Shown here: positions 1-50,678 of the stretch, one piece after another
Position numbering within the stretch: the first letter of the stretch is position 1
Layout: each line of letters begins with the position of its first letter
From: Nitrosomonas sp.
GTDB taxonomy: Bacteria > Pseudomonadota > Gammaproteobacteria > Burkholderiales > Nitrosomonadaceae
NCBI GenBank assembly: GCA_021582655.1
Contig: CP091135.1
Span: forward strand, 2,085,843-2,136,520
Direction of reading: 5' to 3'
DNA length: 50,678 nt
The notes under the pieces: generated by a model
The model's input: the letters and a program-made list of their open reading frames with translations, nothing else
What the model was told of the DNA's origin: nothing
Databases searched by the model: none
Position numbers and translations under genes: made by a program

Positions 1-354
1 GGTCTGGGGGAAGACGGTCATATCGCTTCCCTGTTCCCCGGCATGAATCCGGCACAATTCCCGGCACACCACTGTATTGCAGTAGCTCCGCCGCTTGCGC
101 CGTCGCTGCGGATCAGCTTGTCGTTGGCATTGCTGGCGCAAAGCGAGCACCTTGCGTTGGTGGTGACAGGCAAGGCTAAACGACAATTGTTGGACCGGTT
201 GAGCGATACACCCGATCCGCGATTGCCGATCAACTGGTTATTGCAGCGCAGCCAAGCGACCGTTACGGTTTTTGAAACAGACGCCGCGTCATCGGTGATA
301 TCCTCCTTTTTCAAAAAAGAGAGCGGGCGATGTAACGACAAGGAAAAAGGCTGA
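1..354 (+). CDS. pgl: 6-phosphogluconolactonase, C-terminal part
   Basis: The window opens inside this gene; frame 1 is open from the first base and encodes GLGEDGHIASLFPG, the signature of 6-phosphogluconolactonase (hydrolysis of 6-phosphogluconolactone in the oxidative pentose phosphate pathway, cytosolic). The rest, including LALVVTGKAKRQ and PINWLLQR near the C-terminus, fits the family, whose end lies about 100-120 residues after this motif. The stop is TGA at 352-354. The N-terminal half lies outside the window. The call rests on motif recognition and is firm; its operon partners cannot be seen. Confidence 0.9.
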   Translation, partial: GLGEDGHIASLFPGMNPAQFPAHHCIAVAPPLAPSLRISLSLALLAQSEHLALVVTGKAKRQLLDRLSDTPDPRLPINWLLQRSQATVTVFETDAASSVISSFFKKESGRCNDKEKG

Positions 355-522
355 TTGATGTATGATGCAGAAAAAATGCGGTGCATCGCACTGCTATACC
401 TTCCTTTAAGAAAAAAGGAAGGCGGGGGGATTAAGCAGCATCCGTAAAGTCGCGACAAGGTTGTAAAGATCCATCGCGATTCCCGATTCCGATCATAACC
501 ACTGAATCCTGTACATTGCACA

Positions 523-1068
523 ATGATCAAAAACCGCATTGATACCAACAAAGCCGTACTGCTGCTCGTCACCGCCCTGATGTTGTCCGCTTGCATCATG
601 GCCCCCACCCGGGAAGCATTGTTGAACGAAAAAATGATTTACAGCCGCAGCAGCGGCAAGCATTACCTGACCATCGCCGAATGCCTCAAAGGTGCAGCGG
701 ATTTTCCGCTACCGGAGCGGCACCGCCATACCTCACGAGACATCAATACCTATTTCATTTACCACGAATCCGTGCGGGTGAACGGATACCCGCACTTTCA
801 CGACGAATCCGCAAAAATCTACTACATCACCGAGATTCATGATTCCGGTTCATTCCGGGATGCCGGCAAGCCCATAACCCATGGCAACGGCGACTGGATT
901 ATGACGATCAAAGACACCGGCACGGATCAAGCGACCCGATCGGAAATCGAAATCCGCAGCCACAAAAACCTGCTGCACGATTACCCGGCGAATCCATCCG
1001 TATCGGATTCCGACGCGACATTATCGCAGCGTTTGAATCACGCGGAAAAAGTTGACCGGTGTTTTTGA
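523..1068 (+). CDS. putative lipoprotein of unknown function
   Basis: A 181-residue protein with a lipoprotein signal: two basic residues near the N-terminus, a hydrophobic stretch (AVLLLVTALM) and the lipobox LSAC with Cys at about residue 24, so it is probably lipidated and anchored in a membrane. The mature part is polar, His- and Asp-rich, with no domain that I recognise. It stands alone between pgl and the convergent sulfotransferase gene, 168 bases after pgl, without an obvious ribosome-binding site. Function unknown. Confidence 0.6.
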   Translation: MIKNRIDTNKAVLLLVTALMLSACIMAPTREALLNEKMIYSRSSGKHYLTIAECLKGAADFPLPERHRHTSRDINTYFIYHESVRVNGYPHFHDESAKIYYITEIHDSGSFRDAGKPITHGNGDWIMTIKDTGTDQATRSEIEIRSHKNLLHDYPANPSVSDSDATLSQRLNHAEKVDRCF

Positions 1069-1222
1069 TAAGCGTACAACCTTGATACTCAGCCGCACCA
1101 CGGCGCCGTAATCACTCGACATGTCGAATCTTCGCGTTTCGCGCGCCTTATGTTCCATCTCGTTCATCACTTCCCCGACGCGTATTCCAGTAAGTTTGAA
1201 TCGACTGTAACGAGCGGCTGAT

Positions 1223-2143
1223 TCAGATCACCCCGCCATGCTCCAGCCATTCCCGGCAATCCGGCGTCAGCGCACGCGCGCACGCGGCATCATAGAGTGC
1301 CAGCTCCTCGTCGGAAAGCACTTCGCGCCAGCGGCCGTTGGTGCCTTTGTGCAGGAAAGTTTGCGCACCGCCCTTGAAAAACTGACCGCCACCGGGTGCG
1401 TACAATTCGCCTTGACGTTTCATTTCGGCGAATGAAACGGCTCTGACGATGCCGGGCCATGCCGGTTCGGGTACGTCGATTTCCAGGAAGGCGGCGATGC
1501 GGCGCACTTCGCGCTCGGTATCGGCGAGCATGTCGGTATAGTGGAATAACCGGATATTGGACAGGTAGCGGAAATTCCACCAGGATTGCACATTGGCAAG
1601 GTGCGACCAATACGGCCAACCGTCGGTTTCCCACGCGAACGTGCCGCGGGTGATCCAATCCCGCCAGAAAGTATGAATATCATCCGGCGGCGGTGGCAAT
1701 TCATCCCCCATGCGTCCGGGCAGCATATTCATCAGCATCAACGTTTCCTCTTTCATTCCTTTATAGTGATTCCATAACGACATGAACACATCACGGGGAT
1801 CGCGAGCAATATAGAGGTATTTGACCTTTTCCGAATAAGGCAGACCGTCGAGCGGCAGATGCGTCTTGATAAAACGGCGATGCCGCTGCGCTTTCAAATT
1901 GTTCAACACCAATTCCAGCGGAACAATCCGCATATCCAGCCACGGCGACATTTGCGCGGGTGGCGCCGGAAAATTCCCGTCCGGGAACAACAGATGCGCA
2001 ACTATCGCCTGAGTCCAGGTGGTGCCTGCCTTATACGACGTGGCGATCACGATATCATCGCTCCGGGGCTCGAAATAATCCCAGCGTGTACTGTCAAAGT
2101 GATGGTTCTGATAGATATGGGTACATTGAGGTAGATTTGGCAT
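1223..2143 (-). CDS. sulfotransferase (PAPS-dependent)
   Basis: A 306-residue protein of the cytosolic sulfotransferase family, which moves sulfate from PAPS to a hydroxyl or amino acceptor. Visible motifs are the 5'-phosphosulfate loop TSYKAGTTWTQ near residue 33, the 3'-phosphate-binding segment YIARDPRDVFMSLWNHY near the middle, and KGTNGRWR near the C-terminus (the family's KGxxGxW element). The open frame extends 35 codons further upstream, but the ATG at 2143 (MPNLPQ) places the PAPS loop at the usual distance from the start. The acceptor cannot be told from sequence. It is monocistronic and divergent from the guanidine operon. Confidence 0.85.
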   Translation of the reverse strand: MPNLPQCTHIYQNHHFDSTRWDYFEPRSDDIVIATSYKAGTTWTQAIVAHLLFPDGNFPAPPAQMSPWLDMRIVPLELVLNNLKAQRHRRFIKTHLPLDGLPYSEKVKYLYIARDPRDVFMSLWNHYKGMKEETLMLMNMLPGRMGDELPPPPDDIHTFWRDWITRGTFAWETDGWPYWSHLANVQSWWNFRYLSNIRLFHYTDMLADTEREVRRIAAFLEIDVPEPAWPGIVRAVSFAEMKRQGELYAPGGGQFFKGGAQTFLHKGTNGRWREVLSDEELALYDAACARALTPDCREWLEHGGVI

Positions 2144-2328
2144 GTGGCGCGTGAATTGGTTGTTGAATATCGACAACCTTATATCGACACGCTGCAATTG
2201 GCAAGTGCGACGGCACATTCTTTTGATTGCATTCTTAAAAAAATACAATTAAAATTCCGCCCGTTACCCGCATTTTTAAATGCCGCTGAATCATGGCGCC
2301 GCAGTAATGCCGGCAACGCAACGGGAAA

Positions 2329-2422
2329 CTAGGGTTCCGGTCAATGTAACCGAAGACGTCTGGTCCGAGAGTTTCCGGTCTCGTCATACGAGGCTCCACG
2401 GAGGGATAAAAGCCCGGGAGAT
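2329..2422 (+). promoter_or_regulatory. guanidine-I (ykkC) riboswitch
   Basis: The conserved blocks of the ykkC/guanidine-I aptamer appear in order: CTAGGGTTCCGG (2329-2340), CTGGTCCGAGAG (2360-2371) and CACGGAGGGATAAAAGCCC (2397-2415) followed by GGGAGA. It lies 60 bases upstream of the permease start. Downstream, an inverted repeat around 2421-2450 (ATGTATC/GATACAT) can form the expression platform. Known biology: guanidinium binding turns on export or degradation genes. Inference: this RNA controls the whole permease-carboxylase operon. Confidence 0.93.
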
Positions 2423-2482
2423 CAGTCCATGTATCGCTGATACATGATCTTTCGGTAATATTTCTCGATCAAGGAGACTCTT

Positions 2483-3916
2483 ATGTCTGAAGTATCCAAA
2501 CATACCAGCGAAATAGCCGCATCCGACGTGCACTCGATGCACCCCAGCATGACCATCTGGCACAGTTTTACGCTGGGATTTGCGGTCGTTTCGCCGATCG
2601 TCGGGCTTTATGCCATCATCGGCGTGCAAACGGAAGTAACCGGCGGCGGATGGTTTGCCGCACTGGCAATTTGTTTGTTGATGCAACTGCTGGTGGCTAC
2701 CGTGTACGCGGAACTCGCATCCCAATTTCCAATTGCAGGTGGCGCTTACAAATGGACGCGGCAGTTTTACGGCGCCACCGCCAGTCATTATGCCGGTGTC
2801 ATTTATATCAGTTCCACCATCGCAATGCTGACTACCACCGCGTATGCCGGCGGCATCTGGTTTGCCGGTTTTTTCGGATCATCGGGTGAAAGCGGGGCTG
2901 ACAAGGTGTTGTGGGCGGTGGTTTTTCTGGCACTGTGCACGTTGCTGAATCTGGTGCATGTCAATGTATTCAAGCTGGTGATCAAGCTCGGGGTTTATGC
3001 CGAAGTCGTGGGATCGCTGGGAATCGCGCTGCTGTTATTTTTATTTTTCCGCCAGCATTCCATCCTGGAATTGTTTCAGCACCTGGGCACCGGTACCGCG
3101 CCGAACCAAACGACGGCTTTTCTTGCGGCACTGGCGGTTGCCGGCTGGGCGTTCATCGGCTTCGACGCTTGCTCCACCACGGCGGAAGAAACACACGAAC
3201 CTAAGCGGGCGGTACCGCGGGCGATCTTTTTCTCGTTATGCATGGTCGGTACCGTGGTGATTTTCAATTCGGCATCACTGATTCTGGCTTTTGATCGTGA
3301 AACGCTGATACACAGCAGCGCTACCGCTGACCCGATTACACCGTTGATCGCCCACCATTTCGGCACATGGATCGAGAAACCCTTTCTGGCGATCGTAATG
3401 ATCGCGTTTCTCGCTTGCGGCGCATCCGTAGTCAAGTACGCCTCGCGCATCGTTTTTTCGATGGCGCGCGAAGGCAATATGCCGCCGGTTCTGAGCCATG
3501 TCACTCATGGCAAAACACCGCGCAACGCGGTACTGTTCACCGTCCTGTTGGCCGGATGCGGGTTGATTTTCGGACTCAACGACGATGCCGTGGCAACCAT
3601 CATCGCCTTCGGCACCGGCGGCCTGTACGCCATGTTCGCTTTCACCACCGGCGTTGCCTTATTTGCGCGGTTATCCGGACGCTGGAATCCGGCACTGGGG
3701 CAATTGAAGCTGGGCAAGTGGGGATTGATCATCAACACCCTGGCGTTTAGCTGGGCGGTATTCGAATTGATCAACATCGCCTGGCCACGCCCTTACGCGA
3801 TTTCCCCGAACGCACCGTGGTGGCAGTTATGGGCGACGCCGTTGGTGCTGGGCTGCATTCTCGGTGCAACCACACTCGTTTTGTTATTCAACACGTTCAT
3901 CAGGAGTCGGTCATGA
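2483..3916 (+). CDS. APC-superfamily permease, probable guanidine/urea-compound transporter
   Basis: A 477-residue inner-membrane transporter of the amino acid/polyamine/organocation superfamily, with about 12 hydrophobic segments and the early family signature (FAVVSPIVGLYAIIG and TGGGWF, then QFPIAGGAYKWTRQFYG). A good ribosome-binding site (AAGGAG) precedes the ATG. Its stop overlaps the next start (ATGA). Permeases of this type are often linked to urea/guanidine carboxylase genes, and it is the first gene after the ykkC riboswitch, so import of guanidine or a related nitrogen compound is the most likely role. The substrate is inferred from context only. Confidence 0.85.
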   Translation: MSEVSKHTSEIAASDVHSMHPSMTIWHSFTLGFAVVSPIVGLYAIIGVQTEVTGGGWFAALAICLLMQLLVATVYAELASQFPIAGGAYKWTRQFYGATASHYAGVIYISSTIAMLTTTAYAGGIWFAGFFGSSGESGADKVLWAVVFLALCTLLNLVHVNVFKLVIKLGVYAEVVGSLGIALLLFLFFRQHSILELFQHLGTGTAPNQTTAFLAALAVAGWAFIGFDACSTTAEETHEPKRAVPRAIFFSLCMVGTVVIFNSASLILAFDRETLIHSSATADPITPLIAHHFGTWIEKPFLAIVMIAFLACGASVVKYASRIVFSMAREGNMPPVLSHVTHGKTPRNAVLFTVLLAGCGLIFGLNDDAVATIIAFGTGGLYAMFAFTTGVALFARLSGRWNPALGQLKLGKWGLIINTLAFSWAVFELINIAWPRPYAISPNAPWWQLWATPLVLGCILGATTLVLLFNTFIRSRS

Positions 3917-4635
3917 ATCAACCAACACTCATTTGGAAGCAAACCGTCCCGGGCGGCTGCCACTGGTCGGGTATCATCCGCCGGAATACCACCTTGCGAC
4001 TGACCGACGTCGACGGCGGCGCAAACGCGGCGGCGCTGTTTTATAACCAGGAAGAAAAGCTCGAGCGCTACAACATGGCGGATACGCTGAAATCTCAGCA
4101 CACATTCCGCCTGACTCAAGGACACGCTTGCCACTCCGACATGGGACGGATATTCTGTTGCATCACCGCGGATACCGCTGGTTGGCACGACACTGTGTGC
4201 GGTTTGAGCGACGCCGGATCGATCCGGCAAAAATACGGCGTGGCACGCTATCAGGAACATCGCAATCAAATGTTTCGCAGCGGTCTCGACGGCATATTGA
4301 TCGAACTGGGTAAGTGGGGTCTGGGCATCCGCGATGTGGTATCAAACATCAATTTTTTCAGCAAAGTGACCGCCGACGATTCGGGAGCGCTGAGCTATCA
4401 TGCCAAACACGGCAAAGCCGGCGATTACGTGGAATTAAGCTTCACGATGAACACCTTGGTGGTGTTGTCCGCTGCGCCGCATCCGCTCGATCCGGGACCG
4501 GAATACCGCCCCGGCGCGATCGAACTGGCGCTATTCGATACACCGCCGCAAGCAATCCGGGAATGTCTGCGCATTGCGGAAAACAGCCGCGCTTTGCAGA
4601 ATACGCAACACTTTTATGGCGAGGAGGCGAAATGA
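3913..4635 (+). CDS. urea carboxylase-associated protein 1 / carboxyguanidine deiminase subunit
   Basis: A 240-residue protein of the DUF1989 family, historically 'urea carboxylase-associated protein'. Established work shows that the paired proteins form a heteromeric carboxyguanidine deiminase that converts carboxyguanidine to allophanate and ammonia. Features seen are the block [19 protein letters not shown], conserved Cys and His residues ([27 protein letters not shown]) that probably bind metal, and the SNINFF element shared with its partner. The ATG at 3913 overlaps the permease stop; the stop overlaps the next ATG, which implies translational coupling. Which of the two products is subunit A or B is not decided here. 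Confidence 0.85.
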
Positions 4636-5300
4636 ATCTATCAAACACCATTACCAGCCAATTGAATCCCGATCAAGCGGTTGCCGACGAAATTTGCGCG
4701 GCCGGAGAACCGTGGGTGAAACTGATCAAGCAAGGGCAAACATTCCGTATCGTCGATCTGGAAGGCAATCAAGCGGTGGATACGTTGTTCTATAGCGCTC
4801 GCGATGCGCAGGAACGCTACAGCGCACCCGATACCATCAATCGCCAGCAGCAACTGTATCTGACGACGGGCAGCAAGCTTTATTCCAACTTCGGCAATAT
4901 CATGCTCACCATCGTTGCCGATACCTGCGGGCGACACGATACATTGGGCGGCGCTTGTGCGGCGGAAAGCAATACGGTGCGCTACGCGCCGGAAAAGCTC
5001 CCGATGCACAGCTGCCGCGACAGTTTTCTGCACGCGTTGGCACACGATCCGCTGTGCCGGCAGCTTGGAATGGGTAAGCGCGATTTGCCGAGCAACATCA
5101 ATTTCTTTATGAACGTTCCAGTAACCCAAGACGGTAACCTGGAATTCGTCGACGGCATTTCCGCACCGGGCAAGTATGTTGAAATGCGCGCGGAAATGGA
5201 TATCGTGGTACTGATCTCCAACTGTCCGCAGCTGAATAACCCGTGCAATGCGTATAACCCGACACCGATTCGCTTGCTGGTATGGAACGATCATGTTTAG
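4632..5300 (+). CDS. urea carboxylase-associated protein 2 / carboxyguanidine deiminase subunit
   Basis: A 222-residue paralogue of the preceding gene, with matching blocks: [47 protein letters not shown] and a C-terminal [11 protein letters not shown] typical of the second subunit. The start ATG at 4632 overlaps the stop of the first subunit and is preceded by GAGGAGG. The two probably assemble into one metal-dependent deiminase acting on the product of the carboxylase encoded next. The 3' end overlaps the carboxylase start by 8 bases. Confidence 0.85.
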
Positions 5301-8300
5301 CAAAATATTGATCGCCAACCGCGGCGCCATTGCTTGCCGCATCATCCGCACATTGCGGCGCATGCAAATCACCAGCGCCGCCGTGTATACCGAAGCCGAT
5401 GCATTCTCGCGGCATGTCAGCGAAGCCGATGAAGCCTACTGCATCGGCGAGGGCATCGCCGCGGAAAGCTATCTGCGAACGGACAAAATCCTGGCTGTAG
5501 CGAAGCAATGCGGTGCGCAAGCGATTCATCCGGGTTACGGTTTTTTGAGCGAAAACGCCGATTTCGCCGAACAGTGCGCAGCGCAAGGCATTTGCTTTAT
5601 CGGCCCTACACCGCAGCAAATGCGCGCTTTCGGCCTGAAACACACGGCAAGGGCACTGGCATCGGACAACCAGGTGCCGCTACTGCCGGGCACCGGTTTA
5701 CTGGCAAATATGGATGATGCTTGCCAGCAATCCAAACATATCGGTTATCCGGTAATGCTGAAAAGCACCGCCGGCGGCGGCGGTATCGGCATGCGCTTGT
5801 GCTGGAATCAGGAAGAATTGATTGCGGCGTACGAATCGGTTAAGCAGCTCGCGCAAAACAACTTCAAGGACGCCGGATTATACCTGGAAAAATTTGTCGA
5901 CCAGGCGCGGCATATCGAGGTGCAGATTTTCGGCGACGGCAGTGGCCAAGTAGTCGCACTGGGAGAGCGTGATTGCTCAATGCAGCGGCGCAATCAAAAA
6001 GTGGTGGAGGAAACGCCCGCGCCCCATATCACGCCGCAACTACGTCAAACGTTGTGGAACACGGCGGTACGTCTCGGCCGGGCGATTCATTATCAATCCG
6101 CCGGTACGGTGGAATTCATTGTTGACGCCGGGACCGGTGAATTTTATTTTCTGGAGGTCAACACCCGCCTCCAGGTTGAGCATGGCGTCACTGAAGAAAC
6201 CACCGGTATCGATCTGGTGGAATGGATGGTGCGACAAGCCGCCGGCGAAATGCCGCCGCTGGATTCGATCACCATTGCACCTGCAGGCGTGGCGATTCAA
6301 GCCAGAATTTATGCTGAAAATCCGGCGAAGGATTTTCAGCCATGCAGCGGCACGCTGACGGCGGCCGAATTCGCTGCGGATGCACGCGTTGAAACATGGG
6401 TCGAGCGCGGCGGCGAGGTTTCCGCGTTTTACGATCCGATGCTGGCCAAGATCATCGTGCACGCGCCGGATCGAAAATCCGCCATCGCCAAGCTGCGACA
6501 CGCGTTGGATCAAACCTCGCTGCACGGTATCGAAACCAATCTGGATTATCTCAAGCAGATCTTATGCAGCGAACCGTTTGCCGACGGACGGTACACCACC
6601 GGCTTACTCGGCGGGTTTTCGTATCGGGCGCATACCGTCGATGTGCTGAGCCCCGGCGTGCAAACCACCGCACAAGACTACCCCGGACGGCTCGGTTACT
6701 GGCAGATCGGCGTACCGCCATCGGGACCGATGGACACGCTGGCGTTCCGGCTGGCGAACCGGCTGGCGGGCAATACCGAGGATCAAGCCGCGTTGGAAAT
6801 CACGCTGATGGGGCCCACGCTGCGTTTTAACAGCGCTTGCCTGATCGTTGTGACCGGCGCACCGATCGATGCCTATCTGGACAATGCACCGCTATCGCTA
6901 TGGCAAGCGCACGAAGTCAAAGCGGGATCGGTGCTGCGATTGGGAAAAATCGGCGGGCACGGCTGTCGCGCGTATCTGGCGGTGCAAGGCGGGTTTCAGG
7001 TTCCGCACTACCTCGGCAGCCGTGCGACGTTCACGCTCGGACAATTCGGCGGTCATGCCGGTCGGGCGTTACGGGCGGGCGACGTGCTGCCTGTCGCTGC
7101 GACATACGAACCGGTACATACCGTAATGCCCTCACAATCGCTTCCCCATTACACCGATCATTGGGAGATCGGTGTAATGTACGGCCCGCATGCCGCACCG
7201 GATTTTTTTACCGATGCGGATATGCAGACTTTTTTCAGCACCGAGTGGACCGTGCATCATAACTCCAGCCGCACCGGTGTACGCCTGCTTGGACCGAAAC
7301 CGCAATGGGCGCGCAGCGACGGCGGAGAGGCGGGGCTGCATCCGTCGAATATCCATGACACCGCCTACGCCGTCGGTGCCGTCGATTTCACCGGTGACAT
7401 GCCGATCATTTTGGGACCGGATGGCCCCAGCCTGGGCGGCTTCGTCTGCCCGGTCACCATCGCACACGCCGAATTATGGAAAACCGGGCAACTGAAGCCT
7501 GGCGATCGGATTCGTTTTCGTTTGCTGACGATGGCACAAGCATTGTCGCTCGAGCAGCAACGAAACGAAATGATACGGTCGCTGCAATCGCCCGCTGCGC
7601 CGGCGATCTATGGCGACATCACGGTGCTGCCCGATCCGGTACTGCATCGAATTGCCGCGAGTCCGCAACAGCTGCAAGTGATCTACCGCCAATCCGGCGA
7701 CCGTAATTTGTTGGTTGAATACGGCGCCATGGCACTCGATTTGGATCTGCGCTTTCGCGCACACGCATTGATGGAGTGGCTGCAGCAATCCGATCTGCCC
7801 GGCATCGTCGATCTGACGCCGGGAATCCGCTCGCTGCAAATTCATTTCGACCCGTTGCAGCTTCCGCGAGACACATTGTTGCAAACCCTGATCGCCGCGG
7901 AATCGGTATTACCGGATATCGCCGACATGACGGTAACATCGCGCATCGTGCATTTACCGCTTTCCTGGAACGATGTATCCACCCGACTGGCGATTGAAAA
8001 ATACATGCAATCGGTACGCGGTGATGCGCCGTGGTGCCCGAGCAATATCGAGTTCATCCGCCGTATCAACGGATTGGATAGCATCGATGAGGTACGCCGC
8101 ATCGTGTTCGACGCCAGTTACCTGGTAATGGGGTTGGGCGATGTCTATCTCGGTGCGCCGGTTGCGGTACCGATTGATCCGCGACATCGCCTGGTCACCA
8201 CCAAGTACAATCCGGCACGCACCTGGACGCCGGAAAACGCAGTCGGCATCGGCGGCGCGTATATGTGCATCTATGGCATGGAAGGGCCCGGCGGCTATCA

Positions 8301-8901
8301 ATTCGTCGGACGTACTCTGCCGGTATGGAACCGCTATCGCCAAACCGCCGACTTTACCGACAACAAACCTTGGTTGCTGCGTTTCTTCGATCAGATCCGT
8401 TTCTTTCCGGTCGACGAAAAGGAATTGCCGGCGCTGCGCAAGGATTTTATCCGCGGTACCTACAAACTGGAAATCGAAGATGCGCAATTCGGTCTACAAC
8501 AATATCATCGCTTCCTACAACAGCACCAAGTCGAAATCCAAGCGTTTAAGAATCGCCAGCAAGCGGCTTTCGAAGCCGAGCGCGAGCGCTGGAATGCCAG
8601 CGGTCAGGCCGATTTCGCCGTTGAGGCGGATCTGGATGAAACCGATGCGCAAAGCGAACTGGATTTGCCGGAAGGCAGCTACGCCGTCGCATCTCCTGTC
8701 ACGGGTACCGTGTGGACTATCTTGTCCGGGGAAGGACAATCCGTCCGTACCGGCGACTGTCTGATCGTGATTGAAGCGATGAAAATGGAAATCTCAGTGG
8801 ATGCTCCGGAAAACGGCGTGGTACAACGCGTACTGTGCCGGCAGGGAGAGCATGTGGCCGCCGGGCAATTGCTGCTGATCATTCAGAGTAAACATGCCTG
8901 A
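5293..8901 (+). CDS. biotin-dependent guanidine (urea-type) carboxylase
   Basis: A 1202-residue multidomain enzyme. From the N-terminus: biotin carboxylase (1 to about 445; ATP-grasp glycine loop [25 protein letters not shown]), the KipA-like half of the carboxyltransferase (about 450-760, [20 protein letters not shown]), the KipI-like half (about 785-1000), and a C-terminal biotinyl domain with EAMKME, biotin-accepting Lys at residue 1164. The start [11 protein letters not shown] at 5293 overlaps the previous stop and gives the canonical N-terminus. The architecture is shared by urea carboxylase and guanidine carboxylase; the ykkC riboswitch and the deiminase pair argue for guanidine. No allophanate hydrolase gene is found in the window. 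Confidence 0.9.
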
Positions 8902-8934
8902 TGATACCGCCTCGGTTGCGTTACCGGGAATTCA

Positions 8935-9594
8935 ATGAAAAAAGCGTATTGGCTGGACCGATGGGAGCGGCAGGACATCGGTTTTCATCAAGCGGAAGCC
9001 AATACGCATTTATGCGCGTACTGGCAGCGGTTGTGTCTGACACCGGGCGATACCGTGCTGGTGCCGTTGTGCGGTAAAAGCAATGATATGCTATGGCTTG
9101 CGCAGCAAGGCTATCCGGTACTGGGCATTGAGGTAAGTCCGTTGGCGGCGCAAGCATTTTTCGCTGAGAATGGCTTAGTTCCGCAGTGTAAGCGGCAACG
9201 TCGGTTCCTGCGATTGGAAAGCGGCGATGTGCGAATTTTGTGCGGTGACTTCTTCGATCTGCAGATGGACGATGTGGTCAATGTCCGCGCTGTTTACGAT
9301 CGTGCGGCATTGATCGCCCTGCCGCCGGATACGCGAAAACGTTACGCGTGTCATCTCGAACACATACTCCCACCCGATATATCGATGCTATTGATAACAC
9401 TGGAATATCCCGACGGCGAAATAGAGGGTCCGCCGTTTCCGGTCGCTGAGGAAGAAGTGGATATGCTGTACACCGAATATGCACAAATCGAATTGTTACA
9501 CCGTCAAGACGTACTGGAACAAAATCCCAAGTTTAAAGCACGTGGCCTCCGTCAATTGCGAGAGGCTGTTTTCCGACTGAAAGCGCACCGGTGA
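8935..9594 (+). CDS. tpm: thiopurine S-methyltransferase-like protein
   Basis: A 219-residue class I SAM-dependent methyltransferase of the bacterial TPMT family, which also methylates selenium and tellurium compounds in some bacteria. Signature: the N-terminal YWLDRWERQDIGFHQ, the SAM-binding VLVPLCGKSNDMLWLAQQGY and GIEVSPLAAQAFF, and VYDRAALIALPP. Length and start are typical. It lies 33 bases after the carboxylase, on the same strand, so it may be transcribed with the guanidine operon, although no functional link is obvious. Confidence 0.88.
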   Translation: MKKAYWLDRWERQDIGFHQAEANTHLCAYWQRLCLTPGDTVLVPLCGKSNDMLWLAQQGYPVLGIEVSPLAAQAFFAENGLVPQCKRQRRFLRLESGDVRILCGDFFDLQMDDVVNVRAVYDRAALIALPPDTRKRYACHLEHILPPDISMLLITLEYPDGEIEGPPFPVAEEEVDMLYTEYAQIELLHRQDVLEQNPKFKARGLRQLREAVFRLKAHR

Positions 9595-10000
9595 TGCACA
9601 AAAACGCACTTCACCGCGCACGCTTTACCGATAAGCTCTACTGAATTCCAACCAACCGATTTCAAGCCGGGCGGCGCATTGATCACGCGCCAATATCCAA
9701 AACTGACTGTATGCCCGTTTTGGCGGATACCCGCAAACACCGCCAGGAAATGTCATTCCACCGGAAAAAGCTTTTCAGTGTGAGAAAAGTCACAGTCAAA
9801 ATCCGAAAATAAGACTATATTCCCTCACTGTTTTCATCTTCATAGTGACTCAGCAAGTATTAAACTTTAAATCAACAATCCCAATCATTTCGATGACTCG
9901 AATAACGAGGTCAGCATGTAAAAAGTAGTGATGCTTGCAGAGGAAGATGTTTTGCAGCTGACTGAACGATTGTGATTGATGATTTATGACGAGGCCCTTT
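9595..10000 (+). other. long gene-free stretch; possible small RNA or decayed small gene
   Basis: No convincing gene lies here. Around 9780-9835 an AT-rich segment contains a -10-like TATATT. Between about 9918 and 9998 one frame reads short coding-like pieces (VVMLAEEDVLQLTERL, then LMIYDEAL) separated by stop codons, which could be a decayed small protein gene. The stretch ends in a strong Rho-independent terminator at 10001-10032, so some transcript probably ends there: a small RNA or the tail of the tpm mRNA. Confidence 0.3.
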
Positions 10001-10032
10001 AATCCCTATTGCAAACAATAGGGATTTTTTTT
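10001..10032 (+). terminator. Rho-independent terminator
   Basis: Perfect 11-bp stem AATCCCTATTG / CAATAGGGATT around the loop CAAA, followed by a run of T. Only the plus strand has the T run, so it stops rightward transcription, about 400 bases after tpm. Confidence 0.88.
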
Positions 10033-10050
10033 GATACGTCCTAACCGGCC

Positions 10051-10190
10051 AGAAAAGCGCCGGTTAATTGACTGCATTGCGAGTCACTTCGTTGCGGGAG
10101 AGTCGCACGTTACCTATCTTACTGATACATGCTATTTTTTCGTACGGCTTTGCACTACTCCATCGGCCGAATCAATGCGTGTTTCCTTAA
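10051..10190 (+). repeat. MITE-like repeat, copy 1 (degenerate)
   Basis: The right end carries GTTTCCTTAA, the inverted terminal repeat of the family seen best at 24300-24450; the left end is eroded (CGGTTAATTGACTGCA). The core CCTATCTTACTGATA matches the core of the other copies. The TTA at 10187-10189 inside the terminal repeat is the complement of the rlpA stop codon. Confidence 0.65.
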
Positions 10191-11167
10191 TCGATTACCA
10201 GTAACGGCTTGACGCCAAGCTGTTGACTGATCGCTCCCACATCCATTTTGGCGACGATTTGATTCGGATAAGGGCCTGCTTGAATTTTATATAACCCGTT
10301 GTTTTTCGAAATACTGATCGTATCTTTGATATCAGGAAGTTTTTTTTGCGCTTGCGCCAGAAAATTGCGCGCATTGTCAGAAGAACCGAATGCAGCAAGC
10401 TGTAAATACACCGGCTTTACTTCCGCATCGCTCACGAACGGTGCGGATCGCAATGGTGGTACTTTAGGACTTGCATGCGCCGCTATCGCAGCCCCTTCCG
10501 GCAGAATGCTTTCCACTTCGACGCGGCCGCTGCCATTTGCAATAATCCCTAATTTATAGGCAGCCGTATAAGACAAGTCAATCAACCGGTCGGATAAAAA
10601 AGGGCCGCGATCGTTGAGCCGCACCACCACCGAGTTGCCGTTGTCGAGATTGGTAACCCGCACGTAACTCGGCAGCGGCAAAGTCGGGTGAGCCGCCGTC
10701 ATAGCATACATGTCGTACACTTCACCTGAGGCGGTGTTGCTGCCGTGATAACGCCGCCCATACCAAGTCGCAACGCCGCGACGCTTATACGGCTTCAATG
10801 CCGTCATCGGCGTATATTGCTTCCCCAGCGCGACATACGGTTGCATATTCGCCGGGCGCAACAACTCATGCTTCGGCTCCGCATCGGGAATTAAATGTAA
10901 ATCGGCCGGCGGATTATCGTCCGGTCCGTCATCAAGATAATAACCGCCACCGTTCTTGGAATTCAAAGCGATATTATTTTTGGCTGCTTTGATTTTTTTT
11001 ACAGCGGTTTTATCCGCTTTCTGCCCGACAGTATGCTGATTGTGTTGTTGCGGAATACTGCTGCAAGCGGTCATCAACCCGGCAGTCAATATAATGGTGA
11101 AGATCGTCATCGCATTAGCCGGAACGAGTTTTCCGGCTTTCAAACAAGTGAAGCAAGTCTCTATCAT
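10187..11167 (-). CDS. rlpA: septal ring lytic transglycosylase / lipoprotein RlpA
   Basis: A 326-residue outer-membrane lipoprotein: hydrophobic leader and lipobox LMTACSS (Cys near residue 35), a double-psi beta-barrel domain in the middle (GVATWYGRRYHG, TASGEVYDMYAMTAAHPTLP, VRLNDRGPF) and a C-terminal SPOR domain that binds denuded peptidoglycan (PVYLQLAAFGSSDNA). RlpA cleaves glycan strands lacking stem peptides in several bacteria and localises to the septum. It is the last gene of the cell-shape operon; its start overlaps the rodA stop. The stop codon lies within the terminal repeat of a MITE-like element. Confidence 0.92.
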   Translation of the reverse strand: MIETCFTCLKAGKLVPANAMTIFTIILTAGLMTACSSIPQQHNQHTVGQKADKTAVKKIKAAKNNIALNSKNGGGYYLDDGPDDNPPADLHLIPDAEPKHELLRPANMQPYVALGKQYTPMTALKPYKRRGVATWYGRRYHGSNTASGEVYDMYAMTAAHPTLPLPSYVRVTNLDNGNSVVVRLNDRGPFLSDRLIDLSYTAAYKLGIIANGSGRVEVESILPEGAAIAAHASPKVPPLRSAPFVSDAEVKPVYLQLAAFGSSDNARNFLAQAQKKLPDIKDTISISKNNGLYKIQAGPYPNQIVAKMDVGAISQQLGVKPLLVID

Positions 11168-12273
11168 GTTTTTACAAGTTTGGGATGTGTTTGAATACTC
11201 ATTAAAATACCAAAACCAAGCAACATTGTCACCATGGATGTGCCGCCATAACTGATCAAAGGCAGCGGAACACCGACCACCGGAAGGATACCACTAACCA
11301 TGCCCATGTTAACGAAGATATACGTGCAAAAAGTCAGTGTAATCGATCCGGCGATCAGGCGTGTAAACTGTGTCGACGCATGCGCGGTAATGAACATGCA
11401 GCGTCCGATTACCAATAAATACAGCAATAACAGAAAGGTATTTCCGATTAATCCGAATTCCTCGGAAAAAACAGCGAAAATGAAATCGGTACTTTGCTCC
11501 GGCAAAAAATCCAATTGCGCCTGGGTTCCGTTTTGCCAGCCTTTCCCGACCACCCCCCCGGAACCAATGGCGATAGAGGATTGGATAGTATGGTATCCGG
11601 AACCCAAGGGGTCTTGTGTAGGATCCCATAATGTCATGATGCGCTGCCGCTGATAATCGTGCAGCATCGCCCAAATCATTGGCATGCTGGCTGCAGCCGC
11701 TACCGTCAATCCAATGATAATGCGCCACGATAATCCCGCCAGAAACAGCACGAAAAACCCGCTTGCGGCAATCAAGATCGCAGTACCCAGATCCGGCTGC
11801 CGAAGAATCAGCAGCACCGGGATCATCAATATGATCGTGGCGCCGAAGTAATCCCGCAACCGCAACGTAATTTCATGTTTATCGAAGTACCATGCCATCA
11901 TTAGCGGTATCGCGATTTTCATCAATTCAGACGGTTGTATGCGCGTCACTCCGATATTCAGCCACCGGCGGGCGCCGTTGTTGATTTCACCGAATAGCGC
12001 GACACCGATAAGAAGTGCCAAACCGGCCAGATACATCGGCAATGCCAGCCGCTTGATTTGTTGCAAGGGAATATTGGCGACCAACCACATGATTACCAGT
12101 GCAATCAGCATATTGATAATTTGATTGCCAACCCGGGTGATGTTGGCATTCGTGGCGCTATACAGCGCCAGTAATCCGATCGCCATCAAAGCGAGCAAAG
12201 CAATCAGCAGAAAGCTATCGATATAGCGGGTCAAATAGTGCCAGATTTTCTTAACGTCGAGCGTGTATTGCAT
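11164..12273 (-). CDS. rodA: rod-shape peptidoglycan polymerase RodA
   Basis: A 369-residue SEDS-family integral membrane glycosyltransferase that polymerises lipid II in the elongasome together with PBP2. About ten membrane segments; family motifs include INNGARRWLNIG, RIQPSELMKIA, KQPDLGT-like RQPDLGTAILI, GSGGVVGKGWQNGTQAQLDFLPEQSTDFIFAVFSEE split over neighbouring loops, and LPLISYGGTSM at the C-terminus. The start MQYTLDVKK at 12273 gives the normal length; 27 more upstream codons are open but have no family counterpart. Order mrdA-rodA-rlpA is typical. Confidence 0.93.
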   Translation of the reverse strand: MQYTLDVKKIWHYLTRYIDSFLLIALLALMAIGLLALYSATNANITRVGNQIINMLIALVIMWLVANIPLQQIKRLALPMYLAGLALLIGVALFGEINNGARRWLNIGVTRIQPSELMKIAIPLMMAWYFDKHEITLRLRDYFGATIILMIPVLLILRQPDLGTAILIAASGFFVLFLAGLSWRIIIGLTVAAAASMPMIWAMLHDYQRQRIMTLWDPTQDPLGSGYHTIQSSIAIGSGGVVGKGWQNGTQAQLDFLPEQSTDFIFAVFSEEFGLIGNTFLLLLYLLVIGRCMFITAHASTQFTRLIAGSITLTFCTYIFVNMGMVSGILPVVGVPLPLISYGGTSMVTMLLGFGILMSIQTHPKLVKT

Positions 12274-12401
12274 GGATAACGTTGGATTTTGCAAAAACAT
12301 TGTCAGCATCTTGTGCGGTCGCCATGGCGCCAGCAACAGACTCAGAATGCCCATTCATCATGCATAGATGGCATTTTTCCCAAATACGCTTCAACAATCG
12401 A

Positions 12402-14321
12402 TCAAAGATGATCACGCGCACGATCTTCGCCGGCATCGTAAAACGCGAGCGCTGTTCCGGCTTCATCCGGTTGTTCACCCAACAGATAGTAATCGAACAC
12501 TTGCCGGGCGATCGGTGCCGCGGTTGAGCCGCCGGTACCGGTATTTTCAACCAAAATCGCCAGTGCGATCTTAGGAGCTTCTGCCGGCGCGTAAGCAATG
12601 AACATGGCATGATCCCGATGGCGCTCGTTGATCGCCTTTTCGTTGTACCGTTCCCCCTGTTTGATCGCGATGACTTGCGAGGTACCGGTTTTCCCGGCGA
12701 AAGTATATGCCGCGTTGGCACCGGCTTTAGCAGCCGTTCCGCCGGGACGGGTCACGTCGATTAACGCATTCTTGACGACCTCAAGATTCTTGGATTTGAA
12801 ATTCAAGGTATACAATAATTTCGACGGGATACTCTCGATATCGCCGGTTTGACTGTTCTGAATCTGTTTAACAAAACGCGGCTGATAAGCCTTGCCGTTG
12901 TTAGCAATAATCATCGTCGCGAAAGCGAGCTGCAACGGTGTGGCCAGATTATACCCTTGGCCGATGGAAACCGAGATGGTATCGCCGGCAAACCATTTTT
13001 GCTTGTGCTGTGCCATTTTCCAAACGGACGACGGTAATAATCCGGATGCCTCCCCGCCGATATCAATGCCGGTTTTCTTACCCAAACCGAATTGTCCGAC
13101 GAAGCTGTGGATATTGTCTATGCCGAGATCGTTGGCCAGGCTGTAGTAGTAGGTATCGCAGGAAACGACAAGGGATTTATGCAAATCGACCCGTCCATGC
13201 CCCCCCGGCTTCCAATCGCGAAAACGCCGCTCAACACCTGGCAACGAGAAATATCCCGGATCGTACATACTATATTCGGGAGTACGCTTACCTAATTCGA
13301 GTGCCGCTAATGCCATGAACGGCTTAAATGTCGATCCGGGCGGATAAACGCCGCGCAAAGCACGGTTGTTCAAAGGACGGTCGATTGAATGGTTGAGCAA
13401 GTTCCAGTTTTCCTGATCGATACCACCGATAAAAAGGTTGTTGTCATAGCCGGGCTTGCTGATAAAAGCCAGTACCTCCCCGTTATCGGGATCCAGCGCG
13501 ACCAGTGCGCCGCGACGCTCGCCGAAAGCTTTTTCCGCAACTTCCTGCAAACCGAGATCCAACGAAAGTATCAGATTATCGCCCGGAATTGGTGGCGTCC
13601 GTGACAAAACACGTATCGATCGTCCTGCAGCGTCGGTTTCCACTTCCTCGAATCCGGTGATGCCATGCAATTGCTTTTCATAACTTTGTTCCAAACCGAT
13701 CTTGCCGATATGCTGCGAGCCGCGATAATTGTGCAGTTCGTCATTACGTTCCAACAGTTCCAGATCCTGATCGTTGATCCGACTGATGTAACCGACCACA
13801 TGCGACACGATTTCTTTTTCCGGGTACTGGCGAAAAACACGTGCTTTGATCTCCACCCCCGGAAACCGATAACGATTGACGGCGAATGCCGCAATTTCTG
13901 TATCGGTCAAGCGGCTGCGTATCGGCAGGCTTTTAAACCGCTTGCTCTCCTTCAGTAGCTTTTTGAAGCGCTGGCGATCGATCGGCGTGATTTCAATGAC
14001 TGTGGCCAGCTCGTTTATCGTTGCCTCGAGGTCTTTGATTCTGCTTGGAACAACTTCCAACGTATAAGCTGAATAATTTTGCGCCAGCGGCTTCCCGTGA
14101 CGATCGAGAATCAGTCCGCGATTGGGAACCAACGGTAAAATGGAAATTCTGTTCGCTTCCGCCAGCGTCAGATAATGCTCTTGCTGAACGACTTGTAAAA
14201 AATAAAACCGTGCGTAAAGAATCGCGAATAAAAACAGCACAAAACCGCCGCTAACGAGCAATCGGGTACGGAATTTGGACAGTTCGGTAAAATGATTACG
14301 TAATTCAACCGGTTGCTTCAT
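12402..14321 (-). CDS. mrdA: penicillin-binding protein 2 (elongation transpeptidase)
   Basis: A 639-residue class B PBP: short cytoplasmic N-terminus, one membrane anchor (LVSGGFVLFLFAILYARFYF, about residues 20-40), dimerisation domain, then the transpeptidase domain with the active-site PPGSTFKPF (Ser near residue 329), a central SCD element (SxN equivalent) and GKTGTSQ near residue 542. It crosslinks side-wall peptidoglycan with RodA. The ATG at 14321 overlaps the mreD stop (ATGA); the upstream part of the open frame is mreD coding sequence in another phase. The C-terminal tail is short and polar. Confidence 0.94.
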   Translation of the reverse strand: MKQPVELRNHFTELSKFRTRLLVSGGFVLFLFAILYARFYFLQVVQQEHYLTLAEANRISILPLVPNRGLILDRHGKPLAQNYSAYTLEVVPSRIKDLEATINELATVIEITPIDRQRFKKLLKESKRFKSLPIRSRLTDTEIAAFAVNRYRFPGVEIKARVFRQYPEKEIVSHVVGYISRINDQDLELLERNDELHNYRGSQHIGKIGLEQSYEKQLHGITGFEEVETDAAGRSIRVLSRTPPIPGDNLILSLDLGLQEVAEKAFGERRGALVALDPDNGEVLAFISKPGYDNNLFIGGIDQENWNLLNHSIDRPLNNRALRGVYPPGSTFKPFMALAALELGKRTPEYSMYDPGYFSLPGVERRFRDWKPGGHGRVDLHKSLVVSCDTYYYSLANDLGIDNIHSFVGQFGLGKKTGIDIGGEASGLLPSSVWKMAQHKQKWFAGDTISVSIGQGYNLATPLQLAFATMIIANNGKAYQPRFVKQIQNSQTGDIESIPSKLLYTLNFKSKNLEVVKNALIDVTRPGGTAAKAGANAAYTFAGKTGTSQVIAIKQGERYNEKAINERHRDHAMFIAYAPAEAPKIALAILVENTGTGGSTAAPIARQVFDYYLLGEQPDEAGTALAFYDAGEDRARDHL

Positions 14322-14821
14322 AGCACATCGGGGTCCGCTTTGGGTTTTTGCAGCGTTGTGAGCATAACCGAAGCAGGCACCCAGAGTAATGCGCCGGTCA
14401 CCGTCGCGAGGAAATAATGCCATTCAGGCGACGGAGAACCGGTGGAAATTGCGATCAGAACCATAACCGTTTGCATCATGAACAGTATCAAGCCGATTTG
14501 AGGCGCTTGCCGGACGGCATTAAACAAGCGCAATCTGCGGCCAAACACACTGGTCAGATAAACAATGACACAGTAAGCCAACGCATGCTGCCCCAAAATA
14601 CCGGCATCGCCCACATCCATCATCAGTCCTAAAAAAAATGCGATCAGCATCCCGATTTTATACGGATGATTGACATTCCAATACGCGAGCGCAATGGCAA
14701 CAAAATCGGGCCGCAGCACCAAAAAATCACCCTGCAACGGCATCAAATTGAGAATCAGCGCCGCTACCAGACTGACGGCGATTACCCAGTTATTGGCGGG
14801 AACGTAAACATCCTGTGTCAA
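14318..14821 (-). CDS. mreD: rod shape-determining protein MreD, probable TTG start
   Basis: A small, very hydrophobic inner-membrane protein with about five membrane segments, part of the MreBCD complex. I place the start at TTG 14821-14819 (LTQDVYVPANNW), since AAGGAAG lies four to five bases upstream and the length of 167 residues is normal. The only ATG further upstream (14917) lies inside a MITE-like repeat and would add an unrelated basic N-terminus. The stop overlaps the mrdA start. The repeat between mreC and mreD probably separates their translation. Confidence 0.85.
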   Translation of the reverse strand: MTQDVYVPANNWVIAVSLVAALILNLMPLQGDFLVLRPDFVAIALAYWNVNHPYKIGMLIAFFLGLMMDVGDAGILGQHALAYCVIVYLTSVFGRRLRLFNAVRQAPQIGLILFMMQTVMVLIAISTGSPSPEWHYFLATVTGALLWVPASVMLTTLQKPKADPDVL

Positions 14822-14849
14822 ATAATCTTCCTTTGTTGAATGACTTAGG

Positions 14850-15002
14850 TTAAGGAAACACTGATTAATGGCTGTACAAACGCATCGCTTCACTGCGAGG
14901 GTGATTCGCTTCTCCACCTATCTTATTGATAGATCTCAGTTGCTGTGTTCCGTGCGCCTCGCGCTTCATTCCATGCACCGAATCAATCAGCGCCTCCCTT
15001 GT
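14850..15002 (+). repeat. MITE-like repeat, copy 2, between mreC and mreD
   Basis: The left end TTAAGGAAACACTGATTAAT (14850-14869) is intact; the right end is a degenerate inverted copy that overlaps the last codons of mreC and contains its TGA stop (14987-14989 on the other strand). The core has CTATCTTATTGATAG and TGCTGTGTTCCGTGCGCCTC, shared with the other copies. Total about 150 bp. Confidence 0.8.
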
Positions 15003-15868
15003 GCAGGCTCGCCAAGCTCGTTGAGTGCCGCAGGTACCAAAGGCAACACCAATACTTGCTTATTCCGATCCACCCCCGCCACCGGGGTACTGATGATCAA
15101 CGCGAAATCCCCTCCGCTATCCTGTTCGATCCGTTGTACGACGGCCACCGGAATGCCCGACGGATAAACACCGCCGATTCCGGAGGTGACCAATAAATCA
15201 TCACGTTGAATGTCAGTGTTCATGGATAAAAATCGTAACGCCAGTTCATCATTTTTACCGGTCCCGGTTACGATGGATCGGATGTTGTTGCGTAAAACCT
15301 GCACCGGTACCGAATGATCCTTGTCCGTCAACAAGGTAACTTCGGACCACCAAGGATATAATTGCGTCACCTGTCCGACAATTCCCTTATCGTCAATAAC
15401 CGCCTGCCCCAATTGAATATCATGATAACTCCCCTTATTCAAAGTAATTTTGCGGTTGAAAGGATCACGGGGCGTGTACAGAATTTCAGCCAGAATCACG
15501 TTGGCACCAGTCTGTAATTGATTTTTTTCCACCGCGCCCAGCAAATTGCGCAAATGCCTGTTCTCAGCCTCCAGTGCGTGCAAGGTCAACAATTGCGCTT
15601 TATTTTCCAGATAAAGCTGCCTGAGTTTTTCATTTTCCTCCATCCAATAGAAGCTGGCGATGAATTCCTCGATCCGGTCGTAAATATCCGCCGGAAAATA
15701 AGCGATTTGCTGCAGCGGAAATATCATGACACCGATGGCTTGGCGCAGATTCGGAAAATACTTGAAGCGCGTATCTTCCGCAATCAAAAGGCAGGAGAGT
15801 AAAGCAAAAACCAGAAATCGGGCAAATGGGCCCGGGCTATGCCTGAAAAACTGAGGCGTTGTTTCCAT
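14987..15868 (-). CDS. mreC: rod shape-determining protein MreC
   Basis: A 293-residue bitopic inner-membrane protein: short cytoplasmic N-terminus, a membrane helix (FLVFALLSCLLIA, about residues 18-30), a coiled coil (FYWMEENEKLRQLYLENKAQ and following, about 70-110) and the beta-barrel periplasmic domain with RDPFNRKITLNKG and TSGIGGVYPSGIPV. It links MreB to PBP2. The last residues (GEPAQGRR) and the stop run into the terminal repeat of the adjacent MITE-like element, so the original C-terminus may have differed. Confidence 0.92.
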   Translation of the reverse strand: METTPQFFRHSPGPFARFLVFALLSCLLIAEDTRFKYFPNLRQAIGVMIFPLQQIAYFPADIYDRIEEFIASFYWMEENEKLRQLYLENKAQLLTLHALEAENRHLRNLLGAVEKNQLQTGANVILAEILYTPRDPFNRKITLNKGSYHDIQLGQAVIDDKGIVGQVTQLYPWWSEVTLLTDKDHSVPVQVLRNNIRSIVTGTGKNDELALRFLSMNTDIQRDDLLVTSGIGGVYPSGIPVAVVQRIEQDSGGDFALIISTPVAGVDRNKQVLVLPLVPAALNELGEPAQGRR

Positions 15869-15932
15869 GACGCTCCGCTTAAGAACCGCTTTATTTTCGC
15901 GCCATGCGACTCAAAATATCGGGTACGACCAC

Positions 15933-17009
<1,077 letters not shown>

Positions 17010-17122
17010 TTAAAAATTGAGAAGAAAGCGAATGATAAATAAAACCATCAAAAAATAATACGCCTGACAAACTGCGGCATGATACCCTAATATGTATTTG
17101 AAGATAAGATTGCTCACTCATA

Positions 17123-17410
17123 ATGACTCTAACCATAAGTGATGTAAAGCGAATTGCCGATCTGGCCTATATCGAAATCGACGACCGGGAAGCGCAAGAA
17201 ACACTGCAACAACTGACCGGTATCTTTACTCTGATCGAATCGATGCAAGCGGTCGATACCGCATCCGTTGAGCCGATGTCGCATGCTCAAAGCGTCACGC
17301 AACGCTTGCGTGACGATGCGGTTACCGAAACCGTCGACCGGGCGTTGTATCAGTCGATCGCACCGCAAGTCGAAGCCGGGCTTTATCTGGTACCGCAAGT
17401 CATCGAATAA
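17123..17410 (+). CDS. gatC: Asp/Glu-tRNA amidotransferase subunit C
   Basis: A 95-residue protein with the GatC pattern: N-terminal [16 protein letters not shown], central [16 protein letters not shown], then VEPMSHA and LRDDAVTE. GatC stabilises the GatAB amidotransferase that makes Asn-tRNA or Gln-tRNA from mischarged tRNA. First gene of gatCAB, followed by gatA after 34 bases. Confidence 0.95.
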
Positions 17411-17444
17411 AATTTACCTTGATCACTCATCCGCATCGCATTCC

Positions 17445-18893
17445 ATGTTTAACACCAGCCTTAAACAGCTTTCTACCCAGCTTGCCGAAAAAAAGATTTC
17501 CAGCATCGAGCTGACAACCGAATTTCTCAAGCGCATCAAACAATCGAATCCGGAGTACAACGCCTTCGTCACCGTCAACGAAGATATCAGCCTGGCACAA
17601 GCCAAAGCCGCCGATCAAATGATCGCCGCCGGCAACGCGCAACCGTTGACCGGCATTCCGATTGCGCAAAAGGATATTTTTTGCGCCAAAGGCTGGCTGA
17701 CCACATGCGGTTCCAAAATGCTGGCGAATTTCGTATCGCCCTACGATGCCGGTGTCATCGAGCGCTTCAATCAAGCGGGTGCGGTCAACATCGGCAAGAC
17801 CAACATGGATGAATTCGCGATGGGTTCGAGCAACGAGACCTCATACTACGGCATCGTCAAGAATCCGTGGGATACCGCTGCCGTGCCCGGCGGTAGTTCG
17901 GGCGGTGCGGCGTGCGCGGTGGCGGCGCGCCTGGCGCCCGCGGCGACCGGCACCGACACCGGTGGATCGATTCGTCAGCCTGCCGCCTTGTGCGGTATTT
18001 CCGGTATCAAACCGACCTACGGTTTGGTGTCGCGCTACGGCATGATCGCGTTCGCATCGAGTTTGGATCAAGGCGGCCCGATGGCCAAATCGGCAGAGGA
18101 TCTGGCGTTGCTGTTGAATGTCATGGTCGGATTCGATCCGCGCGACTCCACCAGCTTGCAACGCGAAGCCGAAGATTACGCACGCGATCTGGAAAAACCG
18201 CTTGCCGGTCTTCGCATCGGCTTGCCGAAGGAATATTTCGCCGAGGGCATGAGCAGCGATGTCGCCCGGGCCATCGAGGCGGCGCTGAACGAATACCGCA
18301 AATTGGGTGCGCAAACGGTCGATGTGTCATTGCCCAATGCATCTCTGTCAATCCCGGTTTATTATGTGCTGGCACCCGCCGAAGCCTCGAGCAACTTGTC
18401 CCGTTTCGACGGCGTGCGCTACGGCCATCGCGCCGCATCGTATACCGATCTGGCCGACATGTATCGCAAATCACGCGCACAAGGTTTCGGTGCCGAAGTC
18501 AAGCGGCGCATCTTGATCGGTACTTACGTGTTGTCGCATGGTTATTACGATGCGTACTACCTCAAAGCGCAAAAACTGCGCCGTCTGATCGCGCAAGACT
18601 TCGCACAAGCGTATGAACAATGTGATGTGATCATGGGACCGACGACGCCGACCGTGGCCTTCAATCTCGGCGAAAAAAGCGGCGATCCGATCCAAATGTA
18701 TTTGTCGGACATATACACCAGTGCGGCCAATCTGACCGGCATGCCGGCGATGTCGATTCCGATCGGCTTCGGCGATAAAAATCGTCCGATCGGGCTGCAC
18801 ATCATCGGTAATTATTTCAAGGAAGCGCAAATGCTGAATGTCGCGCACCAATATCAACAGGTCACCGACTGGCACTTGCGCTCACCCGTTTAA
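17445..18893 (+). CDS. gatA: Asp/Glu-tRNA amidotransferase subunit A
   Basis: A 482-residue amidase-signature enzyme that releases ammonia from glutamine for transamidation. The catalytic Ser-cisSer-Lys triad is visible: Lys in [11 protein letters not shown], the serines in [14 protein letters not shown] and in [14 protein letters not shown]. The start MFNTSLKQL at 17445 gives the usual length; the longer open frame upstream lies over gatC in another phase. The spacing to gatB is short (30 bases). Confidence 0.96.
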
Positions 18894-18923
18894 CTCAATC
18901 CTGAATCGTCCGGAACCATCATC

Positions 18924-20363
18924 ATGCAGTGGGAAATTGTCATCGGTCTTGAAGTACACACGCAACTGTCGACGCAGTCCAAAATTTTCTCCGGTGCCGC
19001 TACCGCCTACGGCGCGCCGCCGAACACGCAAGCTTGCGTGATCGACTTGGCATTGCCGGGCGTATTGCCGGTATTGAACCAAGGCGCAGTCGAGCGCGCG
19101 ATCAAGTTTGGCTTGTCAGTCGGCGCAAAAATCAATTCGCCGTCGATTTTCGCACGCAAAAATTATTTTTATCCTGATTTGCCGAAAGGCTATCAGATCA
19201 GTCAATACGAATCACCGGTAGTGCAGGGCGGCAGCATAACCATTCAAGTCGACGGAACCGAGAAAACCGTCCGCTTGACGCGCGCACATTTAGAAGAGGA
19301 CGCCGGCAAGTCGCTGCACGAGGATTTCCACGGCATGAGCGGCATCGACCTGAACCGCGCCGGAACGCCGCTGCTCGAAATCGTTTCTGAGCCGGATATG
19401 CGCAGCAGCGCCGAAGCAGTGGCGTACGCCAAAACCTTGCATGGTTTGGTACGCTGGATCGGCATCTGCGACGGCAACATGCAAGAAGGCTCGTTCCGTT
19501 GCGACGCCAATGTATCGGTTCGTCCGCTGGGTACGGACAAGCTTGGTACGCGCTGCGAAATCAAGAATTTGAACTCGTTCCGTTTCCTGGAAAAAGCCAT
19601 CGATTACGAAGCCAGGCGGCAAATCGAAATTTTGGAAGACGGCGGCACCATTCGGCAAGAAACCCGGCTCTACGACGCCAACAAAGACGAAACGCGCACC
19701 ATGCGCAGCAAGGAAGACGCCAACGATTACCGCTACTTCCCCGATCCGGATTTGCTGCCGCTGGAAATTTCCGCCCGCTGGATCGATCAAATCCGCTCAG
19801 CGTTGCCGGAATTGCCGCAAGCCCGATGCAACCGCTATATCACCGGGTTTGCTTTGCCCGCTTACGACGCTTCGGTACTCACCGCATCCCGGGAAACCGC
19901 GGATTATTTCGAAGCCATGGCCCAAGAACTGCCAGAGCACGCCAAATTATGTGCCAACTGGATCATGGGCGACGTCAACGGCCAGCTGAACAAAGACGGC
20001 ATCGACATCGGCGATTGTCCGGTTTCCCCCGCACAACTCGCCGCACTGCTAAAACGCATCAACGACGGCACCATCTCCGGCAAAGCGGCGAAAACGGTTT
20101 TCGACAGCATGTGGCAAGGCGAGCTGGATAGAAACGCCGACGCCATCATCGAAGCCAAGGGACTCAAACAAATCTCCGACGACAGCGCCATCGAAAAAAT
20201 CGTCGACCAAGTCCTCGCCGCCAATGCGCAACAAGTCGCCGATTACCGCAGCGGCAAGGAAAAAGCGTTCAACTCGCTCATCGGACAAATCATGAAAGCC
20301 ACGCAAGGCAAAGCCAATCCGGCACAGGTGAACGCAATACTGAAAAAAAAATTGGATCAATAA
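18924..20363 (+). CDS. gatB: Asp/Glu-tRNA amidotransferase subunit B
   Basis: A 479-residue protein with the GatB catalytic/kinase domain ([15 protein letters not shown] at the N-terminus, SRKNYF-like [26 protein letters not shown]) and the C-terminal YqeY-like tRNA-binding domain ending in [13 protein letters not shown]. It phosphorylates and amidates the mischarged aminoacyl-tRNA. Last gene of gatCAB; the typical trio is complete. Confidence 0.96.
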
Positions 20364-20738
20364 TTATCTGAATTCAACGAGGCGACACACGCCGTTTTTT
20401 GTGAACGGCGGATTTGTGATGGCCAACAAAAACCGGTCGTAAAACCACTTTTCACGCGCACAATTCATTCAGAATATTTTCTTGAGATTCAGTCTGGGCT
20501 GCACAGTAGCAAAAAATGTAATCGCACATTTATTGGCAAATCGAATGTGTTCTATACCCTCCGGCACCGCCTAACACCATTGCGATATTCTCGTCAGGAT
20601 CATTTCGCGTTACTCCTGCCGCCCTGCATTTCAACTATATTCATCACCCGCACAACAATGCAATATCAATGCTTTTTCTCAGCAATTGCCACCGTACCCT
20701 ACAAGAGCATCATGCCTGAAAATACCTGACTCACAATT
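20364..20738. other. gene-free stretch after gatB
   Basis: No gene is supported. A weak inverted repeat CGCCGTT/AACGGCG near 20389-20411 follows gatB but lacks a T run. The rest has no feature that I recognise until the paired operators upstream of the tautomerase gene. Confidence 0.4.
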
Positions 20739-20757
20739 AACTTGCAAAACACAAGTC
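20739..20757. promoter_or_regulatory. HxlR-type operator 1 (ACTTG-N7-CAAGT)
   Basis: ACTTG and CAAGT separated by seven bases, about 80 bases upstream of the tautomerase start. The same inverted repeat recurs at 20774-20796, 23744-23766 and 23779-23795, around the other genes of this block and the HxlR-type regulator gene itself. Confidence 0.6.
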
Positions 20758-20773
20758 ATATGGCTATACTTTT

Positions 20774-20796
20774 CTAACTTGCTTTATGCAAGTTAG
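20774..20796. promoter_or_regulatory. HxlR-type operator 2
   Basis: Inverted repeat with 9-bp arms CTAACTTGC / GCAAGTTAG around TTTAT, 42 bases upstream of the tautomerase start; same ACTTG-N7-CAAGT core as the other three sites. Confidence 0.65.
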
Positions 20797-20837
20797 AAAA
20801 ACAAAGTAAGTACCAATTACCTTACAGGAGAAATATC

Positions 20838-21317
20838 ATGCCATTATGGAAAATTTATCACCCGGCCAATGCATTTAGCAGTGAAGATAAAAAAAATCTC
20901 TCCGGGCGAATCACGGGGTTATATGCAAGTGTTCCCATTCCCAAATTCTATGTGGTAACCATTTTTCAAGAAATTGACCAGGATTCTTGTTTTGTCGGTG
21001 GTGAATCACACCAAAAATTTATCCGGTTTAAGATCGACCAGATTGCCAGAACATTACCAGGCCCGGTCATTAGGGAATGGTGGGTTAAGAAAATAGACGA
21101 GATTATTGCCCCTTACGTAAAGGACAGAGGGTATGACTGGGAGGTTTCGATTGACGAAACACCTTTCGATCTTTGGTCTTTGCAGGGTGAGATCCCTCCT
21201 CCCTTTGAATCGTTAGCCGAAAAACGTTGGGTTAAAGAAAACAAAGCAGGCCCCTATACTTTGGCGGAGAAATTACCGGTTAATTTCGTTCTTGCGCCGG
21301 GAATCTCGGACCGGTAG
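20838..21317 (+). CDS. tautomerase-like protein
   Basis: A 159-residue protein beginning MPLWKIYHPANAFSS, with the Pro-1 N-terminus and the pattern (TGLYASVPIPKFYVVTIFQE, GGESHQKFIRF) of the fungal/bacterial Tautomerase_3 family within the 4-oxalocrotonate tautomerase superfamily. Pro-2 of the open frame would become the catalytic Pro-1 after removal of Met. A ribosome-binding site (ACAGGAG) precedes the ATG. Two operator palindromes lie upstream, so it is probably controlled by the HxlR-type regulator at 23824. Substrate unknown; a role in a small aldehyde/xenobiotic detoxification module is inferred from its neighbours. Confidence 0.75.
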   Translation: MPLWKIYHPANAFSSEDKKNLSGRITGLYASVPIPKFYVVTIFQEIDQDSCFVGGESHQKFIRFKIDQIARTLPGPVIREWWVKKIDEIIAPYVKDRGYDWEVSIDETPFDLWSLQGEIPPPFESLAEKRWVKENKAGPYTLAEKLPVNFVLAPGISDR

Positions 21318-21392
21318 GTTGCGGTCTGGCCGACCTCAACCGTAGTCGCCCGATTTCCCCGTTCCCGGGAAGCGGCAGTTTAAACAAACCGC

Positions 21393-21406
21393 TGAAAACG
21401 TTTTCA
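21393..21406. promoter_or_regulatory. palindrome TGAAAACGTTTTCA
   Basis: A perfect 14-bp palindrome with a central CG, 136 bases upstream of the aldehyde dehydrogenase; this shape is common among LacI-family operators. A similar imperfect element (TGAAGATCGTTTTCA) is at 21453-21467. No LacI-type gene is in the window, so the call is tentative. Confidence 0.35.
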
Positions 21407-21542
21407 CAGCAGTTAAAGGAAAACAAACACAACCAATAAAACCCAATAGCAATGAAGATCGTTTTCAGCGGCCGATCACGAATTGCATCAGCAGCAAAGA
21501 CAGACTCATATTTCGTTGTTCACTCAAACCGCGGAGGATGTA

Positions 21543-22949
21543 ATGGTTTATCAAACAATCAACCCGGCAACAGGAGAACGGATAAAAACCTATACGGCGA
21601 TATCCGATCAGGACCTGGAGGCCGCGATTGCGAATGCGCATCATACTTTTGAAACTGATTGGCGTTATCGCTCGATTGCCGAGCGAGCACGAATCATTTC
21701 GTCGGCAGCGGCGATTCTTCGCAACAAAAGTGAAGAATACGCACATTATCTGACCTTGGAAATGGGCAAGCTTATCAATGAAGCACGTGCGGAGGTTAGT
21801 CTTTCAGCTGATATTTTGGATTACTACGCTCAAAAAACTGAAAATTATCTGAAACCCAAAATGCTTACCGAGTCTCCCGGTGCGGAACTGCACATTGAGC
21901 CGCTCGGTGTTTTGTTGGGTATAGAGCCGTGGAATTTTCCCTACTATCAAGTTGCAAGGGTGGCCGGGCCGCAGTTGATGGTTGGAAATGCATTGTTGCT
22001 GAAACACGCGGAAAACGTACCTCAATCTGCGTTGGCTTTTGCGCGCCTGTTTGCCGAGGCCGGCGCACCCAGTGGCGTTTACACGAATATTTTTGCCAGC
22101 GTTCAGCAAATCGGAAAGGTGATTGACGATCCACGCATCAGAGGTGTAACCCTAACCGGCAGTGAACGCGCCGGTGCGGCGATTGCCGAACGAGCCGGAC
22201 GCAATCTCAAGAAATCGGTCTTGGAAATGGGAGGAAGCGATCCATTGATTGTGCTCGAAGATGCACCGCTGGAAGCAACGCTCGATAGCGCTTTATTGGG
22301 TAGAATGTTCAACAACGGGCAGTGCTGTGTCGGTTCGAAGCGCATTATTGTCATCGGGAAAAAGCGCGGAAAAATATTTCTGGAGGGGCTGATACAACGC
22401 ATGGCGTCGTTGCGAGCAGGAGATCCCGGAGATCCGTCGACCACTTTAGGTCCACTTGCTTCCGAGAAAACACTCAACACTTTGCTAAGTCAAATCGAGC
22501 TTGCCAGAAGGGACGGAGGACAAATTATTTTCGGCGGCAAAAGAATTTGCCGTCCCGGCTTTTACTTGGAACCGACTATCATTACCGATATCAGCAAAAA
22601 TAACGCAATCCATGCACAGGAGCTGTTTGGGCCGGTCGCTGCATTTCATCTCGCTGAGAATGAAACGGAAGCCGTGCAACTGGCAAATGCAACGCCATTC
22701 GGCCTCGGCGCCTCGATTTTTACCGGCGATATTGCGCGGGGCCGCAGGATTGCCGCAAGAATCGACAGCGGCATGGTGTTTATCAATCAGCCTGTTTGGA
22801 CGGCCGCCGAATTGCCGTTCGGTGGTATCAAGAACTCAGGTTTCGGCCGCGAGCTATCGGAGCTGGGTTTTGGTGAATTCGTCAACGAAAAGCTAATCAA
22901 TATTGCGCCCCCGGGCTCCCCTCCTTGGGGAGCTTTTACTATCGGCTGA
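21543..22949 (+). CDS. NAD(P)-dependent aldehyde dehydrogenase (succinate-semialdehyde type)
   Basis: A 468-residue aldehyde dehydrogenase. Seen: N-terminal INPATGERI, PWNFPYYQVAR, the glycine motif TGSERAGAAIAE, the general base in LEMGGSDPLIV, the nucleophile Cys in FNNGQCCVGSKR and the C-terminal LPFGGIKNSGFGRE. The closest family pattern is that of succinate-semialdehyde dehydrogenases of the GabD/Sad type. The start at 21543 follows GGAGG; the open frame runs 20 codons further upstream without a ribosome-binding site. It lies 225 bases after the tautomerase and faces the GST gene. Confidence 0.88.
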   Translation: MVYQTINPATGERIKTYTAISDQDLEAAIANAHHTFETDWRYRSIAERARIISSAAAILRNKSEEYAHYLTLEMGKLINEARAEVSLSADILDYYAQKTENYLKPKMLTESPGAELHIEPLGVLLGIEPWNFPYYQVARVAGPQLMVGNALLLKHAENVPQSALAFARLFAEAGAPSGVYTNIFASVQQIGKVIDDPRIRGVTLTGSERAGAAIAERAGRNLKKSVLEMGGSDPLIVLEDAPLEATLDSALLGRMFNNGQCCVGSKRIIVIGKKRGKIFLEGLIQRMASLRAGDPGDPSTTLGPLASEKTLNTLLSQIELARRDGGQIIFGGKRICRPGFYLEPTIITDISKNNAIHAQELFGPVAAFHLAENETEAVQLANATPFGLGASIFTGDIARGRRIAARIDSGMVFINQPVWTAAELPFGGIKNSGFGRELSELGFGEFVNEKLINIAPPGSPPWGAFTIG

Positions 22950-23004
22950 GCAATCGTTTCGGGGCTCGTTGATTATTGGTTTTTATCTTTGGCCCCACCT
23001 TTCA

Positions 23005-23715
23005 TTACGTCATCCGAACATCCTGATAATATTCGGCCATGATACGGTCGACATAATCATGCAGATTGCTTTTCGATAAACCGTACTGCTTAAGCGGCGA
23101 CTCGATGGGACAACCGATGATATTGATTAATAACCCGAAAGCCGATGCATCCAGCGTGGTAGGCTGGGCACCGAAAAAATATTTTTTGTCTCCCAGCAAG
23201 GCAGCCAGTGCATCAATATCTTGCTTGCCCAACGCGAAAATTTCATCCGGCCGATGCCTGCCGGTTCCCTGTCCGTAGATTTGCTGCCGTATCTTGCGGC
23301 GTGTCAGGTTTGCCCCCAGATCCCGAACAATTGGCGGTAGCGCGGAGAAAATCGCTGTTTTGTTGACCTGCCAATTGCTATCGGTGTATTGCCAACGCGA
23401 ATAGAGTGCCACCCAGAACAAATGCTCTTCGACTAAACGCTGCATCGCAACCGCAACGGCCGAATCCCTGTCCGTCAACCCGTTATCCAAATCCTGATAA
23501 GAAGATTTCAGATGATTCACAATAAAGCGGGAATCGGCCAGCGTCATATCATGATCAACAATGTACGGCAATTTTCCCTTCGGCGCACCGATTGGCAGCG
23601 CCGTTTCGATTTGATAGCCGATCCCGGCGAAACGTAAATAAGTTTCAATCTTGCAGCAGAATGGACTAAGGTTGGGAATCCCCCAGGTGCGTTCAAATTG
23701 ATAAAGCGTCAACAC
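23005..23715 (-). CDS. glutathione S-transferase family protein
   Basis: A 236-residue GST-fold protein: N-terminal thioredoxin-like domain with LSPFCCKIETYLRFAGI and KGKLPYIVDHDMTLADS (the cis-Pro and the ADS glutathione-binding turn), then an all-helical C-terminal domain ending in metaxin-like LHDYVDRIMAEYY. The start is GTG at 23715, eight bases after AAGGAG. It is divergent from the HxlR-type regulator; two operator palindromes lie in the 108-base gap between them. Confidence 0.82.
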   Translation of the reverse strand: MLTLYQFERTWGIPNLSPFCCKIETYLRFAGIGYQIETALPIGAPKGKLPYIVDHDMTLADSRFIVNHLKSSYQDLDNGLTDRDSAVAVAMQRLVEEHLFWVALYSRWQYTDSNWQVNKTAIFSALPPIVRDLGANLTRRKIRQQIYGQGTGRHRPDEIFALGKQDIDALAALLGDKKYFFGAQPTTLDASAFGLLINIIGCPIESPLKQYGLSKSNLHDYVDRIMAEYYQDVRMT

Positions 23716-23743
23716 GGCATTTTCTCCTTAAAGCAAATGAAAA

Positions 23744-23766
23744 TTAACTTGTATAATACAAGTTAA
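23744..23766. promoter_or_regulatory. HxlR-type operator 3
   Basis: A perfect 23-bp palindrome with 11-bp arms (TTAACTTGTAT and its complement around A), core ACTTG-N7-CAAGT, immediately upstream of the GST gene and in the intergenic space shared with the regulator. Confidence 0.7.
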
Positions 23767-23778
23767 TATAAACCGATG

Positions 23779-23795
23779 ACTTGCTCATTGCAAGC
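23779..23795. promoter_or_regulatory. HxlR-type operator 4
   Basis: ACTTG-N7-CAAGC, one base off the consensus of the three other sites, 29 bases upstream of the regulator start, suggesting autoregulation. Confidence 0.55.
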
Positions 23796-23823
23796 AACAA
23801 TATAACTTTCACTGATATTACCA

Positions 23824-24183
23824 ATGACACACAACACAACCCAACAAAGCTTCGAACGATCGTTTTGTCCTGTCGCCTGTGCGTTGGACGATTTGGGGGA
23901 CAAATGGACGTTATTGATCATCAGGGATTTGCTGCTGGGCAAAAAACGTTATCAGGAATTCTTAGCATCACCGGAACATATTGCCACCAATATCCTGGCC
24001 GACCGGCTAAAAAAACTGGAATCCGCCGGATTTGTCTTACAACAAGCTTATCAGCAAAAACCGGTGCGTTATCAGTATGTATTGACGCAAAAAGGAAAAG
24101 ATCTAAGACCGATACTCCAGGCCTTGGTTAAATGGGGAAAAACATATTATCCCGGCAGCAGGGTTCTTGACGCCGTTGAGTGA
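23824..24183 (+). CDS. HxlR-family transcriptional regulator
   Basis: A 119-residue winged-helix protein of the HxlR (DUF24) family: FCPVACALDDLGDKWTLLIIRDLLLG, then the recognition part ATNILADRLKKLESAGFV and the wing VRYQYVLTQKGKDL. The N-terminal Cys in CPVACAL is the position used by several members to sense electrophiles or oxidants by thiol modification. The gene lies next to a GST and close to an aldehyde dehydrogenase and a tautomerase, all linked by ACTTG-N7-CAAGY palindromes, which fits an electrophile-responsive local regulator. Confidence 0.88.
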   Translation: MTHNTTQQSFERSFCPVACALDDLGDKWTLLIIRDLLLGKKRYQEFLASPEHIATNILADRLKKLESAGFVLQQAYQQKPVRYQYVLTQKGKDLRPILQALVKWGKTYYPGSRVLDAVE

Positions 24184-24251
24184 CTGCCGCAAGTGTACCA
24201 GGGCCGGTTTGAGCGTCGATTGGGCATAAATACAGTGCGGCAAATTACCGC

Positions 24252-24268
24252 TGCGTCATTTTGACGCA
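24252..24268. promoter_or_regulatory. 17-bp palindrome TGCGTCATTTTGACGCA
   Basis: Arms TGCGTCA and TGACGCA around TTT, upstream of the PEP-CTERM gene. It has the same length and outer bases as the palindromes at 25158 and 46681 but differs in the middle of the arms, so it may be a related or a different operator. Confidence 0.35.
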
Positions 24269-24299
24269 TTGACGCTATATCCACACAACAAATACCATT

Positions 24300-24450
24300 T
24301 TAAGGAAACGCTGATTAATTGACTGCACGAGCGAATCGCATCAATACGCGGTACTCGCGCCCTCGCCTATCTTGTTGATATGTCTCGGTTGCTGTGTTCC
24401 GTACGCATCAAACTTCATCTCGTTCGTCGAATTAATCAGTGTTTCCTTAA
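24300..24450 (+). repeat. MITE-like repeat, copy 3 (best preserved)
   Basis: A 151-bp unit with 20-bp terminal inverted repeats: TTAAGGAAACGCTGATTAAT at the left and its complement with one mismatch at the right (24431-24450). No coding capacity of its own. Core segments CCTATCTTGTTGATA and TGCTGTGTTCCGTACGCATC recur in the other copies of this window. Confidence 0.88.
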
Positions 24451-24514
24451 GTACTTGAAGGGGGAAAAAAGTAAACATCCCCCTCCCGGTGAATTACTCG
24501 ATCAAGGAATACTG

Positions 24515-24976
24515 ATGAATAAAAAGATTCTGAAAAACAAACTTAAATGTATATCGTTCCTGGCTTGCTTGATTGCTCAGCCAGCGATAGCGCACAGCGG
24601 CGGTACCGCACGCGACTCCGGGTCTTTTGCCGGAGCCGCCGGCGAATCGGGCGCCATCCCGGACTGGGTTATTCGCGGCAGCTACAATTGGATTGATACG
24701 AATTGGGGCGATTCCCAACAAACGGGAGCGTTCAAATCCTATCCGGATACTGATGCCGATGTACGGATCTCATTCCAGGAACATGTTTTTGGTGACGCGA
24801 TTACAGGGGCCGCTCTCGGTTTCTTCCTGCCCGGCGACCCAGATGTCACGCCGCCGCTGCAATACGAATTGGCCGATACGGCTTTAGTGGCGCCTGAACC
24901 GGAAACCTATGCGATATTGCTGTGCGAATTGGGTCTATTGGGTTTTAGCGTTTGGCGGCGTAACACCCCGGTATAA
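24515..24976 (+). CDS. exported PEP-CTERM sorting-domain protein
   Basis: A 153-residue protein with a Sec signal peptide (NKLKCISFLACLIAQPAIAHS, cleavage after AIA near residue 26) and a C-terminal PEP-CTERM signal: VAPEPETYAILL, a hydrophobic segment and the basic end WRRNTPV. Such proteins are processed by an exosortase and usually belong to exopolysaccharide matrices. The mature part has no domain that I recognise. The start at 24515 follows AAGGAA; the longer frame upstream runs into the MITE-like repeat and is not supported. No exosortase gene is in the window. Confidence 0.82.
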   Translation: MNKKILKNKLKCISFLACLIAQPAIAHSGGTARDSGSFAGAAGESGAIPDWVIRGSYNWIDTNWGDSQQTGAFKSYPDTDADVRISFQEHVFGDAITGAALGFFLPGDPDVTPPLQYELADTALVAPEPETYAILLCELGLLGFSVWRRNTPV

Positions 24977-25157
24977 TTCACGCAAAGCGCAAGCTGTTGC
25001 AAAATTTGCCCTCAAGGCAGCCGCTCCAGCTTGGAATTTATCTCTTTCCGCATTTGTTCACAGGGATCTTGTATCCCGTATCTCTCTCTTCAGGGTGGCT
25101 ACAAAAATCCTGCATCATCGGTTATTTCCTCAGCAGCAGCTACCCATTAATCACACC

Positions 25158-25188
25158 TGCGACAAATTGTCGCGCGACAATTTGTCAC
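25158..25188. promoter_or_regulatory. double palindromic operator upstream of the E1-like gene
   Basis: Two touching palindromes: TGCGACAAATTGTCGCG (25158-25174) and GCGACAATTTGTCAC (25174-25188). The same 17-bp element occurs upstream of the second amidohydrolase at 46681-46697. A -10-like TTAAAT lies at 25212-25217, about 31 bases from the centre of the second palindrome, nearly the distance seen at 46721. The 24977-25366 stretch around it has no gene. Confidence 0.6.
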
Positions 25189-25366
25189 ATTCCCAATCTT
25201 CCGGGTTTCATTTAAATTCCACAAAAAAGCCGTCAGCAGTACTCGCGATGTAGCACACAGTCGGCTGTAATGAAAAAACAAGCTGAAGCGAATTTGAATT
25301 CGCCGGAGCCACCGACCGGGTAACCGGTAACGGCAATCCGGCAGTAGACATAGAACGGGGAGATTT

Positions 25367-26539
25367 ATGCAATTACCACCTTTGGTGAATCCTGTCGAAG
25401 AACTGAGTAAACAGGAGATTTCGCGATACAGTCGGCATTTATTGATTCCCGAAGTGGGATTGGCAGGGCAGCAGCGCCTTAAAAGCAGTAAGGTTCTGGT
25501 GATCGGTGCCGGTGGGCTGGGTTCGCCGGTACTGATGTATCTTGCCGCAGCCGGTATTGGAACGCTCGGTATCATTGATTTTGATGTGGTTGATGAATCA
25601 AATCTGCAACGGCAAATTATTCACCGCCAATCGGACATCGGTCGATTGAAATCCGAGAGCGCCCGTGATGCCATTCTCGAAATAAACCCTCATGTGTGCG
25701 TCCGTCTGCATAGCGAGCGTCTGGAAGCGTCCAATGCCGAAGCCATTATCGCTGCGTATGATCTGATCGTCGACGGTACCGATAATTTTGCCACCCGGTA
25801 TCTGGTGAATGATGCCTGTGTCCTGACCGGAAAGCCCTACGTATGGGGATCGATATTTCGGTTTGAAGGACAAGTTTCGGTTTTTTGGGAAAACGCCCCC
25901 GAGGGCGTGGGTCTGAATTACCGCGACCTGTATCCGGAACCACCGCCTGCTGAAATGGCGCCGTCGTGTGCCGAAGGCGGCGTTCTGGGGATTCTGTGCG
26001 CTTCGATCGGTGCCATGATGGCGACGGAAGCCGTTAAATTAATCACCGGCATCGGTGAAACCATGCTAGGTCGACTGGCTGTTTATGACGCGCTGGATAT
26101 GAGCTATCGGTTTATCCCGCTGCGAAAAGCACCGACAACAACCCCGATAACCCGGCTAATCGATTATCAACAATTCTGCGGCATCAATCACAACACAACC
26201 GCTCAGCCTGAATCGGTTCCCACAATCAGCGCTCGAGAACTGAAAGCGATTAAAGATCAAGGAACGAATATGCAATTAATCGATGTTCGCGGTATCGAGG
26301 AATGGAACATCGTGCATATAGACGGTGCCCGGCATATCCCCAAGAACCGGATGATGTCGAAAGAAGTGTTATCTACGCTCAATAAAGAAGACCTGATCGT
26401 ACTGCATTGCAAAATGGGAATGCGCTCGCGCGACGTGCTGGTTGAAATGCGCAAGTACGGATTCATCAATGTTAAAAGCTTGGAAGGCGGGATACTGGCG
26501 TGGATCAAGGATGTCGATCAATCGTTGCCGAGCTATTGA
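25367..26539 (+). CDS. MoeZ-like E1 adenylyltransferase/sulfurtransferase with rhodanese domain
   Basis: A 390-residue two-domain protein. Residues 1 to about 260 form a ThiF/MoeB-type E1 that adenylates the C-terminal glycine of a ubiquitin-like carrier: nucleotide loop VLVIGAGGLGSPVLMYLAAAG, ESNLQRQIIHRQSDIGR and the Cys of APSCAEGGVLG. The C-terminal rhodanese domain (about 285-390) has the persulfide Cys in LHCKMGMRSRD. The CxxC zinc pairs of MoeB are absent, as in MoeZ. A start at 25367 follows GGGGAG. It is the first gene of the thiocarboxylate-type cluster, and a double operator lies 180 bases upstream. Confidence 0.92.
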   Translation: MQLPPLVNPVEELSKQEISRYSRHLLIPEVGLAGQQRLKSSKVLVIGAGGLGSPVLMYLAAAGIGTLGIIDFDVVDESNLQRQIIHRQSDIGRLKSESARDAILEINPHVCVRLHSERLEASNAEAIIAAYDLIVDGTDNFATRYLVNDACVLTGKPYVWGSIFRFEGQVSVFWENAPEGVGLNYRDLYPEPPPAEMAPSCAEGGVLGILCASIGAMMATEAVKLITGIGETMLGRLAVYDALDMSYRFIPLRKAPTTTPITRLIDYQQFCGINHNTTAQPESVPTISARELKAIKDQGTNMQLIDVRGIEEWNIVHIDGARHIPKNRMMSKEVLSTLNKEDLIVLHCKMGMRSRDVLVEMRKYGFINVKSLEGGILAWIKDVDQSLPSY

Positions 26540-26631
26540 AGAACGACCGGTTATCAGGCCATTAATTCCGCATGACCGCGTTGCGTTGCTTTACCCATCG
26601 ACCAAATTTATCAATACCCAGGAGCCAGCAC

Positions 26632-27075
26632 ATGTTAACAATACATTACAAACTGATTAATGCCATGATTTCTCAGGCACTAAGCGACCATCCGATTGAA
26701 ACCTGCGGAATTATCGCAGGCCCTGCCGGATCAAGCCTGCCTTTGCGATTGATCCCGATGAAAAATATCGCGCAATCGGAAATTTTTTTCAAGTTCGACC
26801 CGCAACAGCAGTTGTGCGTATGGAAGGAAATGGAAGCACGTAATGAGGAGCCGATAGTCATCTATCACTCCCATACCGGTAGCCAGGCCTATCCAAGCCG
26901 TGCGGATATCGAGCTTGCAATGGAGCCTCAGGCGCATTATGTAATTATCCCCACTATCCATCTTAACCAAGAGGAAGTTCGCAGTTTCCGCATCATTGAT
27001 CAAATGGTGATCGAGGAAAAAATCCGGATCGTTCGCCAATATCAGCCCGAACTGGAATTACAGATGGTTGCTTAG
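26632..27075 (+). CDS. JAMM/Mov34-type metallopeptidase
   Basis: A 147-residue protein with the zinc-peptidase JAMM motif: Glu in HPIETCGIIAG and the block YHSHTGSQAYPSRAD (H-x-H-x10-D with the Ser). In the mycobacterial Mec and pseudomonad QbsD systems such enzymes remove C-terminal residues from a ubiquitin-like sulfur carrier or release its product. The start ATG at 26632 follows AGGAG; 20 upstream codons of the open frame lack a ribosome-binding site. It lies between its probable E1 and its probable substrate gene. Confidence 0.9.
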   Translation: MLTIHYKLINAMISQALSDHPIETCGIIAGPAGSSLPLRLIPMKNIAQSEIFFKFDPQQQLCVWKEMEARNEEPIVIYHSHTGSQAYPSRADIELAMEPQAHYVIIPTIHLNQEEVRSFRIIDQMVIEEKIRIVRQYQPELELQMVA

Positions 27076-27082
27076 CAGACTG

Positions 27083-27285
27083 CTGAGGAAACGTTGATGC
27101 ATTCCATTTTCCAATCAAACATGACACGCAGGCGCGCCGCAGACCGTATCCATAATACGGCAAGGAGAAGTCGACAAAGTCAGGTTGGATTGGGAGATGG
27201 AATAATTCGACGAACGAGATGCAGTACAAGGCGCACGAAACACGGCAATCGAGAATATTCCATAGTGCAGCCATTATCCTTAGAT
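27083..27285 (-). repeat. MITE-like repeat, copy 4 (reverse, diverged)
   Basis: Reverse-oriented, longer and eroded copy: outer parts GAGGAAACGTTGAT at the left and GCAGCCATTATCCTTA at the right, with the core complement of CTCGTTCGTCGAAT and GCCGTGTTTCGTGCGCC. It starts 8 bases after the JAMM gene stop and fills the gap to the sulfur-carrier gene. Confidence 0.6.
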
Positions 27286-27328
27286 AAATAAGCAATCCAT
27301 AGCAACGTCAATACAAAAAGGAATACCG

Positions 27329-27610
27329 ATGTCAATCACCGTCATAGTCCCTACCATATTAAGACCGCTCACCAATCAGCAAAAACAGATTCATATCGGC
27401 GGCACCAAAGTTTCGGAAGCCATCGATCAGCTGGAACAACAGTATCCCGGCATTAAAGCCAAGTTGGTAACGGAAGGCGCCGCTCATCGTTTTATCAATA
27501 TCTATGTCAATGATCATGATATCCGCTTCCAGAATGGATTATCGACTTGCCTGCAAGATGGCGATATTTTGACCATTCTGCCCGCAGTGGCCGGAGGTTC
27601 GCGGATTTAG
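27329..27610 (+). CDS. ubiquitin-like sulfur carrier protein (ThiS/MoaD/CysO type) with masked C-terminus
   Basis: A 93-residue beta-grasp protein: N-terminal strand ITVIVPTILRPLTN, VSEAIDQLEQQYPGIKAKL, NIYVNDHDIRF and LQDGDILTILPAVAGG. The sequence continues three residues after the diglycine (GG-S-R-I), so the adenylation-competent GG end must first be exposed, most simply by the JAMM peptidase encoded upstream. After activation by the E1/rhodanese protein it would carry sulfur as a thiocarboxylate. A clear ribosome-binding site (AAGGAA) precedes the ATG. Confidence 0.92.
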   Translation: MSITVIVPTILRPLTNQQKQIHIGGTKVSEAIDQLEQQYPGIKAKLVTEGAAHRFINIYVNDHDIRFQNGLSTCLQDGDILTILPAVAGGSRI

Positions 27611-27640
27611 CTTTGAATAGCTTACGCAGACGACAAATCG

Positions 27641-29530
27641 ATGAATCGACCATTGAATCAATGCGTGATTACCGGACCGTCAAGGAATCCGGCCACCCAT
27701 TTCGCAGCAACAGCGTTCTCGCTGTTTTACCAAGCCAGTACATTGGGTATCAAAATGGAACACCCTCTTGATGAGACCGCAACCGGAAGGTTTGCATTTA
27801 CATTCCGAACGCCGGTCACCACACCGGTTACCTGCGATATAACCGCATGGGGTCATGATACTGAGTCGGCGCAAGCAAGTGAAAATATCATTCAAGCGGC
27901 TTGCGGCATGATGTCGGTTCATGGGCGGGCCGGCGGAAAAATTCAACCGCTGGGACTTCACTATGTATCGACGCTGACTGCCGCAATGGCGTTGCAAGGT
28001 GCGGTTGCCGCAGCACTCGGACAATTGCGGGGACTGACGGTCGCCAATACGCGGATTTCCATGGCGTCCGCAGCCTTGCTGGGCGCTTCCCAGTATATTG
28101 CGGATGCCACGGTTAGCGCAGCAAGCGAAAACTTGCCTGCGGTAAAGAAAAGTGAATGTCCCGCACCGCCTTTTATCTCGTCCGACGGTGTGGTGTTTGA
28201 ACTGGAAACGCTGAATGCGGACTCATGGTTGAAATTCTGGACCCGACTGGAAGTCAATCCGGTATTGGCAGGCACAGGGTGGACCGCCTTTTTGCTGCGC
28301 TATGCCAAAGCGTCGGCACCGGTTCCGGATGAGTTGTCGCATACGCTGACACAGATCAGCTATCGCGATATTGCGGCTTTATGCGCACAAACCGGCATGT
28401 CGATTTGTACGCTGTATACCCTTCATGAAAGAGTTGCGGATCAGCGCTTTAAAGATGAATGGCTCAATGGTCCATGGGCATTCGGATTGAACACGGATGC
28501 CGCGCATGCACAGGCAAAACCGCTCAGCTGTTCATTACCGCTGAGCGGACTGACGGTAGTCGAGTCTTGCCGCCGCATCCAAGGCCCTTTGGCCGGACAT
28601 CTATTAGCATTACTGGGAGCCGAAGTGATTCGTATCGAACCCCCGGGCGGCGATCCGTTACGCGGTATGCCGCCGATCGCGGATGGTTGCTCGGTAAGAT
28701 TCGACGCACTCAATCGGCTCAAGACCGTTCGTGAAATTGATATCAAGTCGGCCTCCGGGCAGTCGGAAGTCATGGCGCTGGTACGGGAAGCGGATGTTTT
28801 TTTACACAATTGGGCGCCGCATAAGGCCGCGCAATTGACTCTCGATGACGGTGACCTGGCCGGGTTAAATCCGGCACTGATTTATGCCTATGCCGCCGGT
28901 TGGTCGACTCAAGATGGCGATGCCCGTACACCATCCGATCCGATACCCGGTACCGACTTCATGGTACAAGCATATTCCGGAGTCGCACATAAAATCTCTC
29001 AAGCATGCGGCAGCCGGGGCGGTTCTCTGTTTACGCTGCTGGATGTGCTCGGCGGTGTCATCGCAGCGCAAGGAATAACCGTCGCGTTGCTCAACCGGTT
29101 TATGAATCGTCGCGGCGGCAAAGTCACTTCATCGTTGCTGAGCGCGGCAACGTTGCTGTGCAGCGAGGATTTTCAACGTCAATACAATTCTTTCGACACC
29201 CAGGTTCCACCGGCATGCGTGCTCAGCGAAGTGTACGAAACCAAACAAGGAAAAATAGCCGTCGATTGTTGCAATGAGGAAATGGTGCAGCGGCTATTGC
29301 GACTGCTTGACGAACCGACTGACTGTGCCCCTCCGGATGTGCATCAGCGGTTGCAAACCGTATTCCTGACCCAAAATGCGAGCCGATGGTTGAGCTTGCT
29401 GCAGCAGGCGGGCATTCCCGCGGTTGCTGTGGCTGAGGATTTGTCCGACTTGCCCCGCAACGCACAGTTGCAATCTTTTCTGCATCGCGGCACTTACCTG
29501 CAAGTGGTCTCTCCATGGAGTTTCCAATGA
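27641..29530 (+). CDS. CaiB/BaiF-type CoA-transferase family protein (two-part)
   Basis: A protein of up to 629 residues. The second part (from about residue 300) is a class III CoA-transferase domain: LSGLTVVESCRRIQGPLAGHLLALLGAEVIRIEPPGGDP, followed by ALNRLKTVREIDIKS, PGTDFMVQAYSG and TSSLLSAATLL (quoted in separate pieces of the domain). The first 300 residues look like a related but degenerate half. No good ribosome-binding site marks the start; ATG 27755 (MEHPLDE) is an alternative to 27641. The stop overlaps the start of the acyl ligase (ATGA). In a thiocarboxylate pathway it could transfer or hold an acyl-CoA intermediate, which is inference. Confidence 0.8.
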   Translation: MNRPLNQCVITGPSRNPATHFAATAFSLFYQASTLGIKMEHPLDETATGRFAFTFRTPVTTPVTCDITAWGHDTESAQASENIIQAACGMMSVHGRAGGKIQPLGLHYVSTLTAAMALQGAVAAALGQLRGLTVANTRISMASAALLGASQYIADATVSAASENLPAVKKSECPAPPFISSDGVVFELETLNADSWLKFWTRLEVNPVLAGTGWTAFLLRYAKASAPVPDELSHTLTQISYRDIAALCAQTGMSICTLYTLHERVADQRFKDEWLNGPWAFGLNTDAAHAQAKPLSCSLPLSGLTVVESCRRIQGPLAGHLLALLGAEVIRIEPPGGDPLRGMPPIADGCSVRFDALNRLKTVREIDIKSASGQSEVMALVREADVFLHNWAPHKAAQLTLDDGDLAGLNPALIYAYAAGWSTQDGDARTPSDPIPGTDFMVQAYSGVAHKISQACGSRGGSLFTLLDVLGGVIAAQGITVALLNRFMNRRGGKVTSSLLSAATLLCSEDFQRQYNSFDTQVPPACVLSEVYETKQGKIAVDCCNEEMVQRLLRLLDEPTDCAPPDVHQRLQTVFLTQNASRWLSLLQQAGIPAVAVAEDLSDLPRNAQLQSFLHRGTYLQVVSPWSFQ

Positions 29531-29989
29531 ATCATTCGGGGATTGTGGATTTGGTTCCGGCGGATATTCGTGACCAATGGATCAAGAGCGGTATTTATCC
29601 GAACAAATCGCTGTTTCAGTTGTTTTACGAACAAGCGCAACGCCAGCCCGACAAGCCGGCGGTTGTGTCCCCGGAACAAACCATCAGTTATGGTGAGTTG
29701 CAGCATAAGGTTGCTTGTCTGGCCGCCAGTCTGCATGACTTGGGTGTTGTCGCCGGCGATGTGATTGCCTATCAACTGTCCAATAGCTGGTATCACTGCG
29801 CGATTGATTTGGCGGCAGCAATGCTGGGCGCGATCGTCGCACCCTATCCGCCGGGCCGCGGATTGCTCGATACGCAGTCGCTATTAAGCCGATGCGATGC
29901 GCGTGTCATTATTGTGGAGCCCGGATTCGGCGAATTGGATATTTGCCGGATGATCGAGTCGCTCAGGCCTGCGTTATTGTCATTACGAA
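29527..29989 (+). pseudogene. AMP-forming acyl ligase, N-terminal fragment cut by the integrative element
   Basis: Host codons 1-154 of an acyl-CoA synthetase/adenylation enzyme (NKSLFQLFYEQAQRQ, KPAVVSPEQTISYGELQHKVA, AAAMLGAIVAPYPPG). The frame enters the mobile element after SLR and stops at 30076-30078 after element-encoded residues. Joining base 29989 to 37968 gives 1650 bases, exactly 550 codons, with the junction reading LLSLRILVVDGE, a normal adenylate-enzyme sequence. The fragment lacks the P-loop and all catalytic motifs, so it should be inactive. Confidence 0.93.
29982..29989. repeat. attL core ATTACGAA
   Basis: Left copy of the 8-bp direct repeat flanking the element. The inner seven bases TTACGAA are the complement of a tRNA-Thr anticodon loop, the usual size of a tyrosine-recombinase overlap region. 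Confidence 0.85.
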
Positions 29990-30094
29990 ACGTGATTAGA
30001 AATTATCTATATATAAAAATCAAATACTTGCAATGCTTGCCAAGCATGAAAACAGTGTCACACAACCTCAATCTATAGTAATTGTAGAGTACTT

Positions 30095-30117
30095 TGGCAC
30101 AATTTTGACACAATCGA
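30095..30117. repeat. candidate integrase arm-type sites, left
   Basis: Two direct repeats spaced 11 bases apart (TGGCACAA, TGACACAA), matching 20 of 23 positions with 37860-37882 near the other end, in the same orientation. Alternatively it is a relic of an integrase gene 3' end, since the right copy lies in the last codons of the integrase. Confidence 0.5.
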
Positions 30118-30195
30118 TTTTATAATCATTCAGTTTGATGTTTGAGAATCATAGATGATGAAATTGGCTACTGAACTACTAAATTTTCAATATTA

Positions 30196-30621
30196 TTATT
30201 CTTTTACAGAAATAAATTTAGCAACTTTTGATTTAAGTTCTGATAGTTGCTTTAATTCACATTCCCAAATTACAAGCACACGCCAATCTTTGGAATGAAG
30301 ATTTGCAATATGCTCAGCGTCCCGTTGCTTGTTGCGTTCGATTTTAGGCAACCAATATGATGTATTAGTTTTTGGTTTTTTCGATCCTAGCGGACAGTTA
30401 TGGCCATGCCAAAAACAACCATGGACAAATATGACAACCTTACGACTAATGAATGCGATATCAGGCTTACCGGGCAAGTCCTTTCTATGAATGCGATAGC
30501 CACTTTGCCCTAACTCTCGACATATCTTCCTGACGGTAATTTCAGGGATAGTATTTTTTCCGCGAATCCTACGCATTCTTTCTGATATTTTGGGATCCGA
30601 TCGAAAATCAAATACAGACAT
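30196..30621 (-). CDS. vsr: very short patch repair endonuclease Vsr
   Basis: A 141-residue Vsr homologue of normal length. It nicks beside T:G mismatches formed when 5-methylcytosine deaminates, and thus normally accompanies a C5-methyltransferase. Visible: RMRRIRGKNTIPE (catalytic Glu region), the metal-binding Asp in LPGKPDIAF, the zinc/His motif VHGCFWHGHNC, and WLPKIERNKQRD. It is the last gene of the leftward methyltransferase-nuclease-vsr group. Confidence 0.93.
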   Translation of the reverse strand: MSVFDFRSDPKISERMRRIRGKNTIPEITVRKICRELGQSGYRIHRKDLPGKPDIAFISRKVVIFVHGCFWHGHNCPLGSKKPKTNTSYWLPKIERNKQRDAEHIANLHSKDWRVLVIWECELKQLSELKSKVAKFISVKE

Positions 30622-30762
30622 TTAATTGTTTGCCAAAATCAGTTAAGACTGTAATCTCATATGCATTCGTACAGGGATATTTTGCTCGATGAACTGATTA
30701 AATATGTAGATAAACAGGGTTGATCTATTGAGCTAGAGTTGCTCTTGATGAGATGAAGTACT

Positions 30763-32073
30763 TTACGAGGTAAGACATTCAATTTTAGCCTTCAGTTCTA
30801 AAACCCAATCAATACATGGTTCATCTATTGGTGCAATTTCACGTCTCTTTTGGGCAAGCGATTCTGCATAGGCTAGAAGCCAAGCATGGAACAAATCAGA
30901 TTCAACCATTAAGACTCTGTTGCAGACATAGTGTATCCATTCATCAAATGTAATAATCTGAATATCAATATCGTGGTTTTCCTTGTAGGAAGAAATCTTT
31001 TTTTGTATCTCGTCATTTTTAATTGGAATTTCAGTAGTAACAAATCCTAAGATACTAATTTAATTATGATTATTGGCTTTTTCCATAACTTCGTCTAGTT
31101 CGTCGCGTAAATATGCTTTTCCATATTTAGCATCCCAAGACTCAATAATTTCGTCATCTTCCAATAGCTCAACATCACCAATATTTCCGTGTTTTTTATT
31201 GGCCGATCTCATTTGTGATAGAGGCTTTAGCGTGGAAAGACCGAAAGCTCCAGTGTCTAAAGCAGCTTGCATCAAAGCATGCATGCTTATTTCCATAAGC
31301 CTAGCGGCATAGTCAGAATCTTTAATGTGCGATTTTATTAATTCTGTAATAGTCGATTTATTTGGGTTTTCATCCAAAAATCTTTTGCACGAAACTAATA
31401 GCTCTTTTGAGACTTTCTGAAAATGCTCCGCTTTATTAAAAAGGAGGCTAATAAGATATTTTAGGGAATTGAGTGGATTAGCAGTGCCAGACTGGAGAGA
31501 TTCAACAATTATCAGCCATTCATTTCTAGCACCCCTCAATTGAGCTTTGTAAAGAGGAGAGTATGGATAGTTCTCTGCCAAACTACGCGTCATCATAAAA
31601 CCGTCAGCATTCAGCTTTAGTAAATCGTATTTTCTAAGTGCTGGAGTTACATAACACTTGTCTAATACTCTCATCGATATTCCTTCACGCCATGAAAATG
31701 AACTTTTGTTATTCCCTCCTTTGTGAAGTCTGATATTTTGAGCTGGATCAATAGTTTTAATACATAATTGCATAATCGTGAGTCCAATTAGAGCTCTTCC
31801 AACTTCACTAGTCAGAGAGTCCACCAGCTTTTCAAGACATACTTTCGTCTTTTCATCGATAAGCTCAATTTGGACATTAGATTTATCGTCCTGAACGCTT
31901 AGGATAATTTTTTCAAGAAAATTTTCTGCAAACTTTTCTTTTATTAGTTTAGATCTTGCTTTTGTCTCTACAGAAATTGCTCCTTCTTCAAAAATTTCTC
32001 TAACTTCCGGTGAGGACACATATTCGGATCTATTTTTATAGACTACTAAGTGCTTTTCAAAATCTTTTTTCAT
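30763..32073 (-). pseudogene. type II restriction endonuclease-like gene interrupted by an in-frame TAA
   Basis: An open frame of 337 codons (32073 to 31060) ends with NNHN-TAA, then stays open in the same frame for 98 more codons (ISILGFVTTEIP to IECLTS) up to 30763. No frameshift is needed and no ATG starts the second part. The first part ends with a PD-(D/E)xK-like catalytic element, IGDVELL then SWDAKYGK; the segment after the TAA looks like the following strand and helices of the same fold. The simplest reading is a CAA-to-TAA nonsense change inside the nuclease domain. It lies 9 bases after the methyltransferase, as a restriction partner would. The family name is not recognised; readthrough cannot be excluded. 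Confidence 0.75.
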
Positions 32074-32082
32074 TTTTTTGGC

Positions 32083-34035
32083 TTATAGCACAGTTAGTCG
32101 TTGTAGGCTTCTTTCATTCAAGGTTGGAAAAGCATAAGGAATTAAATAGTGATCAGTCTTGATTTGCTTGTTTGTGTTGTGGTTTCGTATTTCAAACCCA
32201 AGAGATTTCATCTCTACTAGTGCTTCCTTTAGCTGTTCTTTATTTGATTTGAAATAATCACATAGCTCATCAACATGGAGTGTTTTGCCAATACATAAGC
32301 CGTTTGAAACTTGTGAAATTACGTTCCAGAAATGATTATTTTCCAATAAATTATTATCAACAGTCATTTTCATATTCGCTATTTGCCGATATTGATAATA
32401 ACCAAAGAATTGTATAAGGTCATCATTGTAAGTATGATCTCTTGTTGCTTCCTCAAAAAATTTCCATAGCGCTAAAAGCGATTCTGAACTAATGCAGCTT
32501 GATTCTAAATACACAATTCTGGTACCTAACAAGTTTTGTTGCAATTGAGTTAGTTCTATGGATATCGAAAAGGCATTTGAATTGTCAATTTCTTGCCAAG
32601 CTAGAACTTTCCACTGGCTATCATTAAAATCAAACTTAAAATTAAACTTTGAAGAACCGGATGTCTCTATTTTGAGAAGCCTAAAATCATTTGTTAAATA
32701 GCGAACTGTTTCTCCACTCGATTTATTTTTCTGATTGCGTATCACTTTATTAAGGACATGTTTGTTTTGTTTTATATGCTCATCAGCTTTCTTTTTATAA
32801 ACCGCTGTCAGTGCAGATTTGCGTGTCCTGAATCCTAACTTTTGAGTCTCTGCCAAATATTCAATTTTAAAGGGGAGAATCACACCAAATATCTGATTTA
32901 ATATAGATGCTGCTAGTACTCGTCCGATTTGTGGTGGTACTGAATTCCCCAGCTGATGAACTACAGTTTGGCGCCCCCCTCTTATTACATAGTTATCCGG
33001 AAATGTCTGTAAACGCTTTATTTCTTCGATTGTAAATGTTCTATTTTCCCAAGAGAATGGACCGGTATATTGGCCACCTTGTGCTTTAATGGTTCGTACA
33101 GGAGTTTGGGGGTCTGCTTTATAAAGATAATCTGAAAATTTTGATCTCCATCCAAATATTGGTTTAGGATGCCCCATTCTTTCCGTGTAATAACTATAAT
33201 TTAATCCCGGCGGGATTTCATTTAGTAAGTGTCCATGCCTGCCACCAATACCTTCTGCGCATTTACTTGTATCAATACCTGAAACGGCAAGCCCGGCATT
33301 ATGGTAAGGTCTGTTATCAGTTGAATCTGGCCCATGAGAAGGTTTTGGAAATTTGAATTCATTAGCATCACGCACACCAACAATAATTAGTCTTTCTCTG
33401 TGTTGTGGCACACCATAGTCAGCCGCATCTAAAATTCTCCAAAATAGTTTATAGCCAGCTGCTCTAAAGGCCTCTAAGATTTGCTTCCAAGGTTTTCCGT
33501 CCTGGGCACCAACAATTCTATATACGTTCTCAAATAAGAATCCTAAAGGCTTCGTCTGCATAAGAATTCGTACATATTCTTCAAAGAGTTTGCCTCTACA
33601 ATCATCAGTGCCATTTACACCTGATGCGCGTGCCCCAGCCGCTGAAAATGTTTGGCATGGGGGGCCGCCTATAATGAATTGAATATCTTGGTGCTTGGGC
33701 GAATAATCCCTGATATCTTTGCACAAAACTTTTGTGCCAGAGAGTCTCAGGCTATCTGACGAATTCTCAATAAGAGTTGCCGCGAAATCTTTCTCAATTT
33801 CCACGCATTCCACAATTTCGAATCCCATATCATGAAAGGCGATATCTAACCCGCCACCGCCACTAAAAAGACTTAATGTTTTAATTCGTTGGATTCGATT
33901 TATTAATACCCAATTATGAAAATGATCACCAAATTTATCCGGCCATCCTGGTTGTTCACCAATAGATAAATTTATCAGTGCCTCTTCAAACCAACTTACA
34001 TTGCAATCATTATCAAATAACTTTGTTTGTTTCAT
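32083..34035 (-). CDS. DNA (cytosine-5) methyltransferase with extra C-terminal domain
   Basis: A 650-residue enzyme. The catalytic part covers about residues 50-385 with motif I (TLSLFSGGGGLDIAF), motif IV with the catalytic Cys (GGPPCQTFSAAG), motif VI (FENV), motif VIII (QHRERLIIVGVR) and motif X (QLGNSVPPQIGRVLAA). About 265 further residues of unknown function follow; typical enzymes of this type end near motif X. It starts the leftward cassette followed by a nuclease gene and vsr. The target sequence cannot be read from the protein. With the nuclease broken, it may now act as a solitary methyltransferase. Confidence 0.93.
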   Translation of the reverse strand: MKQTKLFDNDCNVSWFEEALINLSIGEQPGWPDKFGDHFHNWVLINRIQRIKTLSLFSGGGGLDIAFHDMGFEIVECVEIEKDFAATLIENSSDSLRLSGTKVLCKDIRDYSPKHQDIQFIIGGPPCQTFSAAGARASGVNGTDDCRGKLFEEYVRILMQTKPLGFLFENVYRIVGAQDGKPWKQILEAFRAAGYKLFWRILDAADYGVPQHRERLIIVGVRDANEFKFPKPSHGPDSTDNRPYHNAGLAVSGIDTSKCAEGIGGRHGHLLNEIPPGLNYSYYTERMGHPKPIFGWRSKFSDYLYKADPQTPVRTIKAQGGQYTGPFSWENRTFTIEEIKRLQTFPDNYVIRGGRQTVVHQLGNSVPPQIGRVLAASILNQIFGVILPFKIEYLAETQKLGFRTRKSALTAVYKKKADEHIKQNKHVLNKVIRNQKNKSSGETVRYLTNDFRLLKIETSGSSKFNFKFDFNDSQWKVLAWQEIDNSNAFSISIELTQLQQNLLGTRIVYLESSCISSESLLALWKFFEEATRDHTYNDDLIQFFGYYQYRQIANMKMTVDNNLLENNHFWNVISQVSNGLCIGKTLHVDELCDYFKSNKEQLKEALVEMKSLGFEIRNHNTNKQIKTDHYLIPYAFPTLNERSLQRLTVL

Positions 34036-34356
34036 CTTGTAAGAGTTTTTAGGAAAGAAATGGAACTAAAAGCCCATCGCGTAATTGAAGATAAACTATA
34101 TTGCATTAAAATGCGTGCATCATTATATATAGTCATTTCTACGATTAAGTAACGTGTGAGCTACAAATAACTATTTTCATTGAGCTGCTACATTTCTGAT
34201 TCTTTGATGCCAAACCAATGCCAAAGCTTGCAGAAGGATATCGCAAAAATATACAGAATTTGTATCATCAATCCGTTGTAGTTATATTAAAGAAATATCT
34301 AATTGTCTAATTATATTCATCTGCTCATCTAGTTAATCAGATTCAGAGTATAGATC
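34036..34356. other. AT-rich divergent intergenic region in the element
   Basis: 321 bases between the leftward methyltransferase and the rightward gene at 34357. It must contain promoters for both directions (TATATAGT near 34124, TATATTAAAG near 34282), but I see no clear operator or small gene. Confidence 0.4.
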
Positions 34357-35184
34357 ATGAACGAAACTCAGTATGCCCAAGGCATCACCGCTGAAATCCT
34401 TCGAGCCTTCCTTAAACTATGGGCGCAGCTTCCGTCTGGAATCGAGGAAACTATGCAATCAATCATTGAGTGTAATGATCTGTTCTTTGATAAAGATACT
34501 GGCTCGTTTAGCTGGTGTCATTTGTATGAATTACCCATTGAACAACATGTAGGTTATAACTTCTCTGGGCTTCTTTCAGAAGAACAAGTTAGCGAATGGC
34601 GCAAACAAATTGCTGAATCCCCTGGAAAAATTGCAGGTTTGACAAGTGTTGCTGAGCAAATCGATATTCATTTTGATGAAAGAGCAAGCCCTACAGAGGA
34701 GGATATCAAAACGTTACGCTCAATTCTTCCTACTATTTGTGCCTATTTTTATTCTGTGCAGTACTCTCTGCTATGCATTCTTTATTATGGCTGTTTTTTA
34801 AATGAATTAATTGCTCGTGTTCGATTAGGTGACGATAAAGCCCTGTTTGATGCTCTTCGAGTTGACCCAACGGTTATTGGATGTCAATCCGTAATTGAAA
34901 GAATCAGCAAAGCAAGAAGGCTAAAAGATAATGACTTTCTAGATGAACTCAAAAAAACTCAAAGTGGAGTTAGTGCAAGGCTTAAGCAAGCTAATTTTCA
35001 AAAGATGCGTCTAATTCTTAAGGTGCTTACTGAAGCAGGTGCAACACGCCTATCTAATAAGCAGCTTTATCAACTATTTGTTGAAGAACTGAATCTTTAT
35101 ACCGCAAATTCAAAGGGCGGTGGTGTTGAAAAGTCATTACGTGAATTTGTTGATACTTACATGAAGAAAAAAGCAACCATCTAA
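34357..35184 (+). CDS. element protein of unknown function
   Basis: A 275-residue protein without a domain I recognise. It is acidic in the first half and basic in the second; a hydrophobic, aromatic stretch (TICAYFYSVQYSLLCILYYGCFL, about 125-148, probably a helix of the fold or membrane-facing) lies in the middle. The first gene of the rightward group, 104 bases upstream of rep, so a role in replication or control of the element is possible but unproven. Confidence 0.55.
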   Translation: MNETQYAQGITAEILRAFLKLWAQLPSGIEETMQSIIECNDLFFDKDTGSFSWCHLYELPIEQHVGYNFSGLLSEEQVSEWRKQIAESPGKIAGLTSVAEQIDIHFDERASPTEEDIKTLRSILPTICAYFYSVQYSLLCILYYGCFLNELIARVRLGDDKALFDALRVDPTVIGCQSVIERISKARRLKDNDFLDELKKTQSGVSARLKQANFQKMRLILKVLTEAGATRLSNKQLYQLFVEELNLYTANSKGGGVEKSLREFVDTYMKKKATI

Positions 35185-35288
35185 AAACTCACTTTTTGGG
35201 TGGAATACAAATCTTGAGTTGATGTACAAAATCTCTTTCCGTTGCGATAAGCATTTTTTGCATGATCGCCGTGGATACGAGGTTAATC

Positions 35289-36671
35289 ATGAAGAAAGAA
35301 AGGAATGTTTCATCCAAGGCTATAGCATTTAAAAAAATCGAAGCCGCCGAGCCAACGCAGAGGACAACGAGCGGCAGCGAGGCGGACGGATGCGATGGCG
35401 AGGTGGAACAAGAAGTGAAGAATGCTTTGCATCAGTCAGTTTCATCCTCACAGGGTACGCTACCTAGTAACACAGTACCCTATAACTGCAATAATGATTA
35501 TTTCAAGCTTTTAAGGTTTGGAGTTGATAGCCTGTATTTATCCTATCAGGGTGAATTATTTCCTGAGGTCAAAGAACGGTTAATCAAGCTTAAACAACTA
35601 GCACAACATCCTGAAATAGATCAACAAGCACAAGCGCAATATGCCATTGCCGGTCATATCTTTGAAGTCAAGGATAAAGGCTCGTCAATATTCCCGTATG
35701 TGATGGAAGATGGCGCTTTCCGCATCAGCCTATCCAGAACCGGCAAGAGAACACCAATGGCGTATGTGAAGCTATCTTCCCGGTATCTATGCAGTATCAC
35801 ACCCAATGAAGCAGAAACGCACCTGCGCCATATCCTGAGTCAACTGGGCATCTTGTCAGATTATGCTCATGTCAGCCGTATTGATCTATGCGCTGACTTT
35901 GTTTCTCCTGAGAATATGGAATCCTGGGGTCGTGAAGCATGGATAACGCGCGGCAAGAAGATAGATGCTCATGCAGTCAATGAGAAATTTACAGGCTGGT
36001 CGATTGGCCTGGGGGGTAAGATTTCCTGCCGTCTCTATAACAAGCTATTGGAAATTCATACCAGCGGCAGAACCGATCTTGTTCCACTATGGAAAGAAAC
36101 CGGTTGGCAAGAGGATGAACCCGTCTGGCGTGTTGAATTTCAGTTGATGCGCGATGTATTGGCAGAACATGGCTTGATAAGCCTTGATAGCGTGTTGGCT
36201 AATTTAAACGGCTTATGGAGCTATGCTTCAACGGAATGGTTGCGCTTAACATTGCCCAATCCAGATGATCAAACCCGCTCACGCTGGCCGGTTCATCCGC
36301 TGTGGGGTTATATCTCATCTATTGACTGGGAAACCGACTTCAATACGCTTTCCCGATCATTCAAAGCAACGAGATTGCCTGAAGATAAACGGATACTGTC
36401 ATTAGGTGTCAGTTCATTGGCTTCCTTCATGGCAAAGTATGGCATCACAGATTTTGATGAAGGATTGGATCGTTTTCTACTGGCGCTACATCAATATCTT
36501 TGTGATCGCGGAGAGTTTGACGGGCTTTCAGGTGAAGATTGGTTTCTAGAGAAAGTGCGTTTGCGCGGCAAGGAATGCAACACGATCTCAAACATCAATG
36601 AAGCAGAACAAAAGCATCTGGAGATGGAGAGAGCTGCCAAAGATTATCGCAAAGCTTCGGAGGGCGAATGA
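35289..36671 (+). CDS. Rep_trans-like replication initiation protein
   Basis: A 460-residue protein resembling phage/plasmid replication initiation factors of the Rep_trans (pfam02486-type) group: FKLLRFGVDSLYLSYQG at the start of the domain, YAHVSRIDLCADF in the middle, and SCRLYNKLLEI, the R-x-Y-x-K element with the likely nicking tyrosine. Such enzymes start rolling-circle replication. The start at 35289 (MKKERN) follows GAGG; the frame is open 9 codons more. The stop overlaps the HTH gene start (ATGA). Presence of a Rep in an integrated element suggests a replicating excised form. Confidence 0.8.
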   Translation: MKKERNVSSKAIAFKKIEAAEPTQRTTSGSEADGCDGEVEQEVKNALHQSVSSSQGTLPSNTVPYNCNNDYFKLLRFGVDSLYLSYQGELFPEVKERLIKLKQLAQHPEIDQQAQAQYAIAGHIFEVKDKGSSIFPYVMEDGAFRISLSRTGKRTPMAYVKLSSRYLCSITPNEAETHLRHILSQLGILSDYAHVSRIDLCADFVSPENMESWGREAWITRGKKIDAHAVNEKFTGWSIGLGGKISCRLYNKLLEIHTSGRTDLVPLWKETGWQEDEPVWRVEFQLMRDVLAEHGLISLDSVLANLNGLWSYASTEWLRLTLPNPDDQTRSRWPVHPLWGYISSIDWETDFNTLSRSFKATRLPEDKRILSLGVSSLASFMAKYGITDFDEGLDRFLLALHQYLCDRGEFDGLSGEDWFLEKVRLRGKECNTISNINEAEQKHLEMERAAKDYRKASEGE

Positions 36672-36997
36672 AAACCCTTAACTTAGATGAAGCTGCTCAA
36701 TTTCTCAAGCTTCACCCTGAAGAAGTGCGTCGTCGTGCCAAAGCGGGAATTATCCCCGGTGCGAAATTGGGGAAGCGTTGGGTATTTATTGAAGATGATC
36801 TTGCTGCCTACATGCGCTCGTTATATGCTTCACCTCGGCAAGCGTTGCAAGTGGGACATGGAGAAAAACAATTATGTCACTCTGTAAACGTGGTAAGACG
36901 TGGTGGATTAGTTTCACCACACCAAGCGGCGAGCGAATTAGATGCTCTGCTGCAACTGAAGATAAAACCCAAGCACAGGAATTCCACGACAAGCTAA
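36668..36997 (+). CDS. excisionase-like helix-turn-helix protein
   Basis: A 109-residue protein with a MerR/Xis-type HTH in the first 55 residues (LNLDEAAQFLKLHPEEVRRR, AGIIPGAKLGKRWVF, DDLAAYMRS), typical of excisionases and control factors beside integrase genes. The C-terminal 40 codons overlap the integrase gene by 124 bases in another phase, an unusually long overlap. Its start overlaps the rep stop. Confidence 0.78.
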   Translation: MKTLNLDEAAQFLKLHPEEVRRRAKAGIIPGAKLGKRWVFIEDDLAAYMRSLYASPRQALQVGHGEKQLCHSVNVVRRGGLVSPHQAASELDALLQLKIKPKHRNSTTS

Positions 36998-37887
36998 AAG
37001 CTGAATCTTGGCGAGTTGTGAAACTGGGTGATAAGCCAAAACGCACTTGGGATGAAGCGGCTTATAAATGGCTGATGGAGACTCAGCATAAAAAGACACA
37101 TCATGATGACGTGGCTAAAATAAACTGGCTCCAACAGTTCTTTAGAGGCAAGTATCTCGATGAACTGACGCGGGATGTGATTGCAGAGATTGGCGAGTTA
37201 AAGCGAAAAGAAACGACTCCAGCTACAACTAATCGTTTACTTGCTCTAATTCGCTCAATTCTGCGCCGTGCGGCTCTTGATTGGGAATGGCTAGATAAAC
37301 CCCCAGTCATTAAGCTGTATCGTGAAGCAAAGCGTCGAGTGCGTTATCTGAATGCTACACAAGCAAGTATGCTCATTCAGGAATTGCCGCAGCATTTAGC
37401 CGATATGGTGACGTTTTCACTGGCGACAGGTTTGAGACGGTCAAACGTCACAAAACTGGAATGGTCACAAGTTGATATGCAACGCAATGTTGCATGGATA
37501 CATGGCGATCAGGCCAAATCAGGAAAACCGATTCATGTAACGCTAAATGCTACTGCAATAGCGGTATTGACTAAACAGATTGATAAACACCCAAGATCAG
37601 TATTCAGTTATAAGGGTAAATCAATCACGCAAGTGAATACAAAAGCTTGGTATAAGGCGTTAAAACGTGCTGGCATTGAGGATTTCCGCTGGCATGATTT
37701 ACGCCATACCTGGGCAAGTTGGCTAACTCAGAATGGTGTGCCGTTGAATGTCATTCAAGAGATGGGCGCATGGGAATCTGCTGAGATGGTAAGGCGTTAT
37801 GCTCACTTAGCACCTGAGCAATTTGCCCAGCATGCCAGAATCTTGGATGACGTGTTTAATGGCACGAATTTGACACAGTCGAAGTAA
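36874..37887 (+). CDS. tyrosine-type site-specific integrase
   Basis: A 337-residue phage-type integrase: N-terminal arm-binding part (MSLCKRGKTWWISFTTPSGERIR in pieces), core-binding region around residues 60-140, and the catalytic domain with Arg in TGLRRSN, HDLRHTWASW (His-x-x-Arg), GAWES at the position of the second His, and the nucleophile Tyr in MVRRYAHLAP. It lies 72 bases from the attR core, the usual place. The start is typical for the family although it lies inside the upstream HTH gene. Confidence 0.94.
   Translation: MSLCKRGKTWWISFTTPSGERIRCSAATEDKTQAQEFHDKLKAESWRVVKLGDKPKRTWDEAAYKWLMETQHKKTHHDDVAKINWLQQFFRGKYLDELTRDVIAEIGELKRKETTPATTNRLLALIRSILRRAALDWEWLDKPPVIKLYREAKRRVRYLNATQASMLIQELPQHLADMVTFSLATGLRRSNVTKLEWSQVDMQRNVAWIHGDQAKSGKPIHVTLNATAIAVLTKQIDKHPRSVFSYKGKSITQVNTKAWYKALKRAGIEDFRWHDLRHTWASWLTQNGVPLNVIQEMGAWESAEMVRRYAHLAPEQFAQHARILDDVFNGTNLTQSK
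37860..37882. repeat. candidate integrase arm-type sites, right
   Basis: TGGCACGA and TGACACAG spaced 11 bases, same orientation as 30095-30117; overlaps the last codons of the integrase gene and lies 77 bases from the attR core. Confidence 0.5.
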
Positions 37888-37922
37888 AAACGTTTTCGTT
37901 ATGTTTCTAAGTCTTTGATTAG

Positions 37923-37967
37923 TGGTGCTGTTGAGAGGAGTCGAACCTCCGACCTACTGATTACGAA
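37923..37967 (-). other. 3' half of tRNA-Thr(CGT), carried by the element as its att site
   Basis: Read on the minus strand this is a tRNA 3' half starting exactly at the anticodon loop: loop TTCGTAA (anticodon CGT), stem strand TCAGT, variable AGGTC, T arm GGAGG-TTCGACT-CCTCT, acceptor strand CAACAGC, discriminator A and CCA. No 5' half is present here. It shows that the ancestral target of the integrase is a tRNA-Thr(CGT) gene. Confidence 0.92.
37960..37967. repeat. attR core ATTACGAA
   Basis: Right copy of the 8-bp direct repeat; lies within the anticodon loop of the tRNA-Thr half and continues into the host ligase gene (ATC TTG GTT). Confidence 0.85.
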
Positions 37968-39154
37968 TCTTGGTTGTGGATGGTGAATCACGCGAAGGTT
38001 GGCATACGTTGGATCGACTATTCCGGTCCGAACCGATGATTCCTGACCGGTTACCCGCTGTAGATCCTAATGCGCCGGTACGATTCTTAATTTCTTCAGG
38101 AACCGAATCGGAACCCAAATGGATCGCCTATTCCCATAACGCCCTGGCGGGCGGTCGTGGGCGTTTTCTACAACGGATCCACCCGGACGGGGACAGTTTT
38201 CGCGGTTTGTATCTGATGCCGCTGGGAACGGCGTTTGGCTCGACCGCCACTTTTGGCATTTTATCGTGGCTCGGCGGCACGGTATCGGTATTGCGGCAAT
38301 TCGATGTCGGTGCCGCGATTCGCGCCATCGATAAGCTGCAACCGACTCACATTTTCGGAGTGCCCACCATGTTTCAACGCATTGCGGCGGATCCTGATTT
38401 TTCAAAAACGGACACTTCCGGACTGATCGCTATCATCAGCGGCGGCGCGAAGATGGACGAAGCATCGATACGCCGTTGTACCGCAGCGTTCAAATGCGGT
38501 TTTATCAGTTTATACGGATCGGCCGACGGTGTGAATTGCCATACGACTCTTGAGGACAGCTTAACCACGGTGCTGCATAAAACCGGCAGGCCGAACCCGG
38601 ATGTGTGTGCGATCAGGATCGTCGACGATCGCAAACAGGAAGTACCGCAAGGTGGCACCGGAGAAATTACCGCCAGAGGGCCGATAACGCCGCTGCAATA
38701 CGTCAATAATCCCGACCTGGATGCGTTGTATCGCGATGAAAACGGCTGGGTATACACCGGCGATCTCGGTTATATCGATGATGACGGGTATTTGGTGCTG
38801 ACCGGACGGAAGAAGGAAATCATCATCCGCGGGGGCGTCAATATCAGTCCGGCGCAAATTGAAAGCCTCGCTTCGTCGCACCCTGCGGTGGTGAGCGCGG
38901 TTTGCGTACCGGTTACCGATCACGATCTCGGTCAACGGATCTGCCTGTGTCTGGTGATGCGTGAAGGCACCGAACGCCCGTCGCTCGTGCAATTTACCCG
39001 CTATCTGCTGGCTCGGGGGCTGGAAAAGAATAAGTTACCGGAGTATTTGCGGTACTTGCGACAAATGCCGCTGGGCCCGGCCGGGAAAGTCGACAAAAAA
39101 CGTTTGACCGCCGAACTGGACCGTGTGCGGTTTACCGGAAATCCTGTTGCTTGA
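37968..39154 (+). pseudogene. AMP-forming acyl ligase, C-terminal fragment
   Basis: Continuation of the ligase begun at 29527. It contains the adenylation P-loop (FLISSGTESEPKWIAYSHN), YGSADGV, GEITARGP, the core motif YTGDLGYIDDDGYLVLTGRKK with the hinge, and the catalytic Lys of GPAGKVDKKRL. An in-frame TGA (37958-37960) in the element precedes it, and the first possible start is TTG 37970 without a ribosome-binding site. If it were translated alone it would lack the first 154 residues of the N-terminal subdomain. Confidence 0.92.
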
Positions 39155-39189
39155 TACCCCGCAACGCCTTAACTGCAACAGACACACTG

Positions 39190-40395
39190 ATGGCAAAAGT
39201 ACTTGAAAAAACAATGCATACCGAGCTAGCCAGAACGCTGGCGTGTCAGGTGAAAGCATTTGTCGACGAGAAGATCATTCCCCATGAATTGCAATTGGCG
39301 CACCGCGACGACCGATCGTTGCAATTACAAGCCGATTTGGCGCGACAAGCAAGGCTTGCGGGTTTATGCAATCTGTTTTATCCGTTATCGCATAGCGGGA
39401 AAATCGCGTCACTTGAGGACTACTTGATCGTTGCGGAGCAAGAGGGACATACGGAATTTTCTCAAGAGATTTTCGGCAGTCACACCGCACTGGATGCGCA
39501 TATGCTTCTAAGATTCGGCAATGAAGCAATTCACCGCCGGTTCCTTGAGCCGATGGTGGCCGGGACAGCGGTACCGAGCTACGGAATGACCGAGCCGGGT
39601 CACAGCGGTTCAATTCCAAGCCTGATTACAACCACAGCCGTCTTATCGAACGGCAAGTGGCATATCAATGGCAGAAAATGGTTCATTTCCAACGCCGACC
39701 GGGCAACTTTCATCACGATCCTGGCACGTACGGGAAATCCCGATACGGCTGTCAATCAAGCATTATCCATGATCATGGTTCCCACGAACACACCGGGATT
39801 CAAGATGGAGCGGCGGTTGACCATGATGGGTCATTCCTACGGACAGGGGGAAATTTCACTGCATGCCGTGCAAGTACCGGAACATTATCTGTTAGGCGGT
39901 TGCGGAAGCGGTACCGAATTGATGAATAAGCGGTTGAATCTCGGGCGATTGTTGCGCGCCATGAACTGGATCGGTTTGGCGCAGCGCTGCCTGGACTTGA
40001 TGGGTGCACGGATTCATTCCGCGCACGGTAAATTCAGCCGGCTGGCGGATAAACAACTGGTACGGCAGCATATGGTTAATGCCTACCATGTGATTGCGAG
40101 CGCGCGCGAGCTGATCCGTGTGGCGGCCCGAAGCGTGGATGCGCAATACCCGGATGACATCGCGATCAACGTTGCCAAAATGGCGGCCTCACACGCGCTG
40201 TGCATCGCTTCGGATTCAGCGGTTCAATTGTATGGCGCCGAGGGATTAAGCGATTTGACACCGTTGTTCGGCATCAGCCGGATAGCGCGCAGCTCCCGCA
40301 TCCTGGACGGCAATGACGAATCGCTGATCAGCTCGGTCGGCCGCCGTTTGATCAATTTCTATCAGCGTGAGCCAGCGTACTCTTTTGATCGATGA
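39190..40395 (+). CDS. acyl-CoA dehydrogenase-like flavoprotein
   Basis: A 401-residue member of the acyl-CoA dehydrogenase family: SYGMTEPGHSGSIPSL and WHINGRKWFISNADRATF (FAD and substrate loops), then MNWIGLAQRCLDLMGARI, VQLYGAEGLSDLTPLFGISR and RILDGNDESLIS at the C-terminus. The start MAKVLEK at 39190 is the first ATG; the frame is open 13 codons further. It lies 35 bases after the ligase gene and 6 before the MFS gene, in one operon. Such proteins desaturate or oxidise acyl thioesters; here the substrate is probably an intermediate made by the ligase. Confidence 0.87.
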   Translation: MAKVLEKTMHTELARTLACQVKAFVDEKIIPHELQLAHRDDRSLQLQADLARQARLAGLCNLFYPLSHSGKIASLEDYLIVAEQEGHTEFSQEIFGSHTALDAHMLLRFGNEAIHRRFLEPMVAGTAVPSYGMTEPGHSGSIPSLITTTAVLSNGKWHINGRKWFISNADRATFITILARTGNPDTAVNQALSMIMVPTNTPGFKMERRLTMMGHSYGQGEISLHAVQVPEHYLLGGCGSGTELMNKRLNLGRLLRAMNWIGLAQRCLDLMGARIHSAHGKFSRLADKQLVRQHMVNAYHVIASARELIRVAARSVDAQYPDDIAINVAKMAASHALCIASDSAVQLYGAEGLSDLTPLFGISRIARSSRILDGNDESLISSVGRRLINFYQREPAYSFDR

Positions 40396-40401
40396 CATCT
40401 G

Positions 40402-41592
40402 ATGCTGACGACCCCCGATAAATCCCCGTTCGCCACGACGACGGATGCAGCAATGCAATTGGTGCTGGTTTTTGCGATGACACTGCCAATGCTCATTTTA
40501 TATGCCACCAGTACACTGGGGCCGCTGTTGAGCCAGCAATTGCAATTCGAAACGGCATCGCTCGGTTATCTGATCATGAGTTCATTCGGACTTGCAGCGA
40601 TATTATCGCTGTTTGCCGGAAACATCGTGGCTTACCTTGGCGCCCGAACCGCCTTGCAGGTACTTTTCATTGCCGTTGCGGCGGCTTTTGCCATGATGGC
40701 CCAAGCAGCAACCTTCTCCAGCCTGGTGATCGCCGCCGCACTGTGCGGCATCGCGCAGGCGTTCGCCAATCCGGCCACTAATTTATTGATCGCACAGCAA
40801 ATCCAACCACAGAAAAAAGCCTGGGTGACCGGCGTCAAGCAATCCGGCGTGCAACTGGCGGCACTGTTTGCCGGATTGGTGTTACCGGTTATCGCATTTC
40901 AAGCCGGCTGGCGAACGGCATTCGGTATCATCGTTCCGTTAGCCGTTTTGTTTGCTGTAATGACAGCGGTGATCGTTCCCAAGGTATCGGCCGGCATTCG
41001 TCAGAAATTCGCCTTTTCGCGGCCGAACGCGCTGCTGGGATGGCTGATGGCCACACAATGCTGCGTGGCGCTTTCACTTTCCGCGTTTGTCACCTTTTTA
41101 CCGGTTTATGCGATCCAGCAAGGTATGTCCTTGTTAACAGCCGATAAACTGATCGCGGTTTTCGGCGCCATGGGAATGTTGTCCAGAATCCTGTTGACCC
41201 CCATGGCGGCAAAGCTCAAAGATGAGTCGCTGCTGTTATTCTGGCTGATTGCAATAGCGGCATGCGCCATGACGATCACCCTGCAAGCCGACTCGCGCAA
41301 TCATTGGTGTTTATGGATGGGTACGGTCGGTATGGGGTTTACGGCTGTCGCGACCAACGCCATCGCGATGAGCATGCTGATCAAGGATTCCGCATTCGGC
41401 AATGTGACAACCGCTTCCGGCTTTGTTTCCGTTGCTTTCTTCAGCGGTTTTGCTTTGGGGCCGCCTTTATATGCGGCGGTTACCCGGTACTCCGGCAGTG
41501 TGCAATTCGGCTGGGGGATGTTGATCGGCATATTCAGTTTAGCGTGCATCATGACCGTGTGCCTGGCGGTCGCACGGCGGCAATGCCGATAG
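40402..41592 (+). CDS. MFS transporter, probable exporter of the cluster product
   Basis: A 396-residue integral membrane protein with about 12 hydrophobic helices and MFS features (first half: FGLAAILSLFAGNIVAYLGARTALQ; GVKQSGVQLAALFAGLVLP in the fifth helix region). The start follows the acyl-CoA dehydrogenase by 6 bases and the two are certainly co-transcribed. It closes the rightward cluster; the hydrolase that follows is on the other strand. The direction of transport is inferred from the biosynthetic context. Confidence 0.85.
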   Translation: MLTTPDKSPFATTTDAAMQLVLVFAMTLPMLILYATSTLGPLLSQQLQFETASLGYLIMSSFGLAAILSLFAGNIVAYLGARTALQVLFIAVAAAFAMMAQAATFSSLVIAAALCGIAQAFANPATNLLIAQQIQPQKKAWVTGVKQSGVQLAALFAGLVLPVIAFQAGWRTAFGIIVPLAVLFAVMTAVIVPKVSAGIRQKFAFSRPNALLGWLMATQCCVALSLSAFVTFLPVYAIQQGMSLLTADKLIAVFGAMGMLSRILLTPMAAKLKDESLLLFWLIAIAACAMTITLQADSRNHWCLWMGTVGMGFTAVATNAIAMSMLIKDSAFGNVTTASGFVSVAFFSGFALGPPLYAAVTRYSGSVQFGWGMLIGIFSLACIMTVCLAVARRQCR

Positions 41593-41606
41593 TTTTTCAC
41601 AGCCTG

Positions 41607-42395
41607 TCAGGGCGCGGAATCCACAAATGCGGTAACCGTATGCACCAACAGATCGGGTGCTGTTCGCATGGCGCTGTGCTGCTGCCCGGGCAGGATACCG
41701 ATTCGGCTGTTAACCAAACATTGCTGCAGCATTTCGGCAGTCTTGTAACGCCGCGTGTGACTTTCCCCGCCGAGCATCAGCAAAATGGCGTTTTGCAAGC
41801 GATGAAATTTCTGTGGTGTGAAAACATAGCGATCGATACTTTGCAATTCACGCAGGATAGTAGGTGCGGCCGCGACCCGGGAATCCCAATTGGGTCCGGT
41901 TTGCAGTGCATTGAGCTCGTGATCGGGGGTTTTTAGCAAATCGCGGAAAAACAGCAACAACGATTCTTCCCATGCGCCTTTTTCCCGCAAGACTTGCAAG
42001 CGGCTTTCAAATTCCGCCGACCAGCCGCTACCGCTCAGTGAGATCGATGGTTCATAAAGCATGAGTTTATTGATGTTTGCGGTGAGTAACGCGGCTTCGA
42101 GTGCACACAGTCCGCCAAACGAATGGCCTAGCACATTGACATTACCGCCGATGGCATTTACGACCGCGGCAATATCCTCGGATTCCCGCGCCAAAGCGTA
42201 GTTTGCCGCATCGCCGCTTTGACCTCGCCCGCGCCGGTCCATGGTCCAAACGGTGTAGCGCTGCTGTAACTGCATGAGCACCGCCCGCCATGCGGAATGA
42301 TCGCCGGTTGTACCGTGCACCAACAATAGCGGCGCGCCCGTACCGCCGTGCCAGCAGGCAATGGCGGTACCGTCTCGGGAGGTGATGAAATCCAT
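41607..42395 (-). CDS. alpha/beta hydrolase
   Basis: A 262-residue alpha/beta-hydrolase-fold protein: oxyanion loop LLLVHGTTGDHSAW, DRRGRGQSGD, the nucleophile elbow GHSFGG, and a His in LPGQQHSAM near the C-terminus. Length and order fit small esterases and C-C hydrolases. It is convergent with the MFS gene and divergent from the outer-membrane protein gene. No signal peptide, so cytosolic. Substrate unknown. Confidence 0.85.
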   Translation of the reverse strand: MDFITSRDGTAIACWHGGTGAPLLLVHGTTGDHSAWRAVLMQLQQRYTVWTMDRRGRGQSGDAANYALARESEDIAAVVNAIGGNVNVLGHSFGGLCALEAALLTANINKLMLYEPSISLSGSGWSAEFESRLQVLREKGAWEESLLLFFRDLLKTPDHELNALQTGPNWDSRVAAAPTILRELQSIDRYVFTPQKFHRLQNAILLMLGGESHTRRYKTAEMLQQCLVNSRIGILPGQQHSAMRTAPDLLVHTVTAFVDSAP

Positions 42396-42538
42396 GGCAG
42401 ATCGCAGGTGATTGATTGGAAGATTTTAGGAAAAATAATAATTTAAGATGAATTATGCCGACTGATCAAGGGATTTGTTTGCCGTATTGTACCGGTTATT
42501 TATCGGCAACGCCGATACCGAAAATTGCCGAGTTACCA

Positions 42539-44059
42539 ATGACGAAACTGCACCGCCATGCTGTTCAATGGTCGGTAACAAGCCGCAAGGCGGTATTTTA
42601 TTGGTTGGCCCTGCTTTGTTTTCTGGCGGGCACCGATCTTTCGGCAAGTAATGCGCCCAAGCCGTTGGGGCAGATCAATCCATATGTACGTATCAACGGC
42701 GAATGGATGAGCAGCTATGAATTATGGAATTATTTTCGCCCGGAAGCGGCGATCAATCACGCCTATGATTTATGGATCTTGCGCGCCAGACTCGGCGCCA
42801 CGCTGACCACACCGTACATCGATGGTTTCGCGCAAGCGCAATACATCGGGCTTTACGGACTTCCCGGCGATGCGATTGCTCCCGGCGGCGGATCTTTGGG
42901 ATTGGGCGCGGCGTATTTTCAAACCAATCAATCGACCGAGGCCAGTAGTGTTTTTTTGAAGCAGGGTTTTCTGAATTTCAAGCTGCATGCATTCGGTGTG
43001 CCGGGTGTCACGGCAAAAATCGGACGTTTCGAACTGATCGACGGCTTGGAATACAGCAGCGGGGCCGAAAAATTCGACGGACTGAAACGCAGGCGCATTG
43101 CGGAACGACTGCTGGGCGGTTTTAATGCGATTTATATCGGACGTAGCTTTGACGGCGTATCCGTCGTCTATGATCAACCCGGGTTGAACTTGACAGTCAG
43201 CGGCGTGCGTCCGACGCAAGGCAACCTGACGGTGCAAGGACAGCATCAGCTCAACGATATCAATATTGTTTTCGCAGCACTGACCGGTAAAAAAGATGCC
43301 GTGTTACCGGGTATCGAAGCCCGCCTGTTTTACATGAATTACGACGATCAGCGCGATACCCGGGTGGTCGACAATCGCCAGGCCGACGCCAGGCCTTTTC
43401 TCAATCAACAGAAGTTGGATCTTCATACCGTTGGCGCGCATTGGTTGTCGCTTCATGCCGTGGGAAGCGGCAGTCTCGATACGCTGCTGTGGGGCGCCTA
43501 CCAGTTCGGTCGCTGGACATCTCAGTCTCATCGGGCTTGGGCGATTGCCGCCGAGGCGGGCTATCAATGGACGCAATTGCCGCTGAAACCGTGGTTGCGT
43601 GCCGTGTATTACCGCAGTTCTGGCGATGGCGATATGAACGATAACACACATCAAACTTACTTCTCCGCGGTACCGAGCGGTCGACTCTATGCCAAGTTTC
43701 CGTTTTATAACCTGATGAACATTCAGGATGCGTTTGTCGAGTTTATCACCTTCCCCACGGCCAAATTGCAGGCAAACATCAACGTCCACCAATTAACACT
43801 GAGCAATGCCGGCGATTTGCTCTATGGCGGCCTGGGTGCCGCAGTGCGCTCGGGTGCGTTCGGGTATTCGGGTAATCCCGCCGGCGGTTCGAGCGATATC
43901 GGCCAGTTGGTGGATATCAGCCTTACTTATACGTATAGCAGGCAATTCACGGCACGCGTTTATTTCGGCCATGCCTTCGGCGGCGATGCGATGAAAAGCA
44001 TCTACCCCGGAAAAAGCGATGCCAATAATTTTCTGGTTGATTTTAATCTGATTTTTTAG
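42539..44059 (+). CDS. outer-membrane beta-barrel protein, alginate-export (AlgE) type
   Basis: A 506-residue protein with an uncleaved-looking basic N-terminus and a signal peptide (VFYWLALLCFLAGTDLSASNA), then a long repetitive alternating sequence rich in aromatic residues and glycine ending in ANNFLVDFNLIF with a terminal Phe, as in outer-membrane barrels. The blocks INGEWMSSYELWNYF, RLGATLTTPYIDGF and VTAKIGRFELIDGLEY match the alginate-export family. The start at 42539 gives the shortest form with a signal; 28 codons upstream are also open. It is 9 bases ahead of the GH88-like gene, which suggests uptake or secretion of a carbohydrate. Confidence 0.72.
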   Translation: MTKLHRHAVQWSVTSRKAVFYWLALLCFLAGTDLSASNAPKPLGQINPYVRINGEWMSSYELWNYFRPEAAINHAYDLWILRARLGATLTTPYIDGFAQAQYIGLYGLPGDAIAPGGGSLGLGAAYFQTNQSTEASSVFLKQGFLNFKLHAFGVPGVTAKIGRFELIDGLEYSSGAEKFDGLKRRRIAERLLGGFNAIYIGRSFDGVSVVYDQPGLNLTVSGVRPTQGNLTVQGQHQLNDINIVFAALTGKKDAVLPGIEARLFYMNYDDQRDTRVVDNRQADARPFLNQQKLDLHTVGAHWLSLHAVGSGSLDTLLWGAYQFGRWTSQSHRAWAIAAEAGYQWTQLPLKPWLRAVYYRSSGDGDMNDNTHQTYFSAVPSGRLYAKFPFYNLMNIQDAFVEFITFPTAKLQANINVHQLTLSNAGDLLYGGLGAAVRSGAFGYSGNPAGGSSDIGQLVDISLTYTYSRQFTARVYFGHAFGGDAMKSIYPGKSDANNFLVDFNLIF

Positions 44060-44068
44060 GAGGACAGT

Positions 44069-45208
44069 ATGTTCGCAGCTGGCAATACCGATCCCGGCGA
44101 TCAGTTGGTAAGCCCCAAAGAAATGATTGATGCGATTGAATCGATGTTTCGCCGCATGGAAGCAATCGATGCGTTATGCAGCAACGGATTTCCGCTATTT
44201 TCACCCGGAAACAGCAATACCTGGACTGTTTCGCAAGGCGGATCGTGGTTCGGCGGATTCTGGGGAGCATGTTGGTGGCTGCGCGCCAAGATTACCGATT
44301 CCGCGCGAGATCAACATAAAGCGTCGACTATTTGCCGACAATTGGCCGCAAAAACCACGATCGATTCGGGATACCGCAGCATGATTTTTTGGTATGGCGC
44401 CGCATTGGGAGAAGTCTGGTTCCGTGATGCGCATGCACGCTCATTGGTTCAGGAATCGATGATTGCGATCACGCAAAGTTTTAATCCGAAACTAAACTGC
44501 TTCCCACTTGGCACGGCGTTAGGCGGCGGCGACAGCGGCAACAGGACGGTAACGGTTGATAGTCTTGCTGCATTGATCCAGTTGTTCGGCAGCAGCCGGC
44601 AAAAACTTCATCACGCGATGACCCGGCGGCATGTGGAAACGCTGCTGGCGGCATGCAGCAGCACCAACGGTGCTTTTCATGCAGCCGCCAGATTTAACGG
44701 CAGGGGTTTCGAACCAACCGGACAGGCGGGTCAATGGTCACGAGGCCAAGCCTGGACGATGCTGGGATTAAGCCGGGCGGCGGCATATTGGGGGGAACCT
44801 TTTGTCACCCATGCCAGAGCCGCCTGTGAATATTGGCTGATTTCCCGTCCGGAGCCATTGCCGCCCAACCGGATTGACGAGGCGTCGCCGTATTGCGATC
44901 CGTCCGCATCGGTGATCGCATCGCTTGCGATGCTGGCATTGGCTGGCCTGGTGCCGGATGGCGGATATTGGCGAAGTGCCGCACATCGCCAGATCAGCGC
45001 GGTTTTGCGCAGCCGGTACTTCACCGGCTATCAAGCTGGCATGGTGCAATCCGATCGCCGGGCTGGGACAGTTCCCGGCATATTCTGGGGGTGTTGTTAT
45101 CACACCCGGCCCGACAAGGAAGAACTGGTCGAGGCGACTTGGGGCTGTTTTTTTCTGATGGCGGCGCTATGTGTGTTGACGGGGTCTACCGAGCCCGGGC
45201 ACTGTTGA
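44069..45208 (+). CDS. GH88-like (unsaturated glucuronyl hydrolase family) protein
   Basis: A 379-residue protein with the (alpha/alpha)6-barrel pattern of family GH88: TIDSGYRSMIFWYG and TVDSLAALIQLF hold the two aspartates that act in this family, and GQWSRGQAWTMLGLSRAA is its most recognisable block. There is no signal peptide, so it is probably cytosolic. A strong AGGAGG precedes the start, 9 bases after the outer-membrane protein gene. Family members hydrate the terminal unsaturated uronic acid of lyase products; whether this is its substrate cannot be told. Confidence 0.82.
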   Translation: MFAAGNTDPGDQLVSPKEMIDAIESMFRRMEAIDALCSNGFPLFSPGNSNTWTVSQGGSWFGGFWGACWWLRAKITDSARDQHKASTICRQLAAKTTIDSGYRSMIFWYGAALGEVWFRDAHARSLVQESMIAITQSFNPKLNCFPLGTALGGGDSGNRTVTVDSLAALIQLFGSSRQKLHHAMTRRHVETLLAACSSTNGAFHAAARFNGRGFEPTGQAGQWSRGQAWTMLGLSRAAAYWGEPFVTHARAACEYWLISRPEPLPPNRIDEASPYCDPSASVIASLAMLALAGLVPDGGYWRSAAHRQISAVLRSRYFTGYQAGMVQSDRRAGTVPGIFWGCCYHTRPDKEELVEATWGCFFLMAALCVLTGSTEPGHC

Positions 45209-45265
45209 ATGCTATCGTGAAACGCGGCATCGAATAATTCTCTCTTTCTTACCTGAGGAAAGCTC

Positions 45266-46540
45266 ATGAATCAAAAAATGACTTTAACATTCCCCCTGCG
45301 CATCATGCTTTTTCTTATCATTATATGGCCGTTTTTTTTCACTGCGCTGGCCGTCGCCCAGGAAAAACAGGATTCGTCGCTACTGCTGCACGCGGCACGG
45401 GTTTTTGATGGCGAAACCGTCAAAACCGGTGTATCGGTATTGGTAGTCGGCGGCAAAGTCGCGCAAATCCTGCCGCGCGAAGCGATTAATACGGATGACC
45501 GTGCAGCCGTTTTGGATCTGGGTGATGCCACCATCCTGCCCGGATTGATCGAGCTGCACGCGCATTTGACGTATCGAAAAGTGCCTGCGGATATCGTGTT
45601 GCGGCATGGGATCACCACCATCCGCGATTTGGGCGGGCCGGTTCATCAACCCTATGGGGGTGACGGTAATTTACGGGTACTGACCTCCGGGCCGATCATT
45701 ACCGCGCCGGACGGTTATCCCATTGCAGTGCTCGGCGCAACGGACATCGCCATCGCTGTAACGGATGAAGAGCAAGCACGCGCAACCGTGCGTCGCTTGA
45801 TCAGCGAGGGTGCGGCGGTGATTAAAGTTGCGCTTGAGCCGGGCGGTGAAGTCGGTGCCCCTTGGTCCGCACATCATGATCACGGGCATCACGGCACGCA
45901 TGACGCAACGCATACCGGCGTACATCACCCGTCCGCTCAGCACACGACACGCACACTGACAAGCTGGCCGGTATTGTCTCAATCGATTGTGTCCGCAATC
46001 GTCCAGGAAGCGCATCGCCATGGCCGTAAGGTATCCGCGCATGTTGCCGAAGCGACGGGGGCGCAAATTGCATTGAACGCCGGTGTCGATGAATGGGCGC
46101 ACCTGCCTTGCAATCACATTCCTGAGCCATTGTTGAAACAAGCGATCGCGCAGCGGGTAAAAATTATCAGCACCATGGATACGTTATCCAAATGCGCGGG
46201 CATTGCAGCCAATGCTGCCGCATGGACGACGCTTGGCGGTGAACTGCTCTATGGCGCCGAAATTGCGCACCCCGATATTCCCTGGGGAATTGACGCTCAG
46301 GAACTGCTGTATCTGATGCAAACAGCCAATATGCATGTATTGGATGTTTTACGTGCCGCAACCGCAAAGGCCGGACACCATCTGGGCATACCGATGCTGG
46401 GCAGCCTGCAACCCGGCGCACCGGCCGATATTATCGCCGTTGCCGGCAATCCGCTGCTTGACTTGAAACGTCTTGAATATCCTGGACTGGTGATCTCCGG
46501 AGGGCGGATTATCGTGAATCATTTCGGTATTCCGGATTGA
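45266..46540 (+). CDS. exported amidohydrolase 1 with His-rich insertion
   Basis: A 424-residue metal-dependent amidohydrolase with a signal peptide (LIIIWPFFFTALAVAQ) and thus probably periplasmic. Seen: the metal-binding ELHAHLTYRK, VIKVALEPGG (carboxylated Lys position), SAHVAEATGAQIAL, EWAHLPCNH and the C-terminal PGAPADIIAVAGNPL. At about residues 200-225 a loop packed with His (coded at 45870-45946, HHDHGHHGTHDATH) is inserted, which its paralogue lacks. The segment YGAEIAHPDIPWG has Glu where most relatives have the metal Asp. The start follows GAGGAAAG. Substrate unknown. Confidence 0.83.
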   Translation: MNQKMTLTFPLRIMLFLIIIWPFFFTALAVAQEKQDSSLLLHAARVFDGETVKTGVSVLVVGGKVAQILPREAINTDDRAAVLDLGDATILPGLIELHAHLTYRKVPADIVLRHGITTIRDLGGPVHQPYGGDGNLRVLTSGPIITAPDGYPIAVLGATDIAIAVTDEEQARATVRRLISEGAAVIKVALEPGGEVGAPWSAHHDHGHHGTHDATHTGVHHPSAQHTTRTLTSWPVLSQSIVSAIVQEAHRHGRKVSAHVAEATGAQIALNAGVDEWAHLPCNHIPEPLLKQAIAQRVKIISTMDTLSKCAGIAANAAAWTTLGGELLYGAEIAHPDIPWGIDAQELLYLMQTANMHVLDVLRAATAKAGHHLGIPMLGSLQPGAPADIIAVAGNPLLDLKRLEYPGLVISGGRIIVNHFGIPD

Positions 46541-46680
46541 CGATTCTCCGTTTGGACAATGGCAATCACCGACAGATTGTCTTGGCATATTTTTACTCGA
46601 TTTGATCCGGCAGCGATCGCCTCGTCCCTGTTGCTGGGCAGTTGTTTAAGCGATCACGCGACACACCCTATCTGTTTGAA

Positions 46681-46697
46681 TGCGACAATTTGTCGCA
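46681..46697. promoter_or_regulatory. 17-bp palindromic operator upstream of amidohydrolase 2
   Basis: TGCGACAATTTGTCGCA is a perfect palindrome (apart from the centre) that shares its sequence with the paired sites at 25158-25188. It ends one base before the -35 position of the promoter proposed at 46721. Confidence 0.65.
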
Positions 46698-46726
46698 TTT
46701 TAAACGCATTTATTCGCACTTATAAT
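46698..46726 (+). promoter_or_regulatory. probable promoter of amidohydrolase 2
   Basis: Consensus -10 TATAAT at 46721-46726 with a poor -35 (TTTTAA region at 46698-46703). The poor -35 and an operator directly upstream would fit an activator. The gene starts 108 bases downstream, leaving an untranslated leader. Confidence 0.5.
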
Positions 46727-46833
46727 GCCTATTCGCTACAAATTAACGCAAGATTATGTATAACCATTTCCGCACATGAAATGGCAGATATTGCATCAAA
46801 AATTACGGCATCGAATAGGAGCGTATTGCTGAA

Positions 46834-48363
46834 ATGAAAAATAAAAACTTTCTTCTTGTTAACGTGCATGCAGCGACTGCATTGCTCCTCGGATTGGGGA
46901 TCGGCGGCAGCGTCCAGGCGCACGGTGGCGAAAATCATTCAGGATCCGGCGGCGGCGTGCCGGTACTTCCGGATTGTCAAATCCTCACGGCCGCACGGGT
47001 ATTCGATGGCATCAATTTTCCTCAGGAAAATACATCCGTTCTCATTGAGGGGGACAAAATCAAGCAGCTGGGCACTTTGCCGGAATTAAGCGGAGCGTGC
47101 GCCAATCAGCTGGATCTGGGGGATGCGACGATATTGCCGGGGTTTATTGAATCCCATGCGCATATTACTTTTCGCGGCGTATCAAAAGACGCGGTATTGC
47201 AGCACGGTATCACCACCGCACAGGATACCGGCGGCCCATTGCAACCGCCTGAAGGCGGGCAAGGTACTTTGCGCTTGTTGAGTGTTGGCCCGATTATTCA
47301 GGCGGTCGGCGGGTATCCGTTGAATGTGTTCGGCGGGGGCGATGGCGGATTGGATAAGATTGGTATTCCGGTTGCTTCCGCAGCCGAAGCCGAGCAAGTT
47401 GTAGACGATCTGGTGGCAGGAGGTGCGACTGCGATCAAGATTGCCCTGGAGCAGGGAGGCGAAGCCGGCGCGCCATGGATGCAACCACACGATGACCATG
47501 CACCTCCCGCGACACCGTGGCCGTTACTTTCGCAGGAAATTGTCAATGCCATTGCGGTGAAAGCCCATGCGTTGGGCAAACGCGTTCTGGTGCATACCGG
47601 CGATAATGCCGGTTTTGAACGGGCGTTGGATGCGGGGGTTGATGAATTTGCGCATATTCCTTGCGGCACGATCAGCGAAGATTTACTGCAGCGTGCTGTA
47701 GATCAAGGCGTGACTTTCGTAACCACCATCGATACCCTGGCATCCTGTGTGGATACGGCAACAGGCAAAGGCATTCATTCCAATACCATGAGCCTCGCCG
47801 GCAAAGGCGCAAAATTTATCTACGGATCGGAAATCGGGCACGATAATGTACCGTGGGGGATTAACGGCGAGGAATTGCATGCAATGTTGCACTTGACCAG
47901 CGGCGAATCCATCGATTTCAGTGATGTGGTTAACGTGATTAAAGCCGCCACTTCAAAAGCCGGCGAGCACTTAGGACTCGCTCCGCTGGGTACATTAGTG
48001 CCGGGTGCGCCTGCCGACATTATTGCAGTCCGCGGCAATCCTTTCGAAAAATTCAAAATATTGGAGTATCCGGATTTGGTGTTATCCGGCGGACGTGCGG
48101 TGGTTAATAAATTTATCAATCAGTCATCGGCGAAAAATATCGAATGTTTTTTTGCGTGGGCGGAAGGGAAATATCCGGAGGTTCTGGCACCTGCGGGGGC
48201 TCCGACTGCGGTGTTTGAGGTTTACAGTTACCGCTACTATCCGGAAACAAAAACTTATCTGGGGGTTTCCTCAGTCGACCATCAAATTTATTTCATGAAA
48301 GAAGGCGGATTATTACAAAACCAAGGCCTTTTGGTTCATTGGCTGCCTGCGGCAGGGTGTTAA
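46834..48363 (+). CDS. exported amidohydrolase 2
   Basis: A 509-residue paralogue of the preceding amidohydrolase with a signal peptide (ATALLLGLGIGGSVQAHG) and the same motif series: IESHAHITFRG, AIKIALEQGGEAG, RVLVHTGDNAGFERAL, EFAHIPCGT, YGSEIGHDNVPWGI and VPGAPADIIAVRGNP. About 75 extra residues after the barrel end in a small domain with two Cys (NIECFFAWAEGKYPEVL and the final AAGC). It has its own operator and promoter, so it is transcribed apart from the first. The stop TAA is the first codon of a MITE-like terminal repeat. Confidence 0.83.
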   Translation: MKNKNFLLVNVHAATALLLGLGIGGSVQAHGGENHSGSGGGVPVLPDCQILTAARVFDGINFPQENTSVLIEGDKIKQLGTLPELSGACANQLDLGDATILPGFIESHAHITFRGVSKDAVLQHGITTAQDTGGPLQPPEGGQGTLRLLSVGPIIQAVGGYPLNVFGGGDGGLDKIGIPVASAAEAEQVVDDLVAGGATAIKIALEQGGEAGAPWMQPHDDHAPPATPWPLLSQEIVNAIAVKAHALGKRVLVHTGDNAGFERALDAGVDEFAHIPCGTISEDLLQRAVDQGVTFVTTIDTLASCVDTATGKGIHSNTMSLAGKGAKFIYGSEIGHDNVPWGINGEELHAMLHLTSGESIDFSDVVNVIKAATSKAGEHLGLAPLGTLVPGAPADIIAVRGNPFEKFKILEYPDLVLSGGRAVVNKFINQSSAKNIECFFAWAEGKYPEVLAPAGAPTAVFEVYSYRYYPETKTYLGVSSVDHQIYFMKEGGLLQNQGLLVHWLPAAGC

Positions 48364-48460
48364 AAGGAAACAACGGATTCATTCGATGAACGAGATAACA
48401 CACAAGATACACGGAACGCAGCGATCCATTCGCGCGACCACTGGATCAGCGTTTTCTTAA
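48360..48460 (-). repeat. MITE-like repeat, copy 5 (reverse, short)
   Basis: About 100 bp with ends TTAAAAGGAAAC and GATCAGCGTTTTCTTAA and the core complement of CTCGTTCATCGAAT and GCTGCGTTCCGTG. It begins inside the stop codon of amidohydrolase 2. The following bases up to 48700 are AT-rich and presumably contain the smbP promoter; no gene is seen there. Confidence 0.65.
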
Positions 48461-48717
48461 ATCACTAACGAAAAACAGCAATTAATTACAAGTCGTTGAA
48501 AATAATAAATTTTGATAAAAAGATGATAATACTCGGGAACGTGACCTGGAATTATGCTTTAGAATTACCCAAAAAACTGGAAACAGAATGTGAAATACGG
48601 CCATTCGATTAAATGGCAGGAAAATGTATTTGGATCAAAAATTTGGGCTGAAGTAGCGCAAATGATGCAGTGTCTTTTTATAAAGGCAAATCAGTAACTC
48701 ACATAGGAGTAGCATTG

Positions 48718-49065
48718 ATGAAATCAAACAAATTAATACCTATTCTGGCTGGCACGCTGGCTGTTTTTCTGGCCACGCCCGGATGGGCATCGGACGCGGG
48801 GCATACCTCCGAAGCGATGGAGCATGCCGGTAAAGCACAGGCGCATGGGGAGATGGGGCACGCGAAAGAATCGCTTGAGCATGCCAAGGAAAGCCTAACG
48901 CACGCGAAAGCGGCGGGTAAAGAGCATGCGGAAGCGCACAAACATATGGATGAGGCGATAAAGCATTTGGAAGAAGCGATTCAGCATGCCGAAAAAGGAC
49001 ATGCCGCCGAATCCGCCAAACATACCGAAGAAGCGATGAAACATATGCGCAAATCCGGTCACTGA
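48718..49065 (+). CDS. smbP: small His-rich metal-binding protein SmbP
   Basis: A 115-residue protein with a signal peptide (IPILAGTLAVFLATPGWAS, cleavage after WAS near residue 25) and a mature part made of Ala-, Glu- and His-rich heptad-like repeats (HAKESLEHAKESLTHAKAA and similar; over 15 His). This matches SmbP, a periplasmic protein from Nitrosomonas that binds several copper and other metal ions. The start at 48718 follows AGGAG; 16 upstream codons are open. It is one of the best hints for the organism. Confidence 0.88.
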   Translation: MKSNKLIPILAGTLAVFLATPGWASDAGHTSEAMEHAGKAQAHGEMGHAKESLEHAKESLTHAKAAGKEHAEAHKHMDEAIKHLEEAIQHAEKGHAAESAKHTEEAMKHMRKSGH

Positions 49066-49432
49066 TAGTTGAAATTGATGTGATGAAACAATAAAACCGC
49101 TGCGCTTTTTTATGAGCTGAGCGGTTTCGGTGTTAACAATAAAAACAAACCTGCTGAAATTCATTTCCATCATTTGTTCACGATAGAAATGACTCATTGA
49201 CATACGTCACACCCGTACGGGTCTGTCGTTTGAAAAAGCAAACCTTGTCAGCACAGGGAATGCGGAGTCATTGATCCAAGAAAATCCCCAAGGCGGCAGG
49301 GCTGCCGGATAACACCAATGCTTCCGAATGCGCACTTCCTTTGATGTGCGCATGGTGTCGCGCATATTGAATTGATACCAATTTAGGGTGTATCAAGGCA
49401 GTTCCGGCCTGGTAACTTTAAGGAAAAACGGA
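49066..49432. other. gene-free stretch after smbP
   Basis: 367 bases without a supported gene. An inverted repeat AAACCGCT / AGCGGTTT with an 18-base loop (about 49094-49127) may act as a weak terminator for smbP, but it has no T run. The remainder must contain the promoter of the next gene, which has AAGGA before its ATG at 49433. Confidence 0.4.
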
Positions 49433-50602
49433 ATGAAAATCGATAAATCGACTTTATTAACCAACAACACATTAACCGGGATCAATAAGGTATCCCAACG
49501 AAACTCCCTTAAGGAAACGTCGCTTAATTGGCTGCACGGCAGCACTCGTTTCCCCATCTATCGCATTGATAGACCTCGATCGCTGTGTTCCGTGCACCTC
49601 GCGCTTCAGCCCGCCCGCCGGACTGATCAGCGCTCCCTAGGTTCCCGGAATACTTTTGGCAACAAGCTGCTCATAGCAACCTTTTGCATCGTTGCGACGA
49701 TGAGCGCGCCGGCGATTCAGGCGGCCAACTTGCTCTTTAAATCGAATTACGGTGCTGGTGTCGCTTTAAGTCCCGTATACGGTTTCACTACCAAATACGC
49801 ATGGCAGGATATTACCGGCACTGACGAAGAAACCGGATATTCATGGCCGATAAAAGCATTTGGCGCCAAATATTCCGGCATTCATTTATGGGCGTACGAA
49901 CCGATTGATGCCACCAATGTTGATGATAATATCAAGAATGTGATAAGGCCCGTTACAGGACCGGACGGTCAAACAGTCAATGAATTATTTCAAAATGTCA
50001 AAATCAAGGGAGTCATTGGCGAAGCCAAAGCGCTATCATCTCTGCAAGTCATCCGGCATTGGAATATCGGCGACGTCAAAGAAGCCTATATCTCTTATTG
50101 GTACCGATATGAACCCAGCTTTCCGACGAAACTGATCAACACCGTATCCGGTGGCAATTGGCGCAGTCAATTCGGATGGAAAACGGGCGGCTATAAAAAC
50201 TCTTATGAAGGCGATTATCGATTCTCTATCAATGTGATAAAAGGAAAGGACGGCCAGCTTTTCTGGAGAGCCAGCGGAGATAACGTCGCCAATGGCCCAT
50301 GGGCGAAGACAACGTATTGGCGTAAAGATAACAAAGCTGTCCCTGTGCCGGTAGACAAATGGTTTAAGTTCGAAGTGTATTGGAAGCGTTCCGGCGGCAA
50401 TGACGGGCGTTTTTGGGCGGCTATCGACGGACAGGAAATTGTTGACCGCTTCGGACCCAATATGGGCGCTTTCAATCTGCCGGTAACCCGCATTACTATC
50501 AACACGCCTTATAGCGGCGGCAAAGCGCCTGTCGAATCGCATTCGACGGGACTCGAGATATGGAACGGATTTCCGTGCGGCATTGGGGCGTCTTGCTTTT
50601 AG
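49433..50602 (+). CDS. secreted jelly-roll (polysaccharide-lyase-like) protein with a repeat-derived N-terminal part
   Basis: An open frame of 389 residues. The signal peptide (NKLLIATFCIVATMSAPAIQA, about 77-97) does not lie at the N-terminus: residues 26-70 are encoded by a MITE-like repeat placed in frame. The mature part (LLFKSNYGAGVAL, YISYWYRYEPSF, WFKFEVYWKRSGGNDG, RFWAAIDGQEI, RITINTPYSGG) resembles concanavalin-like sandwich domains of polysaccharide-binding or lyase proteins, without a firm family. Either the protein is made with an internal signal, or translation begins at an unrecognised non-ATG start after the repeat. A terminator follows. Confidence 0.7.
   Translation: MKIDKSTLLTNNTLTGINKVSQRNSLKETSLNWLHGSTRFPIYRIDRPRSLCSVHLALQPARRTDQRSLGSRNTFGNKLLIATFCIVATMSAPAIQAANLLFKSNYGAGVALSPVYGFTTKYAWQDITGTDEETGYSWPIKAFGAKYSGIHLWAYEPIDATNVDDNIKNVIRPVTGPDGQTVNELFQNVKIKGVIGEAKALSSLQVIRHWNIGDVKEAYISYWYRYEPSFPTKLINTVSGGNWRSQFGWKTGGYKNSYEGDYRFSINVIKGKDGQLFWRASGDNVANGPWAKTTYWRKDNKAVPVPVDKWFKFEVYWKRSGGNDGRFWAAIDGQEIVDRFGPNMGAFNLPVTRITINTPYSGGKAPVESHSTGLEIWNGFPCGIGASCF
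49509..49640 (+). repeat. MITE-like repeat, copy 6, inside a coding frame
   Basis: Begins TTAAGGAAACGTCGCTTAAT and ends in a diverged inverted copy (CTGATCAGCGCTCCCTAG). The core contains CATCTATCGCATTGATAGA and CGCTGTGTTCCGTGCACCTC. It keeps an open frame of 44 codons, so the host gene is not interrupted. Confidence 0.75.
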
Positions 50603-50620
50603 CAAGCCACACAATGCAGT

Positions 50621-50655
50621 AAAAAACCGCTTCGTAAGTACGAAGCGGTTTTTTT
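50621..50655 (+). terminator. Rho-independent terminator
   Basis: Stem ACCGCTTCGT / ACGAAGCGGT with a small AAGT loop and a T run on the right, 19 bases after the last gene; an A run on the left makes it bidirectional. Confidence 0.9.
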
Positions 50656-50678
50656 ATTAACAACGAACCGGTACTATT

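Follow-up and report, generated by a model that had tools for sequence, protein, structure and literature searches.

Probable secondary-site insertion of a tRNA-Thr-targeting integrative element into an acyl ligase gene of Nitrosomonas

An AMP-forming acyl ligase gene of Nitrosomonas sp. (GCA_021582655.1, contig CP091135.1; genome G000 in this work) is split by an element of 7,978 bp that lies between two copies of the core ATTACGAA, at positions 29982 and 37960 of the window, which is the whole stretch of 50,678 nucleotides that was analysed. We consider it very likely that this insertion is a secondary-site (off-target), probably recent, integration of an 8-kb integrative element specific for tRNA-Thr(CGT). 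The event is regarded as recent because the frames of both ligase pieces and of the element genes are intact. A preceding sequence-only reading had placed such an element at 29982 to 37967, and its ends, its cores and the distance between them were all borne out. The GC content of the element is 0.394, as compared to 0.499 and 0.542 for the two flanks.

The split ligase and its gene cluster

The 5' part of the ligase gene (PdtJ-like; 29515 to 29989, forward strand) covers positions 1-99 of PF00501 and ends in the left core (attL, 29982 to 29989), within which TTACGAA at 29983-29989 is the proposed 7-bp overlap. The 3' part (37960 to 39154, forward strand) is open from the right core (attR, 37960 to 37967) over 397 codons and covers positions 154-379 of PF00501 as well as PF13193. 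When the flanks are joined at the core, an uninterrupted frame of 553 codons results from the ATG at 29515, with LLSLRILVVDG across the joint. In 3 of the 18 homologues of this ligase the fourth codon of the 29515 start is a stop; the second ATG, at 29527, is therefore the likelier start, and the 550 restored codons claimed earlier are correct. These homologues came from a search of 121 genomes (own included) at a cut-off of E 1e-60 or better; they are found in 18 other genomes, all in the genus, and the uninterrupted ligase that was looked for is present in every one, the frame being open across the site in 18/18. With uninterrupted homologues and precise ends, the insertion corresponds to secondary-site integration of the ICEBs1 type.

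The ligase is preceded by genes for a ThiF-rhodanese (PdtF-like; 25367 to 26539; PF00899, PF00581), a JAB protease (PdtG-like; 26572 to 27075; PF14464), a ThiS-like sulfur carrier (PdtH-like; 27329 to 27610; PF02597) and a type III CoA-transferase (PdtI-like; 27641 to 29530; PF02515), and is followed by those for an acyl-CoA dehydrogenase (39151 to 40395; PF00441, PF02770, PF02771) and an MFS transporter (40402 to 41592; PF07690), all on the forward strand. Judged by this gene set, the ligase belongs to a thiocarboxylate cluster of the PDTC/quinolobactin type, making it a biosynthetic gene of the siderophore type. Passages of PMC1779556 and PMC6006322 describe the same set for PDTC and quinolobactin clusters, whereas the ligase is split here. 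Row 4a of a table in PMC1779556 lists ThiS, ThiF-rhodanese, JAB, a CaiB-type CoA transferase and an AMP-acid ligase together, under the codes Neur and Nmul, which we read as Nitrosomonas europaea and Nitrosospira multiformis. The split probably deprives the thiocarboxylate pathway of its acyl-activating step, and genome mining would misread the cluster as having two ligase fragments.

The element and its family in Nitrosomonas

At its right end the element carries the 3' half of tRNA-Thr(CGT), from the anticodon loop to CCA (37923 to 37969, reverse strand), the last bases of which are common to the ligase. As had been claimed, this half has no counterpart in the left flank: all 47 bases (37923-37969) are identical to the host tRNA-Thr(CGT) locus (G000:C1:303424-303499(-)), and in the left flank 13/36 positions agree with the tRNA half. 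To judge from the sequences, a 47-base identity with a host tRNA gene beside an integrase gene is not due to chance. The host's own tRNA-Thr(CGT) gene, for which the sequence-only reading had raised the question of an intact and empty site, is intact, but its surroundings are not pristine: fragments of degenerate integrase genes are present next to it and at a distance of 6 to 7 kb.

The proposed overlap TTACGAA comprises the whole 7-nt anticodon loop, and the strand-exchange positions would fall within it. The ligase site agrees with the loop at 7/7 positions and with the stem arms at 2/5 and 2/5 (4/10 in all), in keeping with the earlier proposal that little beyond overlap identity was needed. 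The 10-mer ATTACGAATC alone is common, occurring at 7 places in G000 (2 for the reversed control). Four unoccupied places in G000 (reversed control, 2) have three mismatches to the 17-bp tRNA site and are neither tRNA genes nor element ends; as these sites are closer to the tRNA and were left unoccupied, the place of insertion was determined by chance or survival rather than by the best match. The left attP arm (29990 to 30115, forward strand) is conserved in the family and contains a candidate arm-type site, TTTGGCACAATTTTGACACAAT (30093-30114), which agrees at 19-21 of 21 positions, at +111/+112, in 8/8 canonical left ends scanned. A right candidate arm-type site, AATGGCACGAATTTGACACAGT (37858 to 37879, forward strand), overlaps the end of the integrase gene and agrees at 16-20 of 21 positions, at -102/-103 from the core, in 21/21 on-target relatives, a conservation that may be due in part to coding.

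Seven ORFs of the element were scanned. The SfV-type tyrosine integrase (36874 to 37887, forward strand; PF00589) possesses the R, HxxR and Y motifs, and its gene overlaps by 124 bp with that of an excisionase (HTH_17; 36668 to 36997, forward strand; PF12728, phrog_2907). Upstream is a probable replication initiator (35262 to 36671, forward strand), with homologues of 39-90% identity in 20 element loci and, over 284 aa, 26.5% identity to a gene of the 1.7-kb Mesotoga plasmid pTHEBA.01, the larger of the two that this plasmid has; it gave no Pfam match and no credible match to a solved structure, and no close relatives were found in viral contigs. A 275-aa protein (34357 to 35184, forward strand) is shared with some family members (54-58% identity over most of its length, 5 loci). 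On the reverse strand, the cargo includes a C5-cytosine DNA methyltransferase (32083 to 34035; PF00145, TIGR00675) and a Vsr-type mismatch endonuclease (30196 to 30621; TIGR00632, above cut-off), no homologue of which turned up in the remaining element loci of the comparison, many of which are incomplete. A 337-aa protein (31060 to 32073, reverse strand) without a match in Pfam, NCBIfam, PADLOC or PHROGs is, from its position, possibly the restriction enzyme partner of the methyltransferase. No phage structural genes, and in Pfam and NCBIfam no relaxase or type IV secretion genes, were recognised among the seven ORFs, three of which gave no match at all. By its integrase motifs, its attP tRNA half and the location of its relatives at tRNA genes, it is an anticodon-loop tRNA-targeting integrative element; the features that define a temperate phage or an integrative and conjugative element were not found among the seven ORFs.

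The SfV, SfII and SfIV integrases share 47-48% identity with the element integrase over the whole protein. In SfV, xis and int also overlap by 124 bp, and downstream of int there is likewise the 3' half of a tRNA, with ATTACGAA at its end. Phages of this type integrate at thrW. In contrast, the present element has a length of 8 kb, encodes a probable replication initiator and methyltransferase/Vsr cargo, lacks recognised phage structural genes and has a protein-coding gene as its insertion site.

A survey of 85 Nitrosomonas genomes yielded 32 close integrases, own included, of which 21 are located directly at an intact tRNA-Thr(CGT) gene, to which they are joined in the anticodon loop. Two more precede such a gene in a tandem arrangement, two are at contig ends and seven are elsewhere. 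The family, which possesses int and xis genes of the SfV type, was thus found where it had been looked for, at tRNA-Thr, and the earlier claim of an off-target insertion by a tRNA-Thr-targeting element is upheld. The tRNA half is on the flank in 10/10 left ends found upstream of close integrases, not counting our own and that of G094. Residues T119, L140 and S216 are the only ones at which the integrase differs from all 21 on-target integrases (A, I and A, respectively); a divergent integrase as the cause of the off-target insertion was rejected, this three-residue difference not being convincing. Besides our own, the truncated right ends of G034, G065, G027, G031, G077, G121, G123 and G015 were inspected. 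Those of G034 and G065 (at tRNA-Thr) and of G027 (at tRNA-Met) were dismissed as candidates for off-target insertion, being tandem arrays. In G031 the element end falls at the 3' terminus of another ORF, which adjoins tRNA-Ser and looks integrase-like in translation, and the G121 integrase contains stops.

Off-target integration and its alternatives

In the proposed mechanism, the integrase would occupy attP via an arm site to either side of the core (TTTGGCACAAATTTGACACAA, near +111 and -102) and from there catch a weak core in the chromosome; identity of the 7-bp overlap would then allow strand exchange to be completed at the ligase. At a tRNA target the carried 3' half would repair the gene; no such repair would be possible at the ligase, which would consequently remain split into two parts, one of about 155 codons and one of about 397. 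The cost that tRNA targeting normally avoids is made concrete here by a broken biosynthetic gene.

A tandem array, in which the tRNA half at the right end would be followed by another element owning the ligase pieces, is known from G034, G065 and G027. However, the flanks together make up a single chromosomal gene, itself part of an operon, no tRNA genes were found within the window, and the in-frame join of the flanks refutes an array at the ligase, the chance of which is negligible. That same join, which restores the ligase to the base, is not what a random misjoin of an element contig to ligase contigs would produce. An artefact of assembly or binning might be suspected in a genome that is 83% complete and scaffolded with 100-N gaps, but the window is free of N, and the conserved left arm of the family follows directly after the ligase codons; we hold an artefact to be highly improbable. 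Equally improbable is a regulated gene-integrity switch, in which excision of the element in response to some condition would activate the pathway. Elements in cyanobacterial nif genes are a precedent for such switches, and as int and xis are intact and the two copies of the overlap do not differ, excision could give back a perfect ligase. Against this, none of the 18 homologous ligases carries the element, the regular site of the family is tRNA-Thr, and the ligase site is not conserved, the overlap agreeing at 4/7 to 6/7 positions in the four homologues compared.

Secondary-site integration, which we favour, has a laboratory counterpart. As described in passages of PMC3715440, the attB site of ICEBs1 has a 7-bp crossover region flanked by inverted repeats of 5 bp, the layout seen for the present element, and ICEBs1 similarly uses secondary sites that differ from attB. 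It also replicates autonomously (PMC3715440), which may be likened to the probable replication initiator of our element. The secondary insertions reported there were obtained by laboratory selection in recipients lacking the primary site, whereas the present one is natural and the primary tRNA gene is present (PMC3715440). Furthermore, ICEBs1 is conjugative, whereas the element studied here has no recognised conjugation genes. If the ligase site behaves like the secondary sites of ICEBs1, the element should excise from it inefficiently. The ligase insertion is thus a well-documented natural case of a kind of event that is already known. The island SGI1 has a different integrase and a non-tRNA primary site. 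The title of PMC2297512 places it both at a secondary attachment site in the chromosome and in a tandem arrangement.

A second insertion and left ends without a tRNA half

The insertion in the ligase is not the only one of its kind: G000 harbours a second, decayed off-target insertion with a left end of this family, the remains of which split a PF00144 serine hydrolase at ACTGATTACGAA. One piece of the hydrolase stops at PF00144 position 165 and the other starts at 164. G000 thus shows three sites of the Thr-CGT type, two of them inside protein genes. Two natural events in one genome, with uninterrupted homologues and the primary tRNA gene present, permit the attB requirement to be read directly: full identity of the 7-bp loop and a weak or one-sided stem match.

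In a relative, G094, both element ends are outside a tRNA, and the overlap is a variant, TTAGGAA. Retargeting to tRNA-Arg(CCT) was rejected because the loop of this tRNA in G083 reads CTCCTAA, which does not match TTAGGAA. A search of 85 genomes that allowed up to 3 mismatches revealed no empty site, and G094 therefore stands as a case without an empty-site control.

It is conceivable, though we think it rather unlikely, that off-target insertion is a common outcome for this integrase family, needing essentially the 7-bp loop sequence only, and that left ends without a tRNA half are its scars. If so, natural data on the minimal attB that anticodon-loop integrases require could be drawn from the genus, as well as on how elements acquire new overlaps, as in G094. 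The pattern was matched by 37 element left ends, 9 of which, including both off-target ones of G000, have no tRNA half. In the DNA inspected downstream of the left ends of G020a (18.7 kb), G061 (15.3 kb), G078 (18.3 kb), G030 (1.7 kb) and G123 (7.0 kb), neither a homologue of the seven element proteins nor a Thr right end was found. A tRNA-Lys half is located about 1 kb before the G030 left end, the G020b left end is close to a Thr-TGT left end, and that of G077b lies near a contig end.

The interrupted acyl ligase and its insertion site

Two copies of the core ATTACGAA, at 29982-29989 and 37960-37967 (spacing 7,978 bp), bound the element within the gene of an AMP-forming acyl ligase. The codons left of the core cover positions 1-99 of the PF00501 profile, and those to its right cover 154-379 and the C-terminal domain of this AMP-binding enzyme. 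Fused at the core, the flanks read through 553 stop-free codons; a start four codons further in is likelier, since a stop precedes that start in 3 of 18 homologues. The assembly (2.46 Mb, completeness rating 83%) is scaffolded with 100-N gaps, none of which lies within the window. A search of 121 genomes including its own (E 1e-60 or better) found the ligase in 19, own included, and, in agreement with the sequence-only reading that a once continuous gene had been split, all 18 other copies are single open frames with LLSLR(I/T)L(V/I)V over the insertion site. These homologues and the stop-free fusion indicate that the ligase was whole before insertion and that cutting the target removed none of its bases. 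In named records, the four best ligase matches all carry the label Nitrosomonas, to which the window is accordingly assigned; behind them come MAGs of Proteobacteria, then Nitrosospira and one MAG of Methylococcales.

The site in the tRNA is symmetric, ACTGA-TTACGAA-TCAGT, comprising the 5-bp anticodon stem and the 7-nt loop. The ligase site, TGTCA-TTACGAA-TCTTG, shares 7/7 loop positions with it and just 2/5 in each arm, which bears out the proposal that little is needed beyond overlap identity. Loop identity is no more than 4/7 to 6/7 in the four ligase homologues compared, which makes the site a fortuitous one in this lineage. Scanning the genome for the 17-mer (up to 3 mismatches) gave 10 matches versus 2 for the reversed control. 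Four of the 10 are unoccupied (797019, 1200453, 1222946 and, at 281867, an uninterrupted hydrolase gene), and each of these resembles the tRNA site more closely than does the site in the ligase; the others are the tRNA on both strands, tRNA-Thr(TGT) and three ends of elements.

Islander contains 2,083 islands with anticodon-centred sites (PMC4383910). In PMC3715440, ICEBs1 attB is described as 17 bp, with 5-bp repeats flanking a 7-bp crossover region; 15 secondary sites are reported from 27 insertions, and the ones analysed showed diminished excision or none. At rare secondary sites of one mycobacteriophage the overlap was reportedly not conserved (PMC10865867), and overlap identity is thus no universal rule. 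Among the open-licence titles and abstract openings listed, there was no report of a natural off-target event of this integrase family.

Upstream of the split ligase are ThiF-rhodanese, JAB, ThiS-like and CaiB-type CoA-transferase genes, and downstream are acyl-CoA dehydrogenase and MFS genes. Row 4a of PMC1779556 comprises ThiS, ThiF-rhodanese, JAB, CaiB and AMP-acid ligase, is linked to siderophore biosynthesis (PDTC, quinolobactin) and includes the codes Neur and Nmul; conservation of the pair of acyl-CoA synthetase and type III CoA-transferase across clusters of this kind is reported in PMC6006322. Without the ligase, the pathway would be expected to be blocked.

The element family and its tRNA-Thr(CGT) site

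The right end of the element (37923-37969) comprises 47 bases identical to the tRNA-Thr(CGT) locus of the same genome (G000). That gene is intact (G000:C1:303424-303499) but not pristine: a related-integrase piece, 77% identical, adjoins it, and 6 to 7 kb away there is another decayed one, which indicates that the regular site was used earlier by an element that has since decayed.

Along its whole length, the integrase (36874-37887) shares 47-48% identity with the integrases of SfV, SfII and SfIV phages. The xis gene (36668-36997) overlaps int by 124 bp, as it does in SfV, where int is likewise followed by a tRNA half ending in ATTACGAA. Among 85 Nitrosomonas genomes including its own, 32 close integrases were found (E 1e-90 or better, excluding weaker fragments, e.g. 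in G023), each at least 81% identical. Of the 32, 21 are immediately followed by an intact tRNA-Thr(CGT) gene; two stand in tandem ahead of such a gene, two end at a contig end, and seven have other sequence behind them (own, G077, one of two in G031, G015, G094, G121 and G123). Remoter relatives are placed likewise at tRNA-Thr(TGT), tRNA-Met(CAT), tRNA-Lys and tRNA-Arg. A displaced tRNA half was present on all 10 left ends located upstream of close integrases; the left ends of our element and of that in G094, outside those 10, have none. TTTGGCACAAATTTGACACAA or a variant of it recurs as a candidate arm site +111/+112 from the left core in 8/8 left ends scanned and -102/-103 from the right core in 21/21; on the right, its overlap with the end of int means that the conservation may be partly coding.

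In tRNA-Thr(TGT) and many tRNA-Met elements, the relatives of 36668-37887 have mostly 83-96% identity in xis versus 65-76% in the integrase, as if integrase specificity diverged while xis was retained; other members (integrase 60-68%) show no such excess. Cargo varies: comparison with further loci of the family, many of them incomplete, revealed no counterpart of the methyltransferase, Vsr and 337-aa genes. The 337-aa protein (31060-32073), encoded beside the cytosine methyltransferase and Vsr, matches no family and is possibly an unrecognised restriction enzyme. The 469-aa protein (35262-36671), without a match in a Pfam scan, is probably a replication initiator, judging from distant kinship to the larger gene of a two-gene Mesotoga plasmid of 1.7 kb.

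Further ends outside tRNA genes

A PF00144 serine hydrolase gene in the same genome appears to have been split likewise. At G000:C1:1431943, a tRNA-Thr half (4 mismatches) and ATTACGAA precede the C-terminal 177 codons, and at G000:C1:2390322 (minus strand) the other codons run to the same core, followed by the family's conserved left end; read separately, these two parts span PF00144 positions 24-165 and 164-313. The site, ACTGA-TTACGAA-ACCTT, matches the tRNA in 5/5 left-arm, 7/7 loop and 2/5 right-arm positions. Of the three nearest hydrolases in relatives, two have ACTGATTACGAAAC at the insertion place (G092 and G085, the latter gene itself containing a stop) and that of G124 has ACTGACTACGAAAC; the two whole paralogues in G000 carry ACTGATTACGAAAC and ACTGATTATGAAAC, respectively. 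Against one simple insertion, homologues of the seven element proteins were not found in the vicinity of either piece. Moreover, the right end has two halves, with a decayed Thr-TGT half some 120 bp ahead of the Thr-CGT half, and may be part of a second, tandem element; and about 958 kb separate the pieces. As a 100-N gap next to the same 103-bp repeat is close to each piece, this distance may reflect a scaffolding error or rearrangement at the repeat.

The third case is the G094 element (L219:1310-10311), both ends of which adjoin non-tRNA DNA, between what we take to be the end of an IS110-like transposase and a response-regulator-like gene. The variant loop TTAGGAA forms the overlap at both ends, and either attP carried a changed overlap, or conversion of a mismatch to the host sequence occurred twice. 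No empty site was found for this insertion.

A left-end pattern scan of 85 genomes (one mismatch permitted) gave 43 matches and none in the reversed control. Six were excluded on visual inspection as not being element ends; 25 carry a Thr-CGT half, in which 24 to 36 of 36 positions match and L299, as the weakest, agrees only in its inner part; 3 carry a Thr-TGT half, and 9 lack a half (the two own sites, G020 twice, G061, G078, G030, G077 and G123). Both halves of the target gene back two of these nine. Two others, one in G020 and one in G123 (19/36 each), could be decayed halves. In the five inspected in more detail (G020a, G061, G078, G030 and G123), neither an integrase nor a Thr right end turned up downstream, and these may be off-target insertion scars or truncated remains.

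The two-half layout recurs: a tRNA-Thr(TGT) half, decayed in most cases, precedes a tRNA-Thr(CGT) half by about 120-130 bp, with repeats of the GTCTACAT type (L072:7781-8030, L248:11652-11900, L254:1585-1802, L263:2417-2635 and L207:7691-7908). It apparently represents a second, distinct element type on the same anticodon-loop core. Two elements stand in tandem at one anticodon loop in L249, L248 and L255 (tRNA-Thr(CGT) twice, tRNA-Met(CAT) once), and at L250:15277-16752 and L247:17384-18834 two close relatives have a right end that coincides with, or lies close to, the 3' end of an integrase-like reading behind a tRNA-Ser gene.
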